DNA of 64,000 nt from Haliotis asinina (taxonomy: Eukaryota > Mollusca > Gastropoda > Lepetellida > Haliotidae). Of this stretch, positions 1 to 64,000 are shown in pieces. A program made the position numbers and the translations under genes. Position 1 is the stretch's first letter; each line of letters starts with the position of its first letter. The notes beneath the pieces were generated by a model that searched no databases, was not told the DNA's origin, and saw nothing but the letters and a program-made list of their open reading frames with translations. The stretch lies in the NCBI RefSeq assembly GCF_037392515.1, contig NC_090288.1, positions 1,488,001 through 1,552,000 on the forward strand, written 5' to 3'.

Positions 1-201
1 TTAGTTTACTCAATAGTTATTGTAGGTCAACCCAAACTGAGTGGGAGGCACAGGTACTGGAGCCCACTCCCACTGAAAGAGGAATATTTCAGGGCGATTT
101 TTTAGCCCTTTCATTTCTCATTTCCTAAATCCTTTAGCTTTTTTTAGCTAAAGAAAGACGACGGATCATCTTCCTGGACATCCAGGTGAATACCTATACC
201 T

Positions 202-582
202 CTAGGCGGAAACACAGCTGCCCGCACTCTCTGTAATACAGTCTTCACACACTCCATACAGTTCTCGCTGGTGCACACGGAAGCCTTGCTGGGAGAAGTC
301 CCTGTCGCTGTCTGTGCTGCTAGAGCTGTGACCCTGTGACAATAAGCCTGACAAGTCTGACCCTGACGAGTCTGGAGTCAGGATCACCCGAAAACCATTT
401 GCATAATTTAATGAGTATGATGATACTTTTAGACGCGTCCAGGTGATAACACGTGACTTATCCCGCGTGAACAGAAACATATTGTTAAATCGTGAGTTCG
501 GGAAATTAGCCAGAGGTATGCCTATACCAACCCACAGACAACACAACATCTGCGTAAAATAAACAAGGAGTTTAATACACAA
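202..582 (-). other. Unrecognised open frame, possible terminal exon
   Basis: A 126-codon open frame that I do not recognise. Its last third is serine/aspartate-rich, then ends in a short cysteine-containing stretch (ELYGVCEDCITESAGSCVSA). A reasonable splice acceptor (ctgactccag) falls inside the frame on the minus strand, at about position 380. The real exon could therefore be only the last ~60 codons of a gene whose other exons lie outside the window or went unseen. No domain was recognised, and chance is an equally good explanation. Confidence 0.2.
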
Positions 583-857
583 CAGTCACAGGATCATTTG
601 CTACGTGATCAGTCAATAATGGAATGATATACAACTAATTACTAGAACACGGTGACATTGCTATCAGCTCTTAAAGTATATAAACATTACATGTAGATTT
701 GTTTACACATATTACATTAATCGTGATACACATTCAAAAGTATACAGTGCAATGTAATTGGTAAATTCACTACGCATCAAGCCAGAGGGCGTTTACACAG
801 ACTACATTGCACACAGTTACAAAACAGCATGTATTCACAACGTAATGCAATAGATAG

Positions 858-1043
858 AATTTACTAGACAGCCACCTCATCCCGCATCCCACCCCCGATT
901 TGTGACTGTCATCTGTATTATATATCTGCTATCGCAGACAATCGCGTTTACAGATTAAACTTATGATAGCGTTGCTATTGTGAACTTGAGATTATGTCAT
1001 TTAGATGGACCAATGCATCGATGGCCAATCGCGAGTACCGATA
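858..1043 (+). repeat. Diverged direct copy of the lysozyme 3' flank
   Basis: This stretch resembles 1602-1760 in the same orientation (shared words include CTGTCATCTGTATTATATAT and GTGAACTTGAGATTATGTCA), with roughly 15% differences and small gaps. Its outer edge (TAGACAGCCACC) also matches, inverted, the far end of the right-hand duplicate near 12980 (GGTGGCTGTTTA). The lysozyme flank was therefore duplicated in tandem as well as inverted. The segment between the copies (1044-1601) holds nothing I can name. Confidence 0.6.
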
Positions 1044-1601
1044 TTGTCACAAACGTCGGAAGAAACTTGCAGATGATTCTTGAGGTACGCTGATGTTCAC
1101 TTGATCTTGAAAGTTGGTTCACTCACTTGATTGTTGGGTTCTAATGGTTGGTGAACAGCTGACATCTTGATGATATTCGGGTTGTTACCGCTTCTGCCTC
1201 TGGTCTCCTGCTTTTGTGATCTATGATGACGGCCGCGCCGACGCTGTCTTTGTCGTCCCTCATGTCAACTACCGGTGCTTTACTGCGTAGCAGACGGTGT
1301 ACGAAGTAATACCCCACATACAGTGCCTGGAGGAGTACCTATAGTGTTGGTACCCGGGGCATTGGTTTGTGGGATCCTCCAGCTGCTCGTCTGTTCCACC
1401 CGGTTCTGTGGTGGATTCCAGGGTTAATTGTCTGTCGATGGGTCGTCTGGTTCCTGGTTCCGATGTTGCCATGTGCGTGGGTTGGTGAGCCGTCATGGCC
1501 ACTTTTGGTCCTCCGCCACCCACCAAGAATGAGCTGAAGTTTCAACTCGCTGGGCAGAGGTACCAGTGGCACAACCAAACCACACAACACACGAGCTTGA
1601 G

Positions 1602-1881
1602 TGAATTTACTAAACAGCGTCTGTCATCTGTATTATATATCTATTCCAGCTATCGCAGATAATCGTGTTTACAAATAAAACTTACGATAATGTTGTTATT
1701 GTGAACTTGAGATTATGTCATTTAGAAGGACCAAGGCATCGATGGCCAGTCGTGAGCATGCCTCGAAGGTACACGTGGCACGCACGTGATTTGACCAGCG
1801 TGAACTACAAACAGCCGTAAAGACAGCTACATGCATTGTACCGTGGTTCTGTAAGCTTTAGAGATACTGGTCACGGATTAA
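1602..1881 (+). repeat. Outer arm of the inverted lysozyme duplication
   Basis: Positions 1621-1881 match the reverse complement of about 12690-12955 at roughly 97% by eye. It lies 3' of the lysozyme gene. At 1881 the match stops and resumes at 4874, so the right-hand copy lacks everything between. The stretch 1882-2503 holds no other recognised feature. Confidence 0.85.
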
Positions 1882-2503
1882 GTCCGACACATACACATAC
1901 CATTATACATTCTCTTCCCACAGAGGTAACTTGTCATATGTTCCGTAGAAAGATATGACAAGTAACTTTCTGGGGGAGAGAATAGTCATTATATAATATT
2001 GGTAAAATATGTCCAATTTCCCGTGTTAATAATATACTGATGAAAGTTTAATGTCCCAAAGGGGCAACCACATGCCGAATCCGCAAATTCTCAGGACTCC
2101 AACGGTAGCCTAAGATCGGATACCATGCATGGTCCCTGCTATGGCACAGCTTGTACGCTGCCCCAGTAGGCTTTATACTGAACATGCACTCTCTCAGTCA
2201 CCCTTGTTCCCTGGGTCTGTTGCTCCTGCGCTACGCTCCAGACAGGCTGTCACTCAATAACTTTGTTACGTGTAATGTAATGTATATCTGTTTTGTCAAT
2301 TCTGGTATTATAATGAGGTGTATTGGTTGCACACTTGGCCCTCATATCCCGACGAGGAATGCTACAATAAAATATCTATAATATACTCACTGGTGATGTC
2401 CATACGGTGATGTACTACACACGCGATGTGCACAAACTGTCGTTTACAGAAGGCCGCCAATTTACATTTTCAAATAAGAGAAACAGGAAATATTTTCACT
2501 GCT

Positions 2504-2509
2504 TTTATT
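2504..2509 (-). terminator. Poly(A) signal of the lysozyme gene
   Basis: AATAAA on the minus strand, about 100 bases beyond the lysozyme stop codon: a normal position for 3'-end formation of this gene. Confidence 0.55.
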
Positions 2510-2610
2510 CAAGAAAGGACACCCCAAACACGCATGAGCCATGTGGACTTGTGAAGTTTGATGACACCGGTGTGGCGCTGTCCGGAGTCGTGAGGTGGCA
2601 GACTGACAGC

Positions 2611-5600
2611 TCAGTAGGTGCATCCGTCCAGGTAGCTGCTGGTCACGGAGCTACACCGAGCACCATAACCGTACCTGTAATGGTAGAAGTTACGGACGAA
2701 ACTGTTTGGTAACTATCACAACTATATATGGCAGGTACGTTAACTATATCACATATGATAACTATAGCAACAACAGGTAACTAACGAGGGATTTCTAGTG
2801 ATTGGTTTAGTGGGTCACTACTACACCCGCTGGTCAGTCATACTCACGAGAAGCCCCATCCTCTATGTTCCCGTCGAAGCTGTTTGATGCAACTGACGTC
2901 ATCACTGATGTCGTTGTTCAGATAGTCTGAGATAAAGAGATGATATAGCATGGTATTTATTACCATAGAACATGAGTGTTCTGCAAGTATCACAGTACCG
3001 ACAAGAAGACAAGAACATTCCCACAGTCCTGGGTAATTACTACTGAACTGAGAGAGGGTTGTCCTACATGACGATACCGTTGTATAAGCCACATGTATAT
3101 TATAATGTGTATATTATGAATCACTAGTATACCGAATTACTGAATAACTGAGTTTGCTTTTACGCCGCTTTTAGCAATATTCCAGCAACACGGCAGGAAC
3201 ATCAGAAACGAGTTTCACACATTGTACACATGTGGGGATTCGAACCCGGGTCTTCAGCGTGACGAGCGAACGCTTTATCCACTTGGCTACCCCGCCGCCC
3301 CAAATATCTGTCGTAACTACATATGACACCAGGTGTTCGTTATAAGACCCAAGTATCCTGCTCCATCGGTGACACCATCTTGCGTACTTGCATAGGCGAG
3401 TCAGCTGTTCACCTGCTTTAGACATATGATTCGTTCAGATGGGATCAATGAAGATTTCAGTTATAGCATAAAACGTTTTGAAAGGATGAGTTTAACCCTG
3501 AACTGTGTAGACCTGAAATGCCTTTATTTTGAAAGCACAACAACATTATCCGATCGTTCCTGGTGTTGTCAATATAATGCTTGCTGTGAGTAGCCTAGTG
3601 GTTAAAGCGTTTGCTTGTCCCAGGTCGATTCTGCACGTGGATACAATACGTGAAGTCCATTTTTGGTGTCTCCTGTCGTGATATTGTTGGAATATTAGTT
3701 CAAAAAGATACAACACTTAACTCTCTCACACGTATACTTTCATAGTCTGTCTCAGGCCTTGAATCACATTATTTCCCTTACTGCCAAGCCCTCTCTGCAA
3801 TCCTAAATAAGCAAGTCTAGATTTCCTCAGGTTCAGGTATCAATCTCTGCTCTTCCTGGGGATCCTTTCCAATTTCTATGGGTTAGTTTATTAATATCAA
3901 AGTGTTATATACATATATATTGAGAGACTATAAGCATTAGTCTACTACATGTACTTTCAATACAATGTTTTACCGGAGCAAGGGTGTCTGCAGCTGTTGT
4001 AGGTTTGTCTACCGTCCTCGGGATCGCAGTTCCATTTGCTGTTGATCTGGAAGAGACCGTAGTCGCTGGAGCCTCCCCTGTTGGTGTTGACTGCCGTCGT
4101 ACGTAGGCTGGACTCGGCGTTTGCCATGCACACCCCTGAGGAGAATTCGGAGGTCAGTTGTGTCCAAACTCTATTCTGAATTTATAGTGATCATCGACGA
4201 TGAGATCGACTGAGTCCACCAAGATCAACACAGTGTGGATGACAGCCCTGCTCAGACACCATCACGGCGTACACAGAGAGAGACCTACATAGTCTTGATG
4301 AGGGCTTACACAGAGTATATTGCAGACCTACATAGATTTGATCAGGGCCTACACAGAGTATATGGCAGACCTACATAGACTTGATCAGGGCCTACACAGC
4401 GTCGATGAGAGTCCTACATAGACTCGATCAGGACCTACACAGCGTTGATGAGAGTCCTACATAGACTTGATCAGGGCCTACACAGCGTTGATGAGAGTCC
4501 TACATAGACTCGATCAGGGCCTACACAGTGTCCATGGGAGACCTTCATAGACTCACCGTCGGAAGAAATCTTATATAGTTTCGATCATTCGATGGCAACC
4601 CTACAGAGAAATGGCTGACTAAATGACAAAATGCACCATATAACAAGACGCAATGAACCTTAGGACGTCCGTGTTTTATTCCTTGTTTCTCATCTTCCTT
4701 GAAAAAAGAATGATTGGATGAATTATTGTAGCATGCCACAGGGTTGATTGGGTTTATTGCCCACTATATAGAGGCATATGCTGTTAATCAGCCAAAAGAA
4801 GACACCTTTCTAAAACACACTGAATAGCTTTATTGCGACAGAAAATCTGCGATTATGAAATTGAAGTAACCGAAAATTAATTCTTGGTCACATAAAAATT
4901 CACAATGTCTGAGATATTGTTCATGAATGGGACTTGGACGTTTCTATTAATGTGTCTATAGGGACTACAGATCATCTGAATATTTGAAGCCTTAATTCGA
5001 GGTGATATAAACTGAATATAAAATTCTCATATTTCGTCTCTCAGCTGCTCCACGTGAGGACAATGTTGACTAGAACATCATAAGTGGTCAAGTAGAGGAG
5101 TCGTCAGTAGATGACAAATCCCCCGGCTCCCACATGTTTGAAAGAACATATCATCTAACAGTTACTTGATGTACTTTTAGACTAAGGTTCGTTTCCATGG
5201 AAGTCATGGAAAATAGAAAATGCCAAATATCAGTTAACAGCAAAAGGCACCACTTCAAGAACTGCCTGACATATTTGCCAAGTTCTGTTGAAAGATGTCA
5301 AATGTCTTTTGAGTTGTGCTCCGGAAACCCATTCCTCATCCCTAAGCGCGAAACGTTTCCACTGAAACCGCCAAAAAAAATAAATCACAAAAACCTCTAA
5401 AAAGCGAAATGCACCACTTTAGGTTCTGATTGATATATCTACCAAGTTTTACAGATAAATACTACACGCGTTTTCAGCTATGCTCTGAAAACGAAGCCCA
5501 CCGCTCCCATTAGACTAAGACCCAAACGTTCCAAAACAAAAAGAAAATAAAAGTTAAAAAAAAATGCCAAGAATCTGTAAATAGCAAAAGACAGAACCAT

Positions 5601-6749
5601 AGGTTCAGTTTATTATACCTACCAATTTTGGACAAAGAATATTAAACGGTCTGTGAGTTATGTTCCGGAAACAAAATGATTACGGAGGGACGGTGGGAGG
5701 GACAGACGGACGGACGAGGCGTCTACAATATCCCCTTGCATTGCATGCCGGGGGGAAATAATGTGGTGCTATCTGTCACGTGCTTTTAAATCCCCTTGAA
5801 GCGTAAGAATTATACTTACAATAGAACTGTTCAGAATCGGATCACTTTCGTTGAAAATCTCCAGGCATAAATATTGCAGTAAGGGAGACCTTGTCACACT
5901 TTCATTGCAAATTGTGATCAAAATGATATCAATGATATTGCTATACATGTATTTATTTAAGTAAATTATAAAGTTGCAAAACTATATTATGCGTTGATTA
6001 GGACAATTAATACTACAAACTAATGTAATAATTACCAGTTTATCTTGTTATGACACATATCATTACAAAGACTGTGACAAATCACAAAGACTCGGTCAGA
6101 AATCATCACGTTTCTGTCACACAATTCACAAAGACTCCACCCTCATTGTAACCAAGTTCCCTGCCAGTGAACATACACACTGGTACGGAATTTAGATGCA
6201 AATTTATTGTCTTTGCAAGGATTCCCAATACATTTTGTGAGTATATATTGATATTAGAATACTGAATAGCATTTTTTTTTCTTTTTCACTTTTTTCATTT
6301 TCTCCCGACCGACCGCCCCAGTCCTGAAACAGTGAGGAGAAACACAGAATTAAGTACGGACGCCCGTAGATGAGGATATTTCTTAACGACGAGTTCATGT
6401 GCATTTGTGGTTGACCAGTTGTACACGAAATCATGTAACCAGTGACTTCATGTACGTGACTTACAGTCATGCGCTTCGTTCCTGGCGACTCCATGCTGAC
6501 TGACCAACTCCCTGGCTAGTTCACACTTTGAGTAGACCTTGCCATCAACTGTAACTGAAATATTCCATAGAAAAGTACGACAACATTGTCAACTACGGTA
6601 ATACACGTATTCCTTACACAAATGTTAGAGCAGCTAGACAGTCAACTACGGTAATACACGTTTTCCTTACACAAACGTTACATATATCATGAATATTTAC
6701 CTGTCATTATGGTAACCGCCAAAAGCGAGAGAATGGTTGTCAATCCCAT
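2611..6749 (-). CDS. LYZ: c-type (GH22) lysozyme, five coding exons, complete
   Basis: Secreted muramidase cutting peptidoglycan between MurNAc and GlcNAc. Minus-strand exons: 6749-6701, 6554-6465, 4135-3974, 2926-2848, 2674-2611 (49, 90, 162, 79, 64 bp; 444 bp, 147 residues plus stop). All introns are GT..AG and the frame is kept. Residues 1-16 plus a few more form a signal peptide (MGLTTILSLLAV...); the mature start resembles KVYSKCELA. All eight family cysteines are present. The catalytic pair is E54 (CMANAES) and D71 (SSDYGLFQIN), spaced 17 as E35/D52 in hen lysozyme; W63 of hen is replaced by N. From memory, the 162- and 79-bp exons, with introns in the WVC tryptophan codon and just after PCS, match vertebrate lysozyme structure. 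An acceptor just before the ATG exon (ctgtcag at 6755-6761) implies an upstream non-coding exon. Introns carry SINEs, a 43-bp tandem repeat and a MITE. Confidence 0.93.
3150..3301 (-). mobile_element. SINE-1 (tRNA-derived) copy
   Basis: On the minus strand it begins GGGGCGGCGGGGTAGCC, with an A-box-like TAGCCAAGTGG and a B-box GGTTCGAATCC, and ends in the shared GCGGCGTAAAA tail. It lies in the lysozyme intron between the 79- and 162-bp exons. Confidence 0.85.
3588..3705 (+). mobile_element. Degraded SINE-1 copy
   Basis: GTAGCCTAGTGGTTAAAGCG, followed by a damaged B-box and the body of the tRNA-headed SINE; it lacks the tail. It lies in the same lysozyme intron, opposite in orientation to the copy at 3150. 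Confidence 0.75.
4270..4545. repeat. 43-bp tandem repeat, about six units
   Basis: Units of the form CCTACATAGACTTGATCAGG + GCCTACACAGCG..., with single-base differences and a few partial units. It sits in the lysozyme intron directly upstream of the 162-bp exon and is absent from the inverted copy. Confidence 0.8.
4874..5110. repeat. Inverted-duplication arm inside lysozyme intron
   Basis: Matches the reverse complement of about 12440-12685 (roughly 80-85% by eye, with words such as GTTGACTAGAACATCATAAG identical). In the right copy this segment is joined directly to the 1881-equivalent, which shows where a block containing the last three exons was lost. Confidence 0.75.
5118..5757. mobile_element. 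Non-autonomous DNA element with short TIRs (CCCCCGGC)
   Basis: Bounded by CCCCCGGC and GCCGGGGG, with a possible AAAT duplication. Inside are three diverged copies of a ~170-190 bp unit (GCACCACTT..., ...GTTATGTTCCGGAAAC), then a (GACG)n tract. It is absent from the equivalent site of the inverted copy near 12.4 kb, so it inserted after the duplication or was lost there. No coding capacity. Confidence 0.55.
5806..6375. repeat. Inner inverted-duplication arm
   Basis: Matches the reverse complement of 11127-11530 (about 94% by eye) and, for its first ~80 bases, of about 12300-12400. It covers the lysozyme intron next to the N-terminal mature-peptide exon. Direct evidence that the locus was copied as an inverted block. 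Confidence 0.85.
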
Positions 6750-6850
6750 CTTTTCTGACAGAAGAAAAAAATGGACAGAATTATATTGTGTAGATTAAAT
6801 CGTTGTTATGCCTTGAATCCGTAGATAATATACAGGTGACGTCCCGGAAA

Positions 6851-6997
6851 GGCGCGATGGGGTAGCCTAGTGGTTAAAGCGTCCACTCACCACGCCAAAT
6901 ACCCGGGTTCGATTCCTAACAAGGATGAGTTTGCCGTGATACTGCTGGAATATTGCTAGAAGCGGCGTAAAACCACACTCACTGACTCACTGACTCA
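6851..6997 (+). mobile_element. SINE-1 copy with full tail
   Basis: GGGGTAGCCTAGTGGTTAAA (A-box side), CCCGGGTTCGATTCC (B-box), then CTGGAATATTGCTAGAAGCG and an (ACTC/ACTG)n tail. It lies just upstream of the lysozyme ATG exon, within the proposed first intron. Confidence 0.9.
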
Positions 6998-7329
6998 CTA
7001 TTAAATATGGAGGTATACATTCACCACCAAACCATGCATTATCATCGAGTTATGAGGATTATAATAATTATTGGTTTCGTGGCTGGACTACAATTACGTA
7101 ATCAAGTCAAGGCAAACCAGAGGTTGATGTTACGAACAAATTATGTGGTTTCCACTGAACCTAGATTTTCGAATCTCTCTTAGCGCTAAGATAGTCGTAA
7201 GTCTATGTGAATATATGGCACTTACGTCTATCTTAATGCTAAGAGGGCCTCAGGGGACCTGGCCTCATATGGTGACGAGTGGCTAAATATTACTTGAAGC
7301 AACTGCTGCTGTTTTGCAAACATTCGCTC

Positions 7330-8150
7330 AGGACAAGACGTTTTAGACAGACAAGCTTCTGAACCATAACATAGGATAAGTGTAACCACTGATCAATATC
7401 TTAAAGAGATCTGAGCAGGAAATATTACCAACATTCCCCTGGAAACCGTTAATTGATAGTATTGCTTGATTTGCCTGAGATGTTAGTACAGTTTCGGCCT
7501 TACTCCAGACAAGCTTAGGAACAAATGTTAAACCTAAGTAACAATAAGATGAAACTACTTCAGTAGTAGTACTTCCTTGTAGTACCATTTCTCATAAGAC
7601 CTTGCGCCCATCCTTTCCCCCTGTCTAAATACAACAACCTTGGTTTTCTTCAAATTTACACACAGTATAAACCAGCATTATTGCAAAATAGTTCTAAAGC
7701 ATTTATCTTCAACTGTAACTGGTTACAGTTATCTGCCTGAGCAGAAACATCATCGGCAAACATTAAGGGATAAAAGTCGTTTACATTACGTGAAATAGAC
7801 ACCCCTATGCCACCTACATCCTCCAGTAAAGTATGTATATGGTTAATGAATGTGATAAACATTTGAGAACTTAATATACAAATCTGGCTGGTACCGATAT
7901 TGCACACAAAGGGCTGAGACAGAGCCCCACTAGTTCTCACACAAGCTGACAGACTGCTGTAACATGGATAAAATATTTACCCGACATGCCAACATGTTTC
8001 AAAGCATTTAAAAGAATATGGTGTTCCAAAGTATCAATTGCTTTAGAAAAACCAACATATAAACAGTAAAATCTCCCATTTCTTTTACATGAATATTTTG
8101 TTGCGCTAGCATTAAGAGTAAGTAAATACTGCAAAACGTAAACTCATAGG
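7330..8150 (-). mobile_element. Non-LTR retrotransposon (LINE) reverse-transcriptase fragment
   Basis: Three minus-strand frames carry pieces of a non-LTR reverse transcriptase in the right order. First is LYVGFSKAIDTLEHHILLNA (YVDFSKAFD-type block), next LMFADDVSAQADN (the FADD catalytic box), then LKKTKVVVF and a stretch like SYCYLGLTFVPKLVWSK. Frameshifts and stops separate the pieces. No endonuclease, ORF1, 3' tail or target duplication is visible. I would place it only loosely among Jockey/CR1-like elements. It sits between the two lysozyme copies. Confidence 0.75.
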
Positions 8151-8422
8151 TAGTACTTTTACATGTAACTTTTCGAATTTGAATGATTGGTGTCTATATA
8201 ATCAGTATACCTATGGTGAACGCTGTCTGCAAACATTGTCATTGAGGACAACTTGCAAAAACGCACCAAAATCTGTTTTCCTCAATAAATGCAATAAATT
8301 GTGAACGGGAAGAAATTCATGCGTTTCCTTTTACACGCACTTTCCATGCATCATTTCCAATAAAAGTCAGGTGTTTCAATGCTCGTGCGACAGTTGACAA
8401 CCTTAAATTTGGTTTTAAAGTA

Positions 8423-9088
8423 ACGCCTAGGCTTACTGAGACTCAGCACAACAATGCGACTGGCCATTTGTAGGTTGGGGAGTCTCAGTCTGCGATTGCA
8501 AGGCAACTGGATATGTCACAGAGCACCATAGCAAGACATTTCATCGGTACCAGCAGCAAGGGTCAACACGTGATCGCCCCAGGTCAGGGGCGACACTTGC
8601 AGAACAGGTTCATTACTGCATTTGTTTATGAAAGTGTCATGGTTTGGGCTGGCATCTCATACAGTGACAGGTCAGATCCAGATCTCATTCAGGTCCAGGG
8701 CAATTAGACAGCTTGACGTTACCATGATGAAATCATCAGGCCTCATGCCCTTCCTTTCATGAATCGACAGAACGTCATTTTTCAGTATCATAGCGCTCGG
8801 ACGCATGCAGCAAGAATAACCAGGGATTTCCTTACCCAGAACAATGTTCAGGTTCTTGACTGGCCCTCATGATCACTGGATCTTATCCCTATTGAACATT
8901 TGTGGGACGAACTGGATCGTCGTGTGCGACAGCGTAACCCTCAATCACAGACGTTACTTGCTCTGTTTGTGGCCTTGAGGGAAGAGTACCAACTCATTCC
9001 CAGGCACTTCACCCAGAGTCTGGTTCAGTCAATGGGACACCGATGCCTAGCAACCATTGATGCTAATGGTGGCCACACAAGATACTGA
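8423..9088 (+). pseudogene. Degenerate Tc1-family transposase
   Basis: Relic of an IS630/Tc1-type transposase. Recognisable parts in order: an N-terminal helix-turn-helix region (PRLTETQHNN, then GESQSAIARQLDMSQSTIAR), a jump straight to VMVWAGIS, then NVIFQYHSARTHAARITRDF (the second catalytic aspartate block is altered). Next are SLDLIPIEHLWDELDRRVR (third catalytic block) and a terminal ANGGHTRY that is common in this group. The start ATG reads ACG, the linker between DNA-binding and catalytic parts is largely deleted, and several in-frame stops are present. I could not find convincing terminal inverted repeats around it. Dead copy. Confidence 0.8.
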
Positions 9089-9411
9089 CTGCTGACCTCG
9101 ACCTTGGAACACTTTTCATTTGTGACTTACAGTTTCGTGCAGCATTGGACGGTTAATTTTCATTCAGGTTTTCTTCATGACTGCCCTGTATTACTGAACA
9201 TTGAATGTATAAATTGATAACAACTTTCAGCTGTGCGTTTCTTTTTTTAGTAGTATATGTGGTCTATTTTGGAACAGCCAGTTCTAAAACCTGCATGAAA
9301 ATCACCTAGTACATGATTTTCATCACACCATGTCTGCGGTCTAGTGTTCAGTACTGAAGTGAATACTTTACACACAGTGAAATGTCCCTGTAATTGTTTG
9401 TATCTGATTTA

Positions 9412-10702
9412 CGAGGGGATGTCAATAAGTTTTGAGCCTTGAGCATTTTTCATACCCAGGTGTCACAGCCTATGGTACGACATTGAACCTTGGGGTGGAG
9501 CTGATGTGATATACATATATATAAGTTTTGGTATCCTACTCACATTGCTCACATTGACAGAAAGAGACCCTCCTCACGGCAGTGAAAATGAATAAAATTG
9601 AGTATAAAGCAGTAATTAAGTTTTTAGCTCTTGAAGGAAACCCGGCGAAGAACATAAAAGAAAGGCTTTCAGCAGTTTATGGGAAGTCTTTCCCTTCATC
9701 TGCTACCATCAAACGATGGGTCAATGAATTTAAGCATGGTAGAGAGAGTCTTGAAGATGACTCCCGTCCAGGTCGCCCAACAACAAGCACTAGTCAGGAA
9801 AACATTGGCAGAGTGCATAGACTTGTGCTGGAAAATCGTCGAATCAAACTCCGCGAGTTAGAGGAGAGAACAGGCTTTTCACACGGATCCATCGAGACAA
9901 TTCTTCATGAACATCTCGTCATGTCTAAGGTGTGCGCAAGATTTGTGCCAAGAATGCTTACAGATGAAATGAAGCAAACAAGGATCACCATAAGCAAGTC
10001 CATGCTAACCAGATACAACAAGAATCCAGATGCTTTTCACTTTAGGTTAGTAACCTGTGATGAAACCTGGATCCACCACTATGATCTTGAGAGCAAACAA
10101 GAATCCATGGAATGGAAACATGTCACTTCTCCCAGGACCAAAACGTTCAAAGCCTCCAGATCAGTGCAGAAGGTAATGGCGACAGTCTTCTGGGATAGCA
10201 AAGGCGTCGTCCACATAGATTACTTACCAAAAGGAAGAACAATGAATGGGGAATATTACGCTAACTTGTTGAGGCAAGTGCGACAGTCAATCAAGGAGAA
10301 GCGCCGGGGCAAGATCAGACGTGGTATTCTTCTACATCAAGACAGTGCTCCAGTACACACCTCTCGCGTTGCAGCCGCTGCTGTCTAGGAATGCGGGTAC
10401 GAAATCTTGCCGCATCCCCCCTACTCTCCAGACCTGACACCAAGTGATTACCATCTGTTCCCAAATCACAAGAAACACTTGCGTGGTCGTAGATTTCAGG
10501 ATGATAATGAGCTTATTGCTACTAGTGAGGCTTGGTTTGAGGACCAAAATGGCGCCCTCTACAGAGATGGCATTAGCGCCTGGCAGAAAAGATGGAACAA
10601 GTGTCTTGACTCACAAGGGGACTATGTTGAAAAATAAATGTGGTTCATACCAATATTTTGTGTTTTTCTATGCAAGGCTCAAAACTTATTGACATCCCCT
10701 CG
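9412..10702 (+). mobile_element. mariner transposon, near-complete
   Basis: A 1291-bp element with perfect 30-bp terminal inverted repeats (9412-9441 and 10673-10702, starting CGAGGGGATGTCAATAAGTT) flanked by the TA duplications 9410-9411 and 10703-10704. Identical repeats and an almost open transposase frame point to recent insertion. It lies in the spacer between the intact and decayed lysozyme copies. Confidence 0.97.
9588..10637 (+). pseudogene. mariner (DD34D) transposase with one nonsense codon
   Basis: Cut-and-paste transposase. The first ATG is at 9588; read through, the frame is 349 residues, the normal mariner length. It has an N-terminal paired helix-turn-helix with the GRPTTSTS linker between the two helices, and VPRMLT (the WVPHEL-like motif). 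The first aspartate is in TCDETWIHH, the second in LLHQDSAPVH, and YSPDLTPSDYH carries the third. Spacing between the second and third is 34 residues, the mariner signature. The only visible lesion is an in-frame TAG at codon 267 (10386-10388), between the second and third aspartates; the frame continues unchanged to a TAA at 10635. Such a protein would lack the third catalytic residue unless the stop is read through. Subfamily not assigned. Confidence 0.95.
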
Positions 10703-10824
10703 TATTACCTGACTGAAATAATGGACTTAAATAACTGATGTTTCAGATACACCTGTACACACATGCTGCTTCAGACACGTCCTGGATAATCCTACCTGGC
10801 AAAAGAGCAAGATAGATAACTTAC

Positions 10825-10880
10825 CTGTACAAGTTGGGTACCGAATGTAGCTAGGCTGAAGTACAGGGTTTATATATGCA
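10825..10880 (-). promoter_or_regulatory. Candidate TATA promoter and non-coding first exon of the lysozyme gene
   Basis: On the minus strand, TATATAAA (10876-10869) is followed about 30-45 bases on by a stretch ending CTTGTACAG|GTAAGT, a strong splice donor (exon end 10825). The lysozyme ATG exon begins at a splice acceptor (6754), so an upstream 5'-UTR exon is required and this one fits in order and strand. The implied intron would be about 4.1 kb and filled with transposons. Inference only. Confidence 0.35.
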
Positions 10881-11019
10881 CATGCTCCCGGATCACAAAG
10901 AGTCACTCAACCAGGGCGCAAGTAATTCCAATTCAACGCACACACAGAGAAACGTTTTCAAACATATGACCCATGCACGTATATCAGTGTAATCTACTTC
11001 CTTCTTGTTGTATACTGGT

Positions 11020-12955
11020 AAATATGTTTTTCTGCCCAGCTGTCTCGTCGTTATGCAATGTCTGCACGATTGGGTCGCTGAGAATGACTGAACAGAATAC
11101 GTAGGTGAGTCACAGACTTCCTCTGAGGGCGTCCGTATTTAATTCTGTGTTTCTCATCGCCAAGAAAATGCTATTCAGTATTCTAATATGAATATATACT
11201 CACAAAATGTATTGGGAATCATTGCAAAGACAGTAAATTTGCATCTAAAGTCCGTACCAGTGTGTATGTTCACTGGTAGGGAACTTGGTTACAATGAGGG
11301 TGGAGTCTTTGTGAATTGTGTGACAGAAACGTTATGATTTCTGACCGAGTCTTTGTGATTTGTCACAGTCTTTGTAATGATATGCGTTATAACAAGATAA
11401 AATGGTAATTTTTGTTTTAGTTTGTAGTATTAATTATCCTAAGCAACACATATAATTTACTTAAATAAATACATGTATAGCAATATCATTGATATCATTT
11501 TGATCACAATTTGCAATGAAAGTCATTTTGATGATACAGATGAGTAAAGCATGAATATTATCACTCCTCGAAGAATTAAATATTTATAACGAATTAGTCC
11601 AGTCTCCAAGATGAGCAAGTCATAAGACAGATGATTTCTTTATTGACTCTTGGGAAATTTTGTGTGAATCGTGTACAATTCCCGAGTCCATATAACATTT
11701 TCACGAGTACCTGCAAGTGATTGCAAGTCACAATATCATTACTACTCGAAACAGAACGCATACAAGTAGATTGTACAAATTCACAATGCTTAACTCACAA
11801 TTATTTTCAGAAGAAGACAATTAAGTCAATGTTTATGATGACTGTGGTGATTATTATGATCTGTACATTGTGGTATAATAAACACTGAGGCCTTCTATCA
11901 ATCATAAACAGACTTCAAAATGTAATGTGTTGTTTCATGTTACACAATAAGCGAATAAACACTACAGGTTTGAGGAGTGAGTGAGTTTAGTTTTACGCCG
12001 CACTCAGCAATAGTCCAGCTATATGGCGGCGGTCTGTGAATAATCAAGTCTGGACCAGACAATCCAGTGACCAACAACATGAGCATCGATCTGTGCAATT
12101 GGGAACCGATGACATGAGTCAACCAAGTCAGCGAGCCTGACCACCCGACCCCGTTAGTCGCCTCTTACGACAAGCATAGTCGCCTTTCATGGCAAGCATG
12201 GGTTGCTGAAGGCCTATTTTACTCAGGGACCTTCAGGGGTCGCAGGCTTGTGGAACAGGCTGTAGTGTCAGATCCTTGTTCAAGTGGCGCGATTCATGGC
12301 TATGTAAACCCAACAGCAATATTTATGCCAGGGGGTTTTCAACCAAAGTGAACCGATTCTGCACAAGTCTTATGTAAGTATAATTCAAGCAATATTTCTA
12401 CGCTTCAATGTGGGTTTCAAAGCCTGTGACAGATATCACAAGATTATTCTTGACCACTTATGATGTTCTAGTCAACATTTTCCTCACATGGAACAGTTGT
12501 GAGACTAAATATGAAAAGAATTGTATTCAGCTTAAGTCCCCTCGAGTTATAGCTTCAAACATTCAGATGATCTTTAATCCCTGTAGATACATTACAAGAA
12601 ACATTCCTATTCATGAACAATATATTTTAGAAACAGTATCCCCTCAATTCCATCTTAGGATTGAGAATTATCTGTGACCAAGAATTAATTTTCCTTAATC
12701 CGTGACCAGTATCTCTTACGCTAACAGAACCAAGGTACAATGCATGTAGCTGTCTTTACGGCTGTTTGTAGTTCACGCTGGTCAAACTACGTGCGTGCCA
12801 CGTGTACCTTCGAGGCATGCTCACGACTGGCCATCGATGCCTTGGTCCTTCTAAATGACATAATCTCAAGTTCACAATAACAACATTATCGTAAGTTTTA
12901 TTTGTAAACGCGATTATCTGCGATAGCTGGAATAGATATATAATACAGATGACAG
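11020..12955 (+). pseudogene. Inverted, gutted copy of the lysozyme locus
   Basis: Plus-strand relic. Around 11020-11104 is a decayed match to the N-terminal mature exon: GGTAAATATG aligns with the GGCAAGGTCTAC start, TGGGTCGCTGAGAATGAC with GGAGTCGCCAGGAACGA, and a GTGAGTCAC donor follows where the intact gene has GTAAGTCAC. An in-frame TGA (11089-11091) breaks it. Then come intron sequences matching the intact gene (11127-11530, 12300-12400, 12440-12685). After that, with no gap, comes its 3' flank (12690-12955). The block carrying the last three coding exons (equivalent of 1882-4873) is missing, as is any signal-peptide exon. It cannot encode lysozyme. Confidence 0.75.
11976..12243 (-). 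mobile_element. SINE-2 copy
   Basis: Full-length copy read on the minus strand, ending in the GCGGCGTAAAAC + (ACTC)n tail at 11976. It sits in the right lysozyme arm, at a site not occupied in the left arm. A weak CAGGTTTG/CAGGCTTG pair flanks it and may be its target duplication. Confidence 0.85.
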
Positions 12956-12999
12956 TCGCAGATCAGGGGGTGGCTGTTTAGAAATTATGAAAATCTTAA

Positions 13000-15900
13000 T
13001 TTATAACTTTGCATGATTATCAAGGGTTTTCAGATAAATATAGCATTGAGGTAAACGTGAAATTAATTCCACTGTAAAGTTGATTTAAGACGCCCCAAAA
13101 ATTCCAAAATTCACAAACGTTCCACTGTACCTAGGTTTCCTACCAGAGATTCACGATACTAAGCAGCAGACCGCCATATTGGTGTGTAAAAATCACTAAC
13201 AGTGTCGGATCCGCAAATATTAGTGGATACCAATCTTAAATTCTGACAGGGAGTAAGATGCAAGACTTGCTTCCATTTTATGATAATGACCCATAATAAA
13301 AAAAAATTATTATGGGTCACACTCCGTATGATAGAAGTTCAGTGGTGTAAGTATTTCATCGGCAGGCCTTTAAGGGATTTCTGTAGAGCTACCTCCCTTT
13401 GATTATTTTATGAGGTAAACACGAGGCCGATCTAGAGCATTCTACGGTGATGGCGATGGTCGTAAGTGCTCGAAATTTCAGGAATTGTTGATTTTATATA
13501 TAAAGGCTAGTTGCCGTGTTGTCGACACGGAAATGCACACAGACTACTGGAATATACATCTGTCTCTCCATCAACGCTTGATCGACATAACCGCTGCCTG
13601 GCTGCTCGCTGTGTTACATTCTGCATATCTGTTTCTCACACTTACACCAAGTCTTCGGTGAGTTGATATTATATCGGTGACCCATTGCTGTAGATCTGAC
13701 CCATTTGCATTGTATATGAAACCTGTATCGTGAATCTTTATATTTTATGCCTTTGTAAGCTGAATTCAAACATATTAAAAATTTCAAAACTTGTCAGTGT
13801 TATACTTTGCCGATTCTGAGGTGATTTCTCACACCTTTTGCCGCGGCAATTTTTAACCGTAACACACCCATTAGAGCCAGCTTTACAGGGGGTTGGGGGG
13901 TGGAGGGTTCTTCCTTATGCAGGGTCACGTGTACCAGACAAGGAAGTTCCGGGAGCAGTGTGTAAATATGCTTAAATGTTTCAAACTCTGCACCTCAAAC
14001 TTCACAATTGTGTGACAGTACTGTTATTTGAGGGTTAAAAAGTTAGTTTGTTTTTTGCTAGTTTTACAGGATCATTAGTTACTTTTGATTCATAATCACG
14101 TGGATTTTGAGATCCTAGGAAACGTACAGTAGGCTCGCTTTTGATAGAGATTTCTTACATATAAAGCGGTTGCTGATATATATGTATATTTTGTTATGTG
14201 TTATTATTTTGTTATGAAGGATCACCAACGAACCATCACGAACTCCAAGTTCCAAATTTCAGTCATTTCATTAAATGACTTGAGATTTAAGTCGCTTCAT
14301 GAACTGACTGACCAAAACAGTCATTTCACGAACTGACTGAAAGTTTCAGTTATTTCCAGACTGATGACACAGTATGACTGTAACATATGTACATCCACTC
14401 GATTAGCACGCAACGGCAAGTGTGTTACCCACGCACGCACGCACACACGCACGCACGCACGGACACGTCAGTGACATCAGTCACTCATCAAGACAGCAGA
14501 GATTATTTATAGGTACTTTGGTACTTTTTAAAGTGGAACAGACCGGAAGACAAGGGAATTTACAAAGTAAGTTTAGTGTAGACTTTTAATCATCATACCA
14601 AAAGCATTCACCTGAATTCATAATAGTCAGTAAAAAGCACATTTTGAATTTGACAGTGTAATCAGCAGTTGACTGTTGGGGCGTGGCAGGTATGGTGTCA
14701 GTGACAGGTGAGACTGGTGCAAGCGCAAGGAAACAATACAAGGTCAGCGAGGAAACGACATCCAATCGAAATAAGATTAACAGTTTGAAATCGACAAAAC
14801 TTATCTGATGTTGGATATTTCATGAATTAAGTGATGTATGACGCATACAAGAATTGTTTTGTCGACAACGATATGTCATAAACAGAGCGACATCACGTGG
14901 CCGTCCGACTCACTTGTCCCGACAGATGGCGTTGTCGTGATGTGATTGCAACAGACTTGGCTTTTCACAAGTAATTTGACATCGTCACCGTATGCTAATT
15001 AGAGATATTAACTAGACAATCGTCCGCGTGCATCTGCCGCTTGTCATGAGAGCGCCGTGTTGGTAGGCTGTCCCAGTGACGTAAGCGTGATTCATGAGGT
15101 TAATAGGGCCAAGGTGATTTGTGAAGACTCAAAGGTCATATTGGTTCCCAAGTACATATTGAGGTTGGGATGATTCAGACGGTGTCGTACCAGGAAGGCT
15201 AAAATTAATTTTTCAGATGTCCCGCGAAGCCTAAAATGTAAAGTTCAGTTTTCACGGGAGAGTTAATGAGGGAAGTGCCGCCAAAGCTAAACAAAAGGTG
15301 CCGGGATATTTAATCCATGTCGGGAGCAGAGAGAATTCTTTCCAAAACATAGTTTTAATCTTCGCTTCTTTAGAACTTTATACTTCAACTTCATCTTCTT
15401 TACTGTCATAAATCACAATCGGTGGTACAACAGGAAAGAATATACAATATTAACAAATGTACATAAATATAAACATGCGCCATGATGGTAAGTTAATTAC
15501 GTAAGAATTTATGCAAGTGACAGGTAAATAGTGATAAACATTTGCTAAGCCTAAAATTGACAGGCGACAAGACCTTGTTAAATGTTGATAAATTGATCCA
15601 ATTGTGATAATTTTAGGGGTTGAATGATTTTCTATGGAAATTAAGTCACATACAGATATAAACATAATTGAATTCCTCACCGACTAAATTCGTCACCAAC
15701 TGTACAAAATATGCCGAGGGATTTACATATATTTCGGATAAAGCGACTCTGTCAAATATATGTTTTATGGAGTGTAACCAAGGGTATGCCGTAGGATGTT
15801 GTTCATAATCATGACTAATGTATTGGTACAATACATGAGATAATTTGACCGTCTCAGTAGATGCGAGTTTATGCCAAAAGGACAACATGCCGACATGGAT

Positions 15901-16504
15901 TCCTATATTTAATGGGGCTCTACCAAATTCGCCATGAAGCAAAAAGTTTGAGGTAGATTTTCTGAGACCACCGCAAGATCATCAAGATGTCACTGAAGAA
16001 ATGATCTTGGAAACATCATCATCTGGGGACATCGCCTACACTCCTACGATACAACAGAATGACAGAAGTGTGTTTTACCATGGATAATGGCAATTTAATG
16101 TCTAATTCAATAAAATGTATAATGAAGAATAGACGTGAAAATATATAAATAACTTTATTTATACTGTTATATGTGCCAAAATTAAAGAGCGTCCACGTTA
16201 ATCCTGTTTTCTTTGTAATTTGTCAAGCGTTTCCGAGGGAGGCGCACCGCGTTCCATTCAGCCATAACACTGCTTTGGAAGTACCGTGAAGGCTACACTC
16301 ACTGAACCGAGAAGTGTCACGATTTTAGCCTTGCCGGCCATGAACTATTCAGCCACTTCTAACCGTTTTAAACGCTTTCTCTCCTCCACAACGTGTTTAC
16401 GTGTTAAATTTGTTTTTTAAATGAAAACATTCCACGTTTCCGTCAGTATCCGCATTTGGCGTATGTTGGACAAGGAGACAGTGTAGGTGGCAACATCGGG
16501 TTTA
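13000..16504. other. No gene recognised
   Basis: About 3.5 kb without supported coding sequence. It contains a perfect 13-bp hairpin at 13287-13319 (TGACCCATAATAA, seven A, then its complement) and a short (ACGC)n tract at 14430-14462. A small cluster of CAGTCATTTCA repeats lies near 14260-14340. Open frames of 76-98 codons on the minus strand at 15450-15942 have no recognisable content. Confidence 0.6.
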
Positions 16505-16800
16505 GAGTGAGTGAGTGAGTTAGTATAGTTCTACGCCGCATTCAGCAGCAATATTCCATCTACATGGCTGCAGTTCGTATTTAGAACGAATTGGCCTTGA
16601 TCCGGGTAACAGCTCGGCTTCAGGAACCCATCCTTGTCGGAAGAAGTCGTAGACGATGGGTTCGGTGGTCAGGTTTGCTGACTTGGCTGATGCATGTTAT
16701 CGTACCCATGTTGGTCGATCGAATCGCCAAAAGACAGTCACTCGATTGTCTGATCTGGACTCGGTTATTCGGTGGACACCGTCATATAGCTGCACTATTG
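16505..16800. mobile_element. Rearranged SINE-2 fragments
   Basis: A minus-strand SINE-2 3' end (16505-16570, GAGTGAGTGAGTGAG, TTCTACGCCGCATTC) abuts a plus-strand fragment (about 16600-16800, ATCCGGGTAA to GGACTCGGTTATTCGGTG) of the same family. Either two insertions or an internal inversion. Confidence 0.6.
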
Positions 16801-17877
16801 ATTTGCATAAACAACAAACAGACAAAACTTAAGGAACATTTCCGCAGATATAACACCACTTACTTTTACTCTCCAGAAACTATCATTTGTTAGTCTGACT
16901 TTTTCACAAGATGATGTTTTGTTTGTGGTCTTGTTTGTCTGTGTTTTTCCTAAATCATAGTTATGAGAAAGCTCGGAGGGTGTTACTTGGCCCGCGGGAT
17001 GGTCGCTATGTGGGTGAATGTACTTGGGTTTGTAGCCATCTGGTATGCTCGTGTAGATTGGAAGGTCTCATGAAAAGGGTGGCAATGACCTATGCGCGCC
17101 CACAGACAAACATCCCTTTCTAACTTAGCTGTATACATGTCTTCCTGTGTCTGCGTGCAACTAACCTTTTGAGATATTCATCGGGATCATATATCACATG
17201 ACGTGCTGGTGTCCATAAAATTTGATGAACGGTTACACAAACCTTCAATACACGACTACAAACGATCCCCTCAGTATGCTGCGGTGACAACATCTCCACG
17301 ACAACCAGAATCAGTCCCTGCGATTTGACTCTATCATACGTAACTTCACATAAGACGAGGGTCGGTTGCCACCTAGCGGTGCACAGACTGCTGAGCTGAT
17401 CCCGGCACTCGGTGACGACGTCTAAAGGGGTGATTACAGAGACAGGTAACTAGTCTTTCATTATCTCACACAAACGGTTCACGGCGAGTCGACTGACACT
17501 AAACGTTGTTAACGCAGAACGTTGCTAACACTGATTGAACCCTACAGCACCACGTCTAGTCGGACGTCCGGGCAACCAGCCAGGAACGTCTTTGATGGTG
17601 ATGACGTCTTCAGCAAATGTTGCAATCACAGTTGAATTGTTGAAGAAGATTCCCTGATGGAGATACCTGAAACCTGCAGGAAATCATCGAACCTTAAAGA
17701 CGACATCGTCTCGCTATATTTTAAGATTCCAAGCTACTTGGGTATTGTTCAAATGAAGTCATGCTTGTGGCGGTATGTAGACAGCATGGATGGGCCGCGT
17801 AGGGCAGAAAGACTGTACACTGTGTCTTCTGGTCGAAAGATGACAATATTCAGACAACCTGTTTAGAACAGTATAGA
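16801..17877. other. No gene recognised
   Basis: Short open frames only (16911-17123 +, 17657-17866 +), with no recognisable domain, splice context or repeat. Confidence 0.55.
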
Positions 17878-18031
17878 GGGGCGGCAGGATAGCTTAGTGG
17901 TTAAAGCGTTCGGCGAACGGGTTCGATTCCCAACATAAGTACAATGTGTGAATCCCATTTACGAAGTCCCCGCCGTGATATTGGTTGAATAATGCTAAAA
18001 CTGGCGTACAATCCAACTAACTCACTCACTC
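17878..18031 (+). mobile_element. SINE-1 copy
   Basis: Starts GGGGCGGCAGGATAGCTTAG, has a B-box (GGGTTCGATTCCC) close behind because part of the head is deleted, and ends with CTAACTCACTCACTC. Confidence 0.85.
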
Positions 18032-18170
18032 GGGATATAAAGGATGATATACAGACTCTCGGCTCAAGGTGAGTGAGTTAGATATAGGAATCGGCATTGC
18101 TTCAGCGATATCGTGATTATTAAAGCTGTAATATTGATAAAAACAAACCTGAACGATATAAATATGTCAA

Positions 18171-18920
18171 AAAAAAAAAAAGAAAAGTAGCAAAAGTAGA
18201 ATTGAAGAAACACATTTAAATCTAAAACTAGCATCGAACCATAAAAAGGATATTATAGCCAGCATCAAAATATAAAGCTGGAAAAGAGCTGTGTTTTCGT
18301 GAATAGATTAGTGAATAGTGTGCATAGTTGTCATCGCGGAACAACGTGACATCCAGGCAACTTCGGTATTATGTCATGTGACATCTCTCTGCAAATTCCA
18401 CGCAGTTTCCACATTTTGCCAACAATGTGTACATTCCCATTGGTTGATTCTGCCGGTGGATTAATAAATTGGTAAGTGGTTGGGCAGTACCAGCCCAGTA
18501 ATCCAACTGACCCGTTACATGCCGAGATCGCGGATCCTTGCAACAAAGGGTTTATAGGTTTACACACTTGGTCAGCTCGTGCCCCATGTGCGACCTTGGT
18601 GATCTCGAGAGGCATTGTGTGACATATGGCGACGTTGACTTGTTCGTTGCTAGCGACAATTTCAAATGGAAGATTAATAAACACTTTTTGCGTCACTTAT
18701 CACAAAATGTGGCTTCTCATGGCGACTGCACAGCCGTTGTAACGTTCAGCTTGCATCTAGGTATGTGCATATATGGTGTTGGACGCGCTCTGCACCATTA
18801 TGGCCTGGACTAAGTACTAGAGATGCACGTGCGTACGCGTGTGTTCGTCAGATAGGGAAGTGAGCGGCCAGTCGGTGCCCGTGATGTAAAACTAGTGCAC
18901 ACATGATTTATAAAGTCGAT
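18171..18920. other. Poly(A) tract, then no gene recognised
   Basis: An A12 tract at about 18171, then overlapping open frames on both strands (18331-18696 -, 18538-18813 +). Neither shows a family motif, so I do not call a gene. Confidence 0.5.
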
Positions 18921-19141
18921 GTGAGTGAGTTTAGTTCTACACCGCACTCAGCAATATGGCGACGGTCTGAAAATAATCGAGTATGTACCAGACAATCCAG
19001 CGATCAATAGCATGAACATCGATGAGATACGATGGAATGTGTCAACCAAGTCAGATGGCCTGATCACCCCGTCAAGATATTCGCCCCTTACCACAAGCAT
19101 GTTTCACTGAACATCAGTTCTAACCCGTATCTTCACAGGTC
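18921..19141 (-). mobile_element. SINE-2 copy, internally deleted
   Basis: GTGAGTGAGTTTAGTTCTAC at its left edge is the complement of the family tail. The body follows with a deletion in the region before the head. Confidence 0.8.
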
Positions 19142-19560
19142 GTTTTAAATCGGAATTTATATCAATACTCCAAACCAAAGAGTATGCGTGCTTCGACATC
19201 ATATGCACGCGGACTTGACTCTGCATCAGAAGTATGTCAAGACATCCGACTAAAGACTTCACATTGTGGTAATAACATTTCATTGTGCATGTATGTGGAA
19301 TGACATTTGAGTGTGGTCACACGTGTTGGTTGTTAAAGCAACCAGTCTGTGTGACGCAAATATGCATTCAACACCAGTTACGTATATAGCCGGGAGCCGA
19401 GCTGTGTCACCCAGGCAATATCTACAGAGTGTCATATCCAGTCTGCACCTTTACACCAAGCGTTCTGTTGCACCGAGACCCATAGACCGTGGTCGGTCAA
19501 AAACTGAAAACGTTTTCTTAGTGTCCACTTGCAGACATGCCGGCGACCTTGCACATTTAA

Positions 19561-20320
19561 AGGTCACTTGCAACCAAAAACTCAAACATAATGAAAGCGC
19601 AATTATCATTATTCATCACATATAATATGCATTGCTGATAACGAAAAAATCACAAATAAACCAAATTATAAGTGTACAACCGCAAATCAAAAGTGTTCAA
19701 TATTTTGTACTTGGGTCTACTACGCTCGAAACAAAAGACCCGGGATACCGAACCCAGTCACAGCTGTTGGGTGTGCACTCAAGTGTTGCGACATCTTTTC
19801 ATTGGCTGGTTCACTTAGCCGGCTCTTTGTTTGTGGCGTATAAGCCCGAGAGGTGTTAATTTCAAATTGCATGTGGTCAGCGATTGAAGTTGTGCATTGC
19901 GTATTGTCAATAGCAGAGAATAAGTGTCAGTAAAACAAACATTGAGTTTTCTCTGTGACATAGTCTGCTTATCACAATCAACATTTTTTTTACTTAACGA
20001 GTAGATTACTGACATGTTTTTGTACACAACGAAGATTAGACTGCTGCTCACGACCGCTTACTCCCAGCATGCATTCTGTTTCAAGCTCCGCGAATCTATT
20101 CACTGCGTCATACTTAAGAACGCAGGGCAGCACTGCTGTTGAAATAATTTTTTTACCCAGGGCTGAGTGAAAATTAGTGAATCGTTTGAACACCGATTTC
20201 GCGGGCTTTTTTTCATCGCGCTTTTCAGGTTGAATGGGCATTTTTGATGATTTGTTGCGATAAGTGCATACCGTAAGGTATCAGAATCTACAAAGTTGTG
20301 CTTTACGTTGCATGTGACCT
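19561..20320. mobile_element. TTAA-flanked non-autonomous DNA transposon
   Basis: Bounded by AGGTCACTTGCAACC and GTTGCATGTGACCT, with TTAA at the left (19557-19560) and a TTAA that overlaps the last T at the right. The interior matches, in inverse orientation, the element at 62479-63330 (for example the CTTGAGTGCACACCC and GGAGCTTGAAACAG words). No transposase is present. TTAA targets are used by piggyBac and Kolobok families; which one mobilised this is unknown. Confidence 0.75.
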
Positions 20321-20329
20321 TAAAGTAAA

Positions 20330-23300
20330 ACAGAGTTGAAAACGAACACATCGTTTTTTACGTAAATCGTGTTCATAACTGAATATCCAGATGTCGGGAG
20401 TTTTCGTTTTTTTCACCTCAAGGAAAATCCAAAATGTTCATGATCATCAAACCTTTATTATTTGGACATTAAAATTTAAGCCAGCATGACAGCATAACAC
20501 TTATGGTGATACCTTTATATTTACTCTGTCTTGAAAAAGTCTTTCTGTTATGGAGATTTTGTCCAAGATGTCACGGTCGCCGATGCTGTCAAACCAGCCG
20601 AGGAAGTTTTTGTGACGTTTCTTTGAATCAGCAAATGAGCAGTGTAGTGAAGCTGCCTGATTTTCTCTTGTATATTTGCGACCATGTGGATGATTCAATG
20701 ACCCCAATGGTTCACCCAGTGGCAGATATGCCTACTACTCACCATCAATACCCTGCTGACTGGTCGAGTCATTAATCCCGATTATCGGCCGTTAGCGTTT
20801 TCGCTTTCACCAAAAGTGTCACCACTGTCAAAATTAGAATATATATATTGTTTATGGTTATCGCGGGGATTTAAGTCAGATCGTCCTGTTCGCTAACACG
20901 AGGGCGTTCGTCTTTTGCCAATACTCAATTAGACATCTATCGGCACATACATAATTTGATCCCGACCGAAGAGGCAAGAGCCCTCCGTTTCAGATATTCT
21001 TGGCCTTTGGCCGTGCTAATACGGATTATTGGATACTTGAGGATAAACCTTTGCCTGACACAACCACCCATTACCAGAACACTATAAGCAACCAAAATCA
21101 CCCATCCCTGCATTCAATGCATCATCGCTCGCTTCGGGCAGAACTTTGGTCCTCTTGACTCTGTAATATAACCCCCGACTGCTGTTTCTGATACTCAGAC
21201 AATATAGACATTGGCGAGATTACCTGATTTACACATTCCCCGCTAGATGGCGCCGAACAGGCGGACCTGGATGTAACTGATTTGTCTTGTATTGATTAAT
21301 GGCGTTATTTGATGATCGTTACACAACGCTACAGAAGACGTATTGCTTTTATCCGACACTTACACACGTGCAGATAGCTTGGAGGGGCTGGAGCTCCGTT
21401 GATAAGCTGCTCGGATTGATTCGTGGCGTTATGGCCTCCTGAAAAGTACATACAAGGACGTAATTGCATTAGACACGACAAAACTCCCTTACTGCCCCAA
21501 ACGCCACCAAAATATATCACTAATGGCCTTATTTAAGTGCTTTCAGTGTATTGGCCGATCACGCCAACAGAACAGGGCCATAAAGCGTTTAATGAAATTG
21601 AGTTAAATGTATTACTCAGCGTCTTTAAACGTTTTAAAAACGGACATTGACTTGACGAAAACAGCGGACTGACGGAAGGAATGTCATTTACTGGTTTAAG
21701 CTCCATACATCAAAGCCGGCTTGACTTCTTGGTGAATGTCAGATTAAAAATGTTATTTCAGTTCAAGGACTAAAATAAGCCCCATGAATGTCCTACACAC
21801 TATAAAAATGGCTTAACAGTTTTCATTTCGGTCATAAATATCAGCATAAGAGAAGGTTATTTATTTCTTATAACTGGGAGCTGTCTTAGTCAGTGCAGTT
21901 TGTAGATTAGCCCTGGTCAGTGTTAATCCTGGACGTGACTGGTTCCTGGAATGGTAAACTAAATCTAAATAAGAGACGAGACTCAGAGCGAAGTATATGT
22001 CTTGCACGCTGCAGTCGAACAAAATTGCCCCATCTCTCATAAGTGTTCAGCGTCATGAATGGGGTCAGAGGTGGCCGGACACAAGGATTCACTGGGTTTG
22101 ATCTCTCACCTAGTCTCCCTCTCTGTTAGTGACCTGACAACATGGGTCGTGCTATAAGAGCAAGTGCATCTGGACTGCGGTCATGTCTATTTGATCTCAG
22201 AAACCCTCGTTTTCGAGGTGCTCTCGGCTCGACATGTAAAATACCGTTTCAGGCAAAACCATCCAGTGGACACTTTGCGGGACTTCTTCCTCGCTTTGTT
22301 CTGACAACGCTTTTAAAATCGACATTTTTCTATTTAGCAATGATGAAAATCGATTGAACCTAAAAATCCCAGCCTTTTAACAGTGTCGTGAGTGAGAGAC
22401 ATCATATCCGTATAAGCCGACGTTGACGACAGCAGCGTCTGCCTACAACACTAAACACCCGAATTCAGCTCCAGTTACTTTTTGTAAAATTGCTTTTCTT
22501 TACGAACCCTCACAAAAGCTATATCAAATTATGTTCTTGCACTTTGCCCATTTCAGTACTGGTTTGAGTTGATGCGCTAACCCTAAATCTCCATTGATCG
22601 GAATCGTCCTTCAACCAATCTCGGCGCCGGAGTTGCCCTTCTTCATCTTCCGTAGTGCCTCGTGCCACTTATTGCTCCGATTAACTTACCACTCAGTTTC
22701 AGTCATTTCAAATATATATGTAACTACAAATAGAATTCCTTCGCTCAAACAACACACCGCATACTTAAATAAATGGCAAAGTGATTACCGCGTGTTACAA
22801 CAATCTTCGATCCTGGACTCACGGACCTCAAAACATGCATTAAAGACACGTCTGGAGTGATTGGGAAAGTCTCATATTGGAACTGGTCTGGGCTCCTTTT
22901 CAATATTTTCATTTTTAGATAGAAATCTTTCCAAAAGATACATTAATTTGTGAGACAAAATGTCACTTTATTGTTCCCCTATGGTTGTACTTGGTACGCC
23001 GTGTTCAGGTAACAGTAAGGGTACATCACTAAACATATAGCTCGACCTCATGGAAGGGTTTTTACACACTGCAGGATTCAATAGCTATGAACGCTTTAAG
23101 AGTTTCGATTTGCAGTTGCTACCAGTCCATGCACAACCGAGACACGAAAGAGAGACTATGGAGAGACAATGGAGAGACAGTTGTGACGTTCGCGATAACT
23201 GATGAGTGAAGCGAATGATCCACACGAATGTAAAGTTGGGACCACGTGTTGCCGAATTCGGGGCTAGAGGTGACTGGCAGGGTTAAGGTAAACATGCGAA

Positions 23301-23770
23301 TAAACGTTCTATTTTCAACATTATTCAGCCGAAATGCTGCAGCCAGCAGTGAAAAACGGCACCGTTGCTTAAGATATCATTCATTACCGAGTACACGTGG
23401 AAACAAACAACAAACCGATTAATACGTCTGATATAGATGACATGTTAAAGATACAGCATGTGTCTGCTCGCTAAATTCACAAACAAATAACATAGACGAT
23501 CTATAGTCATTATATTCAAATGCACGCACAGTCGGGTCTTACCGCTGCAATACACATTCAAACGTTCACAACCTAACAGGGCTCACTTCCCGAAAGGAAG
23601 ACATCGGCACGACATTGATCTTCTTAAACTATACGTCGTCAAATTAAGCACCCCGTTGAAACACAACACGAAATATTTAACAACTGGTCTTTTCTAATTT
23701 CCAAGAGGATGTAACTTCGGTCAGGAACTTTGCAGAAAACACTGAGCTTAGTAAATGACAGGTGTGTATG
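20330..23770. other. No gene recognised
   Basis: Several open frames of 60-90 codons, none with an identifiable domain. The 20501-20707 minus frame (KRHKNFLGWFDSIGDRD...) looks the most protein-like, but no family comes to mind. No SINE or tandem repeat of note. Confidence 0.55.
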
Positions 23771-23800
23771 ATTGACAAAATTTGGAAAGCACCGTCTTTT

Positions 23801-23930
23801 GGTCAAGAAGGACGGGCGAGCTAGTTCGACTTGGGTCAAGAAAGATGGGCGAGATGGTTCGGCTTTGGGGAAGAAAGATGGGCGAGCTATGTCGGCTTGG
23901 GTCAAGAAACATGGACGAGCTATTCGCTCG
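23801..23930. repeat. 33-bp tandem repeat, four units
   Basis: Units of GTCAAGAAAGATGGGCGAGC + TAGTTCGGCTTGG. The period is a multiple of three, so one frame on each strand stays open (WVKKDGRASST-like on plus, ARPSFLTQAEL-like on minus). There is no sign of a surrounding gene. Confidence 0.85.
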
Positions 23931-24005
23931 TTTGATACCAAATCATTAACTAGTTTAACAAAAACTGTATTACCCTGAAAGTCCTTTAGTATCCTCTATT
24001 TATTA
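23925..24005. repeat. Single arm of the palindromic repeat at 58.1 kb
   Basis: CGCTCGTTTGATACCAAATC through GTCCTTTAGTATCCTCTA matches the right arm of the palindrome at 58095-58240. A dispersed mobile repeat, here only half present. Confidence 0.7.
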
Positions 24006-24134
24006 TACACAGGAATCAATACATGTAAATCTTGTGTATACATGTATTATGGGGTGTTGGTCCCATGCTGACTAAACAATCTGTAAAATCGGCATTTGAG
24101 GCATGACGTGTTGTCTTGGACAGCAACTGAACAG

Positions 24135-24345
24135 ATGAGTGAGTGAGTTTAGCTTTACGCCGCCTCAGCAATAATCCAGCAATATCACTGCGGGGGACAT
24201 CAGAAATGGCTTTCACACATTGTAAGCATGTGGGGAATCGAACCCGGGCCTTCGGCGTGACGGGCATTGTTAAGTGTGAACATCAGCAATGAGTCTTCGG
24301 CGTGATTGGTGGAGGCTGTATTCACGTGGCTACCCCATCGCCCCT
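24135..24345 (-). mobile_element. SINE-1 copy with internal duplication
   Basis: Tail at the left (GAGTGAGTTTAGCTTTACGC), B-box complement (GGGAATCGAACCCGGGCC), and A-box side complement (GTGGCTACCCCATCGCCCC) at the right. An extra copy of the TCTTCGGCGTGA segment sits between them. Confidence 0.85.
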
Positions 24346-25705
24346 GACCAAAGGCACTTCACGGAAATGTCAGCGCTATAGGTCACACAGACATTTCCAA
24401 GGAAGATTAGATGGACAAAAATCACAAAAGACATCAAGAACGAAAAGTGGAAAAAAGTGATAGCTCTTTCGGCCTATATCAAAGCCCTGCGGTTTGATGA
24501 AACATCATCGACTAGGAGTTCCTCTGCTATAGACGCCGAATCTCCCCCTCAGTCTGGTACAGAGCACGGGGTTGAGCGTCCAATCTGGAGATTACCCCAA
24601 ACTGTTTGTCTCCTCGGGGAATACAAACCCAATAACACATCTATCTCGGCGGCTAATTTCCCCGCCCCTCCGTCCTGCAGTGTTTACGGATAAATAATAC
24701 ATCACTTGGTCGTGATTTACCTAACGGTACTGAACAATTCCGACGTGGAGGAACAGTCATTACAAGTCTACTACGTCTGTCTCAGAATTACTGCCAGCTC
24801 AGCTGATCGTTGTTTCGTGGTTATAATGGGACGTTTACACCGCCATTGTTCATCAACTACCTGAGTTCAATTTTATTACTTCGCTGTCGTTTATTGCAGA
24901 TTTATAAATTAGGGAAGGGAATTTAGCTCAGTTTCAGCATTACGTAGCCATAATTGGTAGCAATGAGAGATTTGACCCGGGTTTATTGTCTGTGGAAGGT
25001 TCCTTCAGGGCTGGTTAATGAAAGCGTTTGTTCCTGTAGCCCCGAGTGATGCATATAACACGTTGCAACATTTCTCCGGGGATAAAATTTCATTATTTTA
25101 TTCCAGGAAAGTGTGTATTACACGATAGACATGTTCCATTTGTTGTCATGCTGACATGTCCATGGCATCAGTACAATAGGACTCGAGACCAGGATTACGA
25201 CGAAAGTCAATTTAGATTTTTGCATTCCACACTCGAGATTAAGTTACGGATACCCCAGGGGAACATCTATGTGTAATTTAATTACTGACAACGTAATTGT
25301 TTCTACTTTTGTGTTATTATTGGCTATTTGATCAGTAATTGCATGGAAGGTTCCTGGTGGGACGCGGGCTCCTAGCGGCTTATGGGTTGTTTCCTAGCTT
25401 GAGTGTCTCTAAAAAACCCGGAGACTAATCAGTGCAAAGAGCTCCCAAGGCTCCGCCAATATTGGCGAGATTCTCCACCCTGGGGAGTCCAGGTTTTGTC
25501 TCAGTGTCGGGCCGGGAAAGTGTTTGAGGTGCTGCGTTCGAGAAGAATGTTTAATTGAGAAGCACCCTGGGGCAACGACGGTTCTAAAAGTACAGAGGTC
25601 TATGTTTTTATTCAAACACTGCTGTAATATAACTATCGTCAATTATGTATACACTTTACACTTGCATAAAATGTGTGAAATACATATGCCCTACACTTTC
25701 AGATT
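24346..25705. other. No gene recognised
   Basis: No coding sequence, known repeat or RNA gene that I can support; the open frames are short and featureless. Confidence 0.5.
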
Positions 25706-25750
25706 CACCATCGTCATAATCATCATCATCATCACATCATCATCATCATC

Positions 25751-25795
<45 letters not shown>

Positions 25796-25804
25796 TCATC
25801 ATTA
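25706..25804. repeat. (CAT)n / (ATC)n microsatellite
   Basis: About 30 trinucleotide units with a few interruptions. It gives a poly-serine run in one plus-strand frame, which is an artefact of the repeat and not a gene. Confidence 0.95.
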
Positions 25805-26522
25805 GCACGTATCTCATTCTTGGTACGTATCACAACTGTAATATTTTTCTAAATGGTTTCAGTAGCGTTCAGTCTTTGTTCTTGTTTTTCACTCTTCGTG
25901 GTTGACGCAGGAATCTGCATTCTGTTTCATAAAGGTGGGCTGTCTGAGGTAAATGTAATATTGTCCAGTGGGAACTAACACTGGCTCTCCACCTGGTGTT
26001 AGGGATATTGTATTACGAAATGTCATCCAAACGATCTGGCATTGATTGCGACAGAAACAATCAGCTGAATCAACACGCCAGCCTAGACGGTAGCAACAGC
26101 ACCGACGTTGTTGACACGATACCTGACTACGACGGCAATACTCTAGACTCACCCTTTACATGCTCCATCCTGGACCGTCGGGTATTGATGACTAGTCGAT
26201 ATCTATGTTTGCCCTTTTCGATATCACCATCGATTGTCCAGAGACCGGAAGCGTGGTCATTTCCAAGAGCTGACGCGGTTGAAGGCAAGTCGTGATATGT
26301 CACCGGGTCATGTGCCACACTTATTTGTTGGATAGAGAATGTTAGCAATATCATGGCTTGCATTAGTGTATAGGCAACAACTGGGCACATTGGTAACTAT
26401 CACCTATTCTATTTACAGAAATACGTGGAGATTAAAACGTGGTTGATGCAGGGTGACGTTGCGTCATCGCAATTGTGGCGGTGAAGGTTATTTTTATCTT
26501 TGCTCTGAAATAAGACACCAAG
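25805..26522. other. No gene recognised
   Basis: Overlapping antiparallel open frames at 25889-26390, without family motifs. Confidence 0.5.
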
Positions 26523-28676
26523 CTGTCAGTGTGGAACAAGTCCTGCGTGTAGCACTGTCAGTGTGGAACAAGTCCTGCGTGTAGCACTGTAAGTGTGGAA
26601 CAAGTCCTGCGTGTACCACTGTCAGTGTGGAACAAGTAATGCTTGTAGCACTGTGAGTGTGGAACAAGTCCTGCGTGTAGCACTGTCAGTGTGGAACAAG
26701 TCCTTCGTGTAGCGCTGTCAGTGTGGAACAAGTCCTGCTTGTAGCACCGTCAGTGTGGCACAAGTCCTGCTTGTAGCACTGTCAGTGTGGAACAAGTCCT
26801 GCTTGTAGCACTGTCAGTGTGGAACAAGTCCTGCTTGTAGCGCTATCAGTGTGGAACAAGTCCTGCTTGTAGCACTGTCAGTGTGGAGCACGTCCTGCGT
26901 GTAGCACTGTCAGTGTGGAACAAGTCCTGCTTGTAGGACTGTCAGTGTGGAACAAGTCCTGCGTGTACCACTGTCAGTGTGGAACAAGTAATGCTTGTAG
27001 CACTGTCAGTGTGGAACAAGTCCTGCATGTAGCACTTTCAGTGTGGAACAAGTCCTGCGTGTAGCACTGTCAGTGTGGAACAAGTCCTGCGTGTAGCGCT
27101 GTCAGTGTGGAACAAGTCCTGCGTGTAGCGCTGTCAGTGTGGAACATGTCCTGCTTGTAGCACTGTCAGTGTGGAACAAGTCCTGCTTGTAGCACTGTCA
27201 GTGTGGAGCAAGTCCTGCTTGTAGCACTGTTAGTGTGGAACAAGTCCTGCATGTAGCGCTGTCAGTGTGGAACAAGTCCTGCGTGTAGCGCTGTCAGTGT
27301 GGAACAAGTCCTGCATGTAGCACTGTCAGTGTGGAACAAGTCCTGCTTGTAGCACTGTCAGTGTGGAACAAGTCCTGCGTGTAGCACTGTCAGTGTGGAA
27401 CAAGTCCTGCGTGTAGCACTGTCAGTGTGGAACAAGTCCTTCGTGTAGCGCCGTCAGTGTGGAACAAGTCCTGCTTGTAGCACCGTCAGTGTGGCACAAG
27501 TCCTGCTTGTAGCACTGTCAGTGTGGAACAAGTCCTGCTTGTAGCACTGTCAGTGTGGAACAAGTCCTGCGTTTAGCGCTGTGAGTGTGGAACAAGTCCT
27601 GCTTGTAGCACTGTCAGTGTGGAACAAGTCCTGCGTGTAACACTGTGAGTGTGGAACAAGTCCTGCATGTAGCACTGTCAGTGTGGAACAGGTCCTGCGT
27701 GTAGCACTGTGAGTGTGGAACAAGTCCTGCATGTAGCGCTGTCAGTGTGGAACAAGTCCTGCATGTAGCACTGTCAGTGTGGAACAAGTCTTGCGTGTAG
27801 CGCTGTCAGTGTGGAACAAGTCCTGCTTGTAGCACTGTCAGTGTGGAACAAGTCCTGCGTGTAGCACTGTCAGTGTGGAACAAGTCCTGCGTGTAGCACT
27901 GTCAGTGTGGAACAAGTCCTGCGTTTAGCGCTGTGAGTGTGGAACAAGTCCTGCTTGTAGCACTGTCAGTGTGGAACAAGTCCTGCGTGTAACACTGTGA
28001 GTGTGGAACAAGTCCTGCATGTAGCACTGTCAGTGTGGAACAGGTCCTGCGTGTAGCACTGTGAGTGTGGAACAAGTCCTGCATGTAGCGCTGTCAGTGT
28101 GGAACAAGTCCTGCATGTAGCACTGTCAGTGTGGAACAAGTCTTGCGTGTAGCGCTGTCAGTGTGGAACAAGTCCTGCTTGTAGCACTGTCAGTGTGGAA
28201 CAAGTCCTGCGTGTAGCACTGTCAGTGTGGAACAAGTCCTGCGTGTAGCGCTGTCAGTGTGGAACAAGTCCTGTGTGTAGCACTGTCAGTGTGGAACAAG
28301 TCCTGAGTGTAGCACTGTCAGTGTGGAACAAGTCCTGCGTGTAGCACTGTCAGTGTGGAACAAGTCCTGCGTTTAGCGCTGTGAGTGTGGAACAAGTCCT
28401 GCTTGTAGCACTGTCAGTGTGGAACAAGTCCTGCGTGTAACACTGTGAGTGTGGAACAAGTCCTGCTTGTAGCGCTGTCAGTGTGGAACAAGTCCTGCGT
28501 GTAGCGCTGTGAGTGTGGAACAAGTCCTGCGTGTAGCACTGTCAGTGTGGAACAAGTCCTGCGTGTAGCGCTGTGAGTGTGATACAAGTCCTGCGTGTAG
28601 CACTGTCAGTGTGGAACAAGTCCTGCGTGTAGCGCTGTGAGTGTGGAACAAGTCCTGCTTGTAGCGCTGTGAGTGC
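26523..28676. repeat. 32-bp minisatellite array, about 67 units, with higher-order duplication
   Basis: Unit TGTCAGTGTGGAACAAGTCC + TGCGTGTAGCAC (32 bp), held in phase over 2.15 kb. Variants at a few fixed positions (CGTG/CTTG/CATG; CAC/CGC; TCA/GAG) make units recognisable. A block is repeated at a distance of 352 bp, exactly 11 units (for example the GCGTTTAGCG marker at 27569 and 27921), and a related marker recurs 14 units later (28369). Open frames of 60-66 codons on the minus strand are repeat artefacts. Confidence 0.97.
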
Positions 28677-28689
28677 AACTGTTCATACT

Positions 28690-29574
28690 ACTCGATCATA
28701 TTTAGACAAGATTAACAAAACGTAACGACAGCTGCTTGAGATCAATGACAAAATATATATAAATCAATAAGTTTCGGATTTTATGTGATACTAGTCTCAA
28801 TACAAGAAACTTTATACTGAAACAGATACACACTGATGCTGAGTAGTAGAAAGTGAAACTGCGTGATTGGGGAACGTCTCAAATCTCACGCAGTCAAATA
28901 GTCTCGGGTGACTCGTGTACAGGATGATCGCTGTATGTATGTAACATGCAGAAAGTCCGTGTAAACAGGAGTAACAATATGCAGGACATTCTTCGTGGAC
29001 GTGATATCTCGGTTTGAAACGAATTAACATCAAAATCATTTCATCTCTGTCAAAGTTCTAGGGGAGATCTCTGCCATATAGCTAGAAATATTGGTAAGTG
29101 CGGCGTAAAACTACGCTCAACCACTAGGGGAATACAACACCCTTACACGCCCATATCCAAAAACGCTCACATCCAAGTACGCACACATCCTCACACCAGG
29201 CACTCACACCAAGCACCCTCATACAACGCACTCTCACATCCACAAACCACGCATTCTCAAACCCTCATATCAGGCACCTTCACCCCAAGCGCTCTCACAC
29301 CAAGCGTTCTCGCATCCTGACACCAAGCACTCTCACATCCTGATATCAGGATACGTCACACCAAGCACTCTCTCACACACACACCTCGCACTGTCACACC
29401 AAGAAAAGACCCAAACGCTATATTTTCACCAGATATTAATAGCTGGTATATCTGATTTATGGTTTACATCTAGAATCTATTTCTGACATGAAGATGTGTT
29501 TCAGGCATCTGACATTTATGTTTAGGCACTAAAGCACTCTAAGGTCAGTAAATGGTATGTGTAGGATTTCTTAT

Positions 29575-29577
<3 letters not shown>
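28690..29577. other. No gene; SINE tail and degenerate CACTC-rich repeat
   Basis: 29079-29126 resembles a bare SINE 3' tail (TATAGCTAGAAATATTGG, GTGCGGCGTAAAACTACGCT). 29140-29405 is a ragged repeat of TCACACCAAGCACTCTCACA-like words. Nothing else is recognised. Confidence 0.6.

Positions 29578-29665
<88 letters not shown>
29578..29665. repeat. (TA)n microsatellite
   Basis: About 43 uninterrupted TA dinucleotides. Confidence 0.97.
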
Positions 29666-29669
<4 letters not shown>

Positions 29670-30504
29670 TCAAAATCTATACCAAACAAAATTCCTACAT
29701 TTAAGAGGAAAACATTCCAGATTCATCTTTGGTTGAAAACAAGCAATCAATTACTATAACCATTTGGAAACTGATTCATGACATCTATCCTGACTCTATA
29801 TTTGTATGAATCACACTTATCGATTCATCTGTCAAAGCTGGAAGATAAACGACACTATAGTTGGCGTAAAGATGATCGCTGGTGTTGATACCGACAAGGA
29901 GAAGACAAGAGTCTCCGAGAACATGTCTGGCAGCGCCACAGGGGCGGAGAGGCCAGTCACAACGTCAGCCAGGCACCCAGTGTACGATCATGCTGTCGTC
30001 CCGTGCACGTGACTGTCGTGTACTACATAAGCGACGTCGTGCACGACACACGCCCCCGCTGTGCGGCAGGGTTACAGGGTGCAGACTAGTGAGGTAGAGA
30101 GTGATGGATGTTCACAATTTGTAAAGCAAATATACGAAGTCCATATACTTATATCCCGTCTTGCTTTAATTTCTTTTTCCAATCAGTCGGTGAGTAGAAG
30201 TTTGATTTGAAGTGTTATAAAGATTACCACTCAAAACCGTACTTCACAGCTGTGCTCAAGGATCACAACATGTGACAAGTCTGCAAAATAACAAACAATA
30301 TCTATAGGCGGGCTTGGACAGCTCACATTAACAATGCAACTTTGGCAATTTAAAAACCCGCGAGACCAGAACGAAAACAGTGAACTCTAATAAAAATAAC
30401 GGCATTTCAGAGTAAGTCCAGTGGTTGATATAGTAGACTATGTTAGTTCCAGTGTTAACAATGAGGTCACTTGGGTGGCTGTGTAACGAGGTTGTTGAGT
30501 TGTT
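29670..30504. other. No gene recognised
   Basis: Short open frames on both strands only. A hydrophobic minus-strand stretch at about 29830-29960 has no start, family motif or clear splice sites. Confidence 0.5.
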
Positions 30505-30690
30505 GTTTTTCGCAATACTCGGCAATATTCCTCCTATATGGCGTGCTTAAACCAGACAATCCAGTGAGTATCGATCTACGCAATTGGGATACAATGACAT
30601 GCCAACCAGGTCAGCGAGTCTGACCACCCGATCCCATCAGTAGCCTTTTGCATGGACTGAAGATCATTCAAGCCCGGATCTTCAAGATCC
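30505..30690 (-). mobile_element. Diverged SINE-2 copy
   Basis: CAATACTCGGCAATATTCCT, ACCAGACAATCCAGTGAGTA and GCAATTGGGA words in family order. It ends before the head segment. Confidence 0.75.
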
Positions 30691-32756
30691 TTCTGTATAA
30701 CAAGTGACTACCACCGCCACACTGATTGTTCTATCAGGATGAGACATAGTGAGTGCCGGGCAATCTGCTCCTGTCGTGGACACGTAGATAACGATTTATG
30801 AATGAAATTACGGGATGTGAACTTGCACGTCGCGTGCCTCGGTGCTTGCAAGGCAGATAGATGACATATTGTTATCAGCACTTGAAATTTGACATAACGT
30901 GTCAGTCTTTGTGCTATATGCGATGAAGCACGGTCACCACTATCGTGTCAACAACACCGAGTGGTGCTCGGACACGAGCAGTACTCGAACTAGACTAAGG
31001 CTTAGTCTCTGGAGATATATAATTTTGATAGTAACAAGCAAACCCATTTTAATTGAAAAGGAGCCCCAGGCAGACCAGAGATTCAGAACCTGGGGAAATC
31101 TTGCTTCATTTAAGTCTTTAGCACTGTAGAGAAAGCTTGGCAGTAGGGGAAACAATGTGGTTCATTGTGTGTGAGACCGACTATATTCGGACACGTTTCT
31201 ACGACGTTAATGCTTGACATTAAATAATGCTTGGATCTTGATCTTGAATAATGCGTGAACGCGTTGACATCACCCTAATTTCGAAATAGCAGATGGTGAT
31301 TTACAGCAGATCTGAGTTTGTATATAAAACAAAATCTCCAGTACAGATGTTTGCAGTGCCGGATGGAAGGCAGTGAAAGCATTGGATATAACCAGAGATT
31401 TTACGTTTTCTTCATCAGATGCAGTTGCGACGGCCCCACAGAAAGGCGCGGGTTCCCAATGTCACGTGAAAACGTAAAGGTATATCACGCGAACAGCTGG
31501 TACAACCATTCACTTTCTGATTGTAATCCCTTGTCGTGGAACTGTACACGGTCACAGTCCGTTAGGTGGCGCCCGGCAGGCACCAGATGACAGACCATCC
31601 CCCAGGTGGGGAGACGAATATCAGGGTGGAGTTGCTAATCCGGCGAGATGTGTCGCCAGCAGAGGACAGTGTTGGGAGAAAAGATAACAGTGCACAGATA
31701 GCGCCATCCTCACACGTGGCAGGCGACATCCGGCGAGACAGATAGGGAAACAAAGTCTACCTGCCCTCTCACACATCACAATGAACTGTCATATAGATCA
31801 CCCTCGGTCGGGGGATATATAGAACATGTGTTACGATGTTTTTCACTCGTTTTTCGTCATATCCATTTTGAGGGTGAAAACTTTACGACATATCTACTAC
31901 ATCGGTGATGAAAACAATATTTTAGAACACATTGGAGATTATTATACACGCGTGTGGTTATCGTTTTTTATTGCCACGTGGGCAAACATATCACGGTTCA
32001 TATTTTTCATGCGATGCCCTAGGGCAACAATCACCTTGTCATGGTGACGTGACGTCATGAACAATGCTATGACGTCACGTTTCCCATGTGATGTTGCGTT
32101 CTACATGCGGCAACAACGGGTATCTTTCCCGAGAAAGATATGAGTACGTGAATATTTACACATCTTCGACATGTGTGCGATTGTAATAGTCGCTTTAGTG
32201 TTAATATATTATCATATTATACTTGTACATTTAGATGGTATAGATGTAAAGTAACATGGGCATCACATCTACGAAGCCTGTTTTCTCAATTAAGCTTCGT
32301 GAGGTGAAATCAAACCGTTGGTGATATTGAGCCCTTTTTGAAACAATTTCGTGAGTGATATACAAACACGTTTCACCAAGAATGACATTCCACGCATAGT
32401 TCAGTGTGTCTTGTATGGAACTCTGTGAGTCTTCTTTGACCAGGAAAATACTTCTTTAAATAAACATCAAATCCCTTAGTTCGTATGTCGCGAGACCGAG
32501 TGTGAGCATCACTTCACTTCTCCCCATCACAGCCAGAATACAGTTGTAGGTGCTCTGCATTATATACAGATCCCCAACAAGTGCCCTGACTACTTAACTT
32601 ACTTACTCCATTATGTCCCAGCTTGGCAACTTCGTTCCCATGACAGCAACGCCCACACAGTTCCTTCCTACAGACTAAAATCCTTTGACTACACATCTCT
32701 TAAGTGCTGTGGAATATTCGTCCACCTGACGTCAAACTGTGTCCGATGTTCGAGTG
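30691..32756. other. No gene recognised
   Basis: At 31051-31095 there is a short dispersed motif (AATTGAAAAGGAGCCCC...) that recurs at 43613-43665. Open frames here (31318-31590 +, 31826-32047 +) lack recognisable domains. The paired palindromes at 32050-32077 are listed separately. Confidence 0.5.
32050..32077. promoter_or_regulatory. Pair of perfect CRE palindromes (TGACGTCA)
   Basis: TGACGTCA at 32050-32057 and 32070-32077, 20 bp centre to centre. This is the consensus site for CREB/ATF bZIP dimers. No gene is recognised directly beside it, so the target is unknown. Confidence 0.4.
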
Positions 32757-33165
32757 GGCGAGTGAGTGGGTGAGTGGGTGAGTTAGTGAGTTTAGTTTTA
32801 CGCCGCACTCAGCAATATTCCAGCTATATAGCGGTGGTCTGTAAATAATCGAGTCTGGACCAGACAATCCAGTGACCAACAACATGAGCATCGATCTGCG
32901 CAATTGGGAACCGATGACATGTATCAACCAAGTCAGTGAGCCTGACCACCCTATCCCGTTAGTCGCCTCTTACGACAAGCATAGCCGCCTTTTATGGCAA
33001 GCATGGGTTGCTGAAGGCCTATTCTACCCCGGGACCTACAGGGGTTGCTGAAGGCCTGTTCTACCCCGGGACCTACAGGGGTTGCTGAAGGCCTGTTCTA
33101 CCCCGGGACCTACAGGGGTTGCTGAAGGCCTGTTCTACCCCGGGTAGACCTTCACGGGTCGTGTC
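32757..33165 (-). mobile_element. SINE-2 copy with 37-bp tandem amplification of its head
   Basis: A complete SINE-2 (tail at the left). Its head segment GGGTTGCTGAAGGCCTGTTC + TACCCCGGGACCTACAG (37 bp) is repeated four times in tandem between about 33004 and 33150. The units are nearly identical, so the amplification is young or homogenised. Confidence 0.9.
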
Positions 33166-33169
33166 CCAT

Positions 33170-33781
33170 GATCGAGCAGTTCAAACCAAGACTCAGAAAA
33201 CACCTGTTCTCTAAATGCATCTAACGTTTCTACTTACCTTCCTATCAGGTTCAAACCTCTACTTCTGAGTCTTAATGGTTACTATGTAACACAATGGGCA
33301 GGCGTTATCTATGGATTGTGCGCATTACAAATGCACTTTTATTATCTATTGTTATTTCCTTTTGATGTCATGAGATGATAGATGCATCATATTTCACTAT
33401 ACGAAATATTATGCTTATCACACCTTTCCAGGTTCTGTTGAATTACTATTTAACAATACAAATCCGAGAAAACTCGATTAAAAGTATCCACATTTTCCCA
33501 TTGAAAACAAACGTTTCAAGACTGAACTTCTTTGTTCAGGAACATTTGTATCAGTTGCTATCTTAGTGTTGTATGAATACAATTAGCACATAAAATTATA
33601 CCTACCAGACAGCGAGGGCAAGTTGCCCCTTTTCACCCTCTCAGTACTGGTGTTTCGGAATGGCTCGGCGGTCAGCTGTTCGGTTCGAATTTCCTTGGCT
33701 AGAGGTTGTTTATCAGATGCCAAAGTTAGCTGACTAAATGCATTTGGATACCGTTCTCGTGTTGCGATTCCCAATATTTAG
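33170..33781. other. No gene recognised
   Basis: Two open frames of 63 codons (33375-33566 +, 33583-33774 -), without motifs. Confidence 0.5.
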
Positions 33782-34295
33782 ATAGATAGGATATTTATAT
33801 GGCGCACATATCCACGCACTAGTGCATGCTCAAGACGCTGGTATTTTTCCCTCGATCACAGGATGTCAGTCTCAACAGCACATCGTATTTCCATCTTAAC
33901 TCCCTGGGGAGTATACAACTCTTGCTGCTACTAGGCGCACCGAGTTTATTGTGGCTCTTTCATCCAAACAAGGTACCCAATTGACAGCTGGATGGACTGG
34001 GACACATAGTCACAGCACTTTGTCCAAGTTTACTGCACGTTGCTGTACCCGCAACTAGGTGTATGCACGTGTTCATGTGGCCACCATCTGGTCATATACC
34101 AACGGATTCGTGGGTTCTTTTAAGTGCACAGGGTTGTGTACTGTACACTAGGGGTTGTGACAACACTCAAAGAGTCTGCACACAAAGTTGACTCCAAGGT
34201 TTCACCTCCGGTCACAGGTAGGCTCGATCCCGACACCTCAACCTCGCCGGATCACTTGCCTGGCGCCTTAGCCAGCTCGCCCACCACGCCCCCTC
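33782..34295 (-). mobile_element. Longer tRNA-headed SINE of a third type
   Basis: On the minus strand the right edge reads GGGGCGTGGTGGGCGAGCTG and GCTAAGGCGCC (A-box-like), then GTCGGGATCGAGCC (B-box-like). A body of about 430 bp follows, ending with CATATAAATATCC near 33800. The family is unlike SINE-1 and SINE-2 in its body. A short SINE tail (34315-34378, TGCTGGAATATTGCTGAAAG and ACTC repeats) lies next to it. Confidence 0.65.
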
Positions 34296-34710
34296 ATATT
34301 TGTAAATGTATGGTTACCCCCATTGCTGGAATATTGCTGAAAGAAACGCAAACCCAGATTCATTGATTCACTCACTCACCCAGAACTTGATTTATTACTG
34401 TCAAGTGATATCACATCTGTGTATTGACCTCATTGTCTAGACTGTTTGTATACGTTTCTGTGCCATCAACAATGACAACAAAACAAGATGTAGGTAGTCT
34501 GTCTGAGTCCCTGAACCACATTAGTTTCCCTACTGCCTTGCCCTCAATATACTTAGATTCAGGGACTAAGCGTTAGTCTAGTTTTAAGGTTTCAGCTGAT
34601 TCTGCAGATTTGTAAAGACCACCCCATGGCACTATAGAGCATGAGACAAAGTAGCCGACTAGTTCGTGCGTCGAGCGGGAACTCATTGTTCGACTCCAGT
34701 CAACATTCCG

Positions 34711-34955
34711 TGAAGGTGCGGGTAAGCTTTCAGTAACCGATGCTTGTTGTAAGAGGCGCCTGGGTCTGAGATTGGATGGTCAGACTCCGTGACTTGGTTG
34801 ACACATGTCATCGGTTTCCATTTGACCAGGTCGATGGTCATGCTAATGGTCACTGGATTGTCTGGTCCAGACTCGATTATTTACAGATCGCTGCCATATA
34901 GCTGAAATATTGCCGAGTGCGGCGTAAAACTAAACTCACTCGTTCACTCATTCCA
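34711..34955 (+). mobile_element. SINE-2 copy
   Basis: CCGTGAAGGTGCGGGTAAGC head, then the family body in order, ending GTGCGGCGTAAAACTAAACT + CACTC. The sense strand is plus. Confidence 0.88.
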
Positions 34956-35224
34956 GTCAACATATTCTATTGTGAAATTTCGCAATGCGACTACGTTGTA
35001 TCTCTGGTGTTACAGAAGGGACTACTGAAATAACGTACTTCTGAAATCTGCTTTTTAAACTGGGAACTTTAAAACTTAGGAGTCAAAGTCGAGAGTGTTG
35101 ATCAAAGGGACGCAACTCGTGTCTTAACCACATTGAGAAGCGCTCCTACCTGATCATGTCCATAGTGGTGACGTCTTTTACAGTCAGAGGCGAGTGGGAG
35201 GGCTTCATTTCGGTTTCGTTTGTA

Positions 35225-35300
35225 GTTTAACACCTGGCTCATCAATATCCCAGCTAGCTGGCAGTAATCTGTAAGTAATCGAGTTGTGGGGACTTAAATG
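35225..35300 (-). mobile_element. SINE-2 fragment
   Basis: CATCAATATCCCAGCTAGCT and AATCTGTAAGTAATCGAGTT match the 3' third of SINE-2. Confidence 0.6.
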
Positions 35301-35609
35301 TGTTTACTCTAGGTCAATCACATCTTACTTCCTACAAGGAAGTGAAAGTTTCCTGGTGCGCACGTGTGTTAACTGAATGACGGTGGAGTGGCATGTTGGT
35401 CATGTCGGATGTAGAGTCCCACGTGGGTACAATGTGTATGCACTTTTCTGGTGTGTTTGCTTGACTGTAGCTCAAAGCGCCGTAAACTCATTCACTCAAA
35501 AGGTTGTAAACGTTTCGTTGTGTGACCTGGTTCTGATGGCCTTCATAGTCACTCCAGCTATCTATCACTGGTTGCCATGGACCTGACTCTTACGGACATG
35601 ATTGGTTGG

Positions 35610-35842
35610 TTGTTCTTCAACGCCGCATTCGGCAACATTCCAGCTCTATGGCGGCGGTTTGTAAATAATCGAACCTAGACCTGACAATCTCGTGATCAAC
35701 AGCAGCATTGGCAGCAATTTACGCAATGTCCATACGACGACAGGTGGCAGCCAAGTCAGAGCCTGACCACCTGATCCCGTTAGCCGCTTCTAACGACAAG
35801 CATGGGTTACTGAAGACCAATTCTAACCCGTATTTTCACGGT
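35610..35842 (-). mobile_element. SINE-2 copy 3' of the ASB gene
   Basis: CAACGCCGCATTCGGCAACA, ATGGCGGCGGTTTGTAAATA and ACAAGCATGGGTTACTGAAG in family order, ending at CGTATTTTCACGG. It lies about 160 bp beyond the stop of the ASB gene. Confidence 0.85.
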
Positions 35843-36002
35843 TATTTACGGTCATACTATATCAAAGTCTGAAGGTATTCTACTTTGTATGTAAACCACC
35901 CTTCCACAGATTAAAGACACGTGACACATTCGGATATAAGACAGGTTATTATTTATAGAATACACGGCACATTCAGTAGAGTTGAAAATATTCCTGGACA
36001 CG

Positions 36003-37067
36003 TCAGCACAACAGGTTGAGGTAGTCGCGCAGATACTCCGGCATATTGAGACGCTGAAGTCCCCTGGGGAGCTGGTCTCTCCCCAGCAACACCTCCCTCA
36101 CCGTGCACCGACACAGGTGTTTCAGCGAGCAGGGTCGGGTGTAGAATGGGGGTATGTAGTCGGTGACCTCGTTGTTCACGTAGTACACGTGTCTGGCCGG
36201 TTTGTCTAGGATCCTTTGTCCCTCGAACCGTAACGTGAGCCGCGGCACCGTCCGTAGACAGTACATGAAGCATTCCACGAGGGTGTCGACGCTGCCGAGT
36301 CTGAAGCCGACGCTGGTGGTGGTAATGGTGGGGAAGAGGTGGAAGCTGCTGAACATACGGAGGATGTACTCGAGCGGGTGGCCTTCCGCCGTGGCACCGT
36401 GTTGCAAGAGGAGAAGCACAGCTTTTGGCTTCATGTTGACGATGGCGAGAAGCAATGGTGAAGCGCGGAGGTGGGAGCGGTTCACATCCACGTCGGGTGG
36501 CAGAGTCGGGTATGCAATGGGTAGATCTAAATACAGGCATGAATCTCCCCGAATCATTTCCCGCCACATGACGCTCTGTGGACCATTAAAGACACAGTTT
36601 TTAAGGCTCGGGTCACTGAACTCTATCGTAAAACCAGAACATACCTCCAAAAGATGTTCCGTCTTTTCTGGAATTCCGGCATGCGTTTCACTGAAATCAA
36701 ACAAATCTCTCAAAAATATTCCAAAATCGACCCCTCGACTGTAAAAGAGAAGTTGCTTTAGAAGTTTCCGTGGAAGGTTGTTAGCGACATCTGCCTTGTT
36801 GCCGTAGCAACACAGCCCCAAGCCAAGGTGAAGGACGAGCCAACAGAAGTATCGCTTCCTGTCGTCACTACTCTTACACTTGACATATTGGAGAATGTCT
36901 TCAACGACTCTGGTCAAAGTGATGTCCCCAGTCTCTATTCGGACACACAATGTCTTTCCAATCACCTCACATTGTTTCTCTGGCGATGGGACTTTGTTGT
37001 GGAGACTTCGTCGCACTGTTTCAAAGCTGTTATGTCTCAATGCCCAGTAGTTCGTGAGGCGTTCCAT
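36003..37067 (-). CDS. Ankyrin-repeat and SOCS-box protein, ASB17-like, intronless
   Basis: Predicted substrate adaptor of a Cullin5-Elongin B/C ubiquitin ligase. I take the ATG at 37067: context GGCGGCATGG is an excellent initiation site and gives 354 residues. The frame stays open to an ATG at 37199 (398 residues), but that ATG has a poor context and would put coding sequence over two CRE palindromes. Residues 200-229 form one clear ankyrin repeat (SPLLLAIVNMKPKAVLLLLQ then HGA); the preceding helical region is less clear. Residues 312-354 are a SOCS box: BC-box SLKHLCRCTVREVL, then LNMPEYLRDYLNLLC in the Cul5-box position. The end (DYIPPFYTRPCSLKHLC to DYLNLL) and ankyrin placement recall vertebrate ASB17 from memory; orthology is not proven. 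No introns; no canonical AATAAA seen nearby downstream. Confidence 0.88.
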   Translation of the reverse strand: MERLTNYWALRHNSFETVRRSLHNKVPSPEKQCEVIGKTLCVRIETGDITLTRVVEDILQYVKCKSSDDRKRYFCWLVLHLGLGLCCYGNKADVANNLPRKLLKQLLFYSRGVDFGIFLRDLFDFSETHAGIPEKTEHLLEVCSGFTIEFSDPSLKNCVFNGPQSVMWREMIRGDSCLYLDLPIAYPTLPPDVDVNRSHLRASPLLLAIVNMKPKAVLLLLQHGATAEGHPLEYILRMFSSFHLFPTITTTSVGFRLGSVDTLVECFMYCLRTVPRLTLRFEGQRILDKPARHVYYVNNEVTDYIPPFYTRPCSLKHLCRCTVREVLLGRDQLPRGLQRLNMPEYLRDYLNLLC

Positions 37068-37100
37068 GCCGCCTTCTCTGACTGGGCGGCAACAATAGCG

Positions 37101-37125
37101 TGACGTCATGATTGTTGTGACGTCA
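37101..37125. promoter_or_regulatory. Pair of perfect CREs upstream of the ASB gene
   Basis: TGACGTCA at 37101-37108 and 37118-37125, 17 bp centre to centre, 34-58 bp upstream of the preferred ATG. Such sites bind CREB/ATF or related bZIP factors. The position suggests promoter-proximal or 5'-UTR elements and cAMP-responsive or testis-type control, which is inference. Confidence 0.5.
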
Positions 37126-37269
37126 TCAGTATTGTTACGTCTCGGGTTAAACTGATGACAAAATGTGCGAGGAACCGCAAATGTCATATTTACAGGCATG
37201 GACGGACGGAACAGTTTCTCTCTTTGGTACGTAGCATGTACTACAGACGTTTAAGCGCGAGCGCGTGTG

Positions 37270-38324
37270 TGTGTGTGAGAACGATCCCTATCATTCCAGA
37301 TAGTAATATTGTGATTCGAGTGAGATACTCACTTTTACCTTTGTATGTCTCACATTTACATTAGCTGCTTTCAATATTAATCGGGACACATTGTTCTTTT
37401 CATTCAGATCAAGAAAAGATTATGGGCGATTTTGATTTATAAAGCCTTTATCCAGTAACCGTTCGTCGCGTTTTCTTAATAAAAGACAACACATATCAAC
37501 AAACATCACCCCGTTTAACAGTTGAAAACAATTTGTTCGCGCATTGCCTGCAATGACACCTTGATGGTTGTTAAATTTCAATCAGTAATGACTTGCACAT
37601 CTTCTTGGGCTGTGATTCACGGAGTGCGCTGTCTGCTGAACTTTGACATGCTCGAAACTGGCAGCACTTCAGCGTATGATGCCCAGTGTTAACTGTTAAA
37701 GATTCAGTGACTAACAGACTATGGAAGAGTTGCGGAAAACCCAGGGATGGTGAGGATCGACCCTAGTCAATGAGAACAGGATTTACTGGCTTAACAAACT
37801 TAAGATTGCAGATGTTAGGCGTTAGGAATGCAGATGTTAGGCTTTAGGATGGCAAATTTTGGGCTTATGTAGTTCGAATTACACGCTATACGATTAGAAA
37901 CATACGTAGTCCGTCGAAATGACTGCCGCTCACGTGGCATGCCGTCCCTGACACATCGTCATTTTGGCAATCGACGTCAATGGTGGACACAACTTCGACA
38001 CGCGCGTCGTCGCTCTTCTCTGACCGTCTGAGAGGCGTGCGGGTCGACGTTTTGTCTCACAAGAAGACAACGTTCCCTGGACATTCAACGTCACCCATGT
38101 TGGTGGGAGGTGAATATTACCATATCGGCCTTTATTGCTACTGTAGTACTACCACTTTATTACCCTTGTAGTGATTTGTATGAACATCTAAACTGAGAAT
38201 ACAAGTGTTAACTTACATCCCATCTTTGTTTTGTGTTTGTATTAGTTTGAACTTGGAAATAAACGCATAACAGTGCTGTGACATGTATTTTCTGTTTGAA
38301 CTATACAGTTGTTGGTCGAACTAT
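37270..38324. other. No gene recognised
   Basis: A short (GT)n at about 37265-37280, a duplicated GCAGATGTTAGGC word at 37808-37845, and nothing else that I can support. Confidence 0.5.
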
Positions 38325-38452
38325 ACTAGATGAGCCCAGTGGTTACAGCGAAAGACTCGAACATGGGTACAAAGTTGGAAGCCCATTTCTGGTGTCAGGC
38401 GTCGTGATATTGCTGGAATATTGCTAAAATTAAACTCATTCACTCACTCGAT
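38325..38452 (+). mobile_element. SINE-1 copy, damaged head
   Basis: GCCCAGTGGTTACAGCG, a lost B-box, then CCCATTTCTGGTGTC, GATATTGCTGGAATATTGCT and ATTCACTCACTC. Confidence 0.8.
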
Positions 38453-38454
38453 CT

Positions 38455-39557
38455 GCAATAATTGTGTTAGAAGCATGTGTGGGAAAATGGCCAGCAATGG
38501 CAGATGGAGCTGCTGGTATCAAACCGAAACGACCGAGTTTCATTCAGACGATGACCTACTTTTCACCCGATCCGAATTTTCTCGTGTAAAAGTGAAAAGA
38601 GACACAATATGCAACTATGGTTATACTTCATTCCAAGAAAATGGTATTTACAAATTAACTATGTTTTAAAAAATAGCATTTCCATATTTTATACAAGGAG
38701 TAGGCATCAAGTCGTTAACTATTAAGACGTGACACACTGTAGTTGTTTGAAGTGGTCGTACAATGGCTCACAATTCATCTGGACCACTGGTTAGACCCGA
38801 TTTGTGTTCTTTGTGCTTACTAAATGTATTTTGTAACGTACAGTGTGATTCACATATCAAATCCGCACCAGACTCCCAAACCTTTCTTTCAATATTTCCA
38901 CGATTTCGGTTTATTAGACAAGCACGCCGCACGACGTGCTTGCAAGGATTAGAAGGTGCGTACTGTTGAAATGAAATGTAAGTGATTAGATGTATCAAAT
39001 ATTACTGATTAATACTGGTATCTCTAGCTAAATGAAATGGTCTCCAAATTCTGGACTGGTCATTGTTCTAATTTAAAAAATGCACAGTAGGGCAGAACCC
39101 AGCCAGCAGGAAACTGTGTAATCAGTGTTTTGACTGATGATTCTGAATCCAAGCAGTGTGACGTTAGCGTCCGTAGAAACATCATTTGGCACTACTACCC
39201 ACGTCTCCAGCTAGATGTCTATTTATGGACAGTCCTCATAGAGGCCGCCGGCCGATCTGTAACGGTCCCACGCCAAGATTGAAGGATCCAAACCACAGGT
39301 TCCAGCCACCCACCCTGGTAGCACCAAACCTTGCAAAACAGGTGTATCCACAAAAGCAGTTCCATGACATTTGCGCGCCTCTACATCCGTGCACCAATTC
39401 TGACTCAAGAACATTCACCTCGACCTCCAGTAGTGTAGACTAAACGCGAGTGGAGAGGAACCTTCTTCACCAGCGAGTCACGGTTCTTTCTTCCCCAAAC
39501 TATGAGTTTAGTAGTAGGCTCGATGACTAGTCACTGAATCCCAATTCCGTAGAACGA
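38455..39557. other. No gene recognised
   Basis: At 39180-39445 all three frame sets are open on one strand or the other, with moderately GC-rich sequence. No reading gave a family I know. Confidence 0.45.
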
Positions 39558-39655
39558 TGTCCATGATGTTGATCACTGGACTGTCTGGTCCAGATTCGAT
39601 CATTTACAGACGGTCGCCACGAAGCTGATTTTTTGCTGAGTGAGGCGTAAAACAA
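39558..39655 (+). mobile_element. SINE-2 3' fragment
   Basis: GATGTTGATCACTGGACTGT, CTGGTCCAGATTCGATCATT and a GCGTAAAAC end; 5'-truncated, as expected from target-primed reverse transcription. Confidence 0.75.
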
Positions 39656-39776
39656 CCAGCCTCATATGGTTCAGTAAAATCGTTGTCTGCAACAATGTCT
39701 TTACAGTCAAACGCCACTACCGGTTGTAGCTTCAACTAGAAACTAATATCTCCAACAATGTTGCAAATATTGATGT

Positions 39777-39782
39777 TTTATT
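39777..39782 (-). terminator. Poly(A) signal for the 40-kb 2H gene
   Basis: AATAAA on the minus strand about 300 bases beyond the stop codon at 40081. Confidence 0.45.
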
Positions 39783-40017
39783 GCCACGTATCCACTTCTT
39801 TATAAGAAGAGTATCAACCGTCTAGAAGTTATAGCGGGGAAGTATCTTTATCACAATGCATAAACTATCGAGATTCCACAGTAAGGTGTATGAGAATATT
39901 ATAACAAATATACCCTATTCGGTAGGTTCACACTTGGTAATATTGCGTTAAATTGCTGGTGCCAGCACAGTCTATCAATTTCTCAGTGAAAAACAGCAAG
40001 TATCAATCCAACACACG

Positions 40018-40078
40018 GCAAAAAAAAAAAAAAAAAGAACTCACTACCTCACTCACTCACTCACTCACTCACTCGGGG
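40018..40078. repeat. Poly(A) and (ACTC)n tract
   Basis: A run of about 17 A, then about nine ACTC units, ending three bases beyond the stop codon of the 2H gene. It looks like a bare SINE tail now within the 3' UTR. Confidence 0.85.
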
Positions 40079-40080
40079 GT

Positions 40081-40680
40081 CTACACGACGACAGTGGCAT
40101 CCGTGACGTAGAAGCCATCGGGGCCCCTCTCGGACCCCATCCGACACAGTCTGACGGCATCAACATGCTCCTCACCAAAAACGACATCGGTGTCAGCGTT
40201 GTACACGGTGTTGGGGAAATGTGTTATCCCGGTCTTGTGGGTGAAAGATTTCGTCACTTTCGCTATTGTCATGTGAGGGCGGAACTCCCTGTCCAGCCAA
40301 CAAATCCCTTGGGCGTCTAGAAACGAAACGATCACAGACCGGAGTACTGATAGCTCACGTGCATAGGCAACGTTACCGTACACGACAACGTCGCCAAACG
40401 TACCGATTCCTTTCACTTTTAACGTTGTCTTGTTTTGCATAGACCGGATGTTCTCCGCGGCACTGTTGAGAGCCTCCACCGCTGTATGGAGCTCGGTCTG
40501 TGTCTGAATAGAGAGATGGCACAGGCTGACGTGGAGATCATCCCTGGATGAACACACTGTCAAGTAGTTGGCATTTTCCTTAATCATTCTTTCCCGAACT
40601 CTGTCGAACGTCTTTTTGATTCCGTCGTCTGTGACACGAATGGCAACAAAGTAGTTGGGGCTGATAGTCCTGGAGGCCAT
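40081..40680 (-). CDS. AKAP7/LENG9-type 2H phosphoesterase domain protein
   Basis: 199 residues, a single LigT-like 2H domain of the AKAP7 nuclear-localisation-domain type. The two signature histidines are in H50-V-S52 (DDLHVSL) and H136-M-T138 (RPHMTIAKV). The fold opens with PNYFVAIRVTDDGIKK and closes with the RMGSERGPDGFYV strand. Members of this superfamily bind or cleave cyclic and 2'-5' phosphodiesters in RNA or nucleotides; the substrate here is unknown. The start ATG (gagATGG) is in good context and lies 7 bases after a splice acceptor (catgtttcag at 40688-40697), so an upstream non-coding exon is likely. It is clearly paralogous to the second half of the 58937-61765 gene (shared NYFVAIR, HMTIAKV and DGFY blocks), on the same strand 18 kb away. 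Confidence 0.9.
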   Translation of the reverse strand: MASRTISPNYFVAIRVTDDGIKKTFDRVRERMIKENANYLTVCSSRDDLHVSLCHLSIQTQTELHTAVEALNSAAENIRSMQNKTTLKVKGIGTFGDVVVYGNVAYARELSVLRSVIVSFLDAQGICWLDREFRPHMTIAKVTKSFTHKTGITHFPNTVYNADTDVVFGEEHVDAVRLCRMGSERGPDGFYVTDATVVV

Positions 40681-40699
40681 CTCATATCTGAAACATGAA

Positions 40700-41789
40700 A
40701 TTCTTTTTTTTCACAAAAAAAATTTTCTTTTTGTCTTTTCGCTAAATCGGTAACTACTCTTAATATGTTCATAATAATTATACTAGTTTGACTTTCCTGT
40801 GAAGATCCGAGTTGAATTGGTCTTCACCAACTTCTGCTGCCATTATTCAACCAACGGAATAGCTAGTCAGGTTCACTGGCGTCATTGGTGCATATCACCG
40901 TATCCCCACCGCCTAGATCGACACTCGTGATATCAATCATCTTATTTTCTAATCTAAAATTTACACACACCATGGGTGTAATGTATAAAGCCTCTAGTGG
41001 TGCCCTACGGCGGGAGTTTGATAAGGGTCACTTACTATACACGTCACCGACTGGTCAGATCAATCCACTTGGTTCTTGGAAGTCGGAGCAGTTCTACGTA
41101 CTGTACTCGCACACTACCAAAAAGCAACTGAACATGGACAAACATACACTGGAGTACATAAACACTGCGGCTATAGTTTCCACCGAAGTCCGTGGCTGAT
41201 CCTGAAACTGAAAGTAGACTTCTCCGTCTGTACTCCGACAAACCTGACAGCCTGGTTCCCTGGGTCTGTTGCGCTTGTGCTAACGCTCCCACACGCAACA
41301 GACCCAGGGAAGCAGGCTACCAAACTGATGGCAAGTGTCACGGGATACTCGTCAGCGCCTATAATTAGGGCGTTGTGTCATCACTTATTTGTCAATGTCA
41401 CAGATGCCTGGTTGCATCATATATCCTATTGTCGTGTCGTGTCCTTCCTCATCTTAATGATGTTCCTTGTCGTGCTGAGGAAGTTGGCGACGTTTTTCCC
41501 AGAACACTACATCACAGTTGTGTAATATGTACTGATAATAACTGCTGATTAAACATTAGTGTCGAAACCACGTGACGGATGTGGGATATTTATGACCTGT
41601 AGGTTACACGACAAAGCAAATGAATTCGCAAAGGCTCTGCAGCTTACATAATTGTTTCATAAATATATATGCAGTGAGCCTGTGTTATCTGGAACACCCT
41701 TATGTCGACATACAGTTTTAGACAGATGTCAGAGAGTAGTGATAACTTCAGTAAGTATTTGTACTCGCATATAACCCAAATTACAGTTT
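40700..41789. other. No gene recognised; 18-bp perfect inverted repeat
   Basis: TTCCCTGGGTCTGTTGCG (41256-41273) and its exact complement (41294-41311) are separated by 20 bp. The left arm and spacer resemble 2208-2245, so this is a dispersed repeat. The open frame 41076-41525 runs through it and is not convincing. Confidence 0.6.
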
Positions 41790-41895
41790 GAGAGAGAAAC
41801 AGGCTTTACATATTGTTCACATCAGGGGAATTGAACCCGGCTTTCTGAGTGACGAGCGAACACTTTTACCACTAGGCTATCCCAGCGCCCGCTGT
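41790..41895 (-). mobile_element. SINE-1 head fragment
   Basis: Complements of the B-box (GGGAATTGAACCCGGC) and A-box side (TTACCACTAGGCTATCCCAG); the tail is missing. Confidence 0.8.
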
Positions 41896-42065
41896 ATTAA
41901 GAACGCTAACGATAATTGTGTTCAAATATATGGTATAAAATATTTTGTCTGATATTAGTATGGTATATATTCCAAATGCCCCCAATACAACATTATAAGA
42001 AACCTTTTTTCATAAACATCACAGAAGGCCTGGCCGTCATATCGACAGGAACTTCATCTACCCTG

Positions 42066-42225
42066 TCAGTGAGTGAGTGGGTGAGTTTTACGCCGCTTTT
42101 AGCAATAGTCTAGCAATATCACGGCAGGAGATACCATCAATGGGCTTTACACATTGTGCCCAAGTAGGGAATTGAGCAAGTCTTCGGCGTGGCGAGCGAC
42201 CACTTGACCCACGCGGCCAGGAACA
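42066..42225 (-). mobile_element. SINE-1 copy
   Basis: Tail (GTGAGTGAGTGGGTGAGTTT, TACGCCGCTTTTAGC) at the left, eroded head at the right. Confidence 0.82.
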
Positions 42226-43689
42226 ACCGTCCTAATGTATTTCTCCATCATCAAATCTATGAAATGTGCTTCAAACTCGGGAGCTGACACCCTGACAATA
42301 TACAGTTGTGGTCCGTGCCCTGAGTAAATGAGACTTCCTCACTCTGAAAAGTGAGGCCTGTGTAAAGCGAGACATTGCATAATTGAGACCCGGTGTGTAA
42401 CTGGAATATCGTCCCAGACGCTTCAGTTTATGTAAGCAAACAGCCAAGGAAAATGATAATTTGGATGACTCGAACCAGATTTGTAATATGGGCGTCACCT
42501 TGTAGGTATATATAGACAGCACACACGGAGTCAAAACAATCCATAAACAGAAACCTCATTTCTCATCCATAAAATTTTATCCTTATCTGATTTCACCAAC
42601 TTCTAAACATGCCTCTCTGTTGAGTAAACTGCAGTTATAGTCCTTCGTAAGGATTGTACGTACGCATTATTAGCTTTTACATTTATTGTTTTGGCGGTAT
42701 GTAAAAGACAAAAACATAATTAACTCCCTTTATTTTTTTAACGGAAGTGATTGTGCATGTGCTTTTCATGCGTCAGTTTGAGGGCAGCCGTCAGCCGGTG
42801 TGGAGGGCCTCAACAAAACTTTTAAACTCAACGTGCATGCCACTGTCATTTAAGAGTAACAAGCAAGATGTCAACACTCTCAAAAACGTTATATACCGAA
42901 ACCTCGCAGCAGGCCTTCAGCCTGCAACAGAAATACCCCTACACATTGATGTTTTGGCCGTTACACACCATGTAGATTACCGTGGTAGTCGTGGACACCT
43001 GCTGATAGCCGTGGACACCTGTCGATAGTCGTAGACACGTCGTCAGGTCCTTTGTCGGGGATATGAACAGTTTCACGCAGGTTCGCAGAATATCTACACC
43101 AGTCTCACTTCCAGGAATTAATGCGCTCAGGTATCAGCACCAGCGTTCTGGGAACTGAACTGCTGACACACATGCAGGGTCCTCAGTGTGTTTGGGCGGG
43201 CCTCTAACGATATGTCAATAATGACTTGGGTTCAACAGAGCTGCACTGTCAACACTCATAGATACAACCAAGATCATGTATATGTACTTTATTTGATTTG
43301 TCCCAATGAGACGGGGATAGACACGATACATCCATAGTGACATAACACATTCATCAAGACATGCACGCCGGTCGAGAAGAGTCAGTACTGATGCTCAGCA
43401 CTTTCCTGAGAGAAATATCAAAATACAACGACATCAGAATCAATGTGAGAATTGTTTGTAGCAGATGCAGTTTTCATTGACAAATACGGCTCTCCCAACT
43501 CGGGTTGTGTCATTTACCAACTGTCGTATCATTTTCGTGTTGTAGTGTTCTTACCAATACACCAACCCTTTGTCAATGAATATATATGTTTGAAACAAAC
43601 AAATAATTCATTTTAAATTGAAAAGGAGCCCCGGCGAGATGGGAGATTCAGAACTTGCCCAATCTAGCTGACTGGCCAGCTAATCCCGA
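42226..43689. other. No gene recognised
   Basis: A near-repeat of the GTCGTGGACACCTG type at 42988-43030 and the dispersed AATTGAAAAGGAGCCCC motif at 43613. No coding sequence that I can support. Confidence 0.5.
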
Positions 43690-43745
43690 GGGCGGGTGGG
43701 GGTTGGGGTGTTGGGGTGTTGGGGTGTTGGGGTGTTGGGGTGTAG
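43690..43745 (+). repeat. (TTGGGGTG)n G-rich repeat
   Basis: At least five tandem TTGGGGTG units, next to GGGCGGGTGGGGG. Many runs of four G on one strand could form G-quadruplexes. Confidence 0.85.
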
Positions 43746-44114
43746 CTGTAAACGTTCCATGTGCAACAAAGACACAAATAGATGCTCTAACCAGTCATCC
43801 TCCTAATATAAAGTCTAAATGTAAGTAGTTCTACTTTCAGCAGTAATGTCTGAACTTTTACCACAATGCGTGGATGTGTCACATTGTATCAACATGCTTT
43901 TTCTTCAGAATAAACATTAATCATAATGTCTCTCATTTGGATTATATTTTTATCCCTGCCCGTTCCCTGGGTCTAGGACTGTGGAAATGGAACCATGAAT
44001 TGCGCCGCCCTGTTCACGGGGATGGGTCAGACAGGTTGCACCAAGCCCAGCGAATGAGTAATTCCGGGACTTGGGCACGACATTAAAATATACACTCACA
44101 TTTATCATAATAAG

Positions 44115-44300
44115 TATCTGAGTGAGTTTGTGAGAACATGGGTGAGTCAGGTGGGATGTACGCTGTTCTCAGCAATATCACTGTAGCATCAGAGAAGGGG
44201 CTCTCAGTCTGTGTGTGGGGTGACGTGAGGTGTTCGTTGGGTTCGATCCCCTACATGGGTGCAATGTTTAAGCTCTGGTGCCCTGTTGTATACCACATAC
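44115..44300. mobile_element. Possible SINE fragments
   Basis: GAGTGAGTTTGTGAGAACAT and CTCAGCAATATCACTG resemble a SINE tail. GGGTTCGATCCCCTACATGG at 44240 resembles the tRNA-SINE B-box and following body. Confidence 0.45.
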
Positions 44301-44306
44301 ATACAT

Positions 44307-44660
44307 AACCAGCATGTAACACCTACATATATTTGTGATCTAACACTTTCATAGAACCGTCACGTAACACCTACATATATTTGTGATCTAACACTTTCAT
44401 AGAACCGTCACGTAACACCTACATATATTTGTGATCTAACACTTTCATAGAACCGTCACGTAACACCTACATATATTTGTGATCTAACACTTTCATAGAA
44501 CCGTCACGTAACACCTACATATATTTGTGATCTAACACTTTCATAGAACCGTCACGTAACACCTACATATATTTGTGATCTAACACTTTCATAGAACCGT
44601 CACGTAACACCTACATATATTTGTGATCTAACACTTCCATAGAACCGTCACGTAACACCT
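44307..44660. repeat. 48-bp tandem repeat, seven units
   Basis: Unit AACCGTCACGTAACACCTAC + ATATATTTGTGATCTAACAC + TTTCATAG. Copies are almost identical (one C for T near the end), then break into shorter, diverged AACACCTACATATA words up to about 45010. Confidence 0.95.
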
Positions 44661-44717
44661 ACATATAGCGGTAACATAACACCTTCATATAGCCAGCATA
44701 TAACATTTACATATATT

Positions 44718-44898
44718 GTGAGTGAGTGAGTTTAGATTTACGCCGTGCACAACATTATTCCAGCTATACGGAAATAATCAAATTTGGACGAGACAATCCA
44801 GGGATGAACAACATGAACATCAATGTGTCAACGAAGCAACTTAACCTGACCACCCGATCCCGGTTACTGAGGATCAATTCTAACCCGGATCTTCGCGA
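44718..44898 (-). mobile_element. SINE-2 copy, internally deleted
   Basis: GTGAGTGAGTTTAGATTTAC, ATTCCAGCTATACGG and GACCACCCGATCCCGGTTAC in family order. Confidence 0.82.
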
Positions 44899-45009
44899 GC
44901 GCCTCCATATAGCTATCATAAAACACCTACAAGTAACCAAATATAGCACCTATGTATAAACATCCCATAACACCTACATATAAACATCTTATAACACCTA
45001 CATATAACC

Positions 45010-45283
45010 GGGGGGACTGGGCCGCCTCGTGGTTAAAGGTTGGTTCGTCACACTGCATTCCGATCTCTCCAGGGTAAACGCTCCGATAGCTCTCCACTAC
45101 ATACACAGTGGAGAGTCATCTGAACGTTTACCCTGGAGAGATCGAGGATGGTCACACTGAAACACTGGGTACGATTCCCCACATGGGTACAATGTGTGAC
45201 GGCCATTTCTGGCGTCCCCTGCCGTGATATTACTGGAATAATCTAAAAGCGGCGTTAAACCATTCTCACTCACTCACTATATA
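45010..45283 (+). mobile_element. SINE-1 copy interrupted by a palindromic MITE
   Basis: Head GGCCGCCTCGTGGTTAAAG, then an insertion (45056-45150), then GGTACGATTCCCCACATGGG, CCTGCCGTGATATTACTGG and the (ACTC)n tail. The insertion fell between the A- and B-boxes. Confidence 0.9.
45056..45150. mobile_element. 95-bp palindromic MITE with 9-bp target duplication
   Basis: Arms GATCTCTCCAGGGTAAACG and CGTTTACCCTGGAGAGATC, with a second inner pair (CTCTCCACT / AGTGGAGAG), so most of it is one hairpin. Ends CATTCC and GAGGATG are near-inverse. It is flanked by exact 9-bp copies of GTCACACTG (45047-45055, 45151-45159). A 9-bp duplication is typical of Mutator-like elements, so a MULE-mobilised MITE is my best guess. 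Confidence 0.85.
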
Positions 45284-45289
45284 TATAAC

Positions 45290-47620
45290 ACATAGAGCCA
45301 GCAACGTGTTACAGCGTTATACACGTAATGTACCCGAGCCACTTCAGCGACGCCCTGTCAACAGTGTACACTGACCATGAGATAAGGGAAGTTATGATAA
45401 GACGGCAGTCCGTTCCTGGAAAGTTCAACAACCAATACGCTTCTCTTTCACAAGTGGTTATACAACTCCCAACATGGCGGCGTATGAAGCACGCCTGCAC
45501 TGGCAAACTCATACATGTTACTCCCATGAAACATATACCACATAGTGTGTAGGTATACACCATCTCCTGGACGTAACAGCTCCGAACCAATAGTCCTGAA
45601 ATACTGCCAAACAACATAAACTGAATAAAACAAATACCTAAGCGCACAGTACACCCATGTACTGTATACACAGCCTTATATGTAATATGGCACTGTTAGA
45701 TTCGGAATTTGTCGGGAACAGAAAAATGTACCCTCTTGCCCAGGGGTAGTGCCTTGTTTGGTTGTCGTAACACGGGTTACTAAGCGACACACTCGGTGTA
45801 CACCCTTAAGAACTACAGCGGAGTCCACTCACCAGACAATCAGGTCATGAATTACATATTTTAACGGCATGCCTGCCAGCTCGGGTATATGTTAATGTGA
45901 GTCTACTGATGAGTGTTGTGGGGTACAGATTAGTCGCGAGATGACTAACTTAAGACATTGCGGGATTACTGACCAAATGACCGAGGGACGGACTGCGTTC
46001 CAAAATGTCTGACGACAAACCGTGACCTTGAACCTTGGGGTGTTAAACCTGGGATAATCAACAGCGCCTTCTATTCTCCCTAGTTAAACTGACACGGAAA
46101 GTACACGGGAACACCCTGACGTTTACCTGCATGACGGGTATTGGGATATTCGTTGTCAATGGCATGTTGTATCAGGGATACTCTATAACATATAGGCTCC
46201 CTGGTTGTATTAAACATTCTCTTGTTGTTCAGCATATCTGACCTCTATATAAAATATTCGATAACACCACCTGGCTACAACGTATTGGATTTGTCTGGTT
46301 TCTGGATTCCTCCCAAGAAGGCGAAATGTGAAAAGACTCCATGCTGCATTACAGCATGAAGATTTCCTTGTTTCACAGTGAAGATCATCTCCTTCCAGTT
46401 TGGGTCATCAGCAGAAGTCCCACACATATGCACTCACATCCTAACCGCATTGTCACGAGACAAGGTCATGAGGAGGTTAGAAAACCATCCGTGATTATAT
46501 TAACCTCTGTTTTGAAGAGACAATGCTTGCTGTTCCAATAGTGGTCTCGGCATGACTCTTGTCCTGCACATACTTCATCATTATGACATGCTAAGGGCGG
46601 GGCTTGTGTCTGTATGTTTTCCGTGGAATATGCACGTACCTGATGTATCTGCTAACTCATGTATCACCTTTCCAGGTTACTCGTTAACAGACACGGCGTA
46701 ATTCACAGCACGCATGAAATATCATCTATAAATTGACTTGAATCAAGGGTACGCGTTTGAGAGGGTCACACCGCGCCTCTCCCCATTACTTAGGCCTGGG
46801 CCAGGTCGCTTGCAGCTATGGTAGACGAACGTTCTATATTTTGTAAATATATATTGACTGGATGGAGCAAATCGGAAAGCAACGATATTATCCACTCTTT
46901 GTTATAGGGCGCGAAACTGCAGATTAGATCTACTGTACCGATGTTAGTAGAGTGACAACGTACCGCATGCATGCCGCTTAAAATCTGGCGCCTGTACTCA
47001 CCACGGCAGCATGCCAACTCAACCATCGATCATCGACCGTTCCCAGGGACGTTTCTATTTTCATTGTAGTAACAACATTGAGACAGGTACATGTATCAAC
47101 AGACAATTTGCTACTGAGTACACCTCTCAGTCAAAATGAAGGAGAAATGTATTTCTTTTTAAATCACAAGGTTACAAGATTGGCATCACACTCTGCATTG
47201 AGTATTATGACGGGGGTGTCTCTGAGTGCGACATCGGATCACGTGACTGCACTGTCCTCAGCATCAGGCTCGAGTTTGAATCCGAAACTGCATCAAGAAT
47301 TACTACACTGCATCACATACAACTATGGCCTCTGCTCCTAAACTAGCTATGGTCTCGAAAAAATAAAACAATCGAAAGTGCCACCCAGATGAAAATAACA
47401 ATTTGGCCTACCTGACAAATGGTAACTCCGTGAAGATATAGCTCTACTTTCTGTGAATATTATCCTCAGCTGTCACATGCCACCGATACATTTCAAACAC
47501 TTAATAAGCAGGTGTGTTGTCACTTCCTGGAGACAAACGCTTCGACTGTCAGGAACAGATAACTCTAAACCATGTTTCACGTATCTATGACTTACACTGA
47601 CGATTTTATAAACGCTTTAG
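45290..47620. other. No gene recognised
   Basis: Antiparallel open frames around 45309-45671 and others up to 87 codons, without motifs. No repeats beyond scattered short words. Confidence 0.5.
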
Positions 47621-47625
47621 TTAAA

Positions 47626-49674
47626 GGGGCACTGATGCGGAGCGAATAGTGTTTCTCGCCAACGGTCTAATTACGGAACCAAACTGCAAATTGGTCAGCG
47701 CCGGCTCCTTCAACCGTGACGGACAAAGGAACTGGGCTCCTGTTCATATTAGCAGAATTTCTTCACCCAAAAGAGTCAGGATGCCCATTATATGCCATTA
47801 TTTAAAAATATCCATGGTATTCCTTGTCTGATCGTAACAAAATATCCCAGCAGTGTAGTTTTTTTCGGATGCTTGGATGGTATAGTTACTCAATTTGATC
47901 CTATTTCTGTCTTTAACCTCGATATTTAATCATGTTACATGAAAATATGATGCTTGGATGGTATAGTTAGTCAATTTTATCCTATTTCTCTGTTTTTAAC
48001 CTCGATATTCAATCATGTTACATGAAAATATGATGTCTACAGGCACGTAGCAAGCCATTTGTTTCAGTACGGAAGATTGCAAAGCTTTATATTTAAGTAA
48101 TTTTGAGTGTTGGTTCAGCTGTGATAGCAACTATCATACGTACATTTTGGTAGCTATGGTAGCTACAATGGTTTATTATTTATGATAATAAAAACACATA
48201 GTTGATTTATTTGAATTTGTAAACAATAAACGATGACTTTGCCTTTGGTAGAGAAATCTGAAAATTTTCTTACGTAAATAAAAAAACCCTTATTTCACCT
48301 ATTTACCCAAGTACACAGCAAATGTCTGTATGTATTCCTTATGTAACGAAATTCCGTTGGTATCCTCAAAACACTTTCGGCCCATAAGTGTTTTCAGGCT
48401 GCATGCGACACAGAGATTACATCTTCCTTGCTGTAACTCGCGTTTGATGGTGTAAACCTACACGTGTTATTTGTCATCATTCTCTGGATGGTCAATTAAT
48501 GAATTCATAACAGGTATAATAAGTAGTAACACCACTCAGGTTACTCAACAAAGGTTCCCATTTGGCATTTCTCCTGTCTGGAGTAAATACTCAACATTAT
48601 AAATTAAGGTCTGTAACGGCAAATTTATTGTATGTTATGTAATATGTGTATGTAAGTGATGCAAGAGGGTTTATCAGCTGAGTTACAAAAACAAACATCG
48701 ATCAAAAGATTAACCGATAACACACTGATTGATTAATTACTTTTGTCAAAAGGCAGTGTGTGTAGATGACTACACCCTGTCGTAAAGTGCGATTGTAAAA
48801 ACAACATCCTCCCTTCAAAGAATTAACCACCCTTGCGTTGATTGATTGATTGCTCTTTATTGGTTAACTAAATTACTTAGAATAGCGGACATCATACAAT
48901 TAGTTGCCAGGTGTGCTATCTTGGGTGACCAGTGAGAGGTTTATCAGGTTTTCACCAACGAATGACGTGAAACGATGTGTTGCTTTAGACAGTTGTGTAA
49001 GACACGCGACACAGAGCAGGATTATTTACCAACTGCAGATGAATGGAATACGATTTCTTTTACGTGGATATTGACGGATACGTTCCTGAACAAGGTAGTA
49101 GCCTGACATTGTTGCTATAAAATTAGTCTGTTTTACATTCATTATTTGCATTTTGTTTTAATTTATTTGTTGTAGCATTCAGCAGAATCTGTATGACAGA
49201 AAACACACACTAGATCGCGTATGTGTGTGAAATAGGATCCACATTGGCAATCTACACAATGTATAAATGTTGCTGTTATGTTAGAAATTTACTATGAGTA
49301 TAAGCAGATCGTGTGTTCTTTTATTAATTTTCAGAATCATACAAATATGACAATAAACTAATTAGGGTTTAATATAGAGATGTACATTGGCTTCGTTATT
49401 TTTCCGTCCTAAAAGTTTTTTTTACCATTTCTACCACTGGCAGATGATTAACCTTCAAAGTGTTTCATTTGTTTTCATCATACATTTGTAATGAAGTAAA
49501 AAGGTTGGCTAGGTTGATCTGTCTATAATTAAACTATCAACTGCGCTTACGGAATGCGCAGCAGAGGTCACGAACCAGTCACGAATTCTGGGATATCATC
49601 CGGGTACTCACGGGAGAAAAACAATAACAAAAGTTTACACCAGTCCACGCAAATTGCTCCGCATCAGTGCCCCT
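47626..49674. mobile_element. 2.05-kb TTAA-flanked non-autonomous transposon
   Basis: Perfect 19-bp terminal inverted repeats (AGGGGCACTGATGCGGAGC at 47626-47644; complement at 49656-49674), with TTAA on both sides (47622-47625, 49675-49678). No transposase frame. Inside is a tandem duplication of about 81 bp (47869-48033, GATGCTTGGATGGTATAGTT...). A segment at about 48430-48770 is shared with 63760-64000. The TTAA target suggests piggyBac- or Kolobok-type mobilisation; the purine start fits Kolobok better by memory. Confidence 0.85.
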
Positions 49675-49866
49675 TTAATTTTCGTTTGAAACTGTTCAAA
49701 TCATTATAATCAGAACTCCAGAAAAGTCGAGTAATTGCGTATTTTTTACTCAATAAAAATCACACTTGCACAATCAATTAAACATCTGGGAGTAAAAACT
49801 ACAAAAATCACGGAAAACAGTATAGGTCTGTAATACCAGGTGACTTGCGTACTTTTTACACAATTA

Positions 49867-51161
49867 TAGTCTGGTTCATAATTATTGAGAATTTTTCTTC
49901 TTACTTTGAGCTATCCTAACACCTCAACTGATTCACTGATACTTAAAACTAAGTAATGGTATAAGGGAGGTAACTCATCTTGACCTACTGAGTATAGTAC
50001 AATTAGAGTTACCTCCCCTGAATTTGTAGCAGACGTCATTTTCCTCAGCACTGTCAACAATGTCTGCTGAGGATAAAAGAAGGTTGATTTTTGAGTTGTG
50101 TAATCAAGGAATTGATGATGTAAATACATTGGCAGAGAGAACAGGAACTCCTCTTTCTACTGTGTATAGGATTAGGAAGAATTTTAAAGAGGGAAAGGAT
50201 TTGGGGCACCAGAAAGGAGCAGGGAGACCCAGAAAATTGGACTTCTCAGATCGCGTCCGGCTGGGAATTTTAGCGTCTAAAAAGCAAAGGGCAAGCATCT
50301 CCAACATCAGGTATGAAATGATAGAAAGGGGATCAACAGTTGTATCAAAATCTACAGTTAGAAGAAATTTGATTGATCTTGGATGGGAGAAAAAGACTGG
50401 AATTCCTTCTCCTCTCATGAAACAAGAACATAAAGACAGGCGTGTTGAGTGGTGTTTGGCACATGAAAACTTTGACTGGGAAAATGTGATTTTTACTGAT
50501 GAAAGCTCAATATGGGTATATCCCAATAATGTGAAAATATGGACAAAGTCTGCGTCAGCACCGTTGTATCGACGACCTAAATACAGCCCAAAGTTTCATG
50601 TATGGGGAGGGATATCCTTATTAGGAACGACCCCGCTGTGTGTGTTTGAGGGAAATCTGACAAGTCAACGCTACACTAACATATTAGATAATTTTCTCCT
50701 TCCATGTGCACGTGTTTTATGGAAATGACTGGATTTTGCAGCAAGATAATGATCCTAAACACACCGCAAAACATGCCAAGCGGTGGTTTCAGGAGAAAAA
50801 TGTGACTGCATTACCATTTCCTGCATATAGTCCTGACTTAAATCCCATTGAGAACATTTGGGGGATGATGAAGGAATGTGTGAATCAAAAGGGGTTGACA
50901 AAAATTGAAGACATGAAGAGAGAAGTGGTCCGATACTGGGACAGCATAACTCACGAGACACTAACCTCTCTGATAGGAAGTATGCCTACCCGTCTTAGAC
51001 TGTGCCGTGAAGCTCAAGGAGACTTGATAAAATATTAAATTGTTACCTACACAACATGAAAAGGTCAGTTCACTTTCACAATACATTCAATTTTATCTGA
51101 TTTGTTCTAGTTTAATAATATGAAATGCTTTAGCTATTCTCAATAATTTTGAACCATACTG
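49867..51161 (+). mobile_element. Tc1-like transposon
   Basis: A 1295-bp element with 26-bp inverted repeats (49867-49892, 51136-51161; three mismatches; ...TTATTGAGAAT core) and TA duplications at 49865-49866 and 51162-51163. It carries one transposase gene with a single frameshift. Confidence 0.93.
50060..51038 (+). pseudogene. Tc1-type (DD34E) transposase with one frameshift
   Basis: The ATG at 50060 opens a frame with an N-terminal helix-turn-helix (SAEDKRRLIFELCNQGIDDV, then STVYRIRKNF), the GAGRPRKL linker and a second DNA-binding domain. The catalytic core follows: VIFTDESS (first D), HVWGGIS, LQQDNDPKHTA (second D) and YSPDLNPIENIWG (E). The D-to-E spacing is 34 residues. The frame shifts by one base within the TTTT at 50715-50718, just before YGNDW; one extra T explains it. 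The second frame then runs to a TAA at 51038. About 325 residues in all, normal for the family. Apart from that it has no stops, so it died recently, or the shift is an assembly error in a homopolymer. Confidence 0.92.
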
Positions 51162-51169
51162 TACCTAAA

Positions 51170-51825
51170 CTGACCTGCAGTTGATAATTCCTCCTGTCGC
51201 CCGAACTCAACAACAACGTTAGCAAATGTTAAGCAATGCCTATGTGCACATATGCTATAACAGCCAAAGCCACTGTTCGGAGTTAACTACTGTAGTTATG
51301 TCTCGTACATGCTGAGTGTTTAAAAATAGCTTCCAACTATTTGACAATAATAGAGTTATTAAGAACGTAAGTCTTTTGAGAATAATTTATTTTCAAGTAC
51401 TTAAAACAGCTTCTTACACAAAAGGGGTAAAAAACCCTGTGTAAAAGCACTCAATTCTTTAAACTAGCAGGAGTATGCAAAATGCTAGTTACTCCTCAAA
51501 AAGTGCCACTATTCATACATAAACAGACATGGGTGTAAATATTGCTTGAAAAATTATCTGGAGCCCTGTCATAATTGTTAAAAATATATATTCTGACGTG
51601 AAATTAAATGTATATGTCTTTGAAGACAGAAGGGCACTTAATTACTTCATGCCATTTGTATAACAAGTTGAGATTTATAAACCACATTTGGGAATAAAAG
51701 GTGAACAGTTGGTTAAAAAAGAAGAAAAGTTGAGAAACTAGTTTTTATCAAGTATCAGAAGAAGTAATTTATGAAACATAGACTAATTTAAGAAAAATGA
51801 TCAGGTTTTGTTCAGAGAGGAATAA
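51170..51825. other. No gene; possible 3' UTR of the 51.9-kb exon
   Basis: AT-rich. A minus-strand AATAAA at 51386-51391 could end a transcript from the candidate exon at 51826-52049. Confidence 0.35.
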
Positions 51826-52049
51826 TCATTTTCTTCTGATGTAAGTGGCATATTCATCTAAAGTATTGAGATTTCTAAATTCAAAGTTGTATCTCTTTGG
51901 TGCACCAGAAACCTGAATGTTCACATCTGGCTGTGACTTGACTATGTTTTTCAGTTTGTCAACCCCATACTTATCCACCCGAATTACATGAGGGAGGCAA
52001 ACAACCAAGGCCTGCATAACTTCAGGCTTTCTTTCAACACAAAGCAGCC
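51826..52049 (-). CDS. Candidate terminal exon of an unrecognised gene
   Basis: On the minus strand a splice-acceptor-like TGATATCATCCAG precedes an open frame of 74 codons that begins LLCVERKPEVMQALVVCLPH. It continues VIRVDKYGVDKLKNIVKSQP and ends EYATYIRRK with a TGA at 51826. Composition and codon flow look like real protein, with alternating hydrophobic and charged residues, but I do not recognise a family. Partner exons would lie at higher coordinates; a frame at 52060-52248 (TVVVIFESLRVDHTITVSG) is a weak possibility. The acceptor has a poor pyrimidine tract. Could be a chance frame. Confidence 0.3.
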
Positions 52050-53474
52050 CTGGATGATATCACTGGAGTACTGTTGAACTAAGTATGTATACAGACAAGG
52101 AGTGAGCCGACATGGTTGTGGTCCCAGAAACTGTAATCGTATGGTCCACCCTCAAGCTTTCAAAGATGACAACAACAGTACCTCCACAGTTGTCTTTAAA
52201 AACAGAAGTCAATAAAGTGCACGTTGACAAACAGAATATATTGTTCAATCAAAATCTCCATGGTTGAACAATTTTGACTTAGTTGTATACAGTCTTCGAA
52301 ATAACCACTAGCTCAGAAGCCCAATGCTAGTTAAAACTTCCACAGGCTAGCAAAAATAGAATCATGGTAGCCTGGTTCGCTAGTGAAAATTTTCAGTCTG
52401 TGTAAAACTCTCTTCATGGCCTTTCTTCATCAACATTTCCTAATTCTTTAGTATTTTTTGTTTTGTTTTCAAGCCGACAATTCTGAGCTTATTGAAACTA
52501 CATACAAGTCTGAAATCCTTACCCATTTCTAAGACGTGTCATGATAAGAAGTGACTACACTAAGAAATAAACACCAGTCAAAATACCCCACGCATCCTTC
52601 ATCATTTGCAAATGGTGCGATGGTGTCATTTCCCTCCTGATTGACTGAGAGAGAGCATTCTGGACTGTCGCTGTCCTAGCAGTTATAAACCTGAAATTTG
52701 AGCTGAGTCATCTGGTCCTGATAATTTGTGTAAATGTTGATGTTTAACACTAAACTTTATAACAGAAATAATAAATGACTACTTTTGAGAGTTTTGTAGC
52801 TTTATTTGGTTTGGCTAGTAAATTTTCATTCAGGCTAGTAAGTTTTAAAACATCATAGCCTGGTTTGCTAGTGATCCTGAAAAATTATTTCATGCATAAC
52901 AATCTCCAGCTGACAATTATGTATAAGTTCCAGACATCTGATTGTCCATCTTGCCCCACCATACAACTTGCATGAGGCATATACTACACCCCTCTCAGCA
53001 GGTAATCAATGTCTGTACAAAGGCCTTGCTTGAATTTACAAAATCACAGTTACTATGAATATTAACATATTTCCACAGTTTATTGCCAAGGGGACTTATT
53101 GTAAAACTACAACAGATGAAGTAAGCTGGTTTGTACACACAGTCAGGACACATGGCAACAGGAGGCGGATACAGATAGCACTGGTAGAACAATATAAGCT
53201 GCACACTTCACTCCAGGGTAATACTGTCTGATGAATGCTTCTTTGAAGCAATGTCTTTATCACACCACCATGGTAAATGTAGAAAATATAATACTTTATT
53301 CGAGAGATCACTACCAAGACATGAAAAAAAAATAGTGTCTCCCTCTAAACAGGTTTTTATAAATCAGTGAAATATACGCTGACAAGCTTAAACCGGCCAT
53401 AAAAAATGATTAATTATGTTTGAATGTGCAAATGATTCAATGTATAAAATAGTTTAAAGAAATTGGTGAAAGTT
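52050..53474. other. No gene recognised
   Basis: Minus-strand frames at 52995-53317 and AATAAA-like signals exist, but no domain is recognisable. CTAGTAAA(T/G)TTT words near 52815-52860 are a small local duplication. Confidence 0.4.
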
Positions 53475-56400
53475 GGTGAAAAAAACAAAATTGAAGTGTT
53501 ATACATGATAGTAAGATAACAGGACAACACTGAGCTCCTCACTCCTGGAGGAAGGGATCATGGTGAAAAAAATAAAATTGAAGTGTTATACATGATAGTA
53601 AGATAACAGGACAACACTGAGCTCCTCACTCCTGTAGGAAGGGATCATGGTGAAAAAAACAAAATTGAAGTGTTATACATGATAGTAAGATAACAGGACA
53701 ACACTGAGCTCCTCACTCCTGTAGGAAGGGATCATGGTGAAAAAAACAAAATTGAAGTGTTATACATGATAGTAAGATAACAGGACAACACTGAGCTCCT
53801 CACTCCTGTAGGAAGGGATCATGGTGAAAAAAACAAAATTGAAGTGTTATACATGATAGTAAGATAACAGGACAACACTGAGCTCCTCACTCCTGGAGGA
53901 AGGGATCATGGTGAAAAAAACAAAATTGAAGTGTTATACATGATAGTAAGATAACAGGACAACACTGAGCTCCTCACTCCTGTAGGAAGGGATCATGGTG
54001 AAAAAAACAAAATTGAAGTGTTATACATGATAGTAAGATAACAGGACAACACTGAGCTCCTCACTCCTGGAGGAAGGGATCATGGTGAAAAAAACAAAAT
54101 TGAAGTGTTATACATGATAGTAAGATAACAGGACAACAATGAGCTCCTCACTCCTGTAGGAAGGGATCATGGTGAAAAAAACAAAATTGAAGTGTTATAC
54201 ATGATAGTAAGATAACAGGACAACACTGAGCTCCTCACTCCTGGAGGAAGGGATCATGGTGAAAAAAACAAAATTGAAGTGTTATACATGATAGTAAGAT
54301 AACAGGACAACACTGAGCTCCTCACTCCTGTAGGAAGGGATCATGGTGAAAAAAACAAAATTGAAGTGTTATACATGATAGTAAGATAACAGGACAACAC
54401 TGAGCTCCTCACTCCTGTAGGAAGGGATCATGGTGAAAAAAACAAAATTGAAGTGTTATACATGATAGTAAGATAACAGGACAACACTGAGCTCCTCACT
54501 CCTGGAGGAAGGGATCATGGTGAAAAAAACAAAATTGAAGTGTTATACATGATAGTAAGATAACAGGACAACACTGAGCTCCTCACTCCTGTAGGAAGGG
54601 ATCATGGTGAAAAAAACAAAATTGAAGTGTTATACATGATAGTAAGATAACAGGACAACACTGAGCTCCTCACTCCTGGAGGAAGGGATCATGGTGAAAA
54701 AAACAAAATTGAAGTGTTATACATGATAGTAAGATAACAGGACAACACTGAGCTCCTCACTCCTGGAGGAAGGGATCATGGTGAAAAAAACAAAATTGAA
54801 GTGTTATACATGATAGTAAGATAACAGGACAACACTGAGCTCCTCACTCCTGGAGGAAGGGATCATGGTGAAAAAAACAAAATTGAAGTGTTATACATGA
54901 TAGTAAGATAACAGGACAACACTGAGCTCCTCACTCCTGGAGGAAGGGATCATGGTGAAAAAAACAAAATTGAAGTGTTATACATGATAGTAAGATAACA
55001 GGACAACACTGAGCTCCTCACTCCTGGAGGAAGGGATCATGGTGAAAAAAACAAAATTGAAGTGTTATACATGATAGTAAGATAACAGGACAACACTGAG
55101 CTCCTCACTCCTGGAGGAAGGGATCATGGTGAAAAAAACAAAATTGAAGTGTTATACATGATAGTAAGATAACAGGACAACACTGAGCTCCTCACTCCTG
55201 GAGGAAGGGATCATGGTGAAAAAAACAAAATTGAAGTGTTATACATGATAGTAAGATAACAGGACAACACTGAGCTCCTCACTCCTGGAGGAAGGGATCA
55301 TGGTGAAAAAAACAAAATTGAAGTGTTATACATGATAGTAAGATAACAGGACAACACTGAGCTCCTCACTCCTGGAGGAAGGGATCATGGTGAAAAAAAC
55401 AAAATTGAAGTGTTATACATGATAGTAAGATAACAGGACAACACTGAGCTCCTCACTCCTGGAGGAAGGGATCATGGTGAAAAAAACAAAATTGAAGTGT
55501 TATACATGATAGTAAGATAACAGGACAACACTGAGCTCCTCACTCCTGGAGGAAGGGATCATGGTGAAAAAAACAAAATTGAAGTGTTATACATGATAGT
55601 AAGATAACAGGACAACACTGAGCTCCTCACTCCTGGAGGAAGGGATCATGGTGAAAAAAACAAAATTGAAGTGTTATACATGATAGTAAGATAACAGGAC
55701 AACACTGAGCTCCTCACTCCTGGAGGAAGGGATCATGGTGAAAAAAACAAAATTGAAGTGTTATACATGATAGTAAGATAACAGGACAACACTGAGCTCC
55801 TCACTCCTGGAGGAAGGGATCATGGTGAAAAAAACAAAATTGAAGTGTTATACATGATAGTAAGATAACAGGACAACACTGAGCTCCTCACTCCTGGAGG
55901 AAGGGATCATGGTGAAAAAAACAAAATTGAAGTGTTATACATGATAGTAAGATAACAGGACAACACTGAGCTCCTCACTCCTGGAGGAAGGGATCATGGT
56001 GAAAAAAACAAAATTGAAGTGTTATACATGATAGTAAGATAACAGGACAACACTGAGCTCCTCACTCCTGGAGGAAGGGATCATGGTGAAAAAAACAAAA
56101 TTGAAGTGTTATACATGATAGTAAGATAACAGGACAACACTGAGCTCCTCACTCCTGGAGGAAGGGATCATGGTGAAAAAAACAAAATTGAAGTGTTATA
56201 CATGATAGTAAGATAACAGGACAACACTGAGCTCCTCACTCCTGGAGGAAGGGATCATGGTGAAAAAAACAAAATTGAAGTGTTATACATGATAGTAAGA
56301 TAACAGGACAACACTGAGCTCCTCACTCCTGGAGGAAGGGATCATGGTGAAAAAAACAAAATTGAAGTGTTATACATGATAGTAAGATAACAGGACAACA

Positions 56401-56868
56401 CTGAGCTCCTCACTCCTGGAGGAAGGGATCATGGTGAAAAAAACAAAATTGAAGTGTTATACATGATAGTAAGATAACAGGACAACACTGAGCTCCTCAC
56501 TCCTGGAGGAAGGGATCATGGTGAAAAAAACAAAATTGAAGTGTTATACATGATAGTAAGATAACAGGACAACACTGAGCTCCTCACTCCTGGAGGAAGG
56601 GATCATGGTGAAAAAAACAAAATTGAAGTGTTATACATGATAGTAAGATAACAGGACAACACTGAGCTCCTCACTCCTGGAGGAAGGGATCATGGTGAAA
56701 AAAACAAAATTGAAGTGTTATACATGATAGTAAGATAACAGGACAACACTGAGCTCCTCACTCCTGGAGGAAGGGATCATGGTGAAAAAAACAAAATTGA
56801 AGTGTTATACATGATAGTAAGATAACAGGACAACACTGAGCTCCTCACTCCTGGAGGAAGGGATCATG
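53475..56868. repeat. 87-bp satellite array, 39 in-phase units
   Basis: Unit GGTGAAAAAAACAAAATTGA + AGTGTTATACATGATAGTAA + GATAACAGGACAACACTGAG + CTCCTCACTCCTGGAGGAAG + GGATCAT (87 bp). The distance from the first to the last unit start is 3393 bp, exactly 39 x 87, so there is no net length change. Units 2-13 mix TGTAGG and TGGAGG variants; from unit 14 on all have TGGAGG. Although 87 is a multiple of three, every frame on both strands meets a stop in each unit, so it is not coding. Confidence 0.98.
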
Positions 56869-56872
56869 GCGA

Positions 56873-57258
56873 AACGTTTTATCATCTACCATAATGTCTA
56901 ATACACATAAAGCAATACGTTAAAAATTGATAATATAATAATATTATATGTGATGAGCATGCTCATAGGATAATACACAATTAAATATACATTACGGGTT
57001 TGAATGGTTAGTAGTAACAGCTCTTGAACAATAGGTTTTCAGGGATTTTTGAAACTTGTGAGAGAGCAAGGAAGTTATTTGTTGACAGGTGGAGAATTCC
57101 TAAAACATGCAGATGCGTGTCGGAAAGATCACTTGCCAACGGAAAAGCAAAACAAATCTTAACTTGTTCTGATACCATGAGTTGGTTCTGGAAACAAACA
57201 GTTCTGGCTGGGGTGTATTCTGTGATGAAATCCTAGAGATGAACTGGTGGAAGATTGT
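56873..57258. other. No gene recognised
   Basis: AT-rich flank of the satellite; open frames of 66-70 codons without motifs. Confidence 0.5.
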
Positions 57259-57272
57259 GTAAACACTTGAAG

Positions 57273-57538
57273 AGTGAGTGAGTTTAGTTTTACGCCGCAC
57301 TCAGCAATATTACAGCTATATGGCGGCGGTCTGTAAATAATCGAGTCTGGACCAGACAATCCAGTGATCAACAACATGAGCATCGATCTGCGCAATTGGA
57401 AACCGATGACATGTGTCAACCAAGTCAGCGAGTCTGACCACCCGATCCCGTAAGTCGCCTCTTACGACAAGCTGAGTCGCCTTTTATGGCAAGCATGGGT
57501 TGCTGAAGGCCTATTCTATCCCGGGACCTTCACGGGTC
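57273..57538 (-). mobile_element. SINE-2, full copy with 14-bp target duplication
   Basis: The cleanest copy in the window: 266 bp, read on the minus strand from GACCCGTGAAGGTCCCGGGA to GCGGCGTAAAACTAAACTCA + CTCACT. GTAAACACTTGAAG flanks it exactly (57259-57272 and 57539-57552). This proves insertion by a LINE-type (target-primed) mechanism and defines both ends of the family. Confidence 0.95.
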
Positions 57539-57552
57539 GTAAACACTTGAAG

Positions 57553-57864
57553 ACAATGCAGATGAGCTTACATCAATAAAGATGCAACAGGGGCCAACAT
57601 AGGATTTCAGAATGACCATTATGTGATTGGACATGGATTTTAATGACACAATGCAAGCGGCTATATTCATAACTTTTTGCAGTTTGTAAAGCTGAGCTTT
57701 GCTAAGACCTACAATCAGTACATAACAAAAATCCAATGAGGGTGAGACAAGACACCTGACAAGAACCTGTGCACTTTCTGCTTAACATAAAGCATAAGTG
57801 TTCTTGTATAATGTGTTTCTACAAACCTTAGTCAGAAGGAAGTAGCTGGATGAATATATGTATA
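57553..57864. other. No gene recognised
   Basis: Between SINE-2 and the MITE cluster; one 68-codon minus-strand frame with no motif. Confidence 0.45.
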
Positions 57865-58093
57865 TTTATTACTCGCCCGTTGAAGATACTGCTGTGCAAT
57901 ATTTTCACTTCAATATTACACTAGTGTAATACCTCTTGACGTATGACGTCAAAATGGTTCAAAGTTGTGACGTCACAAAGCTAATGTTGATGTTGCGATT
58001 TTACTAGACCTTGCTTGACTTGAAAGCTGAGAGTCCTCACAATGTAGGCAATTTCGCCGCAGTTTCTGTCAATTTATGTTAGCGAGTAATAAA
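57865..58093. mobile_element. Small MITE with 12-bp TIRs carrying a CRE pair
   Basis: TTTATTACTCGC (57865-57876) is mirrored by GCGAGTAATAAA (58082-58093). Inside, TGACGTCA occurs at 57944-57951 and 57968-57975, 24 bp apart, and TTACACTAGTGTAA is a further 14-bp palindrome. Non-coding. Confidence 0.55.
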
Positions 58094-58094
58094 C

Positions 58095-58240
58095 AGAATA
58101 CTAAACTCTCTTCCGTGAAATACCATTTTCATTAAACTCGTTAAAGATTTGGTATGAAACGCGCTTTCGCTCGTTTGATGCCAAATCATTAACTTGTTTA
58201 ATAAAAATGGTATTACACGGAAGGTCGTTTAGTATATTCT
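58095..58240. repeat. Imperfect palindrome with about 65-bp arms
   Basis: AGAATACTAAACTCTCTTCC pairs with GGAAGGTCGTTTAGTATATTCT, and the arms meet at AAACGCGCTTTCGCTCGTTT. A half copy sits at 23925-24005, so it is a mobile, hairpin-forming repeat. It starts one base after the MITE at 57865-58093 and may be part of the same composite. Confidence 0.8.
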
Positions 58241-58504
58241 ATATATATAGCTCATATCAATCATTTCTGAAAACTGGTTTCAGTCATTTTATCCAGTTTT
58301 TATCCACAAACGGTTGCCATGTTTCCCATGCAGTACTATAACTGCATCAAGAAGCACTACCATCTGTGATGGTGAATCATTCCGATCATGAGCATTTTCT
58401 AAAACCTTTCAAAGTAATTGCAAGTACTGGTTTCTGAAATAGGCCAACATATCTGTTCATGATGTTTCTATTGTTTGTTTGCCATGTATACATTGTGATT
58501 GTTG

Positions 58505-58694
58505 AACCACAGGCAAAGTGTAGCGCAAAATGGGTTGCGCAGCAGAACGAAACTGACCAGTCTTCGTATATGCGAGCAAGGCTTCGCTCGCATATACGAA
58601 GACTGGTCAGTTTCATTCTTCGCTCACATATACGAAGACTGGTCAGTTTCGTTTTGCTGTGCAACCCATTTTGCGCTACACTTTGCCTGTGGTT
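58505..58694. repeat. Near-perfect 75-bp-arm hairpin with a third inner copy
   Basis: AACCACAGGCAAAGTGTAGC at the left edge and its complement at the right edge bound arms of about 75 bp with three mismatches. The inner segment (ACTGACCAGTCTTCGTATAT) occurs once on the left arm and twice, inverted, on the right (58583-58615 and within 58617-58694). A transcript from either strand would fold into a long duplex. It is about 240 bp beyond the stop codon of the RWD-2H gene. Confidence 0.9.
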
Positions 58695-58936
58695 GAACTT
58701 GTGTGTATATTTGCAACTTTACACAGTGATGTTTTACAGGATAGTTGTGTCAACAAGTCATGCTCTGGAGTTTGTGATTGTTGTCATATGTTACTGTTAA
58801 TTTGAACTATGTTCTAGTGCTGTGTCTAACTGTTGTATTGCAGTGTTCTCTTTTAGTTTTAAGCTCTTGTAGTGTAAATTTGTTCTATGTTAAAGGGTTG
58901 GGTTATTGTGTTGAGTCAGAAGATTGTGTTAATTTG

Positions 58937-61765
58937 TTATTTCTTGAAGTCAATCTGCGTAGGACAGATATAGAAACCATCAGCTCTCCTGTCATGGCCC
59001 ATCTGACACAAGTGGATTCCCTTCACACCCTGCTGGCCGAACTTATAGTCCAGGAGAGACTCGTACACTGCACGGGAGATATTACGCAATCCTGTCTTCT
59101 TTGTGAACCCAACATTGACCTTGGCAATGGTCATGTGAGGATGGTAGTCTCCAAAGTTATCCTTTGGGTAGATGCCTTTTCTTTCGAAAGCCCATCGCAC
59201 AACCTTTCGCAGCAGGAGGACATCTTCTTCAACTTTCACCTTGCCAAACACAACCTTGCTTCCTTGGAATTCATCAATGCCGCTAACTGTGAGACAGGAA
59301 GTTGGAGCATGATTGATCAGCACCTCCCGCGCATCCTGTAGAGCTGCAACAGCTTTGTTGATGTCGCTGTCTGAGTGCAGTGCAACTGTGGTGAGGGTGA
59401 CGTGCACCTCATTGCGATTGTAGCAGATTGGCTGGTAAACATTATCCACGCTCAACATCTTCTTCACAACCTCTGTTACACCATCCCCAATATCACCATT
59501 GGTGCAACGTATTGCAACAAAGTAATTTGCGCGGCGAGAGTCGACTGGCACATCAAACTTTGGCACTGAGTCCAGTGTGAACTTCACCTGACTTACTTCC
59601 TTTGAAGCTTTACTTGGCCTTGGCCTTGACTTTGACTCTACAACATTCCAGTCAGAACTGGTTTCTTCATCATCCCCAGGGTTTGACTGGATGACTGAAT
59701 CTGCCCATGACTGCCACTGGCCACTCTCTCCTGTATTCTTCTCTTTTGATTTTCTTCCACTTGGAGTGGTATCCCTTGGAGTGCTTGGACTTATCTCCCT
59801 TGGAGAAGCAACCAGTTCAGAACATGGTTGCAGCTGCCAGTCCTCTTCTCGAATTTCATTTCTCTTGGATGGTTTGCTTTCACTTGTTTTTTTTCCATAA
59901 TTCTCTTGCAGCCACTTACCAGCATGCTCCAGCAACAATGGCAATGTTTGTGAGTTGCTGTATTCCTCTGCCTTGCCCTTACGATGAAGGCTTTCACTCA
60001 GGTCTGCTTTCTGGTCCTCTGTCAGGGTGGCAGATGAAACCTTTATTTTTGGAATCCGACTTGGATAGGATTCTGAAACATTACAAAATATCTTACACAC
60101 AAAAATACTGATTTTTCTTCTACATTCACAAATTATGTAAAGTTGTTTAGGTGTTTTACAATAAACTGACAAAAGTATTCATGAAAATAGACATTATACT
60201 TAAGCTTACCATTTCTGATCCTGTTTCATCACAATCAAGTTTTAAATTTTCGAAGCTTCCTTAGCACTAAGACAGTTGTAAGTGCCAAACATTAATATTA
60301 ATTTACGACTATCTAAGTGCTGAGAGAGCTTTGAAAATTGAAGCCCTGGTTTGCTAACATCATTCCAGTGCCCATGGGTTTAAGCAAAGTGGTAAAACGT
60401 TAGACCTCCATCACCTTGGGCTTTCTGTCTGCATTAAGCTGACATGTAGTGGTATAACTGGAGTCCTGATCAAATCTCTCCTTAACCCAACTCAAATGGT
60501 AATTCAAACCTTTTCTTGGTAATCACTGTAAGGTCCTTTTTAGAAAAAGTGAATCATAAACCCTCTCAATAAGCTCAACTAAATTATCTTTTTACAAATG
60601 TGATCTTATTTTAGCTTTACAATACATTTTTCTTTGGCCAAGGCAAGACACTGTCAGTGTGGCTGAGTCAGTAATTTAGACAACCGTTTGGTATGTGGAT
60701 GTGCAGTTAGCAGGCTGTCAGCCATCACACTGTCTGCAATAGCCACAGGCCTGCTGAGATAACGACCAGATAAATATATTCATGGTATTAGCAGCTAACT
60801 CGTGAAACGTGTGTGTACATAACACATTAGACAAGTATATGGATGTTTTGTCAACAAGACGACAGCCATGACCAACTCCTCTTTAAAATACTCAGGTATG
60901 AATTTATAATAAAAATCAGATTGTATGAACCACACATATCTTCAAATGGAAAAACCTGTTCAAAACAGTTACAACGTTTTGATTAATTCCCCCAAACTGT
61001 ACAATCAACTAAAAACTGCACAAGTACAGAATAAAATATATTTTGAAAACTGCCAGAAATCTGATTTTCAGCAGTACTGTCTTGCCAGTCATATTGAAAA
61101 TCAGATTTCTAAAATAATTGGGATGCTATTATTGGTGGGAAAAAGCATGTGAAGTTTAACCTTTCCAGAGAGCATTGGGCAGCACAAGACAAGAAGGCCA
61201 GAGCAAATAATAGCTCTTTTGACTTTCTGTCAGGGAAGGTAAATCTGAGTTTGTGGATACTGACATAAAACGTTTTTGCATAAACTGCAATTGAAGCTAT
61301 GCTGAGTCCAAATTTAAAAAGTTAGAAAACTGCAAACAAACTTTACCATACAAAGAGATTTACGGTTTCTATATTTCTTTCTTCAAGAATACCCATGAAG
61401 ATCTAGGTTAGAAATGATCTTCAGTAACCCATGACTTGGTTGACACGTCAACATTTCCCAGTTGTATAGATCGATGCTCATGCTGTTGATCACTAGACTG
61501 TGAGGACCATACATCATTATTTACAGACCGCTGCTATATAACTGGAATATAGCTAAGTGCAGCATACAATTAAATTCCTTCACTTACAAGAAATCAGAAA
61601 ATACTCACCATCAAAATAGAAGAAGATCTGTGTGTCCTTATGGTCAGTCTGAAAGGTGACAATATGCAGGATGCTTCCCTCGGTCTTCACAGAGAGTCTG
61701 TTTGGGAACATCGGTTTTGCAAGCTGATATCCAGCCCCAAAGTATTTCAACGCCAGTTCAGCCAT
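58937..61765 (-). CDS. RWD domain - 2H phosphoesterase (AKAP7/LENG9-type) fusion, two exons
   Basis: Exons 61765-61609 and 60072-58937 (157 + 1136 bp) join in phase 1 across a GTGAGT..TTTCAG intron: 430 residues. The ATG at 61765 has near-ideal context (CCAGCCATGG). Residues 1 to about 112 form an RWD domain (MAELALKYFGAG at the start, then SYPSRIPKIKV, the YPxxxP hallmark, just after the splice). Residues 113-232 are a charged Ser/Pro-rich, probably disordered linker (ISPSTPRDTTPSGRKSK). Residues 233-428 are a 2H domain beginning RRANYFVAIRC, with H276-V-T278 and H365-M-T367 (PHMTIAKV). RWD domains bind proteins, often in ubiquitin or translational-control complexes; 2H domains act on or bind RNA-type phosphodiesters. 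The combined function is not known to me. The intron carries a 5'-truncated SINE-2. Paralog: the 40-kb gene. Confidence 0.9.
61415..61590 (+). mobile_element. 5'-truncated SINE-2 in the RWD-2H intron
   Basis: CCCATGACTTGGTTGACACG, AGATCGATGCTCATGCTGTT and ATTTACAGACCGCTGCTATA to AGCATACAATTAAATTC. It ends about 20 bp from the splice donor of the first coding exon. Confidence 0.8.
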
Positions 61766-61859
61766 GGCTGGAACAGCATACACACGCATATTCACATTAC
61801 CCAGCAGCTTGTAGTAGGGAATGGCTATTATATACTTAAAGAAGGACAATGAAAGGTTC

Positions 61860-62474
61860 TACATACAGTTCAGGTAACAAGTATAGGCAGATCCAGCGGG
61901 AGGTGCAGAGGTGTGCACGCTCCCTTTTGTCCAGTAGGTCTAATAAATGGCCATTGAAACTCTTGTGAAAATGAAGTGTGCACACCCACACCCACGAACA
62001 CCCCCATCATCTCTTCTCATATCTACTTGTTTGGGGAGTATACACACTATATGATCACTAAAATGATGTGAATATTGAATATGCAACAAAATCAGCTCTA
62101 GTCACGAAACTGAAACTGCACGCATTATGAAAATTTGTCAATATTAGGGACATGGTGTCATACCGACAAAATGCAAATCTGATTCTGATAAATTTAAAGT
62201 TCCAGTTTTAAAAATGTCTACCATTTGTAAAACAATTGTAGTAATAAAACAAGTTGCTCCATATTAATTAATTATTTTCTCAAATGTCATTAACCAATGT
62301 CATAAACTGGATTCAGTGTCTGTAACTTCAGGATATAGTGAACACAAAGCTCCAGGTAAGATTTACTTCATGTGCGTACTGTACTCATTGTATTTTCATG
62401 GTTTGGGTTTTTCATGTTCATTCCCACTGTTTTCAAATATGTGGGTATTTCAGTGATTTTACTCACCTATGTCA
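61860..62474. other. 5' flank of the RWD-2H gene
   Basis: No further exon or known repeat recognised; any 5'-UTR exon and the promoter would lie here or upstream. Confidence 0.4.
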
Positions 62475-62478
62475 TTAA

Positions 62479-63330
62479 AGGTCACAGGCAACATAAAACA
62501 CAACTTTGCAGATTCTGATACCTTTTGGTAGGCACTTACCGAAACAAATCATCAAAAATACCAATTCCACCTATAAAGTTGAAAAAAAAACCCATGTGAA
62601 ATCAGAGTTCAAACGATTCGTTAAATTTCCACCATCGCTTGGGAAAAAGTGGTTTCAACTGCTGTACCCATAACGCATGCGCATTGAATAGGTTCATGGA
62701 GCTTGAAACAGTATGCATGCCCGTAGTCAACACTTGTTGACTGTGGTAAGCAGCCTCTGGCACAGAGAAAGCTTTTTGTCTTGTTTATTGACATCTCTAC
62801 TGAGATGATTTTTGATTGGATTGAGTGCAAATTCAGGGAACATGTACTTACAAAACCCAACATCTCTATATACATTCTTTATGGATAACAATTTCTTCTA
62901 GTGTATATGATTTAGTTTGACAACGGTATATGAATCCATACTGAAATGACGAATCAAGTACAATAAAAGAATTTGGTATCCATAAAGAATCTTACTTTCT
63001 TGTGACTTGCCATACGTTTAAAATGCCTATCAAACAGATCATTTTTCTGTACACACAACGAGCCCTCAGCGTATCAGCAAATGAATCACCCAGAGCCCAT
63101 CGTTACACTTGAGTGCACACCCACCCACTATGGCTGGGTTTGGCCTCCTGAGCGCTTTGTTTCGGGGGAAGTAAGCCCAAGTACAAAATATTGCACTTTT
63201 GAATCGCGATTGTATGCTTATAATTTTGTTTAGGTATTTTTTCACAAGCAACAATGTATATTATATCTCATGAATAAGTAATAATTGTGTTTTTATTTAT
63301 AATGTTTGATTTTTTGGTTGCATGTGACCT
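62479..63330. mobile_element. TTAA-flanked non-autonomous transposon, second copy
   Basis: AGGTCACAGGCAACATAAAA at the left, GGTTGCATGTGACCT at the right, TTAA at 62475-62478 and 63331-63334; 852 bp. The interior corresponds, inverted, to 19561-20320 with extra sequence in the middle (about 62770-63060). No coding capacity. Confidence 0.82.
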
Positions 63331-63334
63331 TTAA

Positions 63335-64000
63335 AGGTCACATATACTCTAATAGGGTACAAATGCAAAATCTTTTGCTGACATCGTTATAAATGAAACC
63401 CCGTCATTAAAACTGCTCATTTCGATCTTAATTAGCTTAAATTGACCTTTTTGTCAACAATGCACAATTCTCAACCGCAAACGAAATTTCAACCAATCAG
63501 AGCGGCTCATCTCCGTGACGTAATAGTGGGTATAGAAATGAGGGTCTGTGCAGTATTCACCTACATTTCAGGGGTTAAACTATTTTGTTTACAGGTTTGC
63601 ACAAACCTGAAATCACAAAATCTGTTGAGAAAAATGAAAGCTATATGTTCTCACAATCTACTATCATTTAGTTTTGTCTCCTGCTTTGCCTAGTTTTCGA
63701 GTTACAACCCTTGTTTTCATAGACGATTCTGTCAAAATCACTTGGTGTCGCAAGGTTGTAATCCGTGTTAGGTGGTATAAACCTACATGCTATTTGTCAT
63801 TATTCACTTGATGCTCAGTTAATGAATTTATAACAGGTATAATTAGTGGTAACGCCACTTAGATTACCCGACAAAGGCCCCCATTTGGCATTTCTTTTGT
63901 CTGGATCGATCAAAGGATTAACCGATAACACGCTGATTGATTAATTAGTTTTATGGGGATTTAAATGGGGGATTTGTCAAAAGGTAGTGTTTATGTATGT
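63335..64000. mobile_element. Third TTAA-type element, runs off the window
   Basis: It begins AGGTCACATATACTCTAATA directly after the TTAA (63331-63334) that closes the previous element, so the two share one target site. From about 63760 it matches 48430-48770 inside the 2.05-kb element (for example TAATGAATT(T/C)ATAACAGG and CATTTGGCATTTCT). The right end is outside the window. Confidence 0.6.

Follow-up and report, generated by a model that had tools for sequence, protein, structure and literature searches.

Two questions are raised by this locus: does its minus strand encode a complete c-type lysozyme in five short exons, as a sequence-only reading had claimed, and do the positions of the introns bear on the age of the classic lysozyme gene layout? 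In the current study the window, i.e. the whole stretch of 64,000 nucleotides, was analysed by domain and structure searches, by alignment to known lysozymes and by spliced protein-to-DNA alignment. We conclude, with very little doubt, that the locus is an intact animal c-type (GH22) lysozyme gene which would encode a secreted enzyme and whose four introns, with one exception, are probably ancestral. Good support for the central claim, that the c-type lysozyme gene is complete, comes from the reading frame, the Pfam and PDB matches, the alignment to hen lysozyme and the spliced alignment, each of which is described below.

Gene model

When joined from their coordinates, the five exons on the minus strand are in frame over 444 nt, corresponding to 147 codons and a TGA stop, while the predicted introns display GT at 4/4 donors and AG at 4/4 acceptors. 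The exon lengths are 49/90/162/79/64 bp, and the coordinates that had been put forward, along with the eight cysteines, E54 and D71, proved to be correct. The features of the locus, in the direction of the gene, are as follows:

6755..6774, minus strand: acceptor-like pyrimidine tract (12/13 pyrimidines) ending in CAG just 5' of the ATG
6701..6749, minus strand: coding exon 1, 49 bp; carries the ATG and the larger part of the predicted signal peptide
6555..6700, minus strand: predicted intron 1, 146 bp, phase 1, in codon 17; without counterpart in the vertebrate layout
6465..6554, minus strand: coding exon 2, 90 bp; carries the remainder of the predicted signal peptide and, from KVYSKC on, the start of the mature protein with the first of the cysteines
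4136..6464, minus strand: predicted intron 2, 2329 bp; splits W47 (hen W28) in phase 1
3974..4135, minus strand: coding exon 3, 162 bp; carries both catalytic acids (E54, D71) as well as cysteines 49, 83, 95 and 99
2927..3973, minus strand: predicted intron 3, 1047 bp; splits D101 (hen A82) in phase 1
2848..2926, minus strand: coding exon 4, 79 bp; carries cysteine 113 and a stretch resembling a calcium loop
2675..2847, minus strand: predicted intron 4, 173 bp; splits S127 (hen W108) in phase 2
2611..2674, minus strand: coding exon 5, 64 bp; carries the last two cysteines (134, 145) and the TGA stop
2504..2509, minus strand: AATAAA, likely polyadenylation signal, starting 102 bases past the stop

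The four donors rank between the 95.9th and the 99.7th percentile among all GTs of the strand, the highest rank being that of the exon 1 donor (CAG/GTAAAT, the slash marking the exon boundary). The acceptor at 6554 is weak, with 7/13 pyrimidines, a level reached by half of the strand's AGs, and the remaining three acceptors are stronger (9-11/13 pyrimidines). The acceptor-like site upstream of exon 1, which is strong by pyrimidine count and has its final G at 6755, 6 bases before the ATG, may represent the end of a 5'-UTR intron, and 'five exons' is therefore better worded as 'five coding exons'. The claim of a complete five-exon gene thus stands as regards the frame, the GT-AG boundaries and the full PF00062 domain, but the number five is safe for coding exons only.

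The gene product would be a secreted precursor, in which a signal peptide of approximately 21 residues precedes a 126-residue mature enzyme with KVYSKC at its N-terminus. The mature start was placed at K22 by alignment to residue 1 of horse lysozyme, and the N-terminus preceding it is hydrophobic by eye. Four disulfides in the hen pattern would hold the mature enzyme, in which Glu54 (hen E35) is predicted to act as the general acid together with Asp71 (hen D52), presumably cleaving the N-acetylmuramic acid to N-acetylglucosamine bond in bacterial peptidoglycan. The role of such an enzyme may lie in defence or digestion.

Family membership and conserved residues

The joined protein matched the Pfam c-type lysozyme family PF00062 over profile positions 1-123 of 123, with an E-value of 5.3e-28 and a score of 98.2 bits (curated cut-off, 27 bits), and the GH22 membership on which the proposal depended is thereby borne out over the full domain. 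A second, weaker Pfam match to a lysozyme-like domain (PF18896, 8.4e-08) overlaps the first. Exon 3 by itself matched PF00062 at 50.5 bits (3.2e-13), while exons 2, 4 and 5, taken singly and as whole codons only, matched no Pfam family at E 0.1; comparison of the scores of exon 3 and of the joined protein indicates that joining the exons contributes approximately 48 bits. A sequence search of the PDB returned 279 distinct sequences at E <=0.001, the best at 5.6e-24, and the best 60 of these 279 matches are all named lysozyme.

Alignment to hen lysozyme gave identity at 45/125 aligned residues. The cysteines of the joined protein (27, 49, 83, 95, 99, 113, 134 and 145) align, 8/8, with hen cysteines 6, 30, 64, 76, 80, 94, 115 and 127, and both catalytic acids are likewise aligned (E54 with hen E35, D71 with hen D52), so that the residues singled out in the sequence-only reading all coincide with those of the hen enzyme. 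Hen Q57, N59 and W62 are also retained, while W63 is replaced by N and W108 by S; to judge from these replacements, substrate binding may be different from that of the hen enzyme. The calculated pI of the 126-residue mature protein is 6.5.

An alternative reading is a family member that is not an enzyme, of the alpha-lactalbumin or sperm lysozyme-like type, or a calcium-binding lysozyme of altered role. In its favour, the calcium loop of horse milk lysozyme is aligned with residues 101-DYLNNDISDD-110. Of the three Asp residues that serve as side-chain ligands, two are present (D109 and D110), the third being N104. Horse milk lysozyme (2eql) is furthermore the second-best PDB match, and the milk isozyme entries 2cwi and 2z2e are within the best nine; these milk lysozymes bind calcium. 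The best PDB match, 6ukc, in contrast lacks this pair of Asp residues in the aligned loop. Alpha-lactalbumin has lost the catalytic Glu35, whereas the corresponding E54 is present here, as is the second catalytic acid, which argues against a loss of enzyme activity. Milk lysozymes moreover illustrate that calcium binding and catalysis can coexist. A non-enzymatic or functionally altered protein is regarded as unlikely, and an active lysozyme is the preferred reading of the locus.

Independent spliced alignment

Bases 1-9000 of the window were searched by spliced protein-to-DNA alignment, for which only the query protein, BLOSUM62 and a generic preference for splice sites were supplied, the previously proposed junctions being withheld. 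Hen and horse lysozymes served as queries, both in mature form without signal peptide, and junction 6701/6554 was consequently outside the reach of the method. The minus strand scored 186.6 with the hen query and 213.3 with the horse query, as against 39.0 and 34.2, respectively, for the plus strand, and four of four base-shuffled sequences, aligned with the horse query only, gave 34.0-35.0. Chance or artefact is ruled out by the family score together with these controls, which remain at background.

Junctions 6465/4135 and 3974/2926 were returned exactly with either query, while junction 2848/2674 was recovered with neither: the hen alignment exits at donor 2848 but passes over 2674 in favour of a weak acceptor at 1405, and the horse alignment ends at 2859, short of the donor. 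Of the four junctions proposed, two were thus reproduced to the base, but 2848/2674 was missed save for its donor with the hen query. Owing to this, exon 5 rests on the Pfam match, which extends to residue 145, on the last two cysteines, on the stop and on the AATAAA at 2509-2504. Exon 1 is based on the ATG, the open frame, the hydrophobic stretch seen by eye and the strong donor.

Intron layout and its age

The introns of the chicken lysozyme gene interrupt codons 28, 82 and 108, and its exons 2 and 3 measure 162 and 79 bp. The three introns within the domain of the present gene map to hen codons 28, 82 and 108 with phases 1, 1 and 2, and thereby match this vertebrate-type layout. The junctions at hen codons 28 and 82 were those recovered independently by spliced alignment, while at codon 108 the donor alone was found, and with the hen query only. 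The gene as a whole has five coding exons in place of four, codon 17 being split by a further intron, of phase 1.

The literature confirms the layout in part. Human lysozyme-like genes have four coding exons, with intron locations and phases identical to those of lysozyme c and lactalbumin, and the genes of other vertebrates fit a comparable arrangement in four exons, with the exception of one processed pseudogene (PMC3141428); the exon count and the sharing of positions and phases within the family are confirmed by this source, but not the codon numbers. Four exons and three introns are likewise given for the lysozyme superfamily in PMC7565966. In Asian seabass the lysozyme exons measure 157, 158, 80 and 171 bp according to PMC3820614, and the internal pair (158 and 80 bp, versus 162 and 79 bp here) is one codon shorter and its boundary would be one base off, i.e. 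near but not identical. A search of the full-text literature for exact vertebrate lysozyme exon sizes of 162 bp and 79 bp, or for codons 28-82, gave nothing usable, and in the available text of a goldfish paper (PMC7013994) the word 'exon' occurs only within the reference list.

As an alternative, molluscs and vertebrates might each have acquired these three introns separately and by coincidence at identical codons, in which case the layout would be silent on ancestry. Parallel intron gains are known in principle. The c-type lysozyme gene of a planthopper is described as having two exons only (PMC3616906), from which it follows that the layout is not retained in all animals, and which can be read in favour of independent gain. 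Against such a scenario stands the agreement of three sites in position and phase: with the chicken positions given above as targets, the chance of three random introns striking three given sites is approximately 1e-7 if any nucleotide of the mature coding region may be hit, or approximately 1e-4 if one site in ten is usable. The exon sequences flanking the three introns (GACT/G, TCCG/A and TCTC/G) are also not of the AG/G type, the exon context favoured for intron insertion. Independent gain is thus considered improbable.

Common ancestry of the introns is likely to be the best reading, if the chicken introns do lie at these codons. Three of the four introns would then probably have been inherited from the protostome-deuterostome common ancestor, and the signal-peptide intron would be either a later gain or an intron lost in vertebrates. 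On balance it appears quite probable that the 28/82/108 layout was fixed in that ancestor and is unchanged here, that certain arthropods, the planthopper among them, lost introns and that the gastropod added the signal-peptide intron. The earlier suggestion that the layout predates the mollusc-vertebrate split therefore holds in that the introns of the window map to codons 28, 82 and 108, but it depends on the chicken positions given above and is qualified by the extra intron. For the dating of the classic lysozyme introns the finding supplies a single observation, and the same cuts in a protostome, if true, would make these introns very old. The chicken lysozyme gene was reportedly used by Jung et al. 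in 1980 to argue, as their title indicates, that exons encode functional units.

Integrity and copy number

That the locus is a pseudogene, or a copy which is not expressed, might be entertained given that the acceptor at 6554 is weak and that the last exon was missed by spliced alignment, but it is highly improbable in view of 147 codons that are open over five exons, GT-AG boundaries at all four introns, the retention of every one of the eight cysteines and of both catalytic acids, and an AATAAA downstream.

The possibility of a second lysozyme copy within the window was rejected by tblastn with the joined protein, in which no other lysozyme-like stretch was found in the 64 kb (all other matches at E >=3.1). 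Relatives were also sought with a 72-residue piece of the protein: in viral contigs 6 pattern matches were obtained, 0 of which were confirmed, and in prokaryote genome contigs 39, again with 0 confirmed, neither the viral nor the prokaryote result saying much about an animal gene.

Other features of the window

Several repeats were observed in the window. A 43-bp tandem array of 6.4 copies (4278-4553) lies in intron 2 of the lysozyme gene, approximately 140 bases upstream of exon 3. The core of a dispersed repeat, of a pattern typical of abalone DNA, occurs at 6934-6971 (minus strand) and 42087-42124 (plus strand), each copy with 2 mismatches to the pattern (0.00 expected), and approximately 185 bases separate the former copy from the ATG of the lysozyme gene, which lies downstream of it. 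No exact match to the core was found in viral or prokaryote genome contigs. A tRNA-like stretch adjoins the core, as judged by eye only; a tRNA scan and an Rfam family scan of the window returned none. Two satellite arrays are present, one at 26523-28675 (32-bp unit, 67.3 copies, 92% matches) and one, very homogeneous, at 53474-56874 (87-bp unit, 39.1 copies, 99% matches).

Remains of a mariner-type transposase were detected at 9558-10385 on the plus strand (PF01359, 8.1e-25). Tc-type transposase-like matches at 50030-51035 (plus strand) are all under the cut-offs, the frame at 50030-50725 being overlapped by that at 50688-51035, and a reverse-transcriptase match at 7659-7976 (minus strand, 0.0056) is also under its cut-off.

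Three further frames, all stop-to-stop and on the minus strand, carry recognisable domains. That at 40084-40710 (209 residues) contains an AKAP7-type 2'-5' RNA ligase-like (2H phosphoesterase) domain (PF10469, 6.8e-31) with AKAP7 as its best solved relative (5.7e-16) and with two HxS/T motifs visible by eye (DLHVSL and RPHMTI). A second AKAP7-type 2H domain (4.6e-31) is situated at the end of a 413-residue frame at 58940-60178, which also has a weak RWD match, under its cut-off, near its start. The 415-residue frame at 36006-37250 ends in a SOCS box (PF07525, 2.4e-09) and appears ankyrin-like by eye further up, where no ankyrin family was matched at E 0.1.

Comparison with known lysozymes

This study provides a complete gene model for a gastropod c-type lysozyme, the enzyme itself being ordinary. 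A full-text search, by which subscription papers are mostly not covered, found no exon structure of a gastropod or abalone c-type lysozyme. Among the closest known systems is the c-type lysozyme of the abalone Haliotis discus hannai (ADR70995.1; Ding et al. 2011, as cited in PMC3688608), for which 146 residues, a bacteriolytic recombinant protein and expression mainly in the mantle are reported; it is a gastropod c-type lysozyme of 146 versus 147 residues here, the comparison being by description only. A clam c-type lysozyme is also cited there. The c-type lysozyme of Mytilus galloprovincialis is similarly of molluscan origin but differs in its length of 154 residues (PMC3688608), and the main text of that paper contains neither 'intron' nor 'exon' and thus no Mytilus gene structure to compare. 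Abalone and mussel c-type lysozymes have thus already been published (PMC3688608), and the gene described here joins them.

Among the well-characterised GH22 enzymes, hen and horse milk lysozymes resemble the present protein in the cysteine pattern, the catalytic acids and the mature start. The hen gene is further alike in having introns at the same codons, but is unlike it in the absence of a signal-peptide intron, in a pI of 9.3 for the enzyme as opposed to 6.5 here, and in the possession of W63 and W108, both of which are replaced in the mollusc protein.
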